Made by a program: the position numbers and the translations under genes | The notes under the pieces: model-generated | What the model saw: only the letters and a program-made list of their open reading frames with translations | The model's database searches: none | Told to the model about the DNA's origin: nothing | IMG/VR virus record: IMGVR_UViG_3300025070_002720 | Location: 1 to 42,655 of that record | Reading direction: 5' to 3' (one strand) | Length of the DNA stretch: 42,655 nucleotides | From: a virus | In this document: positions 1-42,655 of the stretch, piece by piece | Layout: every line of letters starts with the position of its first letter | Numbering within the stretch: the stretch's first letter is position 1

Positions 1-2091
1 AAGACAGTTATTAAGTCCGTTTCTATAATCTCTATACGCTTTTAAAACTATATCTTTACCGTAAGTCCTTTCTAGTTCCTTTCTGAATCTCCAATCCATC
101 ATCTTATCTTGAAACTTAATATAGGTTTTTTGAACTTTAGGTAGATGTCTAACTCGTCCTACATAGTTTTTAATATAACCATGAGCTTTGACTTGAAGTC
201 TAGAATTCTCTCTCCATTCTTTTAGCTGAGGGAATCCATCTAGGTAACCTTGAACTAAACGTTCAGCAGTTTTCTGATCTACTCCTAAAGTCATTTTTAA
301 CGCATAAGCTTCCATACCATATGCAATACCTAATGAATAAGCTTTTGCTTTATTACGAGCTGGAGCATCTAGTTTCTTTAGGTAGTTAGGAGCACTTTTA
401 TCAGCTGAGACTCCGTTAGGAAATCTAGTAGTATCTTCGTTTAGCTTTTCAGTTTTAATAGCAACAGTAGAATAAAAATCCCAGTTCTTATTAAAGATCT
501 CTTGTAAAGCTTTATCTCCTGTTACTGAGGCAAAGCAGTGAGGTTCCAAAGATTCGTAATCGGCATCAATAACCTTTCTACCATTTCCGGCAATAAGAAA
601 CTTTCTTACTACGTTTACATACTTCATAATGATAGGAGCTTCTTCTCCTTCTTCTAGAGGTTTAGGTAGTTGTTGAGCATCAGATCCATAACGACCAGAT
701 ACAGTACCGTTTTGCTTAAAGTAAAAATAGTATCTACCATCTTCCTGACGATCTCTAAATCTATCTACATAGGTAGACTTTATTTTAAGTAATCTATTAT
801 ATACTCTTAAGTTTTCTGCCCAAGGGTAGTCTTTAGATAAATCCTTAATCATATCCATATCGAACTTAGCTCTACCAGATTTAGTATTCGATCCTGCTAC
901 TTTAGGAGTAATACCCATATACTTAAATACGATCTCACCTAACTGCTTTTTAGATTGAATATTAATATAATCACCATCATTCGATTCCTTCCACATAGTC
1001 ATAGAAATTCTAGCTACTTCAATTTCATCTAGTAGTTCTATATTACCTGTTAATAGGTAATTTTTAGCTGGAGATTCTTCTAAAGCTTCTATATTTTTTT
1101 GAGTTACAGAATACTTACCTGTCTTCTCAGATTTAGGTAAATTTAATGAATACCTTTCAGCTAACCTTTGAGCCCAGTTACCTTTATGAGAAGGTGGATA
1201 CTCTTTAAAAGCTGTATCCATAATCCACTCTTTAACTTCAGGTATCTCTAATAGAGACTTCATTACTATTTCCTTATTATTTTTTTGATCTTCTATAATC
1301 TCACCATGAACTTTTTCAATTAGTTCTATATCTAAATCTACTCCACAAGCTTCCATAGGTACAGTTACTTCACGGTAGATAGGCATTACTTCATCTTCAA
1401 AGAAAAACTTCTCTAGTCCTTCTTCTTTAAGTTTTCCAAGGTATAGATTACATATACGTAAAGTAAGATCGGTATCAGCAGAAGCATATTTACTAAGAAT
1501 ATCCAAGTCAGCTTTAAATATTTCATATAACGCTTTAGTAGTTGATCCTCCATTATTTTTTATTGATTCTTTAAGTTCTATTTGTTCTTTATTAGCTGCT
1601 TCTTCTACGTCTAAACCAAGCTCTTTTTGATTCATTATAGCAATAGACTTTAACCCGAAAGGATTACCATAGCCAAAGGCTCCTTCTTCGTATACAGTAT
1701 GAACTAATAGTCCAGTATCTACGTATACACTAGGTAGTAAATCAACTCCAAAATAGTTCTTTATAAACTGAACATCAAAAGAGGCATTATGAAATACTAA
1801 TTTTTTACCTATAAGTAATTTTAGTAAATTTCTAGATATAACCTCAGTAGATTTGCCGTTTATTTCTTGTAGTACTAACTCATCTTTCTCATAATCAAAA
1901 ACTAAGGTAGGTAAGTAAAAACCTACTCCTTCGTCTCCAGAAACAGACCAACCAATAATTTTATTCTTACGAGGGTTAAGTCCGGTAGTCTCCGTATCGA
2001 CTGCTATTACATCTGAGTCTAAGATATGTTGATGAAGTAATTTTAAGGTCTCTTCATCTTGAACCGTATAGTACTTTTTTTCTAATTGCAT
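1..2091 (-). CDS. DNA polymerase I-like (family A) with 3'-5' exonuclease, 3' end cut by window
   Basis: The main replicative polymerase candidate. The reading frame opens at an ATG at 2091 and runs off the window after 697 codons. The N-terminal proofreading domain shows Exo I DTETTGL (Asp32, Glu34), a HNASFD segment (Exo II, near residue 100) and SADTDLT (Exo III, near 205). The polymerase palm follows: a G-R-containing SGRYGSDAQQLP segment, motif A DYESLEP (catalytic Asp511, steric-gate Glu516) and motif B RNKAKAYSLGIAYG (Arg579, Lys583, Tyr591). Motif C (HDE) lies beyond the window edge. Position 587, equivalent to E. coli Phe762, is Leu. It is the last gene of the visible run and has its own leader with a TTCTTATATTA element. 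T4-like phages usually carry a family B enzyme, so this is a hybrid replication set. The family assignment is firm; activity is inferred from the intact motifs. Confidence 0.95.
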   Translation of the reverse strand, partial: MQLEKKYYTVQDEETLKLLHQHILDSDVIAVDTETTGLNPRKNKIIGWSVSGDEGVGFYLPTLVFDYEKDELVLQEINGKSTEVISRNLLKLLIGKKLVFHNASFDVQFIKNYFGVDLLPSVYVDTGLLVHTVYEEGAFGYGNPFGLKSIAIMNQKELGLDVEEAANKEQIELKESIKNNGGSTTKALYEIFKADLDILSKYASADTDLTLRICNLYLGKLKEEGLEKFFFEDEVMPIYREVTVPMEACGVDLDIELIEKVHGEIIEDQKNNKEIVMKSLLEIPEVKEWIMDTAFKEYPPSHKGNWAQRLAERYSLNLPKSEKTGKYSVTQKNIEALEESPAKNYLLTGNIELLDEIEVARISMTMWKESNDGDYINIQSKKQLGEIVFKYMGITPKVAGSNTKSGRAKFDMDMIKDLSKDYPWAENLRVYNRLLKIKSTYVDRFRDRQEDGRYYFYFKQNGTVSGRYGSDAQQLPKPLEEGEEAPIIMKYVNVVRKFLIAGNGRKVIDADYESLEPHCFASVTGDKALQEIFNKNWDFYSTVAIKTEKLNEDTTRFPNGVSADKSAPNYLKKLDAPARNKAKAYSLGIAYGMEAYALKMTLGVDQKTAERLVQGYLDGFPQLKEWRENSRLQVKAHGYIKNYVGRVRHLPKVQKTYIKFQDKMMDWRFRKELERTYGKDIVLKAYRDYRNGLNNCL

Positions 2092-2106
2092 ATATAACCG
2101 TTTTAT

Positions 2107-2652
2107 TTATTTAATAATATAAGAAAAATTATTCAGACTAAAAAATTCTTGAACAGCTTTCTTTCCATCTTTAATATTTAATTTCTCTTGGTAGTGTTTT
2201 TCTATAGTGTCTAATCTAGGAGTATACTGAACTTCTATATCGTCGTCCATCTTTGTAACTTTATCATCAAACCCTCTATAATAAATCTCAAATTCTCCTC
2301 CGTATTCCTTTAGGAATGCATACATTGCTGGGGAGAGCCATCCTGTGTTTGCTCCAGATCCTGCTAAATAATTACTACCTATACGTTGAAAGCATTTTTG
2401 AGATTGACCAACTTTAAATTTTTGTTTTGTTCCGGAAGGGGATTTCCATACTAAGATGTATATCAATCTCATAACAGGAAAATCTTCTGGTTTGTAGGTT
2501 AGACGGTCAATTAGATCTCTCCTGTTTTTAAGTTTTAAAAAGTACTTATATCTTATATCCTCTGTGATATGTTGATTTAGAGCTCTGTTGCTTTTTTCCA
2601 GATTTCTAGGGAGTACAAATGAATCTAAATACTTGAAATTCTTTGGTATCAT
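2107..2652 (-). CDS. GIY-YIG-like (T5orf172-like) nuclease-domain protein
   Basis: A 181-residue protein. Residues 63-90 resemble the core of GIY-YIG nucleases: a LIYIL strand with Tyr65, then KVGQS (80-84) in place of YIGxS, and Arg90 six residues later. A C-terminal IEKHYQEKL segment could supply the catalytic Glu151. The N-terminal 60 residues are basic and unassigned. Such proteins in phages are either free-standing homing endonucleases or nicking nucleases. Here it sits directly upstream of the polymerase in transcription order, and its ATG overlaps the previous gene's stop (ATGA at 2649-2652), so it is translationally coupled. The canonical first GIY is degenerate (LIY), so the call is a family-level suggestion. 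Confidence 0.55.
   Translation of the reverse strand: MIPKNFKYLDSFVLPRNLEKSNRALNQHITEDIRYKYFLKLKNRRDLIDRLTYKPEDFPVMRLIYILVWKSPSGTKQKFKVGQSQKCFQRIGSNYLAGSGANTGWLSPAMYAFLKEYGGEFEIYYRGFDDKVTKMDDDIEVQYTPRLDTIEKHYQEKLNIKDGKKAVQEFFSLNNFSYIIK
2115..2125 (-). promoter_or_regulatory. Putative promoter element ahead of the main DNA polymerase
   Basis: Exact minus-strand TTCTTATATTA, 23 bases upstream of the ATG at 2091, with a T-run before it and an ACGGTTATAT leader after it. It overlaps the last codons of the GIY-YIG-like gene. Confidence 0.45.
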
Positions 2653-2789
2653 CTCGATGTTAGTTTTTTTAATCTTTCGTTAAACCGTTTCATTTCTTCT
2701 TTGAATGCCTTTTTGCCTGAAGATGATAATTTAGTATCTGTCCTTTGGGCATATTGGTTCTTTGCTTTTGAATATCCTGGGTGTTTCAT
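2649..2789 (-). CDS. Small basic hypothetical protein
   Basis: A 46-residue, Lys/Arg-rich protein beginning MKHPGYSKAK. I chose the ATG at 2789 because it follows the upstream stop (2800) by 11 bases and is preceded by an A-rich stretch. An in-frame ATG at 2834 would add 15 residues but would overlap the upstream gene by 35 bases. The C-terminal half (KKAFKEEMKRFNERLKKL) should form an amphipathic, possibly nucleic-acid-binding helix. I do not recognise a family. Its stop overlaps the start of the GIY-YIG-like gene. Confidence 0.6.
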   Translation of the reverse strand: MKHPGYSKAKNQYAQRTDTKLSSSGKKAFKEEMKRFNERLKKLTSR

Positions 2790-2799
2790 TTTACTTTTT

Positions 2800-3042
2800 T
2801 TAAATTCCACATTCCATTCTATACTGAGAAGCATGATGTTCAGCTTCTGAATAGACTCTTAGGTTTAAATAATCACCAAATTTACTGTAATCTCCAATGT
2901 ACGAAGTATCTTCTCTAATACTTTTATCATATGCAAAACAAAAGTCATACTCCTCTTGTGTGAGGTATTCTTTTGTATTCATAATCTCTTCAAACTTGAA
3001 ATACTCTTGCTCTGCAATGTATAAACTTTCTGGACTCATCAT
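2800..3042 (-). CDS. Hypothetical protein, acidic
   Basis: An 80-residue acidic protein rich in Glu, Asp and Tyr, with no family I recognise. The start at 3042 (MMSPESLY) is preferred over an upstream in-frame ATG at 3099. The 3042 start sits right behind an AAAGGTT leader that recurs in front of other genes here, and the added 19 residues would read through a promoter-like AT-rich element. It is first in a three-gene run (3042 to 2107) ahead of the polymerase. Confidence 0.6.
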   Translation of the reverse strand: MMSPESLYIAEQEYFKFEEIMNTKEYLTQEEYDFCFAYDKSIREDTSYIGDYSKFGDYLNLRVYSEAEHHASQYRMECGI

Positions 3043-3069
3043 AACCTTTATTGTTTTATTAATATACCT

Positions 3070-3080
3070 TAATATACGAA
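3070..3080 (-). promoter_or_regulatory. Putative phage promoter element (TTCGTATATTA)
   Basis: On the minus strand a T-rich stretch leads into TTCGTATATTA, 28 bases before the ATG at 3042. It matches the recurring element TTC(T/G)TATATTA found ahead of several other genes in the window, including 2091, 5611, 20495, 22347 and 34526. A promoter role is inferred from recurrence and position only. Confidence 0.45.
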
Positions 3081-3107
3081 AAATAACAATAGGAAACAAC
3101 TTTTGCC

Positions 3108-3368
3108 CTAATATTCTCCGTAAAGATCGAACTTTTCTGGTTCTGGTTCTTCTATAGTAACCTCTTCAGTCTTTATAGCGAATAATTTACCATTCAAAGG
3201 TTCTAATCTATAGTGACCTTTAAATTTAGTTTTACGCATATATTGAGTGAGGGTAGGTACTAAGCCATCAATAAGGTTTTCCTTATCAATGACTAGTTCC
3301 CATTTGTCTCCAGGTGGTACTCTTTTTGCTATAAGTTCGTTATGCTCTACTATTTCTTTTTGCATCAA
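3108..3368 (-). CDS. Hypothetical protein
   Basis: An 86-residue protein (first residues MMQKEIVEHNELIAKR) with a Pro/Glu-rich tail (EEPEPEKFDLYGEY). No family is recognised. It starts 29 bases inside the preceding gene (3340-3606), a typical compact-phage overlap that suggests coupled expression. A second Met directly follows the first and could be the true start. It is probably a small regulatory or accessory early protein, but no function can be read from the sequence. Confidence 0.6.
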   Translation of the reverse strand: MMQKEIVEHNELIAKRVPPGDKWELVIDKENLIDGLVPTLTQYMRKTKFKGHYRLEPLNGKLFAIKTEEVTIEEPEPEKFDLYGEY

Positions 3369-3606
3369 AATACTCTTTTAAGAATTCTTTTCTATATAAC
3401 ATTACCTTACCTGTGTAAGCTTTATTACTTATCTCTCTTACTCCAACTGGTTCTTTAAGTATTAATGCTGTTTTGTATACATCTTTACCTAATTCTGGAC
3501 CTGCTTTTTGTCCTAAGTAATCATAAAGTGAAAATGTTGCATCTAATACCGATTTTCCATCAAATTTTAAACTAGCGAGTTCTTCTTGTAATTTTATATT
3601 TTCCAT
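3340..3606 (-). CDS. Hypothetical protein
   Basis: An 88-residue soluble protein beginning MENIKLQEEL. A short N-terminal helix precedes a mixed alpha/beta pattern. I recognise no motif. It begins one base after the queF stop, so it is most likely co-transcribed with the 7-deazaguanine module. No link to that pathway can be shown. Confidence 0.6.
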   Translation of the reverse strand: MENIKLQEELASLKFDGKSVLDATFSLYDYLGQKAGPELGKDVYKTALILKEPVGVREISNKAYTGKVMLYRKEFLKEYFDAKRNSRA

Positions 3607-3607
3607 A

Positions 3608-4519
3608 CTATTGTCTCAAAGTTTTTTCAATTCTATAATCTGTATGTGTAAAGAAATCTGGTATAAATCTTGAATGCGTAGCTCTAATAGGGTTAATATC
3701 TAAACCGCCTCGTCTAGTATATAAACATGCTACCATTAAGTCGTCTGGTTGATAAGCATCCGTTAAATGTTTAAACACCATCTCGCATATCTCTTCATGA
3801 AAATGGCTAACAGTTCTATGAGATACTATATACTTAGCTATTGACTCAGGAGAAGGAATATTTTTACCATTCATTCTAATAAAAACATCTCCCCAATCTG
3901 GCTGATTAGTAACTCTACAGTTAGATCTTAGTAAGTTTGATTTTAACTTAATTTCTTTAGATTCTTTAACTACAGTTTCAGTTTCCAATTGAGAAGCATC
4001 AGATGAGAAAGCAGTAAAATCTATTAAGTCTAAATCTGCTATATCTCCTAGATCTTGATACCCTTCAAATGATAATGCTTTACCGTCATCTATATCACTA
4101 TAGAAACTTACAGTCGTACTTGTTTCTAATAATTTATCTAAGTCTTCTTTAACTTTAGCTTCTATCACAGCCATACAATCTGCTGCACAGTCTCCTAATC
4201 TAGTCATATTGAAAGAATTTAAATATAACTTAATAGATTTAGATTCTACGTGAAATTCTGAATTGGAAGGACAGACTATTTTTAACATACCGGCTACAGG
4301 TTGACCTTTAGTTGTAATAGCTGATACTTCATAACAATTCCAAGTATCTACTCCTACAAAGCTTTTATCAGTTAATCCGTATCCTTCTCTGTTTAAATAC
4401 CTTGGTACCTTAACTAGTAATTCAGGAGCGTAAGTATCTTTATACCCGTCTCCTCCTACTTTACCTAAATGTTTAGACGCTATGTCTACTACTGCTTGAT
4501 AATTTTTTACTTCTGCCAT
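3608..4519 (-). CDS. queF: QueF, NADPH-dependent preQ0 reductase (bimodular type)
   Basis: Reduces the nitrile of 7-cyano-7-deazaguanine (preQ0) to the aminomethyl group of preQ1. At 303 residues it has the E. coli-type two-module length. The N-terminal module carries the signature ESKSIKLYLNSF (92-103). The C-terminal module carries SNCRVTNQPDWG with the thioimide-forming Cys201 and proton-donor Asp208, then FHE (240-242) and the TRRGGLDINP block near 268-277. All residues expected for catalysis are present, so the phage should make preQ1 and not stop at preQ0. It ends the visible run of 7-deazaguanine genes that begins with queC. QueF-like amidotransferases that make archaeosine are shorter and unimodular, so reduction is the better call. 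Confidence 0.95.
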   Translation of the reverse strand: MAEVKNYQAVVDIASKHLGKVGGDGYKDTYAPELLVKVPRYLNREGYGLTDKSFVGVDTWNCYEVSAITTKGQPVAGMLKIVCPSNSEFHVESKSIKLYLNSFNMTRLGDCAADCMAVIEAKVKEDLDKLLETSTTVSFYSDIDDGKALSFEGYQDLGDIADLDLIDFTAFSSDASQLETETVVKESKEIKLKSNLLRSNCRVTNQPDWGDVFIRMNGKNIPSPESIAKYIVSHRTVSHFHEEICEMVFKHLTDAYQPDDLMVACLYTRRGGLDINPIRATHSRFIPDFFTHTDYRIEKTLRQ

Positions 4520-4525
4520 TTGTTT

Positions 4526-5089
4526 TTATTTATTAATATAATCAATCCACTTTGTTCCTTTTGTATCCGAGTTCGGAAATACAAACGATTTAGTTACATC
4601 ACCTATAGTAATGATTTTTCGAAATCCTGAAGGGATAGTAGCACCAGTTGGTAATACTTCTAACTTCCCTTCAAATAGGACTTCTACTCTCACTTTAACT
4701 TCTTTTCCAAAAAAGTTTGCTGCGTCTCTTTCAAAAGACTCTAATTTACTCCATTGACCTCTATTCAATCCTTCATGCTGTAAAGCAGAGTTGATATAAG
4801 AAAAGGTTTTGAGTAATGTTTCTTTATCACAACTAAAGGCTGCTGCTGGAGCTAGATGACCTTTGTCGTATATATTATTTCTATAATCCTCATTATCTGA
4901 GGTTTTAATATCTTTGGGTACCCAGAAATCCATACCTTGTCGTGATGCTTTGCCGTTAGGACATTTTACAGTATATTCAACCCAAAGAGGTTGTTGGTAT
5001 TCTTCACTGTATTCTACAGTATAAAGACCATTATCTACTATTTGAGCGACAGATGATACTGAAAATAAAAGTGCTATTATATATTTCAT
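4526..5089 (-). CDS. Secreted DNA/RNA non-specific endonuclease (NUC1/Serratia type)
   Basis: A 187-residue beta-beta-alpha-metal nuclease. Residues 1-15 (MKYIIALLFSVSSVA) form a hydrophobic Sec-type signal peptide. The catalytic motif reads DKGHLAPAA (75-83, the family's DRGH with Lys; general base His78). The metal-ligand helix follows as NSALQHEGLNRGQW (100-113, with Asn109 as likely ligand). The predicted product is exported and would act in the periplasm or outside the cell. It lies 7 bases after queF and 3 bases before the P-loop kinase gene. An exported nuclease cannot easily degrade the cytoplasmic host chromosome, so its role in infection is open. Possibilities are attacking extracellular DNA, competing phage DNA or the lysate. 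Confidence 0.85.
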   Translation of the reverse strand: MKYIIALLFSVSSVAQIVDNGLYTVEYSEEYQQPLWVEYTVKCPNGKASRQGMDFWVPKDIKTSDNEDYRNNIYDKGHLAPAAAFSCDKETLLKTFSYINSALQHEGLNRGQWSKLESFERDAANFFGKEVKVRVEVLFEGKLEVLPTGATIPSGFRKIITIGDVTKSFVFPNSDTKGTKWIDYINK

Positions 5090-5092
5090 ATT

Positions 5093-5611
5093 TTAATTTA
5101 TAAATTTCATTATTTGTTCTACTCTTTGCATAGGAGAGCCAGTTATAGTTAAGTAAGGTTGACGTACTCCATCTAGTACTGCTTTAAACTCATCGTCTAT
5201 TTCTTTTCTCCACTCTTCACTTATACTTCTTACTCCATCATCCACAGATTCAAATTCAATAGGAAAATAAATATAATGAGTATATTCATTTTTTACTCTA
5301 TTCCAAGTATCTTCTATATAATTGTAAGTATGCGAAGTTACTCCTTTCATAAATTTAGTATAGACTACAACATCCATATAACATCTATCTAAAACTAAGT
5401 TATAGGGTTGAAGTAAAGCTTCTAAATGGAAACTACTAATAGCTAGCTGAGTAGCACAAGTACCTTCTTCATTGATAGGAAATCCGTAACTACCTACAGT
5501 TCTAGTAGATTCGTTTACGAATTCATATTTAGGTAATTTATTTTTAAGTAGTTCATAAACAGTAGTCTTACCTGTACTACTTGCTCCTACTAATGCGATA
5601 CGTTTAATCAT
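5093..5611 (-). CDS. P-loop NTPase, NadR-like / AAA_28 kinase domain
   Basis: A 172-residue small-molecule kinase-like P-loop protein. The Walker A loop GASSTGKT covers residues 9-16. An ESTR element follows near residue 34 and VLDRCYMDVV follows the second core strand, as in nucleotide and NadR-type ribosylnicotinamide kinases. Substrate could be a nucleoside, a nucleotide or nicotinamide riboside; the sequence does not decide. The gene has a clear leader (TTCTTATATTA and AAAAGGTTATTAA before the ATG). It follows the DNA-modification pair dpdA/dpdN and precedes the nuclease. A role in nucleotide metabolism is inferred from context. Confidence 0.75.
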   Translation of the reverse strand: MIKRIALVGASSTGKTTVYELLKNKLPKYEFVNESTRTVGSYGFPINEEGTCATQLAISSFHLEALLQPYNLVLDRCYMDVVVYTKFMKGVTSHTYNYIEDTWNRVKNEYTHYIYFPIEFESVDDGVRSISEEWRKEIDDEFKAVLDGVRQPYLTITGSPMQRVEQIMKFIN

Positions 5612-5627
5612 TTAATAACCTTTTATT

Positions 5628-5638
5628 TAATATAAGAA
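5628..5638 (-). promoter_or_regulatory. Putative phage promoter element (TTCTTATATTA)
   Basis: Minus-strand TTCTTATATTA preceded by a run of T, 17 bases upstream of the ATG at 5611. It is followed by AATAAAAGGTTATTAA, the recurrent leader. The exact 11-mer also occurs at 2115, 20527, 22365 and 34562. Regulatory function is inferred from this recurrence. Confidence 0.5.
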
Positions 5639-5646
5639 AAAAAATG

Positions 5647-6189
5647 TTATAAACCAAATACTTTCTTTAGAAATATAGTCCACATATATAATGATCTATC
5701 TTTAAATACCCCCCACATTTCTTCTTCTGTAATGTTAAAAGCATTGAATCTTTCTTCTGCTAGTATCTTACCTTCATCTACCCCTGCATCAACTTTATGA
5801 AGAACACATCCCATAACTGGGTATTTTCCTTCAAATGCTCTAATCTGTGGATCTTTTCCTTTAAGTTCTGGGTATTCAGTTATAAGACCTGGATGTCCGT
5901 TAAAGATAGAGAACTTTTCGCATACTTCTTTCGGCATAATACGTAACCAACCATGTAAGGTAATTATTGCTTCCGGAAAATATACTAGTATTTCTTCATA
6001 ATCCTCTAAAGTAGGTTTATTGTTTAAAGTGAAAAAACCATTTTTTACTATTCTAGGATCTATCTCTCTAAGTCTTTCAGGTCTCTCGTTAGTATAAATT
6101 CTATCAGGCCATTTACCAAGTGACTTAGCTAAATCAGCTATCTCACTACCAGTCTGACTAAAGAATGCTATCCAAGGTTTAGTTGCCAT
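5647..6189 (-). CDS. dpdN: Formyltransferase, probable DpdN (dPreQ1 formyltransferase)
   Basis: A 180-residue protein with the PurN / methionyl-tRNA formyltransferase catalytic fold. The Asn-His-Asp triad is visible as NGHPG (Asn97, His99) and VDAGVDEG (Asp138), with LKGKDP between as in the family's substrate loop. It would transfer a formyl group from 10-formyl-tetrahydrofolate. The gene overlaps dpdA by 11 bases, so the two are coupled. From published work on phage 7-deazaguanines, such dpdA-linked formyltransferases are named DpdN and proposed to convert dPreQ1 in DNA to the formylaminomethyl derivative; QueF upstream in the pathway supplies the amine. A glycinamide-ribonucleotide formyltransferase role is the alternative, but no other purine-synthesis gene is present. 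Confidence 0.8.
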   Translation of the reverse strand: MATKPWIAFFSQTGSEIADLAKSLGKWPDRIYTNERPERLREIDPRIVKNGFFTLNNKPTLEDYEEILVYFPEAIITLHGWLRIMPKEVCEKFSIFNGHPGLITEYPELKGKDPQIRAFEGKYPVMGCVLHKVDAGVDEGKILAEERFNAFNITEEEMWGVFKDRSLYMWTIFLKKVFGL

Positions 6190-6982
6190 TCGTAAACCAT
6201 TTAAATTTCTGTATATTGTTTTTAATCGTTCCTAATTGCTTCATATCAATATCTGAGTTTATTAGTTCGAATAGTTTTTGTCTTTCTTTAGACCAAAGTC
6301 CATCTGAACCATATGTTATACCTTTTATTCCGTGAACAACAGGGTTAGATGTATCTAGTGAATAAATCCAATCATAATCTGAATGCTTGTAGAAGCTAAA
6401 TTCTTGAGGTAGCCCACAACCTAGTAAATGATGAGGTTTATGTTTATTAATTATACCGTCTTTAAGTAAATCTCCCAGTAACTTAACACGTCCTAGCATC
6501 CAACTAACATACTTGTTAGCATGAGGTACAGAAGTGCTGTAATACGAATAATCAAATGATATAGCTATCATATCTACATCTGCTGATTTATTCATATAGT
6601 TATAGCAATCTACTATTTCATCATAAGTCTTACCTTGAACTACTCCTATCTTTCCACTTCCTTCGTATCCAAGACCTTTATTATTCCAATCTTCCATTTG
6701 ATCGCAAGTTTTAGTAGCGTCTTCTAAAGCATCAGGAACAATGTACCATGAAGGTCTAAAGTCTTTTACCCATTTATCAAACTTCGCAGCATCAAAAGCT
6801 TCTTCTAATTCGAAAATAGAGTTATCTAGTATAATCTCTCTACCTTTGTCTCTAGCTCTTTTAAATTGATTGAGGTATGCTTCATCTTCCTCAAATAAAT
6901 GAACTAAAGCATAATCATAATCAGTAAGTTTTTGAACTTCTTCAAATACCTCTTTGGGACTTTCGTGTGCTATTTTTATCAT
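6179..6982 (-). CDS. dpdA: DpdA, DNA guanine transglycosylase for 7-deazaguanines
   Basis: A 267-residue TGT-like TIM-barrel protein of the DpdA type, which swaps guanine in DNA for a preQ-type base after replication. Visible landmarks are LDNSIFEL (52-59), VPDALED (82-88, with Asp84 a candidate active-site acid), GVVQGKTYDEI (113-123), HHLLGCGLP (184-192) and YSLDTSNPVVHG (207-218, with Asp210 a candidate nucleophile). The tRNA-TGT zinc motif (CXCX2C) is absent, as expected for phage DpdA. The stop overlaps the dpdN start, and the ATG overlaps the stop of the small gene upstream. The subfamily (DpdA1, 2 or 3) cannot be assigned by eye. DpdA function is well supported by the complete pathway around it. 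Confidence 0.88.
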   Translation of the reverse strand: MIKIAHESPKEVFEEVQKLTDYDYALVHLFEEDEAYLNQFKRARDKGREIILDNSIFELEEAFDAAKFDKWVKDFRPSWYIVPDALEDATKTCDQMEDWNNKGLGYEGSGKIGVVQGKTYDEIVDCYNYMNKSADVDMIAISFDYSYYSTSVPHANKYVSWMLGRVKLLGDLLKDGIINKHKPHHLLGCGLPQEFSFYKHSDYDWIYSLDTSNPVVHGIKGITYGSDGLWSKERQKLFELINSDIDMKQLGTIKNNIQKFKWFTNGN

Positions 6983-7194
6983 ATATTACTATCTAAATTT
7001 GAATCGTCTAATTGACTTAAGTCTGGTTGTAAGCTAGTTAATTCTTCTGAAAGAGTAGCTATTGCTGCGTCTAATTGTTTTATTTGAGCAGCTTCTATTG
7101 CTTCTTCTACTGCTTGTTTAGCTACAGATAATGGTACTACCTGCAGTTTACTTTCAAAATCAAAGAAAGCGTTTTCGTCTAGATTGATTGCCAT
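6979..7194 (-). CDS. Small acidic helical protein
   Basis: A 71-residue acidic protein. Residues 24-56 (AKQAVEEAIEAAQIKQLDAA and following) are strongly helical, with an Ala/Glu/Leu pattern typical of a short coiled coil, and the tail is Asp/Ser-rich. Its stop overlaps the dpdA start (ATGA) and its start follows the MazG-like gene by one base. It could be a DpdA partner by position, but no function is recognised. Confidence 0.6.
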   Translation of the reverse strand: MAINLDENAFFDFESKLQVVPLSVAKQAVEEAIEAAQIKQLDAAIATLSEELTSLQPDLSQLDDSNLDSNI

Positions 7195-7195
7195 A

Positions 7196-7717
7196 TTAAA
7201 AGAATTTTTTTAAGTTAGGTCTAAAGTAATTAATACTTTTCATTACTTTTTTATCTCTTGTTCGATAAACAATGTACCGTCCCTCCTCGATTTTTTCAAA
7301 ATGACAGGCCTCACCTTGTTCCTCAGCTCTTTTGCTGACACTGCGTATGGCCTCTTCTTCAGTTTTACAAGCTTTAGACATATTGCTCGCTTGTACTTCT
7401 TGATATGCTGGCCATATCTTATCCTTAAGGCCGTGTAACATAACACCGTTCCCAAGGGAAACATAAGCAATGTCGCACAAAGCATCCAAAACTTCCACAA
7501 TGTCTCCGTTTTCGCAAGCCTCTCTATACTCTTCGAGCTCTTCAAGGATGAAATCGTAAACGAACTGCCACTCTTTTTTTTCTGGTATGTTTGGTTCATA
7601 ATTATTTGGTTTACTAAAAGTATCGTTAAATATCTCAACTTCATCTACAAAAGGTACTGAAGGAGAAGATGGTACTTTATAATTCTCTTCTACAAAAAGT
7701 GATAACTGTTTTCCCAT
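7196..7717 (-). CDS. MazG/HisE-like all-alpha NTP pyrophosphohydrolase domain protein
   Basis: A 173-residue protein with the all-alpha NTP-PPase signature. FILEELEEYREA (56-67) supplies the first acidic helix (Glu59, Glu60, Glu63) and VEVLDALCDIAYV (74-86) the second metal-binding helix (Glu75, Asp78, Asp82). The C-terminal half carries a KCx2EEEAI-like stretch common in phage members of this family. Such enzymes hydrolyse (d)NTPs or related nucleotides to monophosphates and pyrophosphate. The middle of the gene (7261-7560) is about 43% GC by hand count, clearly above its neighbours, with a different codon mix. A long alternate frame exists inside it but is not supported. Confidence 0.78.
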   Translation of the reverse strand: MGKQLSLFVEENYKVPSSPSVPFVDEVEIFNDTFSKPNNYEPNIPEKKEWQFVYDFILEELEEYREACENGDIVEVLDALCDIAYVSLGNGVMLHGLKDKIWPAYQEVQASNMSKACKTEEEAIRSVSKRAEEQGEACHFEKIEEGRYIVYRTRDKKVMKSINYFRPNLKKFF

Positions 7718-7718
7718 T

Positions 7719-7922
7719 TTAATATACTTTAATTATTCTAGATTCTGCAAGGCTTATAATCTTAAAACTAGTTTCACCTAACTCCTCTAGCATTTTATAC
7801 GTTTTAGCTTCTGCTTCTGTTCCAGTCATAGCATCTACTAAATATATTTCTTTTACTTTCTGTACTCTACCTCTATCGTTTTCTCTTTCGAACTGGGTAG
7901 TAACTTGCCAATAGTTTGTCAT
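7719..7922 (-). CDS. DUF4494-like small protein
   Basis: A 67-residue protein reading MTNYWQVTTQFER, a G-R-V-Q-K-V-K-E-I-Y-L-V-D-A segment, then EAEAKTYKML. This pattern (a short strand, then KGRVKxxxExYLVDAxxxxEAE) is what I recall for DUF4494, a small family found in Bacteroidota genomes and their phages. Function is unknown. It supports the host guess. Spacing to the MazG-like gene is one base, so it belongs to the same operon. Confidence 0.65.
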   Translation of the reverse strand: MTNYWQVTTQFERENDRGRVQKVKEIYLVDAMTGTEAEAKTYKMLEELGETSFKIISLAESRIIKVY

Positions 7923-7936
7923 AATTATATTATTTA

Positions 7937-8650
7937 TTAATGTTTACAAATACTTGCTAATTCTATATTCTTATAGAACTCTGCTTTTGCTGAATCTTCG
8001 TTTAAGAACGCTCCTGTTAGTTTAGCAGTTTGCATTGATGCTCCTCTATGCTTAACTCCTCTACAGCTAACACAGTTATGGGTAGCTGATATCATTACTG
8101 CAACTCCTAAATTACCTTCACATATCTTATCTACTGCATTATGTATAGCTACAGTTAATTGTTCTTGAATAGCTCCTCTTCTACCGAATTGTTCTACTAT
8201 CCTATTAAGTTTAGATAGTCCTACTACTTTTCCATCCTCTGAAGCTATATAAGCAATGCTTACATTACCACCGATTGTTTGGTGATGATGTGAACACATC
8301 GACTGAACTGGTATATTGCTTTCTTGTACTATACCGTCGTATCCGTCTGATGGAAATGCTGTTATACGGTCTAGAGGGTTATACCTTCCGGCCCATAAAT
8401 CATTAACATATGCTTTAGCTACTCTCATTGGGGTATCAGATGAATTAGGATCATCTTTATAATCACATCCTAACGCAGTTAAAAACTCTGCGTATGCTTT
8501 TGCTGCTCTTTCTATAATTACATGCTTCTCATGTTCTGTTAACCTTGCTTCAGGTCCTTCTAATTCTTGCTTTGCAGCTAATTGACTTGATATACCATTT
8601 GCATATCCTGCTTTTACTAATTCTGTTCCGTCTATAAACTTTTTAGGCAT
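7937..8650 (-). CDS. folE: FolE, GTP cyclohydrolase I
   Basis: Converts GTP to 7,8-dihydroneopterin triphosphate, the first step of 7-deazaguanine (and folate) synthesis. The 237-residue protein carries the zinc site MCSHHH (Cys119, His122) and THNCVSCRG (Cys193). It also has the family's GKVVGLSKLNRIVEQFGRR-type block (140-158) and QEQLT (162-166). All catalytic landmarks are present. The N-terminal 40 residues are family-typical variable sequence. It is expressed from a separate leader (8651-8714) that holds a promoter-like element. With QueD, QueE, QueC and QueF it completes preQ1 synthesis from GTP. It could also raise the tetrahydropterin pool that feeds the formyl donor for the DpdN step. 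Confidence 0.96.
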   Translation of the reverse strand: MPKKFIDGTELVKAGYANGISSQLAAKQELEGPEARLTEHEKHVIIERAAKAYAEFLTALGCDYKDDPNSSDTPMRVAKAYVNDLWAGRYNPLDRITAFPSDGYDGIVQESNIPVQSMCSHHHQTIGGNVSIAYIASEDGKVVGLSKLNRIVEQFGRRGAIQEQLTVAIHNAVDKICEGNLGVAVMISATHNCVSCRGVKHRGASMQTAKLTGAFLNEDSAKAEFYKNIELASICKH

Positions 8651-8672
8651 AATATTTAATTTGTTTTATTGA

Positions 8673-8707
8673 GGTTCTACGACTCATTTGTTAATACAAT
8701 ATACGAT
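8673..8707 (-). promoter_or_regulatory. Two-part leader element upstream of folE
   Basis: On the minus strand ATCGTATATTG (8697-8707) is followed by GTCGTAGAACC (8673-8683), then about 22 bases to the ATG. A near copy with both parts lies at 10993-11036 upstream of the gene at 10975; the second parts match at 10 of 11 positions. The first part resembles the TTC(T/G)TATATTA element. A promoter or leader-control site is inferred. Confidence 0.45.
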
Positions 8708-8714
8708 TTTTAAT

Positions 8715-9119
8715 TTAATTATCCAAATAATCTTGAATAGGTTTTGAATTTTCTTTTTCCCAAGGGTAGACTACCCAGCCGAAATCATCGTCTATTTCTT
8801 CTGCATAGTATTCTGGTTTTGCTTTTGATGATGTTTTATAGTGTAGAGTAGCAAACTTAGGATTAAACATTTCGTCTCTCCACTTTAAAATTGTATCTCC
8901 ACTATCTGCTATATCATCTATAATTAATAACCTAGGATAGTGGTTACTTCTATACTCCATATATGGAATCTCAAATCGATGAGAATACATAATAGCGAGT
9001 ATGGTACCTCCTCTGGGTATTCCTGTTACATAGTCTATCTCTCCTTTGCATTTTTCGTGTATAATATCTAAGAGTCTATTGATATCGTCCCACGTTAGAA
9101 AAACTTTTTTTACTGCCAT
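8715..9119 (-). CDS. Phosphoribosyltransferase (xanthine/guanine type)
   Basis: A 134-residue type I phosphoribosyltransferase. The PRPP-binding loop LLIIDDIADSGDTI spans 64-77, VTGIPRGG (31-38) is the pyrophosphate-binding element, and WVVYPWE near the C-terminus resembles the base-contacting tail of small Gpt-like enzymes. It would turn a free purine base plus PRPP into a nucleotide. In a phage whose DpdA releases free guanine from DNA, salvage of that guanine to GMP is a plausible job, but this is inference. The gene sits between folE and queE and overlaps the end of the small gene upstream by 10 bases. Confidence 0.85.
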   Translation of the reverse strand: MAVKKVFLTWDDINRLLDIIHEKCKGEIDYVTGIPRGGTILAIMYSHRFEIPYMEYRSNHYPRLLIIDDIADSGDTILKWRDEMFNPKFATLHYKTSSKAKPEYYAEEIDDDFGWVVYPWEKENSKPIQDYLDN

Positions 9120-9283
9120 GTATGGTTCATTACCCAGTTACCAGTAGAGTAATTTGCTATAGATTTACTACCTACCGATTGTAGCTTCTCTTTTAAGTGG
9201 TCCCATTGTTGAGGAGTAATATTGTAATGGTGAACTCCTTCTGTGAAGCCTCGTAACCATTCTATAAATTGTGATTCATTCAT
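9110..9283 (-). CDS. Small phage protein (WLRGFTEG...QWDHLKEKL type)
   Basis: A 57-residue protein translated by hand: it starts MNESQFIEWLRGFTEG, continues with a PQQWDHLKEKL helix and ends NWVMNHTWQ. This pattern (a Trp-rich short helix, then an xPxQWxxLKxKL helix) recurs in small phage proteins of unknown function. Its ATG overlaps the stop of the preceding gene (ATGAATGA arrangement), and its own stop lies inside the phosphoribosyltransferase gene, which supports it as a real coupled gene. Confidence 0.7.
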   Translation of the reverse strand: MNESQFIEWLRGFTEGVHHYNITPQQWDHLKEKLQSVGSKSIANYSTGNWVMNHTWQ

Positions 9284-9410
9284 TTTCTATATAACTTTTT
9301 AATTTATCTATTAATACTAATACTTCGTCTGGTTCCATTGTTATAGCACAGCAAGTATTTATGTTTTCTGCTACTTCCTCTAATACCTCTAAAGCTTCAT
9401 CTTTAGTCAT
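9276..9410 (-). CDS. Small acidic hypothetical protein
   Basis: A 44-residue acidic helical protein (MTKDEALEVLEEVAENINTC and on), translated by hand. Its ATG shares one base with the queE stop (TAATG), and its stop overlaps the next small gene. Gap-free packing between queE and the phosphoribosyltransferase supports translation. Family and function are unknown. The two cysteines in tandem (TCCAIT) are the only distinctive feature. Confidence 0.6.
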   Translation of the reverse strand: MTKDEALEVLEEVAENINTCCAITMEPDEVLVLIDKLKSYIENE

Positions 9411-10198
9411 TATACCTCTCTTTGATCTTCAAAAGCAATAATATGAGGTCTCCAAGTCATTCTATATCCGTTATCTCTAACCCAATCAAATAATACTGGG
9501 TATGATTTAAATAATGCTTCTCTAGAATCTCCTGCAGGCATAAACCATACTTTTTCAGATTTAACATCCAAAGTTTTTATACAGTCCATTATTTCAGCTA
9601 ATGCTTCTTGATCTTTACCGTCCCATACTGGTTTAATATGGAAATCAGAATGATACTCTATTGACTGCTTAATTGCCTCATAATTAAGTCTAAATTTATT
9701 ATGACGTTTTACCATTCTCTCATCTGTAATTGCACCTTGAGGAGTTTCTACTCCAACGACTGGAACAGAATTAGAAAACTTAGGGCTAATAGATAACAAA
9801 TTAATAGGGTAATCTGTGGGTAGGAAATGACTACCTTCAGTTTCGATAGTAATAAAGATATTATTTTCATGTGCAAAATGTGTTAATTCGTTTACTAAAG
9901 CTGGATGCATAGTAGGAGAACCTCCTGTCAACATCATCTCTTTTATATGAGGATTCTTTTCGTACATCGCAATTATATCTTTAAAATTGAAGTCTCCTTT
10001 TTCCGGGTGTATACTTGTATACCAACTATCACACCATCCTCCTTCTCCGAAGTAACATCTATGGGTACATCCTGTAGTTCTTATTACAACTGTTGGGTAA
10101 CCTGCTCTTGAACCTTCTGATTGTACTGCTGTATATATTTCTACGATAGGTAGGTTTTTATCGTAATCTTCTATTCTCTTTAATTGCTTGTGTGCCAT
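9410..10198 (-). CDS. queE: QueE, 7-carboxy-7-deazaguanine synthase (radical SAM), unusual CX3CX7C cluster
   Basis: Radical SAM enzyme converting 6-carboxy-tetrahydropterin to 7-carboxy-7-deazaguanine (CDG). Family landmarks in the 262 residues are the QSEGSRAG segment (26-33), RTTGCTHRC (40-48), TGGSPTMHP (91-99, the SAM-binding GGE-type motif with Ser for Glu) and IETEGS. The [4Fe-4S] cysteines are Cys44, Cys48 and Cys56, giving CX3CX7C where the classical radical SAM motif is CX3CX2C. The loop insert is YFGEGGW. QueE enzymes with enlarged cluster loops are known, so function is likely kept. It sits between queD and the small 9410 gene, sharing a TAATG junction with the latter. Confidence 0.93.
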   Translation of the reverse strand: MAHKQLKRIEDYDKNLPIVEIYTAVQSEGSRAGYPTVVIRTTGCTHRCYFGEGGWCDSWYTSIHPEKGDFNFKDIIAMYEKNPHIKEMMLTGGSPTMHPALVNELTHFAHENNIFITIETEGSHFLPTDYPINLLSISPKFSNSVPVVGVETPQGAITDERMVKRHNKFRLNYEAIKQSIEYHSDFHIKPVWDGKDQEALAEIMDCIKTLDVKSEKVWFMPAGDSREALFKSYPVLFDWVRDNGYRMTWRPHIIAFEDQREV

Positions 10199-10218
10199 AT
10201 ATTTTTATTATATTAATA

Positions 10219-10707
10219 CTACTCCTCGTAGATTGATGAATTTTTATCTGCTTCCCAACATTCAACTTTGGTAACTTTTACTCTACCTCCTCCAGTTAGT
10301 TCCATTCTTTTGTTAAAATGATCAAATACTAATTTAGCACAAGATTCTGCTCCCATTGAATCCATAACCCTTAAAGCACATAGTCCTAATTCCTCCATGT
10401 ATTGGAAAGTTTCTAATTGAGGATCATCTTTTTCTATTAGTAGAGTGTGATCCCACATATGGTTCATCCAATCTTTTAAACCATTACCGGGTGTTGGTTC
10501 AGCATCAGTTGATTTAAACCCTCCGTAATCCATAATCCAATTCATCTCATCTAATTGATTTTCTTCTAGTGGTTCTTTAGATTCAAACCATACTTTAAAT
10601 TTTAAAGCATATCCGTGAAGTAATTCACAATGTGAGTGTGCAGCTTTATGCTGTCTTAGTGCTACTGAGTAATTATCAAATAGCTTTGTTGATTTGTATG
10701 TTCCCAT
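10219..10707 (-). CDS. queD: QueD-like 6-carboxy-5,6,7,8-tetrahydropterin synthase
   Basis: Converts dihydroneopterin triphosphate to 6-carboxytetrahydropterin for QueE. The 162-residue protein shows the fold's marks: AAH (His24), CELLHGY (catalytic Cys27, His31), MDYGGFK (59-65), WDHTLLIEKDDP and a C-terminal VECWEA with the substrate-binding Glu. It is longer than the ~120-residue bacterial form. The zinc-binding HGH reads HGY (Tyr33), and the loop between AAH and the Cys is very short. His26 might take the third-ligand place. Position right next to queE, 20 bases apart, supports the assignment. Confidence 0.9.
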   Translation of the reverse strand: MGTYKSTKLFDNYSVALRQHKAAHSHCELLHGYALKFKVWFESKEPLEENQLDEMNWIMDYGGFKSTDAEPTPGNGLKDWMNHMWDHTLLIEKDDPQLETFQYMEELGLCALRVMDSMGAESCAKLVFDHFNKRMELTGGGRVKVTKVECWEADKNSSIYEE

Positions 10708-10717
10708 AATTTTTATT

Positions 10718-10975
10718 TTAAACTAATTCTTCTCCTATTCCTACTATTTCTGATAGTATAAGCAAAATAGCAGCTATATCTATACTCCACCATAATGCAG
10801 CATACCCTAATATACGGATACCTGATTTGATGAAGCTAATTTGTTGATGTAATTTTGGATCCGGAATTTTATGATCATTGATCTTAATTCCTGTAAATTC
10901 TTTACCTGTAGAATACGAACCTTCTCTGTCGTAAAGTTCGTCTAGGATTTCTTTTTCTTCTTTTCTTTTTATCAT
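10718..10975 (-). CDS. Small membrane protein
   Basis: An 85-residue protein with a charged N-terminal half (KRKEEKEILDELYDREGS) and one strong hydrophobic segment at about 53-78 (IRILGYAALWWSIDIAAILL). A single-pass inner-membrane protein with the N-terminus inside is likely. I recognise no family. It is the first gene behind the two-part leader element at 10993-11036 and precedes queD by 10 bases. Confidence 0.65.
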   Translation of the reverse strand: MIKRKEEKEILDELYDREGSYSTGKEFTGIKINDHKIPDPKLHQQISFIKSGIRILGYAALWWSIDIAAILLILSEIVGIGEELV

Positions 10976-10992
10976 ATTCGTGTTTTTATAGT

Positions 10993-11036
10993 GGTGCTAC
11001 GACACTGTTGTGCTATATATTTATACAATATACGAA
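10993..11036 (-). promoter_or_regulatory. Two-part leader element, second copy
   Basis: Minus-strand TTCGTATATTG (11026-11036) and GTCGTAGCACC (10993-11003), upstream of the ATG at 10975. Both parts repeat at 8673-8707 ahead of folE, but the spacer is 22 bases here and 13 there. Shared by two leaders within the 7-deazaguanine region, it may drive that operon's subunits. Confidence 0.45.
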
Positions 11037-11040
11037 ACTT

Positions 11041-11715
11041 TTATTTAAGAACCAACATTTTTTCATGTCCTATTATTAAAGTTGGATCGACATATATATC
11101 GTAACCTTTTTTTGTTATCATTCTACAGAATGCTACATCTTCCATAGTAAATTCTTTAAATGAAGTATCTCCTACCTTAAATTCTTCCCAAAGAGGTTGA
11201 AACCATGGATACTCTAGTGATTCAAATACACCTTTTTTAATTAATACCCAACCAAACCCAGTATACTCTACTTTAAATGGTTTAGTTCTTTTATTTATTA
11301 ACTTATCATCTAAAAATTCAAAAGAACCATTCTTTGCATAGTGCTCTTTGTCCCATTTTTCCACTGTAGCGTAGTTGGTATTGTTCTGAGTTTTGTATAT
11401 TCCGGAAGCAATATCTTTATTCATGTTAAGTAACTTAATAAAGTCATTAACTTCAAATACCATATCTGAATCTATCCACATTATGTAATCGTAATCTATT
11501 TGACCATCGAACGGCATTTGGTTTTTACCTCTAACTGATGCTCCTCCTAAACATTGATTTCTAACGTAGTATAGTAGTGGACTATAACTATTTGACAGAA
11601 TTGGAGTAATTCCATACTTGGGTAAGTATTGTAGAAGATTACTCCAACTAGTCAAAAAATTATTTGAAAAAGTTCGTCCCGGTAGACAAAATACTATTTT
11701 TAATTGTTTTTGCAA
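11041..11715 (-). CDS. GT-A type glycosyltransferase (GT2-like)
   Basis: A 224-residue nucleotide-sugar-dependent transferase. It opens with a beta-strand (LKIVFCLPGRTFS) and has the metal-binding DXD in YIMWIDSDMVF (Asp82, Asp84). It continues with an ASGIYKT-type strand, a GFGWVLIKKGVFESL acceptor-site segment and an EDVAFCRMITKKGY motif, as in GT2 enzymes. The acceptor is unknown: DNA, lipopolysaccharide or a protein. Its place inside the 7-deazaguanine module, between queC and queD, makes a sugar-decorated base conceivable, but that is speculation. It starts 18 bases after the small gene at 11734. Confidence 0.8.
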   Translation of the reverse strand: MQKQLKIVFCLPGRTFSNNFLTSWSNLLQYLPKYGITPILSNSYSPLLYYVRNQCLGGASVRGKNQMPFDGQIDYDYIMWIDSDMVFEVNDFIKLLNMNKDIASGIYKTQNNTNYATVEKWDKEHYAKNGSFEFLDDKLINKRTKPFKVEYTGFGWVLIKKGVFESLEYPWFQPLWEEFKVGDTSFKEFTMEDVAFCRMITKKGYDIYVDPTLIIGHEKMLVLK

Positions 11716-11733
11716 ATTTATATTTTTAGTATT

Positions 11734-11877
11734 TTAAATATTACGGTGTCTTCTCATACCGTCCCATTTCACTTTTTTTGTTTTACTCAACATCCTTAAT
11801 TTATCTATACGATTATTAAGTTTATTCCTTTCAGAATTTAATTGAGTATTTCCGTTTGTTTGATCACTAATTGCCAT
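11734..11877 (-). CDS. Small basic hypothetical protein
   Basis: A 47-residue basic protein translated by hand (MAISDQTNGNTQLNSERNKL, then a Lys/Arg-rich tail ending RRHRNI). It starts 11 bases inside the 3' end of queC and fills the gap before the glycosyltransferase gene. The central helix looks like a short nucleic-acid-binding coil. No family is recognised. Compact overlap favours a real gene. Confidence 0.5.
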   Translation of the reverse strand: MAISDQTNGNTQLNSERNKLNNRIDKLRMLSKTKKVKWDGMRRHRNI

Positions 11878-12688
11878 AACCTGCGAGTACTTTTTCAACA
11901 TGAGCTTTTGCAACTTGGTAACTAACTACACCTGTTTCATCAGCATATCCAACAGGATCAGGTCTACCTAATTTAATAAAAGCCTCAATACGTTCTACTG
12001 ATGAAGCTGATTTATAATCACTATACCATTCCCAAGCATTTGCTTCAGGTCTGCTGTAAACTTTCATTGGTTTATAAGAGGTATTTGTTCTTCTATACAC
12101 CTCGTCAAAGTCTAAATCTAGTACCTCACATAAATTTAATCCATCTTGTAAGATACCAAACTTATCAGTATCTAAATAAGGAGTAAAGTAACCTACTCTA
12201 TCAGCATCCCAATTCCCCATTCTAAAAGCTGCATCATCTGCATCTCTAAATTCCTGTCTGCAATCAGGGTAAACTGCATGATCACCAGCATGAATACCTA
12301 AAGCAATATCACAAACACCTTCTGTTTTATTTGCTACAGATAATGCTACTGCTTGTGTAATTGAAGCAAACATTTTATTTCTATTAGGAACAACAGTTTC
12401 TTTCATATTCTCTTGCTCGTAATGTCCTTCTGGTACATCATCTCCGCCTTCTACTAAAGCTGAATCTAGTAAATCTACTAAACCATCTAATTTAATTTGA
12501 CGATAATTTACTTTGTGACCTTTACTTGCAAGGTAATCAATTAATGATTGAGCTCTTTCTAGCTCTACTTTATGTTTTTGACCGTAGTCAAATGAGATAC
12601 CTGTTACTGTATCATACTTCTCGATAGCTCTTAACAATAGGGTGCTGCTATCCATTCCACCACTTAAACTTACTACACAATGTGCCAT
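11867..12688 (-). CDS. queC: QueC-like preQ0 synthase lacking the zinc-binding cysteines
   Basis: ATP-dependent conversion of CDG to preQ0. The 273-residue protein has an intact PP-loop SGGMDSS (9-15), SFDYGQKHKVELERA (32-46), VVPNRNKMF (99-107) and the IALGIHAGDHAVYPDCR block (128-144). Canonical QueC has a C-terminal zinc site of four cysteines (SCY ... CGxCxSC). Here the matching region reads TNTSYKPM (201-208) and YKSASSVERIEAF (225-237): every zinc cysteine is replaced, by Ser, Asp or similar. The flanking ERIEAF and GRPDPVGY blocks are conserved, so this is substitution, not truncation. It is the most upstream gene of the pathway in transcription order. QueC identity is sure, but the zinc-free state is unusual. 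Confidence 0.92.
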   Translation of the reverse strand: MAHCVVSLSGGMDSSTLLLRAIEKYDTVTGISFDYGQKHKVELERAQSLIDYLASKGHKVNYRQIKLDGLVDLLDSALVEGGDDVPEGHYEQENMKETVVPNRNKMFASITQAVALSVANKTEGVCDIALGIHAGDHAVYPDCRQEFRDADDAAFRMGNWDADRVGYFTPYLDTDKFGILQDGLNLCEVLDLDFDEVYRRTNTSYKPMKVYSRPEANAWEWYSDYKSASSVERIEAFIKLGRPDPVGYADETGVVSYQVAKAHVEKVLAGYGN

Positions 12689-12734
12689 ATTTATTTATTT
12701 AATTTTTGCCAGGTATTTTACGTATAGGCTAACG

Positions 12735-13034
12735 CTAGATATTAATTATATTAGTCATAGTTTTACTGATATTTTCGTATGTATTAACATACTCTTTTAT
12801 AGAACTATAACTTTTCTTTTGATTTAACTTTTCTTCTGCAACTTTTTTAAGAGCATAAGAAAAATTAGCAGGGTAACATACAGTTTTAATATACTCTGTA
12901 TTATTCTCTCCTTTGGTTACTCTTTCATATACGGTATAACCTCCTGTTGAGGATTTACTAATGAAGAAAGGTTCCATACTGGGGTCCTGAACGATAGTAT
13001 CGTTAGCAGGGATTGAATCTGGTTTACGTAACAT
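12735..13034 (-). CDS. Hypothetical phage protein
   Basis: A 99-residue protein. A central beta-hairpin region (SMEPFFISKSSTGGYTVYER) is followed by a helical YALKKVAEEKL segment and SIKEYV. This order (a protein that displays a parameter with YTVxE, then an ALKKIxxEKL helix) is familiar from small phage proteins of unknown function. No catalytic motif is visible. It lies between thioredoxin and queC with its own 46-base leader. Confidence 0.55.
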   Translation of the reverse strand: MLRKPDSIPANDTIVQDPSMEPFFISKSSTGGYTVYERVTKGENNTEYIKTVCYPANFSYALKKVAEEKLNQKKSYSSIKEYVNTYENISKTMTNIINI

Positions 13035-13059
13035 TTATATAACTTATTTTATTGATTAC

Positions 13060-13317
13060 TTATTTTAATAATTCTTTGAGTTCTTGTTCTTTTATTAGTC
13101 CTGTTTTAGTTGTAGCTTTACCCTCTTCATTTATAATAACTGTAAAAGGTATTGATCTAACTTTATACTCTGCTGCTAAACCCGAAGTATCTTTTTCTAT
13201 ATTAATACTTTTGAACTCAACTTTTTCATTTAATTCACTTTCTACCTTAGTCCATACTTTGTTATAGATCTTACAAGGTCCGCACCAATCTGCGTAAAAT
13301 TTTATTGCCTGTACCAT
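13060..13317 (-). CDS. Thioredoxin
   Basis: An 85-residue thioredoxin with active site WCGPC (11-15) and the cis-proline loop SIPF (55-58, Pro57). It is shorter than the ~105-residue bacterial protein because the N-terminal strand is lacking, as in phage thioredoxins and glutaredoxins. It lies directly downstream of nrdA, whose C-terminal CLSC pair needs such a reductant, so it very likely reduces the phage ribonucleotide reductase. The start is close to an ATATATTA stretch, three bases from the ATG. Confidence 0.9.
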   Translation of the reverse strand: MVQAIKFYADWCGPCKIYNKVWTKVESELNEKVEFKSINIEKDTSGLAAEYKVRSIPFTVIINEEGKATTKTGLIKEQELKELLK

Positions 13318-13365
13318 ACTGTAATATATGAAATTAATTTATATTTACCAACTATTCTTAATTAT

Positions 13366-15078
13366 TTATCCGTCACAACTTAAACAATCCGTAGAAGTCC
13401 TGCTACCTATATCTCCGTTGATTACTGAATCTGTTCTTAGGTAGTACAGAGTTTTAACTCCTAATCTCCATGCTGCTTGATGTACTTCGTTAATAAACTT
13501 AGGACTATCTGTTGGATCAAATGCTAGATTAAGAGATTGTGTTTGATCTATATATTTTTGTCTGGCAGAAGCTTGTTCAACCAATTGAAGCTGGTTAATC
13601 TCTGCAAAGGTTAAAAATATAGGCTTATCTTCTGCAGGCATTATATCTTCAGGTAAGTTAGCAATTGAACCTCTATCTTTCATAATTTGATCCCATACTT
13701 CTTCTGTGTTATGTCCTGATTCTTCTAAATAATTTTCTAAAGCAGAGTTCTTTCTAATAAAAGTTCCTTTAGCAGAATTAAAAGTATAAACATTAGCAGG
13801 TACAGGTTCAATACCCGCAGATACTCCTCCTGCTATAGTGCTGTTAGAGACTGTAGGAGCAACTGCTATCAAATGTGTATTTCTCATCCCAGTTCCCTTA
13901 CACCATAGTGGCTCTCCATATTCATTTGCTAATTTTCTAGAAGCATTTTCTGCTTTTTGTTTAATATCTGAAAATATCTGGTGAGTTAGCGATGTTGCAG
14001 CAACTGAGGTAAATGGAATTCTTTCGTTTTGAAGTAATGTATGCCAACCTAATACTCCTAATCCAATTGCTCTTCCTTTTTTAGCTGATCTGTGAGCTCT
14101 AATCAATGAATCTCTTCCGGATGTTTTAGCTAAAAATTCTTCTAATACTCCGTCTAGAAAGTAAACTGCGGTCTCAATTAAATCTGAGTTTTTCCATTCA
14201 TGGTATTTCGTAAGGTTAACTGAAGATAAGCAACATATAAAGCTATGTTCTTCATCAGTATGTAAAGTAATTTCAGAACAAATATTAGTCATAGAAACAT
14301 CTAGATTATTTTTCTTATAAGCTAATGGATTTGCATTATTTACTGTATCTCCAAACATAATATATGGTTCTCCGGTTTCCATTCTAGATTTAAGAATCTT
14401 TATCCATAATTCCATTGCTTCTGCATCTCTATGTTCTAAACGTTGCATAAAAGCATCATCTATATTTACACATTGATGCAAATTGAGGCACTGTCTGTTA
14501 GGGTCTCCCTTAGGTCTACGTATTTCTAGGTACTCCTCTATATCTGGATGATTGATATCTAAGTTTACTGATGCTGCTCCTCTTCTGACTGCTCCTTGAT
14601 TAGTCGCTATGATAGTAGAATCGTAAATTTTAGCCCAAGGTACAATACCTTCTGATTGACCAACTCCATTACCTATTTTTTCACCTCTTCCTCTGACTTT
14701 ACCTAAACCGATTCCAACTCCACCGCCTAGAGAAGTTAATCTCATAAGTTCTGCGTTAGTTAAACCGATACCTCTAATAGAGTCAGGAGTATCAATACCA
14801 AAACAGGAGATTGGCAGTCCTTTATCAGTTCCAGTATTAGATAAAACTGGTGATGCTAGATTTAACCAACCTTTCCACATATACCTAAAGAACTTATTTT
14901 CTAAATCCGGTCTATCTAACCTTCTTGCTACTGTAGAAGCAACTCTTCTAAAAGCTTTTTTTGGTGTTTCATCTGCTAAAAGGTATCCTTTAGATATAGT
15001 AGCAATTGATATTTCATTCATCCATTCTGGGTAATCCTTACCTGATTCCCAGGAGGAAGTATCTACAATTATGCTCAT
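13366..15078 (-). CDS. nrdA: Ribonucleotide reductase large subunit, class I (NrdA)
   Basis: Reduces ribonucleoside diphosphates to the deoxy form. Active-site residues are visible: Cys92 in ISCFG, NICSE (Asn265, Cys267, Glu269), and the partner redox Cys282 in ICCLSSVNL. There is also the TLYYLRT pair for radical transfer and a C-terminal CLSC (near 566-569) for re-reduction. At 570 residues it is short; the N-terminal ATP-cone that mediates dATP inhibition in E. coli NrdA is missing, so overall activity is probably not shut down by dATP. It is flanked by nrdB upstream and thioredoxin downstream, a self-contained dNTP supply unit. Confidence 0.96.
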   Translation of the reverse strand: MSIIVDTSSWESGKDYPEWMNEISIATISKGYLLADETPKKAFRRVASTVARRLDRPDLENKFFRYMWKGWLNLASPVLSNTGTDKGLPISCFGIDTPDSIRGIGLTNAELMRLTSLGGGVGIGLGKVRGRGEKIGNGVGQSEGIVPWAKIYDSTIIATNQGAVRRGAASVNLDINHPDIEEYLEIRRPKGDPNRQCLNLHQCVNIDDAFMQRLEHRDAEAMELWIKILKSRMETGEPYIMFGDTVNNANPLAYKKNNLDVSMTNICSEITLHTDEEHSFICCLSSVNLTKYHEWKNSDLIETAVYFLDGVLEEFLAKTSGRDSLIRAHRSAKKGRAIGLGVLGWHTLLQNERIPFTSVAATSLTHQIFSDIKQKAENASRKLANEYGEPLWCKGTGMRNTHLIAVAPTVSNSTIAGGVSAGIEPVPANVYTFNSAKGTFIRKNSALENYLEESGHNTEEVWDQIMKDRGSIANLPEDIMPAEDKPIFLTFAEINQLQLVEQASARQKYIDQTQSLNLAFDPTDSPKFINEVHQAAWRLGVKTLYYLRTDSVINGDIGSRTSTDCLSCDG

Positions 15079-15087
15079 AAATTTTTT

Positions 15088-16065
15088 TTAAAATGCGTTA
15101 GACCAGTCAATATGACCTTTACTGTAATTTGTAACTCTGCTTGCAAAGAAATCGGTCTGTTGTTTACCAGCTATAACTGCATCAAACCATTTCATAGTTT
15201 TTAAAGCACCTTTATCAATATCTTCTGATGGTACGATAGGTGTAAGACCTAAATCTGCCATTTTAGTATTTATTCTATGTTTGATAAAGTTTTTAAGCTC
15301 ATTTTTAGTTAAGTTTTCTAGGTCTCCTAATTCAAATACTTTATCTATAAAATCAAACTCTAATCTCATCATCATTTCAGCTGCTTCTTCTATCTCAGCT
15401 ATAAGCTTAGGTGTTTTAAATTCTGGATGTTCTTTCATTAAGGTTCTAAATAACCAACACCCAGCATCAGAATGTAATGATTCATCTCTAACAGACCACT
15501 CTACTATCTGTCCAACTCCTTTTAGTTTGTTTCTCATCTTAAAAGATAATAAGACTGCAAATGAACTAAATAAATTAACTCCTTCTGTAAACGCGGAAAA
15601 AATTGCTAATGATTTAGCTCTTTCATGCCAATTAGGGGTACCATCATGGTGATCTCTAACACTCATTAACGTTTCTATCTTAGCCATAGTAGCTTCATCT
15701 TCTAAAAATTCTGAGAAGTCATCTAATCCTAATTGTTCGTTTAATAAAGAGTATGCTTCAGCATGAATCGTTTCACTAGACCCTAAAGTAGTACCCATCA
15801 TAATAATTTCAGGTTTTCTGAACCACTTAGTAACTAGTGTTGACCAGTAATCATTAACTACAGTTTCAGTTTGTGCAAAACCTTTTAGTATCTGTCCTAC
15901 GACGTTCTTTTCGTTGTCTTTCATATTAGACTTCCAATCAGTTACGTCGTTCGCCATCGGCACTTCTGTATGCAGCCAGTGAGCTTGTTGTTGTTTTAGC
16001 CAGTAATCGTATGCTTGTGGGTATTCAAACGGTTTGTAAACTACCCTTTCTTTAAGTAAACTCAT
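15088..16065 (-). CDS. nrdB: Ribonucleotide reductase small subunit, class I (NrdB)
   Basis: A 325-residue radical-generating diiron subunit. Ligands and the radical site are visible as TETVVND (Glu67 region), SSETIHAEAY (Glu98, His101 and radical Tyr105), FTEGVNLF and VRDESLHSD (further Glu and His ligands). The C-terminus ends KGHIDWSNAF, resembling the tail that docks to NrdA. Tyr105 is present, so this should be a tyrosyl-radical (class Ia/Ib-like) enzyme. It precedes nrdA by nine bases. Confidence 0.95.
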   Translation of the reverse strand: MSLLKERVVYKPFEYPQAYDYWLKQQQAHWLHTEVPMANDVTDWKSNMKDNEKNVVGQILKGFAQTETVVNDYWSTLVTKWFRKPEIIMMGTTLGSSETIHAEAYSLLNEQLGLDDFSEFLEDEATMAKIETLMSVRDHHDGTPNWHERAKSLAIFSAFTEGVNLFSSFAVLLSFKMRNKLKGVGQIVEWSVRDESLHSDAGCWLFRTLMKEHPEFKTPKLIAEIEEAAEMMMRLEFDFIDKVFELGDLENLTKNELKNFIKHRINTKMADLGLTPIVPSEDIDKGALKTMKWFDAVIAGKQQTDFFASRVTNYSKGHIDWSNAF

Positions 16066-16101
16066 ATATCTTTATATATTATTAGGTTGTTGAGACAATG
16101 A

Positions 16102-16135
16102 ATCCCCAAGAGTCAGTCAGAAAGATCTTGAGGAT
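16102..16135 (-). terminator. Hairpin between helicase and nrdB genes (weak terminator or processing site)
   Basis: In minus-strand RNA, ATCCTCAAGA (16126-16135) pairs with TCTTGGGGAT (16102-16111) over ten positions, one of them G-U, around a 14-base loop. No U-run follows, so a rho-independent terminator is unlikely; an RNA-processing or stabilising stem is possible. It sits just after the helicase stop and before nrdB. Confidence 0.4.
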
Positions 16136-16154
16136 ACTTTTATAAATATGCCTC

Positions 16155-17513
16155 TTATTCATTATTACTTTGTTCTACACTAAAAAATTTCTTTGCAAGC
16201 TCTTTATGGGTAGAAGTAACGCCATTAGCATTAGGCTCTAGATCTTCCATATCAGCTTTTCCTTCGAATTCAATATGTCCATTATTAGTATCCATCTTAA
16301 GGTTATACGTCATCCCGTCCATACCGTATCTATTTTTCATAACATGCCATCGACCTGTACCTAGCACTTTATCTTCTTTCATTCTAGATAAAGAGAAACA
16401 CATATCTGCTACCATCATTTTATCATACGAACCAGCAGCTTTATCTCCTTCAATTACAGAATCCTTAGCACCCATTCTATTTACTTGAGAAGGAGTAATT
16501 ACTGGTATCTGGAATTCTTTAGCTAATCCTTTAGTAGCGATAAATACATCGTCAATTTCATCTTTACGTTCTGAGAATTTACCTTTAGAGGGAGCTCTTA
16601 AATAATCAACATAATCAATAACAATTAAATCTGGTTTATGTTCCATATCTATACATTTCTGTATATGAGATTTTATAGTATTAACAGTTGCTCCTTTAGG
16701 TGGATATTCTTTTACTATAAGTTTACCTTTCAAGCCGTCAACTTTTTTCTGTACGTCTTTTCTATGGCTATTTACCTCATCTATAGAGTAACCTGTAAAG
16801 TAACAATCAAATCGTTTACCGACATAATCTTCTCCTAATTCTAAAGTATAATAATTAACGTTATAACCCATCTTTACTGCATGAGCAGCCATTGCTACAC
16901 AAGTCCAACTTTTTCCACCTCCTGGGTTACCAAATACAATAGCTAAATCTCCTGGTCCAAAACCACCTTGTATACCTTCGTTAAGAACCGGCCAAGGAGT
17001 AGGTATAGTTGGTCTATAGTTCTCTCTATATCTACTTTCTATATCCTTATTATACTCATGTCCAATATTTTTATCCATACCAGCTTTCATAGCTTTCTCT
17101 ACTACATTTCTGATACCGTCAAAATCACCTTCTTTAAGTAAATCAGCAGAATTAAGTATTGCTGCTTTCATTTCTTGATTCTTACAGAAGTTAGTAAACT
17201 CTTCTTGAACGTACTCTAAATCATCTTGGGAAGCAGCATAAGAATTTCTCAATTCCTCTTTTAATGCTACTTGAAGGATGTCGTTATCTAGTTTTTGAAG
17301 CTCTACTTTCAAAACATCCATAGTCACAGTAGTGTGGTAATTATCGAAATATCTCATAATTTCGTTAATAATCCACTTATGTGCATCTGAATCGAAGTAG
17401 TCTTCAGTTAAAACATCTCTTACGTTTAATAAGAACGTTTTATCTGTCAATAATGACCCTAAAACTTTTAATTGAAACCCCTTTCCGTATTGTTGTAAAC
17501 TCTTTAATGTCAT
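16155..17513 (-). CDS. Replicative DNA helicase, DnaB/gp41-like
   Basis: A 452-residue hexameric-helicase type RecA-fold protein. It has an N-terminal helical domain (about 1-150) with a long coiled segment, then Walker A GNPGGGKS (195-202). The YYTLEL catalytic-Glu strand, Walker B LIVIDYVDYL and the H3-type VITPSQVNRMGAKDS segment follow as in DnaB/gp41. It would unwind DNA 5'-3' ahead of the polymerase. No primase was seen in the window. It begins behind an ATAAAGGTTATAAT leader and is the last gene of the replication block. Confidence 0.92.
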   Translation of the reverse strand: MTLKSLQQYGKGFQLKVLGSLLTDKTFLLNVRDVLTEDYFDSDAHKWIINEIMRYFDNYHTTVTMDVLKVELQKLDNDILQVALKEELRNSYAASQDDLEYVQEEFTNFCKNQEMKAAILNSADLLKEGDFDGIRNVVEKAMKAGMDKNIGHEYNKDIESRYRENYRPTIPTPWPVLNEGIQGGFGPGDLAIVFGNPGGGKSWTCVAMAAHAVKMGYNVNYYTLELGEDYVGKRFDCYFTGYSIDEVNSHRKDVQKKVDGLKGKLIVKEYPPKGATVNTIKSHIQKCIDMEHKPDLIVIDYVDYLRAPSKGKFSERKDEIDDVFIATKGLAKEFQIPVITPSQVNRMGAKDSVIEGDKAAGSYDKMMVADMCFSLSRMKEDKVLGTGRWHVMKNRYGMDGMTYNLKMDTNNGHIEFEGKADMEDLEPNANGVTSTHKELAKKFFSVEQSNNE

Positions 17514-17593
17514 ATTATAACCTTTATTTCAATATAGTTAATTTTAATTTAATAAGCAACTGTTTTAGTGTATATGTTTACTAAAAAAGCAGT

Positions 17594-18622
17594 TTATTTT
17601 ACTGTTGTAAGCCCTCTAAAGTTCTCCAACCATCCTTCGGTATTTTTTGTAATACCTTCAATTTTATCCTGCTCTAACTGCCTTAGAAAAGCACCTGTTT
17701 GCAAGTCCGGAAGTGATGCTCTAAGAACATCCATAACATACTCTTTCTCTTTATCGTCTAAATCAGAGACATTCAAGTCCATAAGTTTAAAGTTGGTTTC
17801 AACTCTATCCCATTCCGTTATTATCTTAGGAAATATTTTCTTAAACTTTTTCTCTTCTAATTTTTCAGCACATATATCGTATACGTACTCTAGACTCATA
17901 TTAGGTTCTTTAGCTAGTTTCGGAAACTCTGAAAGTATAGTTTTTATACCTAATCCTTTTACTCCTGCTAAATTATCGGAATTATCCCCTAATAACGCTT
18001 TAACTATGTTGTAATTCTCTGGTAATACCTTAAGTTCATCAAATATATTACTCTCAGTAAAGGTTTTCTTTTTTATTGGTGCATATACTTCTACAGTATC
18101 GTCCACTAACTGCAAAAAATCCTTATCTGATGAAATAATCGTACACTTTTTGACATTACTTACTGAAGCTCTTTTGGCAATATATGCTATTATATCGTCT
18201 GCTTCTAATTTCTCCATCATTAACTGTTGTACTGGTAGACAGTCTAGATAGTCTTGCGTTCTATGCAATTGTCCTATAAGAGCTTCCATTTCCTCCTGTT
18301 TACTGTCGTAAAGTCCCCAGTGTGTTATTCTACTGGTTGCTCTTTGAGCTTTGTAATTAGGGTCAATGTTCTTTCTATTAGCAGAACCTCCTTTACCGTC
18401 CCAAACTATAATTACTCTGGTAGGGTCAAATATTCTGGTAACATACCCTAAAGAGCGAAGGAAGCCCACCAGGCCTCCGATATGTGCGCCTGATGGGTTC
18501 ATCGCCTTGAGAAGAGAGAAACTACGAATTAACATATTCATAGCATCTACGATCAAGATATGATCGTTCAACTCACGGGGTGGGGTCTCTTTTAAATTGT
18601 TAAGTATGTTTTCGTATGCCAT
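17594..18622 (-). CDS. 5'-3' exonuclease / RNase H (T4 rnh / FEN family)
   Basis: A 342-residue structure-specific 5' nuclease for removing primers and flaps. Landmarks are IVDAMNMLIRSF (24-35, metal Asp26), VIIVWDGKGG with NYKAQR after it, LEADDIIAYIAKR, IISSDKDFLQL, and the helix-three-turn GDNSDNLAGVKGLGIKTI segment that binds DNA. All metal-binding aspartates are there. It begins with a TAATG overlap on the recA-like gene. The 5' part (about 18420-18600) is roughly 44% GC by hand count, richer than the rest, with codons unlike the neighbours. Confidence 0.93.
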   Translation of the reverse strand: MAYENILNNLKETPPRELNDHILIVDAMNMLIRSFSLLKAMNPSGAHIGGLVGFLRSLGYVTRIFDPTRVIIVWDGKGGSANRKNIDPNYKAQRATSRITHWGLYDSKQEEMEALIGQLHRTQDYLDCLPVQQLMMEKLEADDIIAYIAKRASVSNVKKCTIISSDKDFLQLVDDTVEVYAPIKKKTFTESNIFDELKVLPENYNIVKALLGDNSDNLAGVKGLGIKTILSEFPKLAKEPNMSLEYVYDICAEKLEEKKFKKIFPKIITEWDRVETNFKLMDLNVSDLDDKEKEYVMDVLRASLPDLQTGAFLRQLEQDKIEGITKNTEGWLENFRGLTTVK

Positions 18623-19695
18623 TAATCTAGTAAATTAGGAGATATTGGTGTTTCTTCTAAATCTCCTTCTTCAATAAGATCAAAGTCTACAGATCCAACT
18701 AATTTTAGCCAGTGAGCTTTATGAGCATCTCTATACTTATCAATTGCTTTCTTATCATCTTCAATAAAGCCGTGTTGAGTCATTACAATTCTACCTCTAG
18801 ATTGTACTCCTCCGATATGGTTTTTCTCTACTTGAACGTTAGTACGTTTAGCAAACTCAACTTGCATACCATTTTTAATTGCTTTAATTTTAGAAGTTCC
18901 TGGATTGGTGATATTACCAAAAGTAATTACTAGAGTAGCATCGTACCACATAGACATACCTCCTTTATTTTGCAATTTAGGTTGTCCCATAGGGTGTTCT
19001 GGTTTCATAGTCCAGACTTTATTAATAGCTACCATAGTATTTGTATATGGTGAATTCTCTTTTCTAGATAATAGAATCTTTTGGTTAAGATTATTACCAA
19101 ATTGAGTAGACATCGCACCAGCATTCCATTCGTTGTTATTCTTATTAGAACGTACTGATAAGTCACAAGGTACAGATCCGATACTATCCCAGAAGAAACA
19201 CATATCATAAGGTAAGTTACCTTTAGCTTGTTCGTCCATAAGATCAGCAATATAAACTGCTACATCTTCGATAGTATTTAATTGACCTCTATCTGCATAT
19301 AGAAAATGTCCTTCGTAATCCGTAACATTGCCTTGCTCGTCTTTAGTTTCTTCAAACTGTAAGCCCATTTCTTTAGCATGATCCCAAGACCATTTCATCT
19401 CCGTAATGATGAAGACAGGCAGTATACCCATTTTTTGGGCATTGACTGCTGCTTCAATTAGAGCTGTTGTTTTTCCAGTATCACTATGTCCTCTCAGAAG
19501 AGTTATGTGACCAGTTGGAATACCGGGAAGAGAGGTAATGTCTTGAAAAGCTTTAGATAAAGGAATCCATCCTTGTTCTTTAAACTTTACGGAAGCATTC
19601 GAAAAACCTTTTTTCTTTTTAAAATTTCCTAAATTAAACGACTTCTGTACAGCAGCAGTCGCTCTTGCTTTTACTTCTTCTTTCTTTTTTGCCAT
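18622..19695 (-). CDS. RecA/UvsX-like recombinase
   Basis: A 357-residue strand-exchange ATPase. A Lys-rich N-terminus precedes the core; Walker A is GHSDTGKT (69-76), followed by the PVFIITEMKWSWD-type catalytic-Glu strand and Walker B MCFFWDSIGSV. DNA-binding loops follow in the GAMSTQFG/NLNQK and WTMKPEHPMGQPK stretches. The C-terminus is acidic (DLEETPISPNLLD). It matches the phage UvsX type more than bacterial RecA. It sits between the SSB and exonuclease genes, which fits a recombination-dependent replication set. Confidence 0.93.
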   Translation of the reverse strand: MAKKKEEVKARATAAVQKSFNLGNFKKKKGFSNASVKFKEQGWIPLSKAFQDITSLPGIPTGHITLLRGHSDTGKTTALIEAAVNAQKMGILPVFIITEMKWSWDHAKEMGLQFEETKDEQGNVTDYEGHFLYADRGQLNTIEDVAVYIADLMDEQAKGNLPYDMCFFWDSIGSVPCDLSVRSNKNNNEWNAGAMSTQFGNNLNQKILLSRKENSPYTNTMVAINKVWTMKPEHPMGQPKLQNKGGMSMWYDATLVITFGNITNPGTSKIKAIKNGMQVEFAKRTNVQVEKNHIGGVQSRGRIVMTQHGFIEDDKKAIDKYRDAHKAHWLKLVGSVDFDLIEEGDLEETPISPNLLD

Positions 19696-19697
19696 GT

Positions 19698-20495
19698 TTA
19701 TTCGTTAAATAGATCATCAAATTTACTTACTGTGTCTTTGTTGCCAGCCGTAGCTGTTTCCAAAGTAAAGTCCGTTTTTTGTTGACCTAAGCTTTCTGGC
19801 AGTTTATCTTTAGCAGGTGTTTCAGTCGTTTCGTCTCCTGAACCTGGGTTTAGATAATTTTGAAGTTGTTTTTTAATAAAGTCATAATCATATTGACTAT
19901 GTACCTCTACTGGGTTAGGTTGAGTTTTTAACCAAGTATCCACTAAATCGTTATTATCTGATAAAGGAGTTTGTTTAGGTTTAATTCTAACTGTAGTTTC
20001 AGGGTAAGGGTTACCTTGAGCTTGTTCAACTACCATATCCCATCCGTTGATTACATCTGTAAAATCTCCGATGTCTTCATCTTCTGCTAAAGCTAATAAA
20101 GCTTTATAAATAGTAATTCCGAATCCCCAAAGTCGAACTCCTTTGTCCTCCTCTCCTCTAACGATTACTGGGGCAAATATCCTAGTTTTAGGACTGATTT
20201 TCCCTGATAGAGACCAGTTATCTTTATCATTCGTTTTTCTTAACTCTTTAACAAACTCTTCAATAGGGTCTTGCTTACCAAAGTTAGATAGTGCTACCAT
20301 CGGATACTTTCCGATTCCGTAGTGAAATTTCAATTCCTTAAAAGGAAATGCAGGGTCAAAAGCAGACGGTACAATACGTAACGTTTGTTTGCCCAGTTGT
20401 GGTTTCCAAAAAATCTTGGAGTAGTCAGTCTTTTCTCTATCCTGACCGTTGTTGTTTAAGGCATCTAGTTTAGCCTTGATTGCATTAATATCCAT
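19698..20495 (-). CDS. Single-stranded DNA-binding protein, gp32-like
   Basis: A 265-residue protein in the T4 gp32 pattern. A short basic N-terminus (INAIKAKLDALNN) leads to an OB-type core with IFWKPQLGKQTLRIVPSA, FKELKFHYGIGK and RLWGFGITIYKALLALAEDEDIGDFTDVINGWDM in separate strands and helices. It ends in a long acidic low-complexity tail finishing DDLFNE, which normally binds partner proteins. The T4 gp32 zinc site (His-Cys3) is not present. Order SSB, recA, exonuclease, helicase is a compact replication operon. Confidence 0.88.
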   Translation of the reverse strand: MDINAIKAKLDALNNNGQDREKTDYSKIFWKPQLGKQTLRIVPSAFDPAFPFKELKFHYGIGKYPMVALSNFGKQDPIEEFVKELRKTNDKDNWSLSGKISPKTRIFAPVIVRGEEDKGVRLWGFGITIYKALLALAEDEDIGDFTDVINGWDMVVEQAQGNPYPETTVRIKPKQTPLSDNNDLVDTWLKTQPNPVEVHSQYDYDFIKKQLQNYLNPGSGDETTETPAKDKLPESLGQQKTDFTLETATAGNKDTVSKFDDLFNE

Positions 20496-20526
20496 ATATA
20501 ACTAATTTTTAAATGTATTACTCTAT

Positions 20527-20537
20527 TAATATAAGAA
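20527..20537 (-). promoter_or_regulatory. Putative promoter element ahead of the SSB gene
   Basis: Exact minus-strand TTCTTATATTA, 32 bases upstream of the ATG at 20495, preceded by a T-run. It is the same 11-mer as at 2115, 5628, 22365 and 34562. This would start the ssb-recA-exonuclease-helicase transcript. Confidence 0.5.
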
Positions 20538-20544
20538 TAAAAAA

Positions 20545-21000
20545 TCAATTATCCAACTCTATTATGTTAAATAATTTAGTATTTATCCTTTTTAATTCTG
20601 GTCCTTTGGTTAAAAGTACACAGTTTCTGTAATCCGCCCAATTTATTCTGTAAGAAGAGTCAAGCTGTCCGCCATTGAGCTGTTTTATGAGTGTATTAAG
20701 AGCATTGATTGTGTAGAGGGTATTTGTTTCTTTCTTTCTATGAACTAAGATAGTATTATCTAAGAAAGCTGAGACATTACCGAAATCAACGTTATAAGTA
20801 CATATATATTCATCTTGACTTTTAGAATAAAGTACAAAGATCTTATTATATATAATCTTATATCTTTCCTGTATTGAAGTAAGGACGTTTTCTAAATTCT
20901 CTTGGGTCGAAAACGTACAGAACAATTTGTTACTCATATCACCACTTAAAAAAATGTCGTCGAAATCATAATCGACTGAAAAATCCGTATCTACTCGCAT
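20545..21000 (-). CDS. Hypothetical protein in replication block
   Basis: A 151-residue soluble alpha/beta protein (starts MRVDTDFSVDYDFDD, acidic N-terminus). No nucleotide-binding or nuclease motif is visible. A LYTINALNTLIKQLNGG stretch and a final LKRINTKLFNIIELDN stretch look like ordered helix-strand structure. Being between the second polymerase-like gene and ssb suggests a replication-linked role, but nothing in the sequence proves it. Confidence 0.6.
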   Translation of the reverse strand: MRVDTDFSVDYDFDDIFLSGDMSNKLFCTFSTQENLENVLTSIQERYKIIYNKIFVLYSKSQDEYICTYNVDFGNVSAFLDNTILVHRKKETNTLYTINALNTLIKQLNGGQLDSSYRINWADYRNCVLLTKGPELKRINTKLFNIIELDN

Positions 21001-21021
21001 TTATTATAAATATAAACTGTT

Positions 21022-22347
21022 CTACAAAACTAAATTTTTATTGTACTTAAATTTAACTGGATATTTTTTACCGCTTTCTAATATATCTTTCAGTTCATTT
21101 AAAGTCTCTTTGCCGTCTTCTTTACTAAAATCAAATAAGATAGCATCATATGTATAAAGCGATATTTTAGTCTTTTTATTTCTTAAGTATCGCAGTACTT
21201 CTTTCAATATAAGAATATTATTTGAGGTTTCCAACGATTGCATCATATAATTCATTAGCTTAGCTGGATGAGTGTCTTTAAGGTTGGTAGTAAACGGTTT
21301 TCCAGATTGAGGATTACTCACTACTCCTATTTCTTTATAGACTGCCCACATATTATCAATATATTCCTGTATTAATTTAAATATTTTTAAATTTTTATGT
21401 TCTTCTGGTATTTTACCGTATATGGCTTGAAAATTAATTTGTTTAGCTTCAATATACTGTTCATCTGTAATATCTTCAGTTCCAAAGTAATGTTTTGCTA
21501 GTTGCTTATGAGCAGACTCAGGGGTAAGTTCATATCCAATCTGATTACAAAGTAACCTAAGGTGATAACCATCAAAATCAAACTCAACAAAGTAATCATT
21601 GGTCGGGTGGAAACAGTTTCGATGCTGCTCACTTTTAGGTATAGCAGCGAAATTAACGCTGTTGAAAGCATTAGTAGGTCTAGAAGTTGCATTATATAAA
21701 TTATAAAAGGTTAAAACTTTATTGTTCTCAATATTGTATACGGGATCTCTTGGAGTAAAGTTCTCCAGGAATTTATCATAATCTATTCCAATTCCATGTT
21801 GCTCTAATAAGAAAAACACATTAGTTGCTATAGAGTTATAAAAATCAAATCCAGCAGGGATTTCAATATCTAATACAGTACTTACCGCTTCATATGCTTT
21901 TTCACAAACTTCGAAATGTTTAGATATAGGTATTAGTTTATTAATATGTGGAAACTCTCTGAATTTATTATAAAAATAATTAACTGTGGAATTAGTTTTA
22001 GTTATGTCCAATCTTTCGTATTTTACCATACTATAGACTAAAGATATATCTATTGCTCCCTGTAAATTAAAATGATAGAGTAATTTTTTCTTATCTAATG
22101 TATATAGTTTATTGCATTTAGAAAGAATATCGTAGATACGTTGTTTATCTACATTAATACATTCTTCGTGGTCTATAGGAATTATATAGCCGTGTTGACT
22201 TTTTAGTATTCTTATATAGACTGCTACTGTAGTTGTTAATTTAGGGTGATAAAGATCGTGTGTAGGTATAATATCTACATAGCAGCCAAGCCTCATTAGC
22301 TTTTCTAAGCGTTCTAACTTATAAGATTCTTCAACTATATAAAACAT
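21022..22347 (-). CDS. Minimal family-A DNA polymerase-like protein
   Basis: A 441-residue protein whose C-terminal 220 residues follow the PolA palm/fingers order. ATSRPTNAFNSVNFAAIP (220-237) matches the T-x-R-x-S-x-x-x-N-x-x-x-IP block. Motif A is EFDFDGYHLRLL (catalytic Asp257, with His262 where the steric-gate Glu normally is). Motif B is AKQINFQAIYG (Lys302, Phe306, Tyr310, but the usual Arg four before Lys is Tyr298). Motif C is YTYDAILF (Asp401, with YDA for HDE). Thus both catalytic Asp positions remain but several supporting residues are changed. The N-terminal 200 residues show no exonuclease acids. It could be a specialised primer/gap polymerase or a non-catalytic partner of the main enzyme. 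It heads the replication block. Confidence 0.85.
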   Translation of the reverse strand: MFYIVEESYKLERLEKLMRLGCYVDIIPTHDLYHPKLTTTVAVYIRILKSQHGYIIPIDHEECINVDKQRIYDILSKCNKLYTLDKKKLLYHFNLQGAIDISLVYSMVKYERLDITKTNSTVNYFYNKFREFPHINKLIPISKHFEVCEKAYEAVSTVLDIEIPAGFDFYNSIATNVFFLLEQHGIGIDYDKFLENFTPRDPVYNIENNKVLTFYNLYNATSRPTNAFNSVNFAAIPKSEQHRNCFHPTNDYFVEFDFDGYHLRLLCNQIGYELTPESAHKQLAKHYFGTEDITDEQYIEAKQINFQAIYGKIPEEHKNLKIFKLIQEYIDNMWAVYKEIGVVSNPQSGKPFTTNLKDTHPAKLMNYMMQSLETSNNILILKEVLRYLRNKKTKISLYTYDAILFDFSKEDGKETLNELKDILESGKKYPVKFKYNKNLVL

Positions 22348-22364
22348 TATTATAACCTTTTATA

Positions 22365-22375
22365 TAATATAAGAA
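22365..22375 (-). promoter_or_regulatory. Putative promoter element ahead of the replication block
   Basis: Minus-strand TTCTTATATTA with a preceding T-run, 17 bases before the ATG at 22347, followed by TATAAAAGGTTATAATA. The element plus AAAGGTTAT leader is almost the same as at 5611. It lies at the border between tail and replication modules, where a new transcript is expected. Confidence 0.55.
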
Positions 22376-22394
22376 AAATAAATTGAATTACAAA

Positions 22395-23225
22395 CTAATA
22401 ATAATTATTTGCTGAATTACTTGTTAAATTGCTGTTGCCCATTGATTGATTGTCAGGGTCATTCATTACTTCATCAAAGGATTGGTTTAATCCGCCGCCG
22501 CCTCCACCGGTTGATCCTCCACCAGATGGAGAATTAGATTGTGAGATAGGGAGAGCTGGTGTATTATCTACAGGCTCTGGTCTTAGGAATGCTCTTGGTT
22601 TAACTTTTGGAGGTCTCTGTATGTTAGGTCTCTGTTGCTTAATTATTCTGATCTTCTCTTTTTTAGGTAAATCTTCAAATTTAAATCCTTTTACATCAGA
22701 TTCTATATTAACGAATTTATCATACTCTGTAATATATGTATCTAACCCTGTGATATTAAAAGATATTTCTTTTGTGTTTGCTTTATTTCTAGTTATTGCT
22801 CCTTTATATAAATAACCTTGGTTAAATATATCTTTTGCTGGTTTAGTTAAAATCCATTTCAATACATCTCCTTTGTAGTATTTCTTTTTAATTAGTTTTG
22901 TATAGTTAACTTTTTTTACTTCTATAATTTTACCTGTTGTAAAGTTTTTAAGAAAGTATCTAAACATGAATCCTCTATTATAATCTTCAGGAGTAGGGAA
23001 TACTGTTTCAGACTCAAAAGGAATTGTTTTCTTTCCATTAAAGATAATATCATTGTTATCTACTGAAATTAATTCTAAACCGGTATCTGTAGGAGATTCA
23101 CCTGCATATAACTTACCGGTATTTGTTTCAACATATGGACCTTGGTACTCTTGTCCAGTCCCTTTGAATGCAAACATTCCTAGTTTAGCAAATTTTAACA
23201 GGTATTTAAATACAGGTAGCCACAT
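22395..23225 (-). CDS. Probable baseplate/virion protein with Gly/Pro-rich tail
   Basis: A 276-residue protein. The N-terminal stretch (WLPVFKYLLKFAKLGMFAFKG) is hydrophobic and amphipathic. The middle is beta-rich with an FPTPEDYNRGFMFRYFLK stretch. Residues from about 190 are Pro/Arg-rich, then a low-complexity Ser/Gly linker (GGGSTGGGGGG) and an Asn/Ser-rich end. This is a structure-type protein, probably part of the baseplate because it directly follows the hub gene with a one-base overlap. No family is recognised. Confidence 0.6.
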   Translation of the reverse strand: MWLPVFKYLLKFAKLGMFAFKGTGQEYQGPYVETNTGKLYAGESPTDTGLELISVDNNDIIFNGKKTIPFESETVFPTPEDYNRGFMFRYFLKNFTTGKIIEVKKVNYTKLIKKKYYKGDVLKWILTKPAKDIFNQGYLYKGAITRNKANTKEISFNITGLDTYITEYDKFVNIESDVKGFKFEDLPKKEKIRIIKQQRPNIQRPPKVKPRAFLRPEPVDNTPALPISQSNSPSGGGSTGGGGGGLNQSFDEVMNDPDNQSMGNSNLTSNSANNYY

Positions 23226-26170
23226 TATACGATATCTTTATCAAAGTTATTCCAATTTACAGAAGCCCAATATGTTTTTAGTCTATCAAAAATTATTGGA
23301 GATCTTGGTTTATCATAATTAGCCATAGTTTCTTGATCTACTCTTTGGTTCTCTGTATCTACATGCCAAATATGCCATTCTTCAAGAGCAGCTTGTACCA
23401 TAGCAGTTATGTTTACAGCTGCTTTAGGTCTTAATACTATTACCATACCGTTTCCGTAATTTCCGTTTGAATCAGCTTTAAAGAATTTTTTCTTTACTGT
23501 GTGTATCACATTACCTCCGATTGCATGAAACTTTCTGTCTCCAATTTGTGATACATACGTAACCAAATCCCCATGAGATTTTCCGCCCCATCTAGAAGAA
23601 TTAAAGTTTAAAGTATTACCTGCTCTTCCTTTTATTATAATATCACCTACCTGAGGTTTAGTAGACTTTGCTGGTAGAGCTGTCCAATTAGCAGCACTTC
23701 TTGCTCCTTGTGCATACTTAGTATGTGCTGGAGCTTTAGGGAATGATGGGTCTCCTTTAAGCGCTACGTAGGATATAAATGCTGCACTCCAAGGAGTATT
23801 AGTAGGGGTTGTAACACCACTTCGTGTTTTATACTTAGGTCTATAATTTACATTGGTAGTATCCGGTACCGGTCTTTCTTTTACTATTGGTTTTGGAGCA
23901 GTAGGGTCTGTTGATGCTAACATAAACATTCTAGTAGTTATACTAGTCTCCCACCTACTATCATTACCTATTTCTTGTTCTATTTGAGTTACTATAAAAC
24001 CAACTTTACCATCGTACCTACTAGGCAGGATTCCTTTATTAACTTGAAATGATTCTCCAACTCTTAAGTTCGTTATTCCATCTGTACTGAAGGAAAGCTC
24101 TATTGGTATTAAACCAGAAAAACCAGCTGGCTTTTTCTTTCTTCGTTTTTCATCTTGTTCTATCGCATGTCTTATTGTTGAATACTTTTGATAATCAATC
24201 GTATTATCTAAAAATTTACTTCTATCGTAATGTCCTTGAGCATAACTTGAAAATGTTCCGCCAATCTTAGCAATAATTTCCTCTAATGATTTATTTTCTT
24301 CTTCTATCTTTTCTTTTATTAAGTTAGGGTTAGTAATAGAGTATCTGTTATAAAGATTTTTGTTAAATTGAAGTAAATTAGTATGTTTACGTTTAACAGT
24401 GTCTGATATTGTAGCGTTTAAAGATAAAGTGCTAACGATAGCACTAGAGATTTTAGAACTAATCTGTACTTTAGTAATAGACGATCCTGTTCCGGCTATG
24501 TTAAGAGTAGGTGCTGTTTTAACTGTTTGTTCAACAGGTATCGCTCTGTCCACAACACTCCATTCTTTATCATCCTCATCGTAATGTAAATCAAAGGAGT
24601 TAATACCTCCCATTGCTGTTTCACAGTCATTTAGAACCTGCTGTATTAAGGTAAATACTGATGTGGATGCTTTAGTATCTTCTTTATTTGCATCAAGAAA
24701 ACCGTTCTGTATCTCTAATAAATGATTTATATTTAAGCATATAGCTCCAGGGGACCTTGGGTCATAAGCGTCACCGTATTTTTCTTTTTGTTTTTTATGT
24801 GCTTCTTCAAATACTTTTGGAGGTAGTCCCCCGTGTGTAGAGTGGTTATCGAAAAAACTATTTCGCCAGTACCATTCATCAGAATTAAGATACCAAGCTT
24901 TTCCTGGGCCAATGTATGGGAGAAAACACACGCCAGGGTCTATAGACATATGTTCATGATAAGTACAGAACTGTTGTTTTGAATACGTAGTAGATAAATT
25001 AAAAGGTTTTCCGTCTTTCTCATCACCTCTTTGTAGAAATACTTTATCTAATAAGTCCATAAAGTCTCTTAATGAAATATACCAGTGGTAATTTTTGGAT
25101 TTATCCGAATTATCATCTTCATCTGCTTCTCCTTCTTCTTTATCTGCTTTTAATTCTACTGATCTATAGATTTCTATACCGTATGTTTTTTGTAGTTGTG
25201 CTTTAATGTATTCACTACTATACATACATGCTTGGAGTAAAGAGGATATAGCATCATTCACATCTGCCCCGGATTTTGTCTTAGACCCTGCAGTGTTATT
25301 TTTTTTAGCTATTTTTTTAAACTCTGCACCGTTTGCTGTGTATATAGTGGATTCTAAAGATTCCATAAGTTCCCCTTTAGAAATAAGAACTAATTTACAA
25401 TCGTAACTACCATCATTACCGTAGTCCCAAGAAAAATTAGTTACTTTAGCAAATAATGCTTCATAGTTACCGCCTGTTTTTAGTTTATATTCTTGCGCTT
25501 TATCCTGTGTTTTTAAAAGCTCTTCTCCTTTCAAGAACTTTTTTGAAACAGAGCGAGTACGGCTTTGTACTTCTCCATCTTCATCTATATAAGCGTTTGC
25601 TCCGTATTCAACTAAAACATCAAATCCAGGTTTAAAGTACAACTTATCTATAATATTTAAATCTTCTAATGTATTAACCTTTATATCTATATCTATCTGT
25701 TTTAGTGCACCATAGGTACTTTTAGAAGCTACTTTAAAGGAAGTTATTCCTGGCATAGACCTAAAACCTCTTTCTGAATTGGAGTAACTACTAGCTTTTT
25801 CGTCTACTAGATTTAACCCATCTTTCATATATGTTCGAAGTGGCTTTTCAGGGTCCATTTCTTGCCTTAGTACACCACCGCTAAGAACAAAATTTACGGC
25901 ATCGTCTGATCCTTTAGATCTAAATGTTGATAATGCATCTTGTGAAGCTTTTACGTCTTTTCCGTATACCTTCTCTTGAAGCTCTTTAAATTCTGCACCT
26001 AAAATTTCGTTTACGCCGGAAGTTATTTTTACCCACCCTCCTCTATTATTAAGTAAAGAGGTTTCTTCTACTGATCTGCTTTCTTTGGAGAGTAGTTCTT
26101 GCCTTAGTTTGAGTTGGTTAGCTGCTTCTTTATTTAAAGGGCCTCCGAATATTAATTTACTTTCTGCCAT
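23225..26170 (-). CDS. Large baseplate hub protein with DUF2272-like cell-wall domain
   Basis: A 981-residue tail protein. The first ~780 residues have the long beta-rich, insertion-rich look of a central hub/spike adaptor (T4 gp27-like role), including a VLVEYGANAYIDEDGEV segment and a GFIVTQIEQEIGNDSRWET stretch. The C-terminal ~150 residues resemble DUF2272 (NlpC/P60-like fold): PWSAAFISYV (Trp794), AHTKYAQ, KSHGDLVTYV (His866) and AIGGNVIHTV. Such a domain would open host peptidoglycan during infection. The position of the usual NlpC cysteine is Ala, as I recall for DUF2272 too, so catalysis is not proven. It is flanked by the LysM-like wedge gene and the 22395 baseplate gene. Confidence 0.82.
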   Translation of the reverse strand: MAESKLIFGGPLNKEAANQLKLRQELLSKESRSVEETSLLNNRGGWVKITSGVNEILGAEFKELQEKVYGKDVKASQDALSTFRSKGSDDAVNFVLSGGVLRQEMDPEKPLRTYMKDGLNLVDEKASSYSNSERGFRSMPGITSFKVASKSTYGALKQIDIDIKVNTLEDLNIIDKLYFKPGFDVLVEYGANAYIDEDGEVQSRTRSVSKKFLKGEELLKTQDKAQEYKLKTGGNYEALFAKVTNFSWDYGNDGSYDCKLVLISKGELMESLESTIYTANGAEFKKIAKKNNTAGSKTKSGADVNDAISSLLQACMYSSEYIKAQLQKTYGIEIYRSVELKADKEEGEADEDDNSDKSKNYHWYISLRDFMDLLDKVFLQRGDEKDGKPFNLSTTYSKQQFCTYHEHMSIDPGVCFLPYIGPGKAWYLNSDEWYWRNSFFDNHSTHGGLPPKVFEEAHKKQKEKYGDAYDPRSPGAICLNINHLLEIQNGFLDANKEDTKASTSVFTLIQQVLNDCETAMGGINSFDLHYDEDDKEWSVVDRAIPVEQTVKTAPTLNIAGTGSSITKVQISSKISSAIVSTLSLNATISDTVKRKHTNLLQFNKNLYNRYSITNPNLIKEKIEEENKSLEEIIAKIGGTFSSYAQGHYDRSKFLDNTIDYQKYSTIRHAIEQDEKRRKKKPAGFSGLIPIELSFSTDGITNLRVGESFQVNKGILPSRYDGKVGFIVTQIEQEIGNDSRWETSITTRMFMLASTDPTAPKPIVKERPVPDTTNVNYRPKYKTRSGVTTPTNTPWSAAFISYVALKGDPSFPKAPAHTKYAQGARSAANWTALPAKSTKPQVGDIIIKGRAGNTLNFNSSRWGGKSHGDLVTYVSQIGDRKFHAIGGNVIHTVKKKFFKADSNGNYGNGMVIVLRPKAAVNITAMVQAALEEWHIWHVDTENQRVDQETMANYDKPRSPIIFDRLKTYWASVNWNNFDKDIV

Positions 26171-26473
26171 CTACCTATCATTATTGAGCTCGTTAAATTC
26201 ATCTAAAATGGTATTAACATCCATAGGTATTCTGATTTGTATTCCCGGTGCTACAACTAAAGAGTCTTTTTTTTCTTTATTTACTCCTGCTATAATCCAC
26301 CAAAGAGATGAATCACTGTAATACTGTAGAGCTAAAGTATCAAATCTATCACCTGCAGTAGTAATAACGTATATGTCTTTTAAAGATTCCTTTATTTCAG
26401 GAAATATAATATTTCTTCTGTAGTTAAAACCTTCAGAATTTGATAACGTTTTAATATCTTTGTACCTATTCAT
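26171..26473 (-). CDS. LysM-like baseplate wedge / tail protein X (gp53-like)
   Basis: A 100-residue protein with a single LysM-type repeat: IYVITTAGDRFDTLALQYY, then DSSLWWIIAGVNKEKKDS and VVAPGIQIRIP (residues about 34-83). This GDRxDxLAxxxYxDxxLWWxIAxxN pattern is typical of tail protein X and T4 gp53-like wedge proteins that lock the baseplate onto the tube. It ends one base before the hub gene starts. Assignment to the baseplate is well supported by motif and context. Confidence 0.82.
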   Translation of the reverse strand: MNRYKDIKTLSNSEGFNYRRNIIFPEIKESLKDIYVITTAGDRFDTLALQYYSDSSLWWIIAGVNKEKKDSLVVAPGIQIRIPMDVNTILDEFNELNNDR

Positions 26474-26476
26474 GGG

Positions 26477-27970
26477 TTAAAATTCTGCTTTAAATATTGT
26501 ATTCTGTTTTCCTATAAATTCATTACCGTATCTTGGTGTATCTTGATGTATAGGAGTGAAACTTATAGATACATCTAAAACTGTTGGAAGTTTTTTAGTT
26601 TCTGTCTGTCCTTCACTGGTTCCTATAGTTGCATTTTTTTCATCCATTCCTTCTGTATGCCAGATATAATCTGGATTCCATGTTAATGACACGCTTGTGA
26701 TTATTCCTGTAGCATCAGATAAATAATCCCCTATAGTCAAGGATACTATCTGGCCTCTCATATACCCTCCTCCAACGTATGTAGGTGCTGTTGTTCCTGC
26801 TAGAAGGTTTAGTTTTTGGTATAAAGGGAGTATTTCTTCTTTGGTATTTGCTGCTATTTTAAAGGAACACTCTATACTTCTATTAAATCCTCCGTAGGAA
26901 TAGAAAGTTTCTGCTCTACCTACATAGTTATGATCATTCCAGTTACCAGTAAAACTATCGCTAAAGCTATCTATAAACGCCCTAAAAGGTAGGTAGGTGA
27001 CTTCTGAGTTATCTTCTTTACCTCTTCTAGGGGTTATAACTTTAAAGTTAAAATCAATTAGATCCTTATAGTATTGATTTTCAAAATCATTTGGGTCAAT
27101 AATCGTTGTACCTTTAGATAAATCTCCAATAATAGGACCTAGCCCATTTATTCTATCTATTACTTCTATAGTAGTATCTTTACTATCTTTATCCCTTAGT
27201 AGTTTACTCTTCAGATTAACACTATATTTGTTTCTATCAAAACCAAAATTAGCTTGTTCGTATCCGTGGCTTCTATTTTCTGCTGAAACGTAAAGGACTG
27301 TATATTCAGAACCAATTTTATTTTTATTTAACTGCTCTGGTTTATTTCTATCTGTTTTAGATATAATAGTTGGAGCTGTAGTTGCAGGATTGTATAAATC
27401 TTTTAATTTAATACCATCTGCTGCAGAATCTTCAAACTTATCTACATAAGTGGTGAGTATTTTACCTCTAAACGTACTATCCTCTGGGTTTTCTAATCTA
27501 CCTTTTGTTGTTATATTATTAGTACCTTTGTTGTATAGTGCATTTGGTACTTTGTTTTTATACTCTATATGTCCTCTAACGCCTGGTAAATACCCTCTTT
27601 TTCCTGCAAAACCTTCTACGAAGTGTAAACCAGTTCCTGAAACAGGAACTTGTGCTAGAGTTGAAGCTAATTTAGTTACGGTACCTACGACTCCTCCTAA
27701 AAGCTTTTTGCCGAAACCAGCATCAGGGTTTTGAATTCCTTTTTCTATTATTCCTAATGCTGCCTGATTAGAAGCAAATTTTAATGCTGCTGGAGTTTGG
27801 GTTAGTAGTTTGCTTATTCTTTTTAAATCATCTATCCTTTTAGATCCTTCCAAGGCTATACCCTTAGGGCTTGGATTAGCATTAATATCCTTTACTACTA
27901 AAGGCTCAGTGCTTCCAAACTCACCATAAGTCAAGGACTTAAGATTAGTATTCAAATCTATTAAAGGCAT
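26477..27970 (-). CDS. Baseplate tail-tube-initiator-like protein (gp48/gp54-like)
   Basis: A 497-residue protein. The N-terminal half is low-complexity and may wrap other parts. The C-terminal half carries a tube-fold pattern: NYVGRAETFYSYGG-FNRSIECSFKIAA, then LPLYQKLNLLAG, GGYMRGQIVSLTIGDYL and DVSISFTPIHQD. This order resembles the tube-cap/initiator proteins that start tube polymerisation on the baseplate. It stands between the small 27995 protein and the LysM-like wedge protein. The exact T4 equivalent (gp48 or gp54) cannot be fixed by eye. Confidence 0.65.
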   Translation of the reverse strand: MPLIDLNTNLKSLTYGEFGSTEPLVVKDINANPSPKGIALEGSKRIDDLKRISKLLTQTPAALKFASNQAALGIIEKGIQNPDAGFGKKLLGGVVGTVTKLASTLAQVPVSGTGLHFVEGFAGKRGYLPGVRGHIEYKNKVPNALYNKGTNNITTKGRLENPEDSTFRGKILTTYVDKFEDSAADGIKLKDLYNPATTAPTIISKTDRNKPEQLNKNKIGSEYTVLYVSAENRSHGYEQANFGFDRNKYSVNLKSKLLRDKDSKDTTIEVIDRINGLGPIIGDLSKGTTIIDPNDFENQYYKDLIDFNFKVITPRRGKEDNSEVTYLPFRAFIDSFSDSFTGNWNDHNYVGRAETFYSYGGFNRSIECSFKIAANTKEEILPLYQKLNLLAGTTAPTYVGGGYMRGQIVSLTIGDYLSDATGIITSVSLTWNPDYIWHTEGMDEKNATIGTSEGQTETKKLPTVLDVSISFTPIHQDTPRYGNEFIGKQNTIFKAEF

Positions 27971-27994
27971 GCTTTAAAATTTAATAATTAATTA

Positions 27995-28240
27995 CTAGTT
28001 ATTTCCTGTTCCGTCTACAGCTCTAGTACGTACTCCTTTCTCAGGTAAATTATCTAAGTAATTGTTGCTAGGTTTGAGACCTTTTAGACTCAATTTAGAT
28101 TGCTGTGCCAAAATATCTGGATTGTCTGTTATTGATGAGTTGGCATGTAGAGTTGATGTAATTTTAGCACCCTCTCTTTTACTAGGTGTTTGACCTTTTA
28201 GGCTTAGTACTGATTCTTTTACTTTGTTTAATAATGACAT
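27995..28240 (-). CDS. Small virion-type protein with LSLKG repeats
   Basis: An 81-residue protein with two related peptides, VLSLKGQTPSK (residues 11-21) and KLSLKGLKPSNNYLDN (49-64). Short xxLxLxGxxP peptides repeat in small tail or linker proteins of related phages, as I recall. It lies between the tape measure and the tube-initiator-like gene, so a tail-tip role is likely. Its start is preceded by the 19-base element described at 28263. Confidence 0.55.
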   Translation of the reverse strand: MSLLNKVKESVLSLKGQTPSKREGAKITSTLHANSSITDNPDILAQQSKLSLKGLKPSNNYLDNLPEKGVRTRAVDGTGNN

Positions 28241-28262
28241 GTTTATAATTTATTAAAGTTCG

Positions 28263-28281
28263 TTATATAATATAAATAGCA
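28263..28281 (-). promoter_or_regulatory. 19-base element, copy 1 (putative late promoter)
   Basis: Minus-strand TGCTATTTATATTATATAA, ending 23 bases before the ATG at 28240. An identical 19-mer lies at 30682-30700 ahead of the tape measure, and a relaxed copy at 35003-35021 ahead of 34967. Identity over 19 bases upstream of separate virion genes suggests a late promoter or a leader control site. Confidence 0.5.
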
Positions 28282-30669
28282 CTAAGTACTAAGTTTAGCT
28301 CCTAAAGCTAGTGCTGATCCTACTTTACTACCGTCAAGGTAGACATCTCCACCTTGTTTTACAATATGTATTAATTCTTCTAGGAGTTTTTCTACATTCC
28401 CACCTAGTTTTGTTCCACCAGCCATGGTTATTGTATCCTTAGGATTAGATCTAATTGTAAAATCATCTACCTTCATAGGTTCTGCAGAACGTGATTTGGA
28501 TTGTTTTATATCTCTTACTGCGAGTCCAGCATCTATTGCTACGGATGCTGCTGTTCCTATACCAGGTATAAGGCTTGCTCCACCGGATGCTAATTCTAGT
28601 GCTGCTCCTGCGTAATCGCCTTTTGCTGCTCTGCTTATAGCAAATCCGACTCCTGCTAGTGCTCCAATTATAGGTATTTTTTTAAGTAACGACTTACCAA
28701 CTGCTTTTGCTCCTATTTTACCAGCTGTCTTTGCTAAGTTTTTACCTCCTGTTTTTGCAACAGTTTTTGTAAGTGTTTTAGCGCCTGCCTTACCGCCCAT
28801 ACCTAATACACTTTTAAGACCTTTTGCTCCTTTTGTTAAATTTTTAAAAACCTTTAAAAGGCCTTTAAATTTTTTGAATATAGAAAGAGCTCCAATGGCG
28901 CCAACAGTAGTTAATATAAGTCCTGAATATTCTGTCATCTTAGAAAAGAATCCTGCTATTGTTTTTAATGGATCTCCTAAAGCTTTAACTGATTCAGTCA
29001 TTTCTTGCTGTAATTCTTGTTGTGCTTCTGCTGCAGTTTTTGTTTCTAATTGGCGCAGTAGTTCCTCTGCTCCTGCTGTTCCTCTAATTTTTGCTAATGC
29101 TGCTTCTCGCTTTTCTTCATCTTTTATAAGAAGTGCTTTTTCATATTGCTTCCTAACTGCTTCATCTAGAGATTTACTTTGATCTCCACCTAATTTCTTT
29201 ATAGCTTCCTGCTTTATTAACGTTTCAGCTACTTCCTCTCTAGACATCCCCATTGACTTTGCAAGAGCGTTTTGCTGTAGAACGTTTAATTTGCCAAATT
29301 CTTCTGCTGATCCCATTTCTCTAGCTAATTCTGCTGCTAAAGTAGCTTGATCTCCTGATAGGGCTGCTGCACGTGCTTTATCTAAGTTAATATTTCTTCC
29401 TAACATTAATTCAGCTTCCATTTCACTTGCAATGGAACTTTCAAAATCTAATAAGTTATCAGCCGCACTATTTAATTGATTGAAGTTTAATCCTAATTTC
29501 CTTGCTTGGTAAGCTGCTTTTGCAATTCCGCCTGGGAATTTCTGAGTTGTTAATTGTGTTGCTGATGATGCTGATGCAACATCTTTCATTATATCTTGAT
29601 ACCTAACAGCAGATTTATTGCTGACGTTTTGTAGTTTTACTTGTCCTACTAAATTATCGTTAAAAGTTTTTAAATCTGTTCCGGATGCTGCTGTGAATTG
29701 TGCTAGTTTTGCTGCTTCTTCAGCAGAAATGCCTAACTTCTTTGTCATTGTACCGAAAGCAACTAGGGTATCGTCAGATAAGTCAGCTGTTACTCCCATT
29801 GCGTCGGACATTGCATGTTGAGTTGCAAGCATTTCTTTACTAGTAAGACTCTTTGTTGCTTTTCCTAGAGCAATAAACCTATCATCCAGTTTATCTGCTT
29901 CCTGGTATGACATGTTAAAATTCCTTTGCATGTCAACTAAAGTCTCATTTGTTCTAATAAGTCCTTTGGTAACTTTACCTACAGTAAACGCAAGTGCCAT
30001 TTTTGAAACAGCTCCTAGAAGAGATTTACCGCCTGCAACCATTGCATTTCCTCCTTCTGCTGCTGCTGCTCTTGCTGATTTGGCAGCAGTTTCAAACTCT
30101 CCAAATACTTTACTCAAGCCAGGTATATCTTTAACGAACCCAGCCATTTTATCAAAGAAGTTAGATTCCTCGTTTATTTTTTGTGCGGCATCGGCTACTT
30201 CTTCAAAATTTTGTGCTAATCTTGATGCTTCAGATGTAGCGGCATTAAGTTGCTTTAAAGTTTTATTAATAGCTCTACGTTCTTTATCTGAAGCGGTGAC
30301 TCTAGCATCTGATAATACTTTAATTTGTGAATCTAACTCTGCTATTTTACCTTTTAAACGTGCTTGTGCTCTTGATGCTGTAGCTAATGCTTTTTCAGAT
30401 TTTAGTTTATCTTTATCAAGTCTTGCAATAATTTTTGCTTCGTTTTGAATACCTTTTACTGCACTAGCGGAGTTTTTCATTGCTGAGGTGAACTCTTCTC
30501 CGTCTTTAGCTGCTTGGCTAATATTACTAACCATGTCTGCAAATGCATTATTCGATAGAATAGCATCTTCTCGTAAGTCAGCCAATCGTTCTCCAGCTCT
30601 AGCTAAATTTTCTGCTAATGCTTTTGCTTCTTTTGGATCTGGTATATTTTTATTTCCTTCTTCAGCCAT
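28282..30669 (-). CDS. Tail tape measure protein
   Basis: A 795-residue protein setting tail length. It starts with long Ala/Lys/Glu-rich heptad helices (about 1-170), has a helical core rich in Ala, and then strong hydrophobic segments near 570-600 (LILTTVGAIGALSIF) and 660-715 (PIIGALAGVGFAISRAA) typical of tape measures that insert into the host membrane. The length would give a tail of ordinary myovirus size. Gene order chaperones, then tape measure, then baseplate is as expected. The identity rests on composition, length and place. Confidence 0.88.
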   Translation of the reverse strand: MAEEGNKNIPDPKEAKALAENLARAGERLADLREDAILSNNAFADMVSNISQAAKDGEEFTSAMKNSASAVKGIQNEAKIIARLDKDKLKSEKALATASRAQARLKGKIAELDSQIKVLSDARVTASDKERRAINKTLKQLNAATSEASRLAQNFEEVADAAQKINEESNFFDKMAGFVKDIPGLSKVFGEFETAAKSARAAAAEGGNAMVAGGKSLLGAVSKMALAFTVGKVTKGLIRTNETLVDMQRNFNMSYQEADKLDDRFIALGKATKSLTSKEMLATQHAMSDAMGVTADLSDDTLVAFGTMTKKLGISAEEAAKLAQFTAASGTDLKTFNDNLVGQVKLQNVSNKSAVRYQDIMKDVASASSATQLTTQKFPGGIAKAAYQARKLGLNFNQLNSAADNLLDFESSIASEMEAELMLGRNINLDKARAAALSGDQATLAAELAREMGSAEEFGKLNVLQQNALAKSMGMSREEVAETLIKQEAIKKLGGDQSKSLDEAVRKQYEKALLIKDEEKREAALAKIRGTAGAEELLRQLETKTAAEAQQELQQEMTESVKALGDPLKTIAGFFSKMTEYSGLILTTVGAIGALSIFKKFKGLLKVFKNLTKGAKGLKSVLGMGGKAGAKTLTKTVAKTGGKNLAKTAGKIGAKAVGKSLLKKIPIIGALAGVGFAISRAAKGDYAGAALELASGGASLIPGIGTAASVAIDAGLAVRDIKQSKSRSAEPMKVDDFTIRSNPKDTITMAGGTKLGGNVEKLLEELIHIVKQGGDVYLDGSKVGSALALGAKLST

Positions 30670-30681
30670 TTATAGGGTGGT

Positions 30682-30700
30682 TTATATAATATAAATAGCA
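30682..30700 (-). promoter_or_regulatory. 19-base element, copy 2 ahead of the tape measure
   Basis: Minus-strand TGCTATTTATATTATATAA, identical to 28263-28281, located 12 bases upstream of the ATG at 30669. Its first bases abut the terminator stem at 30699-30727. A terminator followed at once by a promoter-like element would separate the chaperone and tape-measure transcripts. Confidence 0.5.
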
Positions 30701-30727
30701 AAGGCCTCTTTTATTTAGAAGCCTTTG
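30699..30727 (-). terminator. Hairpin at the end of the tail chaperone genes
   Basis: CAAAGGC (30721-30727 read on the minus strand) pairs with GCCTTTG (30699-30705) for seven bases, extended by a partial AGA/TCT pairing over one bulge, around an AT-rich loop. The stem contains the last codons and stop of the gene at 30711. The U-run behind it is poor, so efficiency is uncertain. Confidence 0.5.
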
Positions 30728-31013
30728 TTGAATAACTAGGTTTTATATTAGGTCTTGCAATTGACGTTTTTGTTTTTGCGGGTGTTGGTGCTTTTTCTTC
30801 ATTTGCCTGTTGAAAATGTTCTCTTATTTTGTTAAAAGTAAACTTTCTTAACCAAATAGGCATATTATAGACTGTATGCCAATCGTACCCGCCATTGCCG
30901 TGGAATACTATATCATGTATATTGTTAAAAACACTTAACCTATATTCAGGCGTCAGGCCAAAAAAAGTTAAGCCCGATGGGCAAATCAACTTCCTCCTCT
31001 CCACCTTCTTCAT
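30711..31013 (-). CDS. Tail assembly chaperone downstream frame (gp51-like position)
   Basis: A 100-residue basic protein beginning MKKVERRKLICPSG. It overlaps the 3' end of the gp26-like gene by 68 bases in the +1 frame and contains PEYRLSVFNNIHDIVFHGNGGYDWHTVYNMPIWLRKF in parts, a T4-tail-chaperone-like small domain rich in Trp and Tyr, with a Lys/Pro tail. Placed immediately before the tape measure, it fits the second chaperone. It may be made separately from its ATG or as a frameshift extension of the upstream protein at the U7 tract (30960-30966). Confidence 0.68.
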   Translation of the reverse strand: MKKVERRKLICPSGLTFFGLTPEYRLSVFNNIHDIVFHGNGGYDWHTVYNMPIWLRKFTFNKIREHFQQANEEKAPTPAKTKTSIARPNIKPSYSTKASK

Positions 31014-31689
31014 CTTGAAGGTTAAATACCATTTTTACATCTGGGTTAATTAATTGATATTCTGCTCTTAATGCTCTTGCATCTTTAGCTAAGAGGTACT
31101 CGTCAACAAAAGATCTAATATCTTTCTGCTCTGTTAACCCGTTTACGGAGGTTATTATCTTTTTAAGTCTAGTTGTTACTTCAGGAGAAGAATTTTTATT
31201 TAATTTCTTAAGCCCTGTTAATTCTCTCTCTATACTTGTTTCATCACTATGAGTTAGAAGTTTAAAAGTAATTGTATTACCTGTTGTTGGTAGAGCAAAG
31301 CTAAACTTATTTTCTTTTTCTTTAACTAAACTTTCATCTAAGTATTTTAATTCCAATTTAGATAAGTCAACTGTATGGTTTGTTCCACCTCTAGAAAAGG
31401 TATAGTCCTTTCCATAAGAAAGTACTCTAGCAGCAAACATGATTGCATTTTTATCACCTACTAAAAGTTGATTGTAATCTACTCCTTCAGTAACAATCAA
31501 AGATTTAAGTAATCTGTCAATTACAGTTCCGTTCTTAATGTAATTTTGATTAGTTAAAATATCTTCTTCCTTTGCGGTCATATATTTCATTTCTACTTTC
31601 CCTGCAGCTAAAGCTGAATCTTCTGGGTATAGCAGCCCTTTAGATGGTAATTCTACTGATTCTGTAGGGACTTTAAATTGTGATTCCAT
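30946..31689 (-). CDS. Tail assembly chaperone (T4 gp26-like)
   Basis: A 247-residue protein beginning MESQFKVPTESVELPSKGLL. Hallmarks of the family are the YPEDSALAAGKVEMKYMTAKEEDILTNQNY region in parts, VDRLL/IDRLLKSLIV, and an acidic end with PIGLNFFWP. T4-like phages carry such a protein as gp26, an assembly factor for the baseplate hub and tape measure. Its stop is at 30946 and a U7 tract sits 12 bases earlier, so a fraction of ribosomes may continue into the 30711 frame. A leader with AAATATAAGAA on the plus strand (31722-31732) lies upstream. Confidence 0.78.
   Translation of the reverse strand: MESQFKVPTESVELPSKGLLYPEDSALAAGKVEMKYMTAKEEDILTNQNYIKNGTVIDRLLKSLIVTEGVDYNQLLVGDKNAIMFAARVLSYGKDYTFSRGGTNHTVDLSKLELKYLDESLVKEKENKFSFALPTTGNTITFKLLTHSDETSIERELTGLKKLNKNSSPEVTTRLKKIITSVNGLTEQKDIRSFVDEYLLAKDARALRAEYQLINPDVKMVFNLQDEEGGEEEVDLPIGLNFFWPDA
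30960..30966 (-). other. U7 slippery tract, candidate programmed frameshift site
   Basis: The minus strand reads AAC TTT TTT TGG in the upstream gene's frame. A -2 slip on the two TTT codons (all-U re-pairing) or a +1 shift places ribosomes in the frame of the 30711 gene (GGC CTG ACG CCT), joining the two chaperone proteins. A -1 slip would meet TGA after two codons (TTG GCC TGA). Confidence 0.45.
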
Positions 31690-31721
31690 AAATTTTATTA
31701 ATTATAACTTGTTCTATATAT

Positions 31722-31732
31722 AAATATAAGAA
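31722..31732 (-). promoter_or_regulatory. Putative promoter element ahead of tail chaperone genes
   Basis: Minus-strand TTCTTATATTT with a preceding T-run, 33 bases before the ATG at 31689. It differs from the common TTCTTATATTA element only at the last base. It lies between the terminator at 31751 and the gp26-like gene, the right place for a new transcript. Confidence 0.45.
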
Positions 31733-31750
31733 AAATAACTTTTAGAAACA

Positions 31751-31780
31751 ACTAAAAAACCCGGAAAAGATCCGGGTTCA
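31751..31780 (-). terminator. Rho-independent terminator after the tail tube gene
   Basis: In minus-strand RNA AACCCGGA (31771-31778) pairs with TCCGGGTT (31758-31765) perfectly over eight bases around a five-base loop and is followed by TTTT. This GC-rich stem with U-run is the clearest terminator in the window. It lies 27 bases beyond the tube stop, ending the sheath-tube transcript. Confidence 0.9.
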
Positions 31781-31806
31781 TTAACTTTATAAGAGGTAGG
31801 TGTGTA

Positions 31807-32292
31807 TTAGTAATTTAATACGCAGTAGTCCATTGCTACTGTAATGCTGATTTCAACAGCTTCATCAGATGTCCAGTCATATTGACCAAAGTCTCCGTTT
31901 GATAGTATAGCACCTTTGATGATCCATTCTCCTACGATGTCTCCTACAGGTCCTAAAATATTTAGAGTTAAATCCTTTTTATAGAAATCAGAGTATCCTG
32001 CTCTACCAGTTACTGATTCGTAACCTTGTCTTGCCCATTCCATTACTGCTTGAGCACCACTTGGTGTTACTGGATCGTAAAGTGTCATGGTCATATCGTC
32101 CCATTCTCTTTTTCCTCTAATTTTTCTATATGAATTGATGTGATCTAATTTGATAACGTTATCGGTGAAGGTAGGAGCTTTTACATTCTTTACCATGAAG
32201 GAAGGAATTCCGTCGATAAGCATTACAAATCTGTTTTGTACTTTCGGTTCGAAAGCTTTAAACATTATTTCGTTTGGATCTAATATTGCCAT
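31807..32292 (-). CDS. Tail tube protein (gp19-like)
   Basis: A 161-residue inner-tube protein. Typical features are the opening MAILDPNEIMFKAFEPKVQN, FVMLIDGIPSFMVKNVKAP, the EWDDMTMTLYDPV strand and the C-terminal DEAVEISITVAMDYCVLNY. The gene lies directly after the sheath gene, the standard T4-like order. A leader with TTTATTATAAATATC (32304-32318, plus strand) also precedes the sheath gene, so both have the same element. High expression is expected. A strong terminator follows. Confidence 0.92.
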   Translation of the reverse strand: MAILDPNEIMFKAFEPKVQNRFVMLIDGIPSFMVKNVKAPTFTDNVIKLDHINSYRKIRGKREWDDMTMTLYDPVTPSGAQAVMEWARQGYESVTGRAGYSDFYKKDLTLNILGPVGDIVGEWIIKGAILSNGDFGQYDWTSDEAVEISITVAMDYCVLNY

Positions 32293-32303
32293 GTTCTATT
32301 TAC

Positions 32304-32318
32304 TTTATTATAAATATC
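32304..32318 (-). promoter_or_regulatory. 15-base element ahead of the tube gene (putative late promoter)
   Basis: Minus-strand GATATTTATAATAAA, 12 bases before the ATG at 32292. The identical 15-mer occurs at 34110-34124 ahead of the sheath gene, and 14 of 15 bases recur in front of the gene at 21000. It contains a TATAAT core. A late promoter for the two most abundant tail proteins is the natural reading. Confidence 0.5.
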
Positions 32319-32330
32319 GTTAATTAAAAA

Positions 32331-34088
32331 TTATCCATTAAAAGTTGCTCCAGTTGGCTCAACTGTAAAGTCAAGTACTATAAATTCTGCAGTTTTTGCT
32401 GGCTGAATGAATATTTGACCTACTAATTGATTTCTGTCTACAACATCTGCTGTATTGTTTGTATCATCCATTACTACTCTAAAAGTGTAAAGACCTTGTC
32501 TTTGTACTACTGATTCTAAGTATGGATTTACTATAGATAAAAATCTGTTTCTAGTTGCTACTGTATTTTGTTCAAATACTAAGTTTCTAGCTTGATCTCC
32601 TAAGAACTTCTTAAGCTCGATTAATAATCTTCTTACGTTTACTCTATCTAAAGCTGATGCTTTAGTCTGTAAAGTCTTTTGACCAAATACTGCAATACCT
32701 TGTCCAGGGAAAGTAGCGATTGGATTAACTTTACCATCATACAATAAGTCTCTTTGACCTCTTGTTAATTTTTGTTCTGCTTGAATTACTCCAACGATTC
32801 CTCCTCTTACTAATCCAGCTGGTGCGAACCAAGGTGCTGAACTATTATCTGTAAATGCATATACTCCTGGTATAACACAAGAAGCAGGGACATATACGTT
32901 TCTTCCCGTAGCAGATACAACTTGTACCCATGGCCAATAAGAAGAAGCATAAGAACTATTTAATCCTGTTGCTGTTGATGTAATGTTGCTTACAGTTGAA
33001 CCATAAGACTCTAGATCTATTACTGCGATACAGTCTCCTCTAGATTCTGCTAAAGTAACTACACTATTTAATGCTCCTGCTTGATCAGCATGTTTGTAAA
33101 TTAAACCTGGTGCAGATAGTATATTAAATATGTATTCGTCTTTATTATCTAGTATTGATATAGCATCTGTATAGTTACCAGATGTTAAACCTTGAGTGTT
33201 TGTATTTGATATAGATCCAAAGTAGTTAGCGTTAGCTACAGCATTGATTCCATTTGCATTGTAGAATGATCCAGATTCTTCAATCGGTAAAGATCCTGAA
33301 TAAGAAGCTCCAGCTTCATCTACTCCTACTGATACACCATCGTTTTGTAAGTAGTCAACTGTTGCTGAATTTACTGCCGAAATGTATATGTAGTTAGACT
33401 TGTTAACATAATCTCCTTGAGTCTTAACATATGTTTTAGTCCCGTCTGTTGCTTTAGTTTTAAACTGAGTACCAATTGCGCTTTCAATGTAGTTAGAAGA
33501 ATTAGGATCTAAACTTAAATTATTAAAAGTCTCTAATACTACTTTATTACTGTGACTGTCATCACCTCTTCTTATTAAAAGAGAGAATGTACCTTTTTTA
33601 GCATCGACGTTTTGTATTTGCCATCTGATGTTATCAACTGAACCAGCTACTAATGCTCCTCCAGATCCTGCAATTTCTGCTCCTGGGTTAGTTAGTGAAA
33701 CTGAGTTGTTAAAGATAGCTCCTTTTCCTAATGTTTTAATTTCAAAAGGTTGAACACTACCGTTAAGTGATGATGAAACGTGAGTTGAAGATGCTTGAGT
33801 AAAAGATCCAGTTACTACTCTTGTCATCAATACAGAATTACCTCCTTGTTGGAAGTAGTTTTTAACCGCTATAGAAGTTAAATATTCTTGCTTTGTTGAT
33901 GCTGATACAAAAGTTTCTCCGAAATTACGTACATACTGATTGTATGATGTAACGATGGTTGGTTCTTCTACTGGTCCTTTAACTGAAGGCCCGATGATTG
34001 CAGCGCCAGCTTCTACTGGAGCAGGCTGGATAAAAGAAATATCGTTTTCTCTTGCAAATACACCCGGTGAGATGATTGATTCTGCCAT
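32331..34088 (-). CDS. Contractile tail sheath protein (gp18-like)
   Basis: A 585-residue sheath protein. The N-terminal signature is ISPGVFARENDISFIQPAP, then AAIIGPSVKGPVEEPTIV. A C-terminal conserved domain follows, with AVFGQKTLQTKASALDRVNVRRL, LIELKKFLGDQARNLVFEQN and a final QIFIQPAKTAEFIVLDFTVEPTGA stretch in parts, as in T4-type sheaths. The middle is the variable, exposed region. It proves a contractile tail, hence a myovirus morphology. A 15-base putative late promoter lies upstream. Confidence 0.96.
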   Translation of the reverse strand: MAESIISPGVFARENDISFIQPAPVEAGAAIIGPSVKGPVEEPTIVTSYNQYVRNFGETFVSASTKQEYLTSIAVKNYFQQGGNSVLMTRVVTGSFTQASSTHVSSSLNGSVQPFEIKTLGKGAIFNNSVSLTNPGAEIAGSGGALVAGSVDNIRWQIQNVDAKKGTFSLLIRRGDDSHSNKVVLETFNNLSLDPNSSNYIESAIGTQFKTKATDGTKTYVKTQGDYVNKSNYIYISAVNSATVDYLQNDGVSVGVDEAGASYSGSLPIEESGSFYNANGINAVANANYFGSISNTNTQGLTSGNYTDAISILDNKDEYIFNILSAPGLIYKHADQAGALNSVVTLAESRGDCIAVIDLESYGSTVSNITSTATGLNSSYASSYWPWVQVVSATGRNVYVPASCVIPGVYAFTDNSSAPWFAPAGLVRGGIVGVIQAEQKLTRGQRDLLYDGKVNPIATFPGQGIAVFGQKTLQTKASALDRVNVRRLLIELKKFLGDQARNLVFEQNTVATRNRFLSIVNPYLESVVQRQGLYTFRVVMDDTNNTADVVDRNQLVGQIFIQPAKTAEFIVLDFTVEPTGATFNG

Positions 34089-34109
34089 GTTTGGTCTATT
34101 TTATTTTAA

Positions 34110-34124
34110 TTTATTATAAATATC
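34110..34124 (-). promoter_or_regulatory. 15-base element ahead of the sheath gene
   Basis: Minus-strand GATATTTATAATAAA, 22 bases before the ATG at 34088; identical to 32304-32318. It lies between the hairpin at 34183 and the sheath gene, in the place a sheath promoter would occupy. Confidence 0.5.
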
Positions 34125-34182
34125 ATTCAGGAATGTAAAACAGAACTAATGTTTTAACTATATCTGTCTATAATAAATAGGA

Positions 34183-34205
34183 AAGGAGGATGTAAAACCC
34201 TCCTT
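34183..34205 (-). terminator. Hairpin terminator after the 34230 gene
   Basis: In minus-strand RNA AAGGAGG (34199-34205) pairs with CCTCCTT (34183-34189), seven perfect pairs, with a nine-base loop. It is followed by TCCTATTTATT, only partly U-rich. It separates the 34230 gene from the sheath transcript. Confidence 0.65.
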
Positions 34206-34229
34206 AACTATAAGTATGTAAAAGATTCT

Positions 34230-34526
34230 TTATTTTTCCTCTACAAGCTCTGGTTCTTCAACACCTTTTTCTTCTTTAGGTGCAGGAATAAACTCGCCGT
34301 TCTTCAAGTCAATTGAACCAGCGCCGTAAGATGCTTCTAAAGCGTCTACTAACTCTTTTTCTGATTCTCTTAATTCAGCTAAAAATGATTTTGCTCCTTC
34401 TTTTCTCTCTGAGATATTGATTTCTGCTAGAGAAATACCTCCTAGTTCATTTACCAAAGCAGCATTCTTTTGCTGTAGTTCTTGTAACTTGTCAAGCTCT
34501 TCTTGAGTTAACTTTTGATTTGCCAT
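34230..34526 (-). CDS. Small coiled-coil protein, virion or scaffold-like
   Basis: A 98-residue acidic helical protein. Residues 5-28 and 50-66 form heptad-like helices (EELDKLQELQQKNAALVNEL), followed by a YGAGSIDLKNGEFIPAP turn and an acidic tail (EEKGVEEPELVEEK). The shape resembles a prefoldin-like hairpin. Similar small proteins often sit near virion genes in flavobacterial phages, as I recall, with no known function. It has its own TTCTTATATTA leader and ends with a hairpin terminator, so it is a single-gene transcript, which suggests strong or separately timed expression. Confidence 0.65.
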   Translation of the reverse strand: MANQKLTQEELDKLQELQQKNAALVNELGGISLAEINISERKEGAKSFLAELRESEKELVDALEASYGAGSIDLKNGEFIPAPKEEKGVEEPELVEEK

Positions 34527-34561
34527 AATTTAATTTTTAATTAATCGATTTATTATAATAG

Positions 34562-34572
34562 TAATATAAGAA
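34562..34572 (-). promoter_or_regulatory. Putative promoter element ahead of the coiled-coil gene
   Basis: Exact minus-strand TTCTTATATTA, 36 bases before the ATG at 34526. Same 11-mer as at 2115, 5628, 20527 and 22365. Confidence 0.5.
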
Positions 34573-34604
34573 TAAATATCTTATAAAACAACTTTTATTT
34601 AAAT

Positions 34605-34967
34605 TTATTCTCCTGGTGTAGCTAAATACTTTACTACAGATGTAGGGTTTCTCTGTAAGTTAAGAGAAGCTGATACTGCATTTTTTAACTGCTGTACAGA
34701 ACCTGAATTTGCAGATTCCATTTCTGATGTTATCCATGCAGATACTACTGCATTATCTAGAGCATCAAAAGAATCAAATGAAGATAAATCCTCTGTTGAT
34801 ACTGCTTGAGTTCCAATTATAGAAGCTGATTCACTTCCTGTGCTAACTGTTAAAGTATAATGTACGTTATACACTACATCGTTTTCGGTGTTTACCGGGT
34901 CTTGAGAATCTGAAGCTGTTGGGTAAGTGTCTAATGCTCCAACATGCCAAGAATAAGATAATGCCAT
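34605..34967 (-). CDS. Hypothetical virion-associated protein
   Basis: A 120-residue Ser/Thr-rich protein (MALSYSWHVGALDTYPTASD start), with a YNVHYTLTVSTGSESAS beta-hairpin and a C-terminal LKNAVSASLNLQRNPTSVVK helix. Its composition (many Ser, few Lys) matches phage structural or decoration proteins. No family is confirmed. It precedes the 34230 gene and follows the 2OG-oxygenase gene. Confidence 0.55.
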   Translation of the reverse strand: MALSYSWHVGALDTYPTASDSQDPVNTENDVVYNVHYTLTVSTGSESASIIGTQAVSTEDLSSFDSFDALDNAVVSAWITSEMESANSGSVQQLKNAVSASLNLQRNPTSVVKYLATPGE

Positions 34968-35002
34968 AATTTTTGTTTTTTACTAATTAGTTTTTGTTTG
35001 TA

Positions 35003-35021
35003 TATATATTAAATAAATAGC
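35003..35021 (-). promoter_or_regulatory. Relaxed copy of the 19-base late element
   Basis: Minus-strand GCTATTTATTTAATATATA, 36 bases before the ATG at 34967. It shares the GCTATTTAT core and AT-rich tail with the identical 19-mers at 28263 and 30682. Confidence 0.35.
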
Positions 35022-35037
35022 TGCTATATTGCTAAAT

Positions 35038-35745
35038 CTATATTTGTATATTAAAGTTGATAACAGCTCTGTGAGTTTTACCGTAAAAAGGTTCAACTGA
35101 ATGTATAATATCATAAGGCCATATTATAAGCATACCTTTTTTAGGTCTAATGTAATGTTTCATACCTCTTACATGAAAGGCAAAAACTCCACTATAAGGG
35201 TGATCCTTAATTGGGTCACCGTCAGATAAGTAGTACCCTCCGGAAAACATTATTGGCTTTGCTTCATTATGATGCCACCTACAGTGATTATGAGCATTGT
35301 GTCCTCTACCTGAGGTTGGTTCATAGTACTGTAACCAGCTTTCTGTAATTTCTGGTTTATTGTTATTTTCAATTTCCAATAAGTCTAGCATTTTACAGAA
35401 ACTGCCTTTTATCCGTCTCTTTATAACTTCTACATTATAATCTTTAGTTTCTAAAAAATCATTTGGAGGAGTATAAAACCTACTACCAATTGGTTGAAGT
35501 TTATGTTCTTCCACCCATTCTTCTTGTCTATCGTAATTAACGTTGTAGCTATTCTGTCTTTGGGTATCAAATTGACCTGGTAGTTCTTGTCCCATTTTTT
35601 TTTGTTGTGGGTTGAGAATATTTAGTCCAAGAGTATACACTTCATCTGCTATAGTATCATCAAATATTCGTTTATATATTGGAATAGGGGCAAGATGATA
35701 TAAATGTTCTTGAGTAGTTTTTATTAGTGGTTTTTTGAAATTCAT
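35038..35745 (-). CDS. 2OG-Fe(II) oxygenase-like protein
   Basis: A 235-residue protein with the C-terminal pattern of 2-oxoglutarate/Fe(II) dioxygenases common in phages. A His-rich metal region GHNAHNHCRWHHN (148-160) leads to MFSGGYYLSDGD (166-177). A second half gives KKGMLIIWPYDIIHSVEPF (202-220, with distal His215) and THRAVINFN (Arg226 for 2-oxoglutarate). It would hydroxylate a protein, sugar or nucleobase. It ends the glycosyltransferase/radical-SAM cassette, three bases after the radical-SAM gene, so the two are probably coupled. Confidence 0.8.
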   Translation of the reverse strand: MNFKKPLIKTTQEHLYHLAPIPIYKRIFDDTIADEVYTLGLNILNPQQKKMGQELPGQFDTQRQNSYNVNYDRQEEWVEEHKLQPIGSRFYTPPNDFLETKDYNVEVIKRRIKGSFCKMLDLLEIENNNKPEITESWLQYYEPTSGRGHNAHNHCRWHHNEAKPIMFSGGYYLSDGDPIKDHPYSGVFAFHVRGMKHYIRPKKGMLIIWPYDIIHSVEPFYGKTHRAVINFNIQI

Positions 35746-35748
35746 ATA

Positions 35749-36774
35749 TTATTTTAAATATCCATTATGAAAAGGTACATAGAAATCTACCTTATAATTT
35801 TTAGTTTTAGCATATGCTTCGGCTTCTAACTGTGCCTCCCAAAATATTCGCCAGTTAGTACTGTTGCAAAGTTTACTGTTATCTATCTTTAAATCTGATA
35901 GATATTTCATAGTTAAAGTGAATTGGGTACTGTTTGACCCAACTTCTATTCCTAAATCTATCATTTCTTTTAATTCGTGTACATTATATAAATTAATATT
36001 ATTAGTAATATAGGATTTGTCGTATATACCTTCTCTTTTTTTTACTTTTTTAAAATAAGAAGTTAAATTCTTTTTTATTTTATTAAAATAATCTAACTTT
36101 CTTATAACCTTATACGTATCAGATGTTCCTGCATCTATTGAAAATCCTAAATGTACGTTTTTAACTGTATCCAAAAATCTTTCCTGTATCCTTTCAGTAA
36201 ATATAGTTCCGTTGCAAAAAGTCCAGAATAAGATATTGTCTCTATATTTTATGAAATCAAGTTTTTCGAATACATCAAAAATCCTGTCTTTATAAAACGG
36301 TTCTGCTATTCCTAAGACGGAAAGATTTCTAACCTCTGGCATTGCTATTTTTACCTCATTTAAAATATCATCTAGTATATCAGGTCCTACATTCTCCATA
36401 AACTGTTTACTGCTTCTAGGGCACATAATACAGGCAGTGTCCGGTGTAGGTTTTATACCTCCTATATTACAAAAAGTAGAGGGTATGTTCAACTCTATAT
36501 CAACTGGATACTTAGTTAGGTGTACTTCTTTTTTGGGTAGTTTATTAAGACTGTAAAATCTGAATGGACATTTATTATTGTTGCAGTATTTTCTATCCAA
36601 AGTACCTTTAAGGGTTGAATTTTTAACTCCTCTCAGTTCAGGATTTTTCCAAGCCTTCTCTATACCGTCTTTTAATATATTACCGTACATAGAAGATTGA
36701 AAGCAGCAGGAATGGTAACTCCCGTCTTCGTTAATTTTTAATCTAGTAAAAGGTAAATCACAAAATGCTTTCAT
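35749..36774 (-). CDS. Radical SAM / SPASM-like protein with atypical cysteine spacing
   Basis: A 341-residue cysteine-rich protein. The N-terminus opens FCDLPFTRLKINEDGSYHSCC (Cys5, Cys23, Cys24), followed by YCNNNKCPF (Cys64, Cys69). This resembles an auxiliary iron-sulfur (SPASM-type) domain placed in front. A FCNIGG...ACIMCPR segment (Cys102, Cys115, Cys118) then forms CX12CX2C where CX3CX2C is usual. Downstream strands (LSVLGIAEPFY, HLGFSIDAGTSDTY) look like a radical SAM barrel. It would generate a 5'-deoxyadenosyl radical to modify a peptide, sugar or base. It sits between a glycosyltransferase and the oxygenase. Confidence 0.75.
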   Translation of the reverse strand: MKAFCDLPFTRLKINEDGSYHSCCFQSSMYGNILKDGIEKAWKNPELRGVKNSTLKGTLDRKYCNNNKCPFRFYSLNKLPKKEVHLTKYPVDIELNIPSTFCNIGGIKPTPDTACIMCPRSSKQFMENVGPDILDDILNEVKIAMPEVRNLSVLGIAEPFYKDRIFDVFEKLDFIKYRDNILFWTFCNGTIFTERIQERFLDTVKNVHLGFSIDAGTSDTYKVIRKLDYFNKIKKNLTSYFKKVKKREGIYDKSYITNNINLYNVHELKEMIDLGIEVGSNSTQFTLTMKYLSDLKIDNSKLCNSTNWRIFWEAQLEAEAYAKTKNYKVDFYVPFHNGYLK

Positions 36775-37544
36775 TATATATGTTTAAAATATAAATTCAT
36801 ATCAAGCTCTTCATTAATAAACTTATTTAGTTTTCTTTGTATTTTACTAATCTTAAAGTAGTGATCAGTTCTATCGTCACTTACTCCTTGAACATATACT
36901 GGTTGAAATTTATTAATATATTCTTTTAAACTACAGTTGGAATATATTAGCATAGCATGTTCTTCTATACATCCTTCGATTTTATTTTTTATAGTTATAT
37001 CTATTAAATCTCTTCCTAAGTTTCTATTTGATGTATACAAACAACCAAAATTAGGTGTTGCTAATCCTTCTTTAAACTCCCAATTATATTTTTTAAATTC
37101 TCTTTCAAGGACTTTAAAGTATTCTAAGTTATAATTTAAAATTAATCTTCCTTCAAAAGTTTCCTTAAATGATTCTACTGTGTCTTTATGTTGAGCATAT
37201 AAAGGGCAGAGTGTCTCATTTTTATTTAATAGATTATAAAAGTTCTTATCTAATGGTCTTAAAGCGTAACAATCCCAATCCAACATAATGACTTTTTCAA
37301 ACTTCTTCAAAGCTAAGTCTAATGCTACTAATTTTTTACCGTATTGGGTATTGTATGTTTCAAAATAGGGGTGTGAGTCCTTAACTAAGAATGTGTTAAA
37401 TCCTCTTTCTTTTAGAAAGTTTTCGTTCTCCTTACCCCAAACGTATACCAAGTGATTACTCATTACCGGGAATCTTGGAATTTCAGCTTTAGTTTCATTC
37501 CTTTCCCCCCAGTATGTTCTAATTATAGGTATTGTTGTATTCAT
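36774..37544 (-). CDS. GT-A glycosyltransferase
   Basis: A 256-residue transferase. The DXD motif lies in VIMLDWDCYAL (Asp89, Asp91), after a HLVYVWGKENENFL strand and the GKKLVALDLALKKF donor-binding helix. C-terminal GCIEEHAMLIY and VYVQGVSDDRTDHYF are typical of short GT-A enzymes on sugar-nucleotide donors. The acceptor is unknown. Its stop shares a base with the radical-SAM start, and it overlaps the upstream glycosyltransferase by 26 bases, so the genes are co-translated. Confidence 0.8.
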   Translation of the reverse strand: MNTTIPIIRTYWGERNETKAEIPRFPVMSNHLVYVWGKENENFLKERGFNTFLVKDSHPYFETYNTQYGKKLVALDLALKKFEKVIMLDWDCYALRPLDKNFYNLLNKNETLCPLYAQHKDTVESFKETFEGRLILNYNLEYFKVLEREFKKYNWEFKEGLATPNFGCLYTSNRNLGRDLIDITIKNKIEGCIEEHAMLIYSNCSLKEYINKFQPVYVQGVSDDRTDHYFKISKIQRKLNKFINEELDMNLYFKHI

Positions 37545-38511
37545 CCCAATATTTTTTAAATCTTGAATGTTGTAAATACTTACCTAATCCAAGCTCAATA
37601 CATTCTCTAAAGTACCTTTTTGTTTCTTTTGCTAGAAACTCAGGAAACATGTTAAAATGTATTTTATTAAACCATACATGTTCCCATACTAAATCAGTAT
37701 CTTTTTTATCTGATGCACCAAGCGGTAAGTACCATTGTTCTGATTTACCTTTATATCTATCTTTACGGTCTGAGTAATTACTATTAGCTAAAAACACCCT
37801 ATCTGTTAACGTATTAGCTTTATAATCTCCTTCTCTAATAACATGTCCTAATATGCCTTGATCAGTAAGTAACCAAAACCATTCAGGTACATAGTCACCA
37901 TTTGTTGCAACTAACTTTTTATGCCAATTAGAGTATTCAGATTTTAATTTCATATTATTTACTGCTAAAAAAGAAGTATTCGGACAAAGGTCGTTACAGT
38001 TATAATTGTCTGGGAATTCAATATGTTTTATATCTTTTTCCCAATCTTCTTTTTCAAAGTAGTAATACCCTCTGGGTATTTCCCAATGAGTTACTGTTAA
38101 ATCTCCTTCCAGTATATAATCTGGTATAGGTTGTCTGATTATCATATCTTGGTCCATGAAAATAAATGGTTCAGATTGGTTTGCTAGAACTTTTATTTTA
38201 CCGCTAGTCCAAAAATAAGCCGGGTCTATATCAGTTTTCGAATATCCATCTAAAAACTTTATATCTACTTCATCATAAAGATCATTGATACCAAATTGCT
38301 GATAAAAGTTAAAACCTATTGAATCTGTGTAAAGTTTTATTGTACCATTGTGATGTTTCCACATCCCTGCAGATAAAATGGTGTACAGTATTTGGTATGT
38401 TGGTTGATCATAGCATTCTCCTGGTAATTCACGTGTAGATCTAAATCCATGTCCTCTTAATCTTTCTCTATGAAAAAAAGGTTTGGTCCAATTAACATGT
38501 ATTCCTTTCAT
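37519..38511 (-). CDS. Glycosyltransferase-like protein (GT-A, DXD)
   Basis: A 330-residue protein with a GT-A core. The DXD is in FIFMDQDMIIRQPIP (Asp120, Asp122), after an ILSAGMWKHHNGTIKLYTD Rossmann-like region. A NTSFLAVNNMKLKSEY segment, a LLTDQGILGHVIRE stretch and a His-containing WEHVWFNKIHFN segment near the end may hold the acceptor and metal-ligating groups. It resembles the DUF6734-like family I recall from phages. It starts one base after the GT25-type gene's stop and overlaps the next gene. Confidence 0.75.
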   Translation of the reverse strand: MKGIHVNWTKPFFHRERLRGHGFRSTRELPGECYDQPTYQILYTILSAGMWKHHNGTIKLYTDSIGFNFYQQFGINDLYDEVDIKFLDGYSKTDIDPAYFWTSGKIKVLANQSEPFIFMDQDMIIRQPIPDYILEGDLTVTHWEIPRGYYYFEKEDWEKDIKHIEFPDNYNCNDLCPNTSFLAVNNMKLKSEYSNWHKKLVATNGDYVPEWFWLLTDQGILGHVIREGDYKANTLTDRVFLANSNYSDRKDRYKGKSEQWYLPLGASDKKDTDLVWEHVWFNKIHFNMFPEFLAKETKRYFRECIELGLGKYLQHSRFKKYWDEYNNTYN

Positions 38512-38512
38512 A

Positions 38513-39385
38513 TTAGGTGTTTAAATGTATATACGCCCACTTAACCGGTATTTTACTAAGATAAGGTTTATAAAAGTTAAAAACAACTTTTTCCACAGAA
38601 AAAGATGGAGCAATATTCGCATTTTGTACAGCGTAAGGAGAGTCATCTACCTTTCGTATCTCTTCTGCGGTAGTACCTCGAAACTCTTTAGGTGTATTTG
38701 AAACCCAAAAAGAATGAAACACTCTATGTAAATCTTCTTCTTTTACATGTCCTCTGTATTGTACAAATAAAGAATGTTGCGGGGAAATTACTTCCAAACC
38801 TAAGGTTTCTAAAAATACATCTGCTGCAAAACGTAATGGAAGACCTTTATCTAATAATACCTGAGCTGATTTCCTATTTAACTGGTATGCATGCCCAGCA
38901 TATTTGTCTGAAAGCATATCAGGTTTAAATATCTCTGTTTGATCAGTTGTATTTTTTCCTAATAATTCTTCATTGGTCCTGCCCCACATAACAATATCGT
39001 AAGGTGTTCTTTTTACTTGCTCAATAAAGTTAGTTAGTCTGCCTGTAAGAATATATTCAGTCATTCTTTCGCTAAACGTAGCATCATCTTCCAGTATTAA
39101 ACAGTTAGCATGTTCTGAGTTTATGAAAGCAGTATACGCTAACCTGTGGGAAAGGGCACAGCCTATAATATTTTTGGTTAGTAGTCCATTGCAGTCTATA
39201 AATATAGGGTTTAATGTACCCTCTTTTATAAGTTCTTGTTGGCTTTTTAAATCACTTCCTGCAATACATTCTATAAACTGATAGTTGGTAATATTAAACT
39301 TATTGAAAAAGTCTAATATTTTAGCTTTCCTTTCAGTGTATGCAGGGAGATTTAATACGTAGATTATATCAACTCCGAAATCCAT
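38513..39385 (-). CDS. Glycosyltransferase family 25-like
   Basis: A 290-residue GT25-type enzyme, the LPS beta-galactosyltransferase fold. It starts with the family's IIYVLNLPAYTERK (8-21), has IIGCALSHRLAY (73-84) and the LILEDDATFSER (97-108) acidic metal region (Glu99, Asp100, Asp101). A KYAGHAYQLNRKSAQVL segment also fits. Typical substrates are glycans or hydroxylysine-bearing proteins. First gene of the glycosyltransferase cassette, 13 bases after the 39399 gene. Confidence 0.85.
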   Translation of the reverse strand: MDFGVDIIYVLNLPAYTERKAKILDFFNKFNITNYQFIECIAGSDLKSQQELIKEGTLNPIFIDCNGLLTKNIIGCALSHRLAYTAFINSEHANCLILEDDATFSERMTEYILTGRLTNFIEQVKRTPYDIVMWGRTNEELLGKNTTDQTEIFKPDMLSDKYAGHAYQLNRKSAQVLLDKGLPLRFAADVFLETLGLEVISPQHSLFVQYRGHVKEEDLHRVFHSFWVSNTPKEFRGTTAEEIRKVDDSPYAVQNANIAPSFSVEKVVFNFYKPYLSKIPVKWAYIHLNT

Positions 39386-39398
39386 AACTTAATTTAAT

Positions 39399-39944
39399 TT
39401 AAACGTCTAATAAACTTGAACTAGGTACTAAATTTTGCAGTTCTCCTTTTAAATGCGTGTAACAATGCTGGTAAATATTAGTTAAGTTATCCATCTGTAT
39501 ACGGTTAACGTCAAGTACAGATTCACTAATATATGTCCATTCCGAACTAGATACCCATCTAGTTTCTTCTACTTCATTTCCATCATCATCAAAATCTATA
39601 TAGGTTTGACTTGAAGAAGTGAATATTTCCTCCCAATGTTCTCTAACAACTTGTTCTGTAGACCCTGTTAAAGGGAAAGAAATAAGTTCAGGTAAGTTTA
39701 AAGAACCTGTGATAGATCCAGATTCGTATTCTAGGTTATACATTGGAACACATGCTACATTTACTAAGTCATCTTGGTAGTAGTACTTTTTAGATTTAAG
39801 AGCATCGCTTGATGATAGAAATACTACAGGGTTGTACTCTACTTCACCTAACCATGGCTTTACTTTATAAAATTCTATCCTAATGTAGGCTGTTTCTGTA
39901 TTACCCCAATCTGTTTTTAATGTTCCTTTTAATTGTATTGCCAT
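39399..39944 (-). CDS. Virion/tail protein, unknown family
   Basis: A 181-residue beta-rich protein (MAIQLKGTLKTDWGNTETAY start), with a YIRIEFYKVKPWLGEVEYNP strand pair and a Trp/Ser-rich end. Its composition and place between the tail fibre and the glycosyltransferases suggest a fibre-associated adaptor or a chaperone. No family is recognised. The leader carries a TTATATTA-containing element (39962-39972) on the minus strand. Confidence 0.55.
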   Translation of the reverse strand: MAIQLKGTLKTDWGNTETAYIRIEFYKVKPWLGEVEYNPVVFLSSSDALKSKKYYYQDDLVNVACVPMYNLEYESGSITGSLNLPELISFPLTGSTEQVVREHWEEIFTSSSQTYIDFDDDGNEVEETRWVSSSEWTYISESVLDVNRIQMDNLTNIYQHCYTHLKGELQNLVPSSSLLDV

Positions 39945-39961
39945 TTTGTTTTACTTTAATA

Positions 39962-39972
39962 TAATATAAGCT
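39962..39972 (-). promoter_or_regulatory. Putative promoter element ahead of the 39944 gene
   Basis: Minus-strand AGCTTATATTA, 18 bases before the ATG at 39944. It matches TTCTTATATTA at 9 of 11 bases and would begin the glycosyltransferase cassette transcript. Confidence 0.35.
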
Positions 39973-39976
39973 AAAT

Positions 39977-42655
39977 TTATTTATTCTCCAACTTTTTTAT
40001 TCTATCTTCTAATTTATCGATAGTTTCTTGCTGTTCTTTCATACCTTCTATTAACAAAGCAACTATTTTTTGGTAGTTTACTGCTTTGTATCCGTTTTCT
40101 CTAGTTTGAACTATTTCCGGTAAGACTCCCTCTATCTCTTGAGCTATAATACCGATATCTTTACTCCCTTTCTCGTAAGTGTCTTGTTTATCATTCCAAT
40201 TAAAATAATAACCAGAGAGTTTATTAATTTTAACTAGGGGATTATTAATTTTTACTAGATTATCTTTAAATCTTTTATCAGATGAGTAGAATGCTATTAC
40301 ATCACCTTTTACTCTTAAATTACCAGAGTGATCTAACCACATACTAGTCTTAGAACCTACTGCATAGGAATCGGTTGTAGCAAAATACATTTTAGTACCG
40401 TAGGAACCATCTGATCTTACATATATACCTGCTTGAGCATTTGATCCATTAGCGGTATCACTAGCTCCAAATGTTATTGCATTACCAAAATGATCAGTAG
40501 CAACTCCTGGATCTAAGTGTATAGTACCAACCGCTGTTCCTGGTTGTGTAGTATTCCAGTTAGCAGAATCTCCTGATATGTAAAGACCAGTTCCAGGTGA
40601 AGAGGTACCGATACCTACGTTACCGCCAGTAAAAGTAAAATTACCTCCTGAACCACCGTGCTGATTTGCACGAAAGGCCATTGACGCGTACGAATTTAAA
40701 TAAGCAGTAGAAGCGTTATCGTATACTGAAAAAGTAGGACCTGAATTTCCAGTTCTTTTACCTTGTAAGAAGTATAAATCATTTGATGTTCCTTCTACAC
40801 TTATTCCTGCTCCTGCATTTATAAATAATTCCCCTGATAAAGAATATGTTGATCCAGCAGAAAGTGGTAAATAAGGCCCTTGTGATCCTCCACCACTATC
40901 TGATTTAGGTAATTTAATCAATACCCACACAGCAGAACTAAAGTCTTGTCCACCTTGCATATTGTTTGTTTCAGTAGGATATTCATCAAAAAATCCATTT
41001 ATTCCATCATCATTACCAAAACCTGCATGTTCAAAACTATCTTGTCCACTATAAGTTCTTGTAGCAGATACAGTAATCTTAGCATCTGCAGCACCCTCCC
41101 AATTGAAAGCGTTTGCAGTAGCTGTTGTATATGCCGATGATGGATTTGTAACATTACCATCAGACATACCTACTGAGGTTTGCGATGGGTTAATCCATCT
41201 TCCGAATCCATCGTAACTACCATTTATATTCCATCCAAATTTATTATTACCCGAATGATTAGGTCCAACTGATGCCATTCCGCTATCAGCCCCTCCAGAA
41301 AAGAAATGTTTCCATAGTCTACCTGCTGGTACTCCGTATATAAAATCTATAGTTCGTGTATCCCTCCATTTAGTAAAGTCTGTTGCACCCATAATTCTAA
41401 CCTCTGTAGGATAGCTATTCCCAAAATCTGCAGAGAACTGTGTGGTTTCACTTTGGGATGTAGACGTACTTAATCCGGATACAGAACTCCAAGTACCCTG
41501 TATTTCATTCATAGCATTACTAGCGAATCTACCGACTAAAACCCATTCACCGTAATTATCTGTAATTACTCTACATTTTTGTAATCCTCCGTTAGGAGTT
41601 TTTATTAATCTAATTTCTGAAGTGTATTTACCAAAGTTAGTTGGTGTTGCCGAAGTAGATAATTCTTGAGATGGTGCAGATGAATTTCTACCAAAATAAG
41701 CATTACCATTTGCCAATACTCTAAATCCAGCATTATTGCTGCCTCCAAAAATAGAAGAAACTCTCAACACTTGTTGGGTGCCGCTTGAATTAGTTTCTAT
41801 ATGTGCTCCAATACCTGAAGTGCTGGTATTGTAGAAGTATCCCATCCATTGAGAAGAGTTTTGACTAACTTGAAGTAACCCATCTGCAGGGTTAGTAACT
41901 CCTATACCAACATTTCCTTCTGATGATATTGTCATTCTAGTAGCGAATGAACTATCTTGAGTTTGAAACTGTAAGGAACCTTTATTATCAGCGTTATCTC
42001 TATATCCTGCAACTGTAGCAAAAGTATCACCGTTATTACTAAAGATCATTTCTCCAACAGGACCATCTGTTCCGTTTGTCCTTTTTCCGTCTAATTCTAA
42101 CGTAGCAGTTGAGGTATCTGTATCATGATTTTCGATTGATAGTTGGAAAGAAGGATCAGTTGTACCTATACCTACCTTACCGTCTCTATCTATTCTAACT
42201 TTTTCTGTTGGTGCGCTACCTCCTGTTTGTGTCATAAAGGTTAAAGCTGAACCTCCGTTACCGTTAGCTAACTGATGCACAGAATTTATTCTTGTTTCAA
42301 CAAAATCAGTATTTGCTCCTGACCAGTATCTACCGTTCATTACAATAGAGTTTTGTACATCTCCAGCATCGGTTAAAGCTCCATCACGATTTCTTAGACG
42401 TAAAATTGTACCTCCTGAATCAGATCTTAATTCGACTAAATTAGCAGGACTAGTAGTACCTATACCTACCTTACCTGATTGTAAGATAGATAATGGTGTT
42501 TTTATATCTGTATCTGCATGAAATTTAAAATCGATTCTTTTAGGGACACTATTACCTCCGTTTACTCCTATTATTTCAGAGTACCTAGGGTTAGAGCTAC
42601 CAGGATTGAATAAATTATAACCTTGGAACCTTATTGATGAACCTGAATTATCTGC
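39977..42655 (-). CDS. Tail fibre with S74 intramolecular chaperone, 5' end cut by window
   Basis: Partial: hand translation from 42340 to the window edge finds no stop, so the true start lies beyond 42655 and the Met at 42340 is internal. At least 892 residues are present. Repeated VGIGTTSP-type peptides (near 42460, 42170, 41900 and 40610) mark beta-structured fibre repeats. The C-terminus has the S74 endosialidase-type chaperone: SSDKRFKDN with the Ser/Lys pair, DIGIIAQEIEGVLPEIV, AVNYQKIVALLIEGMKEQQE and a final coiled coil. This domain trimerises the fibre and then cuts itself off. The fibre decides host range. It is followed by the 39399 gene. Confidence 0.93.
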   Translation of the reverse strand, partial: ADNSGSSIRFQGYNLFNPGSSNPRYSEIIGVNGGNSVPKRIDFKFHADTDIKTPLSILQSGKVGIGTTSPANLVELRSDSGGTILRLRNRDGALTDAGDVQNSIVMNGRYWSGANTDFVETRINSVHQLANGNGGSALTFMTQTGGSAPTEKVRIDRDGKVGIGTTDPSFQLSIENHDTDTSTATLELDGKRTNGTDGPVGEMIFSNNGDTFATVAGYRDNADNKGSLQFQTQDSSFATRMTISSEGNVGIGVTNPADGLLQVSQNSSQWMGYFYNTSTSGIGAHIETNSSGTQQVLRVSSIFGGSNNAGFRVLANGNAYFGRNSSAPSQELSTSATPTNFGKYTSEIRLIKTPNGGLQKCRVITDNYGEWVLVGRFASNAMNEIQGTWSSVSGLSTSTSQSETTQFSADFGNSYPTEVRIMGATDFTKWRDTRTIDFIYGVPAGRLWKHFFSGGADSGMASVGPNHSGNNKFGWNINGSYDGFGRWINPSQTSVGMSDGNVTNPSSAYTTATANAFNWEGAADAKITVSATRTYSGQDSFEHAGFGNDDGINGFFDEYPTETNNMQGGQDFSSAVWVLIKLPKSDSGGGSQGPYLPLSAGSTYSLSGELFINAGAGISVEGTSNDLYFLQGKRTGNSGPTFSVYDNASTAYLNSYASMAFRANQHGGSGGNFTFTGGNVGIGTSSPGTGLYISGDSANWNTTQPGTAVGTIHLDPGVATDHFGNAITFGASDTANGSNAQAGIYVRSDGSYGTKMYFATTDSYAVGSKTSMWLDHSGNLRVKGDVIAFYSSDKRFKDNLVKINNPLVKINKLSGYYFNWNDKQDTYEKGSKDIGIIAQEIEGVLPEIVQTRENGYKAVNYQKIVALLIEGMKEQQETIDKLEDRIKKLENK

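Follow-up and report, generated by a model that had tools for sequence, protein, structure and literature searches.

Which base does a virus place in its DNA when, beside the genes for 7-deazaguanine synthesis and a predicted DNA transglycosylase, it carries a gene for a small formyltransferase? The question is raised by a 42,655-base virus record from IMG/VR (hereafter the window, that is, the whole stretch of DNA analysed), probably a fragment, which probably derives from a myovirus with a Bacteroidota host. On the minus strand, between positions 3608 and 12688, Pfam and PHROG searches identified a block encoding FolE, QueD, QueE, a QueC-like protein, QueF and the PurN-fold protein DpdN, and DpdA was recognised through its counterpart in Flavobacterium phage immuto and its predicted fold (Table 1). 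The reading that we favour, with a probability of roughly 0.75, is that FolE, QueD, QueE and a zinc-less QueC would convert GTP to preQ0, QueF would turn preQ0 into preQ1, DpdA would exchange guanine in the phage DNA for preQ1, and DpdN would formylate the aminomethyl arm, with 10-formyl-THF as the donor, so that the final base would be 2'-deoxy-7-(formylamino)methyl-7-deazaguanine (fdPreQ1). Formylation would remove the positive charge of dPreQ1 and leave a neutral amide at position 7 in the major groove, where it would be expected to block many restriction enzymes. What was observed are the genes with their catalytic residues, the predicted folds, the order of the genes and their strict co-occurrence; from these we infer the chemistry, the product and the extent of replacement.

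Table 1. Features of the 7-deazaguanine block, with the matches on which their naming rests.
Feature	Position	Strand	Evidence
QueF	3608..4519	-	Pfam QueF_N 8e-28 and QueF 8e-17; PDB QueF 2e-42
AAA_28 P-loop kinase/ATPase	5093..5611	-	Pfam AAA_28 1.6e-18
DpdN, PurN-fold formyltransferase	5647..6189	-	Formyl_trans_N 1.6e-9
DpdA, predicted DNA guanine transglycosylase, immuto/CP220 type	6179..6982	-	73% to immuto DpdA; predicted TGT fold
MazG/PRA-PH-like nucleoside triphosphate pyrophosphohydrolase	7196..7717	-	PRA-PH 7.5e-10; PHROG nucleotide pyrophosphohydrolase 5e-28
FolE, GTP cyclohydrolase I	7937..8650	-	Pfam 1.4e-42
Gpt-type (xanthine-guanine) phosphoribosyltransferase	8715..9119	-	PDB purine PRTase GpT-1 7e-10, E. 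coli XGPRT; NCBIfam xanthine PRTase 2e-10
QueE, radical SAM 7-carboxy-7-deazaguanine synthase	9410..10198	-	PHROG QueE 9e-54; PDB QueE 2e-9
QueD, 6-carboxytetrahydropterin synthase	10219..10707	-	PHROG QueD 6e-32
QueC-like 7-cyano-7-deazaguanine synthase	11867..12688	-	Pfam QueC 1.3e-36

The block is co-directional, and genes for a nuclease, an AAA_28 kinase, MazG, a Gpt-type phosphoribosyltransferase (PRTase) and a glycosyltransferase-like protein are interspersed in it. These intervening genes and the internal gaps of 290 and 151 bp do not support the single operon suggested in an earlier note on this DNA, and since a scan for sigma-70 promoters stayed at chance level (50 found versus 47.5 expected) we do not claim an operon. 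Rfam and tRNA scans gave no match. Chance grouping of the genes is excluded, because their synteny is conserved in tens of contigs.

DpdN is a minimal formyltransferase domain of 180 aa, and its gene indeed overlaps dpdA by 11 bases (6179–6189). The residues that had been proposed as catalytic, N97, H99 and D138, aligned in hhalign with N106, H108 and D144 of E. coli PurN (for the PurN residues see PMC4786211 and PMC3261824), and the triad is invariant across 53 homologues. When the structure-based comparison suggested in the earlier note was carried out, the AF2 model of DpdN (pLDDT 92.6) matched GAR transformylases in Foldseek (TMq 0.65–0.82). A PurN acting as an auxiliary metabolic enzyme to raise purine synthesis, with its place beside dpdA a coincidence, would share this fold and the Asn-His-Asp triad; it would also be in line with the closest solved folds being GAR transformylases, with the nearest PHROG family, the cyanophage phosphoribosylglycinamide formyltransferase, and with the immuto record, where the corresponding protein is named PurN. 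DpdN differs from PurN, however, at both N13 and E173, which we take to be GAR contacts (putative phosphate- and ribose-contact residues): the position of the former holds E16 in 53/53 homologues (hhalign register) and that of the latter S166 in 50/53 (with the register of the C-terminal helix adjusted manually). In addition, its score of 40.6 lies far under the 150.1 required for the PurN equivalog; FolE, QueC and QueF of the phage likewise fall under their own equivalog cut-offs, but much closer to them. No purine-synthesis partner genes were found among the annotated ORFs of the window, and the linkage of DpdN to DpdA and QueF described below is strict, all of which renders a role in purine synthesis very improbable.

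The distribution of DpdN was surveyed on viral contigs, where 59 distinct loci were recovered, 38 of them with full flanks. QueF was present in every locus with at least 3 kb of downstream sequence (49/49) and DpdA in every locus with at least 2 kb upstream (52/52), the gene order being DpdA>DpdN>AAA_28>QueF in most cases. This constant company, given enough sequence, puts the DpdN assignment to the test by comparative genomics, and the assignment is strengthened by the co-occurrence as well as by the PurN-like predicted fold and the replaced GAR contacts. From its sequence DpdN is predicted to be an N10-formyl-THF-dependent amine formyltransferase acting on dPreQ1 (or preQ1). Plasmids yielded no DpdN in the searches, and genome contigs only two relatives. 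Two loci (L208 and L214) considered as cases of DpdN without QueF were rejected, as their contigs end shortly after dpdN. A homologue in a Microcoleus MAG (L090) lies beside a DegT aminotransferase gene with no DpdA within 8 kb, so proteins of this fold family are not confined to DNA modification.

Cui et al. (2023, NAR 51:9214) reportedly found fdPreQ1 in phage DNA by mass spectrometry and assigned DpdN, by prediction, as a dPreQ1 formyltransferase that resembles PurN and whose gene is linked in phages to those for DpdA and QueF. The view that the assignment rests on prediction therefore holds for the enzyme but not for the base itself; the product predicted here is identical, and nothing in the window contradicts it. 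Because the published assignment is reportedly to a dPreQ1 formyltransferase, we lean somewhat towards formylation after insertion. Alternatively, DpdN might formylate free preQ1 and DpdA insert formyl-preQ1, which would change the order of the steps and leave the final base the same. This is possible, albeit less probable: the minimal domain carries no added nucleic-acid-binding domain, its fold relatives act on small amines, and the Microcoleus homologue sits next to an aminotransferase rather than DpdA, but domain size alone is not decisive. The net charge of DpdN (−3) gives no encouragement to the idea of DNA binding, but it cannot tell formylation of DNA from that of the free base, because DpdA is even more acidic.

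The enzyme that would perform the insertion gave no match in the Pfam search and only chance matches when its sequence profile was searched against the PDB. DpdA shares 73% identity with the protein annotated as such in immuto and 40%, over 97–98%, with that of Campylobacter phages such as CP220, a relationship that would place it in the DpdA3 subfamily. With the AF2 model (pLDDT 94.9) as a query, the top 50 PDB matches in Foldseek were all TGTs (E 1.8e-8 and weaker, TMq about 0.6), and the protein is thus predicted by the model to adopt a tRNA-guanine-transglycosylase-like fold. In the DpdA fold alignment, from which two loci were left out whole, D53, D84 and D210 are invariant; they may pair with D102, D156 and D280 of TGT, judging by motif context and not by superposition.

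Its proposed substrate would be supplied by QueF, which is intact, as the earlier note had it: the protein is bimodular, with both modules present, C201 and D208 correspond to C190 and D197 of the E. coli enzyme, and H241 and E242 to H229 and E230. QueF is predicted on these grounds to be an NADPH-dependent preQ0 nitrile reductase making preQ1. In the QueF-type phages Dp-1 and HVTV-1 dPreQ1 was detected in the DNA by mass spectrometry (PMC6884629).

Upstream in the pathway, FolE retains the zinc-binding and catalytic residues known from E. coli (CxHH and C), and C44, C48 and C56 of QueE align with E. coli C31, C35 and C38, the spacer between the second and third cluster cysteines being 7 residues long. 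QueD retains the catalytic set (C27, D86, H87 and E152, equivalent to Cys27, Asp70, His71 and Glu110), but two of its three zinc histidines are lost relative to E. coli (H16 is Q19 and H33 is Y33; H31 is kept). A matching variant of this zinc site occurs in immuto, phi13:1 and the L005 locus. With regard to the signature motifs given for QueC in PMC13329287, the window protein has the PP-loop SGGxDS, YxQxHxxE, VPxRN, YPDC, K165 and Y189. The C(x)8CxxCxxC zinc motif is absent, all four cysteines being replaced in the window protein (S/D/S/S: C188S/C197D/C200S/C203S) and in 21 further clade members, for which reason the gene is filed as QueC-like; the remaining signature residues are invariant in these 22 proteins. 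The loss of the four zinc cysteines as one unit within a clade is a point new to this analysis. In a 2026 study the zinc motif is regarded as a hallmark of QueC, and Tyr189 inside it was found to be essential (PMC13329287). The full gene set claimed in the earlier note was therefore identified, but the pathway is complete only if the zinc-less QueC is active.

Taking into account the loss of the QueC zinc ligands and of two QueD zinc histidines, preQ0 synthesis could be impaired or host-reliant. The DNA might be mixed, containing mainly unformylated dPreQ1, if DpdN is weak or regulated, or an earlier 7-deazaguanine, if QueC is impaired; phages nt-1 and HVTV-1 are known to have mixed 7-deazaguanines (PMC6884629). 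We nevertheless consider this outcome quite unlikely, since the invariance of the other QueC signature residues and the retention of QueF in all testable loci argue that preQ0 is still made.

The window is a good test case for DpdN insofar as the whole set is present, albeit not a unique one, because the same block is found in the cultured phage immuto (vB_FspM_immuto_2-6A, NC_055915), in the order QueD-QueE-PRTase-FolE-DUF4494-MazG-DpdA-DpdN-AAA_28-QueF. Besides DpdA, identities between the two are 51% for DpdN, 84% for QueE, 63% for QueF and about 72% for the zinc-less QueC. In immuto, however, queC lies apart, at 18.6–19.5 kb of the record (queD is at 30.0 kb), and dpdA and dpdN are separated by a small ORF instead of overlapping. 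The window additionally has a gene for a NUC1-type nuclease, which stands between queF and the gene for AAA_28, and a glycosyltransferase-like ORF before queC. In CP220 the dpdA homologue is directly followed by a gene for an AAA_28 P-loop protein; DpdN was found nowhere in the CP220 record, and no QueF was detected in the 40 kb around dpdA. Campylobacter phages have been reported to carry dADG (PMC6884629).

The accessory genes are linked to DpdN almost as a rule. Among the 38 loci with full flanks, the AAA_28 gene is present in all (38/38), FolE in 37, MazG in 34 and the Gpt-type PRTase, which possibly recycles the guanine released by DpdA, in 32. That the AAA_28 P-loop kinase, strictly conserved together with DpdA of this type, is linked as tightly as QueF is a further new point. 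Three sister lineages (L136, L138 and L141) have, in place of DpdN, a domain of the GNAT acetyltransferase type between dpdA and queF, although two of these matches are weak; PDB searches with the two weak domains returned nothing useful, and searches for relatives of those of L136 and L138 found only their own or identical contigs. In one lineage the slot is empty. The GNAT domains hint, from sequence, at other acyl-deazaguanines. More broadly, and as a doubtful proposal for the present, the slot might be a swappable 'amine-capping' site following a zinc-free QueC route to preQ0, holding a formyltransferase, nothing (plain dPreQ1) or a GNAT-type N-acyltransferase. If so, the three GNAT lineages would make undescribed N-acyl (e.g. 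N-acetyl) aminomethyl-7-deazaguanines in DNA.

The zinc-less QueC bears on the mechanism of this enzyme, as it has kept the tyrosine but lost the ligands, and the AAA_28 P-loop kinase may be a missing component of DpdA of the immuto/CP220 type. Immuto, being a cultured phage, would allow the chemistry to be examined directly. Relatives of the cassette amount to at least 502 related stretches among the at least 599 pattern matches listed, which indicates that it is common among uncultured viruses, and in the virus studied here its most likely effect would be the replacement of G in the phage DNA by a formylated 7-deazaguanine, which would shield that DNA from restriction enzymes.

All genes that the earlier note had assigned to a GTP-to-formyl-dPreQ1 pathway (folE, queD, queE, queC, queF, the DNA guanine transglycosylase gene dpdA and dpdN, for a predicted PurN-fold formyltransferase) were found where it had placed them, within positions 3608-12688 on the minus strand, including the 11-base overlap between dpdA and dpdN. 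The genes are co-directional, but a nuclease, an AAA_28 kinase, MazG, a DUF4494 ORF, a Gpt-type phosphoribosyltransferase (PRTase) and a glycosyltransferase-like ORF are interspersed among them and intergenic gaps of 290 and 151 bp occur, so that the single operon also proposed is an assumption. Nucleases of the NUC1, staphylococcal-nuclease and GIY-YIG/NUMOD3 homing types recur in the window and its relatives in the slot between dpdA and queF, which dpdN fills in most loci.

Alignment to E. coli PurN matched N97, H99 and D138 of DpdN to N106, H108 and D144, the PurN catalytic set (PMC4786211, PMC3261824), and QueF is intact as claimed, with C201, D208, H241 and E242 aligned to E. coli C190, D197, H229 and E230. 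In the structural comparison that the earlier note had proposed, the predicted DpdN model (pLDDT 92.6) was closest to GAR transformylases (TMq up to 0.82), followed by sugar N-formyltransferases. Nevertheless, to judge from its sequence, DpdN does not look like a PurN, since it scored 40.6 against an NCBIfam PurN cut-off of 150.1 and two PurN residues that we take to bind GAR are replaced: N13 by E16, invariant in 53 homologues, and E173 by S166, which 50 of these homologues share. Conserved DpdN signatures are FFSQTGxEI, LHGWLRI, NGHPGLIT, ELKGKDPQ and GVDEG. A DpdN homologue in a Microcoleus MAG adjoins a DegT/DnrJ aminotransferase, a radical SAM-like ORF and a PRTase; neither DpdA nor QueF was found within 8 kb of it.

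A scan of viral contigs with DpdN gave at least 502 relatives among 599 candidates listed, of which the best 80 were used, and co-occurrence was assessed in 59 distinct DpdN loci. QueF was present in all 49 loci whose sequence extends 3 kb or more downstream, and DpdA in all 52 that extend 2 kb or more upstream; among 38 wide-flank loci, FolE was found in 37, QueE in 34, QueD in 31, AAA_28 in 38, MazG in 34 and the PRTase in 32. The commonest gene order was QueC>QueD>QueE>PRT>FolE>MazG>DpdA>DpdN>AAA_28>QueF. This linkage is as predicted for a formyltransferase needing the preQ1 amine and a transglycosylase, and not for a purine-pathway PurN. At two loci (L208 and L214), where QueF was not seen, dpdN is close to the end of the contig, with dpdA ~3.5-3.7 kb upstream of it.

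Coordinates of features in the window and in related loci (L-numbers)
Locus	Feature	Positions	Remarks
Window	Nuclease	4526-5089	in slot
Window	AAA_28	5093-5611	
Window	DpdN	5647-6189	
Window	DpdA	6179-6982	
Window	PRTase	8715-9119	
Window	QueD	10219-10707	variant zinc site
Window	QueC	11867-12688	zinc-less
L006, L009, L012, L015 and others	QueC		zinc-less
Window	Cluster by tail-fibre genes	35038-39385	
L018	AAA_28	20494-21036	
L090	DpdN homologue region	4752-8537	Microcoleus MAG
L136	GNAT domain	6123-7076	fused to AAA_28 protein; Pfam E 0.0023
L138	GNAT	11995-12444	free-standing; Pfam E 0.003; possible amidoligase there, E 0.071
L141	GNAT	6918-8441	within HAD-GNAT protein; Pfam E 2.8e-11
L208	dpdN	14480-15025	
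L214	dpdN	14251-14799	
L346	DpdA, AAA_28, QueF	6591-8912	

DpdA had no sequence match in Pfam, NCBIfam or PDB; it is 73% identical to the annotated DpdA of Flavobacterium phage vB_FspM_immuto_2-6A (immuto) and 40% to that of Campylobacter phage CP220. For its predicted fold (modelled from 53 homologues, pLDDT 94.9) the best 50 PDB matches were all tRNA-guanine transglycosylases (TGTs), and by motif context the invariant D53, D84 and D210 look like TGT D102, D156 and D280. Since it has 267 aa and three scattered cysteines, DpdA appears to be devoid of the TGT zinc subdomain. AAA_28 is linked as tightly as QueF (38/38 wide-flank loci), accompanies window-type DpdA at nearly every locus and in CP220 directly follows dpdA; this P-loop kinase is therefore a candidate partner of window-type DpdA. 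At most loci the block is accompanied by the PRTase, which resembles Gpt-type purine PRTases and may serve to recycle guanine released in DpdA base exchange.

QueF-positive loci with window-type DpdA and without DpdN were L136, L138 (= L228), L141 (= L140, L277) and L346/L337. In the last, DpdA, AAA_28 and QueF are contiguous, with nothing else and neither DpdN nor GNAT; the predicted product is plain dPreQ1. Each of the other three has a GNAT acetyltransferase domain in the slot, two of the three matches being weak, and no DpdN was present on their entire available contigs (fragments). GNAT models matched 3 of 66 slot ORFs scanned (representatives of DpdN-positive loci plus slot ORFs of DpdN-less loci), the same number as the L136, L138 and L141 proteins. 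The probability that all three lie in the four lineages without DpdN is ~1e-4, a post hoc figure that assumes GNAT and DpdN to be unrelated and involves non-independent loci, fragmentary contigs and two of three matches below curated cut-offs. GNAT in the DpdN slot is thus a lead, not a result.

Of the QueC signature (PMC13329287), the window protein and 21 clade relatives keep SGGxDS, YxQxHxxE, VPxRN, YPDC, K165 and Y189, while all four zinc cysteines are replaced alike (C188S, C197D, C200S, C203S). Because L166 and L224 combine DpdN with four cysteines, loss of the motif is, on sequence grounds, a clade trait and not a DpdN requirement; it is also lost in a Vibrio phage QueC (L021). As the clade keeps QueF wherever testable, we think that the zinc-less QueC still makes preQ0. 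In the window QueD, zinc His16 and His33 are replaced by Gln and Tyr and the catalytic residues are kept; immuto and phi13:1 QueD likewise miss two of three zinc histidines. The functional QueD of phage 9g (PMC6884629), unlike that of the window, keeps the canonical HGH and is therefore no proof for the variant type.

The window, a virus record of 42,655 bases in IMG/VR (33% G+C, with almost every large ORF on the minus strand), derives from a contractile-tail phage, according to PHROG matches to sheath, tube and tail fibres; others were to T4-like UvsX and SSB, DnaB helicase and ribonucleotide reductase. Its gene leaders are A-rich and lack Shine-Dalgarno sites, as is usual in Bacteroidota phages, and its nearest isolate is immuto. 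A 2OG-Fe(II) oxygenase, a radical SAM/SPASM protein, DUF6734 and a GT25 glycosyltransferase adjoin the tail-fibre genes, perhaps for virion or peptide modification.

The block belongs to an already known kind of system, since 7-deazaguanine DNA bases, fdPreQ1 (2'-deoxy-7-(formylamino)methyl-7-deazaguanine) among them, have been reported earlier. Cui et al. reportedly detected fdPreQ1 by mass spectrometry in 2023 and predicted DpdN as formyltransferase; the view that the assignment rests on prediction thus applies to the enzyme but not to the base. Phage DpdA, dPreQ0, dPreQ1, dG+ and dADG are established (PMC6884629). To these the present analysis adds a broad test of linkage, a QueC that lacks the zinc cysteines, the candidate kinase partner and the GNAT lead.

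Follow-up and report, generated by a model that had tools for sequence, protein, structure and literature searches.

A divergent family-A DNA polymerase, divPolA1, was described in 14 phages in a study of DNA polymerase swapping in Caudoviricetes bacteriophages (Virol J 2024, PMC11348598), the text of which reports a truncated thumb, an inactivated exonuclease and conserved palm residues. According to the same text, divPolA1 phages (among which the Flavobacterium immuto phages are named) also encode a regular DNA polymerase of family A, B or C and share a conserved replication neighbourhood. It further describes divPolA2 of barbaviruses, which is likewise a second divergent PolA beside a regular DNA polymerase and, by that description (on which alone the two are compared here), carries a novel N-terminal globular domain in a variable neighbourhood. 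TV-Pol, which is likewise a minimal family-A relative that lacks a nuclease, is encoded by viruses and mobile elements; its published account (PMC2579912) gives it a thumb of two helices, RxxxK in the fingers and a link to D5 helicases, and it has been proposed to make primers. The literature matching "divPolA1" (the 2024 article and its preprint) yielded no biochemistry or genetics of any member. The divPolA1 family itself is thus already known; the present analysis adds the strict conservation of its unusual active site and of a small neighbour gene.

The DNA analysed here (the window) is the 42,655-nucleotide IMG/VR virus record IMGVR_UViG_3300025070_002720, from a marine phage. A first-pass annotation, made from the sequence alone, had placed a 441-residue protein at 21022–22347, and both coordinates and length proved correct upon checking of the ORF. 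The strand, which had been left unstated, is the minus strand, and stops occur throughout the plus-strand frame. The nearest cultured relative of this protein is that of Flavobacterium phage immuto (MW353175–MW353177), with 59.9% identity across all 441 residues, followed among annotated relatives by an uncultured 484-kb phage and then by Microcystis phage Mel-JY01. Since immuto is a named member, the window protein is a new divPolA1. Like the published members, it keeps the catalytic palm aspartates (D257 and D401), has a truncated thumb, and is encoded alongside a regular DNA polymerase and upstream of replication genes; no difference that would exclude membership was found. With Pfam, the window protein matched DNA_pol_A (PF00476) at residues 227–316 (E 4e-7), with no second family up to E 1; its 29.7 bits stay below the curated cut-off of 34.3 bits, which certain relatives exceed, and 48 of 68 divPolA1 members match this family at E 0.01.

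An AlphaFold2 model of divPolA1 (mean pLDDT 92.5, pTM 0.90) was aligned with VIA-align to Bst Pol I (model residues 1–441 vs. Bst 300–874; Z 26.6, 410 residues, 4.4 Å) and to Klenow (1kfd; Z 24.8, 427 of 560 residues, 3.8 Å), and its top Foldseek matches were the apicoplast polymerase (E 2.9e-16) and Klenow. By its modelled fold, divPolA1 is therefore a family-A polymerase matching Pol I large fragments end to end. The first-pass annotation had proposed a second, minimal family-A polymerase and had named a lack of superposition on the PolA palm as evidence against it; since the model superposes on PolA (Bst, Klenow and apicoplast), this did not occur, and the proposal holds. The spacing between the motifs flanking the thumb is 23 residues in divPolA1 (GIGID to TFYN) vs. 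108 in E. coli (GVKID to TSYH), so that the thumb is largely deleted, with about 85 residues missing. Further towards the N-terminus, the alignment of model residues 1–441 to Bst 300–874 puts a domain at the place of the exonuclease. The Pfam 3′-5′ exonuclease family finds no match in divPolA1 (it does match the regular PolA of the window), and when the N-terminal half was globally aligned by profile to E. coli Pol I, no credible placement of the exonuclease residues emerged. Judging from the model, divPolA1 most likely retains an exonuclease-like N-terminal domain devoid of a recognisable exonuclease signature.

Active-site residues were assigned by profile alignment to E. coli K-12 Pol I, restricted to the part of divPolA1 from about residue 204. 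In this alignment, D257, K302, F306, Y310, N366, Q370 and D401 of divPolA1 correspond to D705, K758, F762, Y766, N845, Q849 and D882 of Pol I, respectively, and a TSRP...N..AIP block is present as well, which bears out the previously noted motif-A and motif-C aspartates, fingers residues and TxRxxx...NxxxIP block. The canonical motif-A Glu gate, motif-B Arg and HDE motif of family A are replaced by His262 (E710 in Pol I, the steric gate), Tyr298 (R754) and YD[AS] (Y400 for H881 and A402 for E883). These substitutions had also been noted before and are supported by both alignment and conservation. Overall, divPolA1 resembles Pol I large fragments (Klenow, Bst, Taq) and apicoplast PolA in its whole-length fold, its metal-binding aspartates and its equivalents of K758, F762, Y766 and Q849, but differs from them by the loss of some 85 thumb residues and by replacements at four sites (His for Glu710, Tyr for Arg754, Tyr for His881, and Ala or Ser for Glu883). 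Glu710 and Arg754 of Pol I are important for catalysis and dNTP binding. Since every divPolA1 member has His and Tyr in their place, the enzyme might polymerise DNA only weakly or use another substrate. Histidine is not a small residue, and the sugar selectivity of divPolA1 lies beyond any sequence test. The terms "steric" and "histidine" do not occur in the text of PMC11348598, its figures and supplements aside.

Two neighbouring classes were considered and rejected. Membership of TV-Pol is contradicted by a YxxxK motif (Tyr298-xxx-Lys302) instead of RxxxK in 160/160 proteins; further differences from the published description of TV-Pol (PMC2579912) are the cut thumb and the DnaB-like helicase of divPolA1 phages. 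A T7-like RNA polymerase is contradicted by the missing motif-A gate Gly (DFDGYH here vs. DGSCSG in T7 RNAP).

The divPolA1 family is large, with 191 relatives in IMG/VR when queried with the single protein and at least 564 when queried with an alignment, and its length is exactly 441 residues at 73 of 81 loci. In bacterial and archaeal genomes, a relative was found on one contig only, which is part of a MAG. Conservation was scored in 160 distinct proteins (99 close and 61 distant), after removal of 80 of the 240 matches as identical proteins. H262, Y298 and Y400 are invariant in 160/160, as are R223, D257, D259, K302, F306, Y310, G311, Q370 and D401, while position 366 is Asn in 159 and position 402 holds Ala (146 proteins) or Ser (14). 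The metal-binding aspartate pair and the Lys, Phe, Tyr and Gln substrate residues are thus kept down to about 25–30% identity. Moreover, 33 of the 41 invariant columns of a 68-sequence alignment fall within residues 215–401 (Fisher P 2e-7). In the least saturated pairs, the dN/dS of divPolA1 is ~0.12; against the contig of locus L010, it is 0.12, compared with 0.02–0.09 for s151 (a small neighbour gene, see below), gp32, uvsX and the exonuclease, and with a value of 0.26 for the baseplate gene. Because dS exceeds 1 in most pairs, the majority of these ratios are approximate, and the underlying table enters three contigs twice (L010/L101, L013/L102 and L157/L158, the rows of the last pair being identical). 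The ORF is real and under strong conservation, in a pattern consistent with a functional enzyme whose site has been remodelled, rather than with decay. As a separate observation, the baseplate-region protein of the window (981 residues, 23225–26170), which has a C-terminal DUF2272 domain (E 2e-14), evolves fast, with 30% identity to its counterpart at L013, where divPolA1 has 78%.

The regular PolA of the window lies at 1–2091 on the minus strand. The first-pass annotation had reported a full-length PolA with exonuclease elsewhere in the window; a regular PolA with an exonuclease match is indeed present, but it is not full length, as the contig start truncates it before motif C (it spans profile positions 26–285 of 381). 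A second contig with an identical divPolA1 protein carries the entire regular PolA of 782 residues, with a Glu gate (DYESLEP), VHDQ and, by eye, apparently intact exonuclease motifs. Across 12 divPolA1 records, the main polymerase is a regular PolA in 10 and a PolB in 2 (Mel-JY01 and LR756508). The window additionally holds 7-deazaguanine pathway genes at 6179–12688 (FolE, QueD-like, QueE-like radical SAM, QueC and DpdA-like), of which the DpdA-like protein is 75% identical to that of an immuto gene annotated as DpdA.

Downstream of divPolA1, and likewise on the minus strand, follow s151 (20545–21000), a gp32-like single-strand DNA binding protein (19698–20495; Pfam gp32 E 1.4e-10, PHROG 1192), a UvsX-like recombinase (18622–19695; PHROG 97, E 1.6e-15), a 5′-3′ exonuclease (17594–18622; PHROG 107, E 5.8e-36) and a gp41/DnaB-like replicative helicase (16155–17513; PHROG 19, E 5.9e-81). 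Among distinct loci with enough flank, this order is kept in the close set (s151 95/95, gp32 64/64, exonuclease 43/43, gp41 15/15) as well as in the distant set (s151 52/52, gp32 41/44, exonuclease 26/27, gp41 20/21). A uvsX gene was detected by profile in 49/50 close and 1/32 distant loci, the latter figure probably being a failure of the profile, as the annotation of Mel-JY01 has a RecA-like gene at that position. Across 58 distinct close loci, divPolA1 protein distances correlate more closely with those of s151 (0.87), the exonuclease (0.87) and gp32 (0.81) than with those of the adjacent upstream gene (0.48); the value for s151 is no higher than that for the exonuclease.

The small gene s151 adjoins divPolA1 at every locus counted above, and both match an identical set of 6 out of 50,697 phage records. 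A reverse search taking in 80 of the at least 591 s151 relatives recovered divPolA1 on the same strand in 78 of 80 IMG/VR loci, the remaining 2 being too short (i.e., 78/78 testable). In control searches, gp32 matched 26 phage records, the exonuclease 1638 and the upstream gene 4. As the upstream gene likewise occurs in no more than 4 records, all with divPolA1, the s151 co-occurrence is in part a matter of restriction to one lineage: s151 may co-occur merely as a second core gene of one lineage, and co-occurrence is weak evidence of contact. No fused divPolA1-s151 ORF was seen. The s151 structure model is poor (pLDDT 64.4), with a top VIA-align Z of 6.5 against unrelated domains; PHROG matches are weak and spread over 20 families, and a comparison with PDB sequences gave no match. 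From its genomic association, s151 is probably a partner of divPolA1.

A promoter-like motif, TTCTTATATTA, is located on the minus strand 18 bp before the divPolA1 start (22365–22375) and 32 bp before the gp32 start (20527–20537). Allowing up to 1 mismatch, it was found in the 70 bp preceding divPolA1 in 54/95 close loci (always 15–20 bp away from the start codon) and ahead of gp32 in 54/120, vs. 0/123 before s151 and 72/5000 random windows. Its presence before divPolA1 but never before s151 fits a divPolA1-s151 transcription unit. Exact copies in the window (minus strand; 2115–2125, 5628–5638, 20527–20537, 22365–22375 and 34562–34572) stand 17–36 bp before gene starts, including those of the regular PolA, divPolA1 and gp32. 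By its placement, TTCTTATATTA is likely a phage promoter element. Both the strictly co-occurring s151 and this motif are new relative to published divPolA1; the divPolA1 sections of PMC11348598 make no mention of a small partner gene, figures and supplements aside.

As to function, we consider it about an even bet that divPolA1 works within the gp32/UvsX/exonuclease/gp41 module as an active, distributive (i.e., low-processivity) accessory DNA polymerase, used for primer extension or gap filling. In favour of this reading are the fold, the shortened thumb, the invariant catalytic residues, the constant replication neighbours, the varying main polymerase and the separate primase. With its palm and fingers catalytic apparatus retained and most of the thumb lost, such an enzyme would extend either RNA primers that the phage primase makes or the ends of UvsX D-loops, or alternatively fill short gaps left by the 5′-3′ exonuclease, and would then yield to the exchangeable main replicase; s151 may hold it on DNA. 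More speculatively, and with rather long odds, divPolA1 and s151 could form a two-subunit polymerase in which s151 acts as a thumb in trans, the His gate leads to short mixed or RNA-started tracts, and the product is handed over to PolA, PolB or PolC. If true, this would make the pair a phage counterpart of a primer-extending polymerase with an interchangeable replicase.

Among the alternatives, the one that survives best, though still improbable at roughly one chance in a handful, is a translesion or repair polymerase that bypasses damage or stalled ends outside normal replication. The lack of an exonuclease family match and the truncated thumb are in keeping with this role, as are the UvsX and exonuclease neighbours and the presence of a regular polymerase that has an exonuclease. 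However, divPolA1 is found in every lineage locus examined, together with replication genes and under strong purifying selection, and its sequence has no lesion-specific feature.

Less probable again is that divPolA1 starts chains itself, its His gate admitting rNTPs, as proposed for TV-Pol. The Glu-to-His change in 160/160 proteins, the minimal thumb and the location in a replication module would suit a primer-making enzyme, but His is not small and a primase appears to be encoded already. More specifically, a search of 10 divPolA1 records with the Toprim_2 profile pointed to a TOPRIM primase ORF of 306–329 residues in 5, namely every record that reaches 160 kb; the other five, fragments measuring 51–89 kb, gave no match. 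Toprim_2 scored over its cut-off in 4 of these 5 and below it in Mel-JY01, the ORF of which is annotated as DNA primase-like. PF01807 supports the ORF in the same frame in 3/5 (W01, G001 and G002), each time below cut-off, and its match in LR756508 sits elsewhere, in a 27-residue frame. Since every one of these long records has this ORF, we rejected divPolA1 as a replacement for the primase, and the earlier suggestion of a primer-making polymerase is unsupported in that form. As a side observation made by eye, the primase-like ORFs of the PolB phages LR756508 (L088) and Mel-JY01 (L090) have no CxxC...CxxC zinc-ribbon cysteines, with a seemingly intact TOPRIM part, and these cysteines are kept in the PolA phages L089, L091 and L092.

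An ex-polymerase retained as a non-catalytic subunit for DNA binding or docking seems slightly less probable still. The altered gate, motif-B Arg and HDE motif and the small size could be read in that way, but the metal-binding aspartates and the Lys, Phe, Tyr and Gln substrate residues are invariant even among the most divergent members, and the invariant columns cluster around the active site. Because this invariance extends across 160 proteins, the inactive subunit entertained in the first-pass annotation is unlikely. Finally, its suggestion of a polymerase adapted to a 7-deazaguanine DNA template can practically be set aside: QueC is present in 10/12 divPolA1 records, but Mel-JY01 and LR756508 carry divPolA1 and lack both QueC (2/12) and the DpdA-like gene (2/6), which leaves such adaptation unsupported.

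Returning to the accessory polymerase that we favour, a second polymerase retained in the core replication operon of phages that exchange their main replicase points to a replication step that these phages may be unable to drop. The invariant His gate and Tyr-for-Arg replacement offer a natural test of sugar choice and dNTP binding in family A, and s151 provides a concrete candidate for a partner gene.
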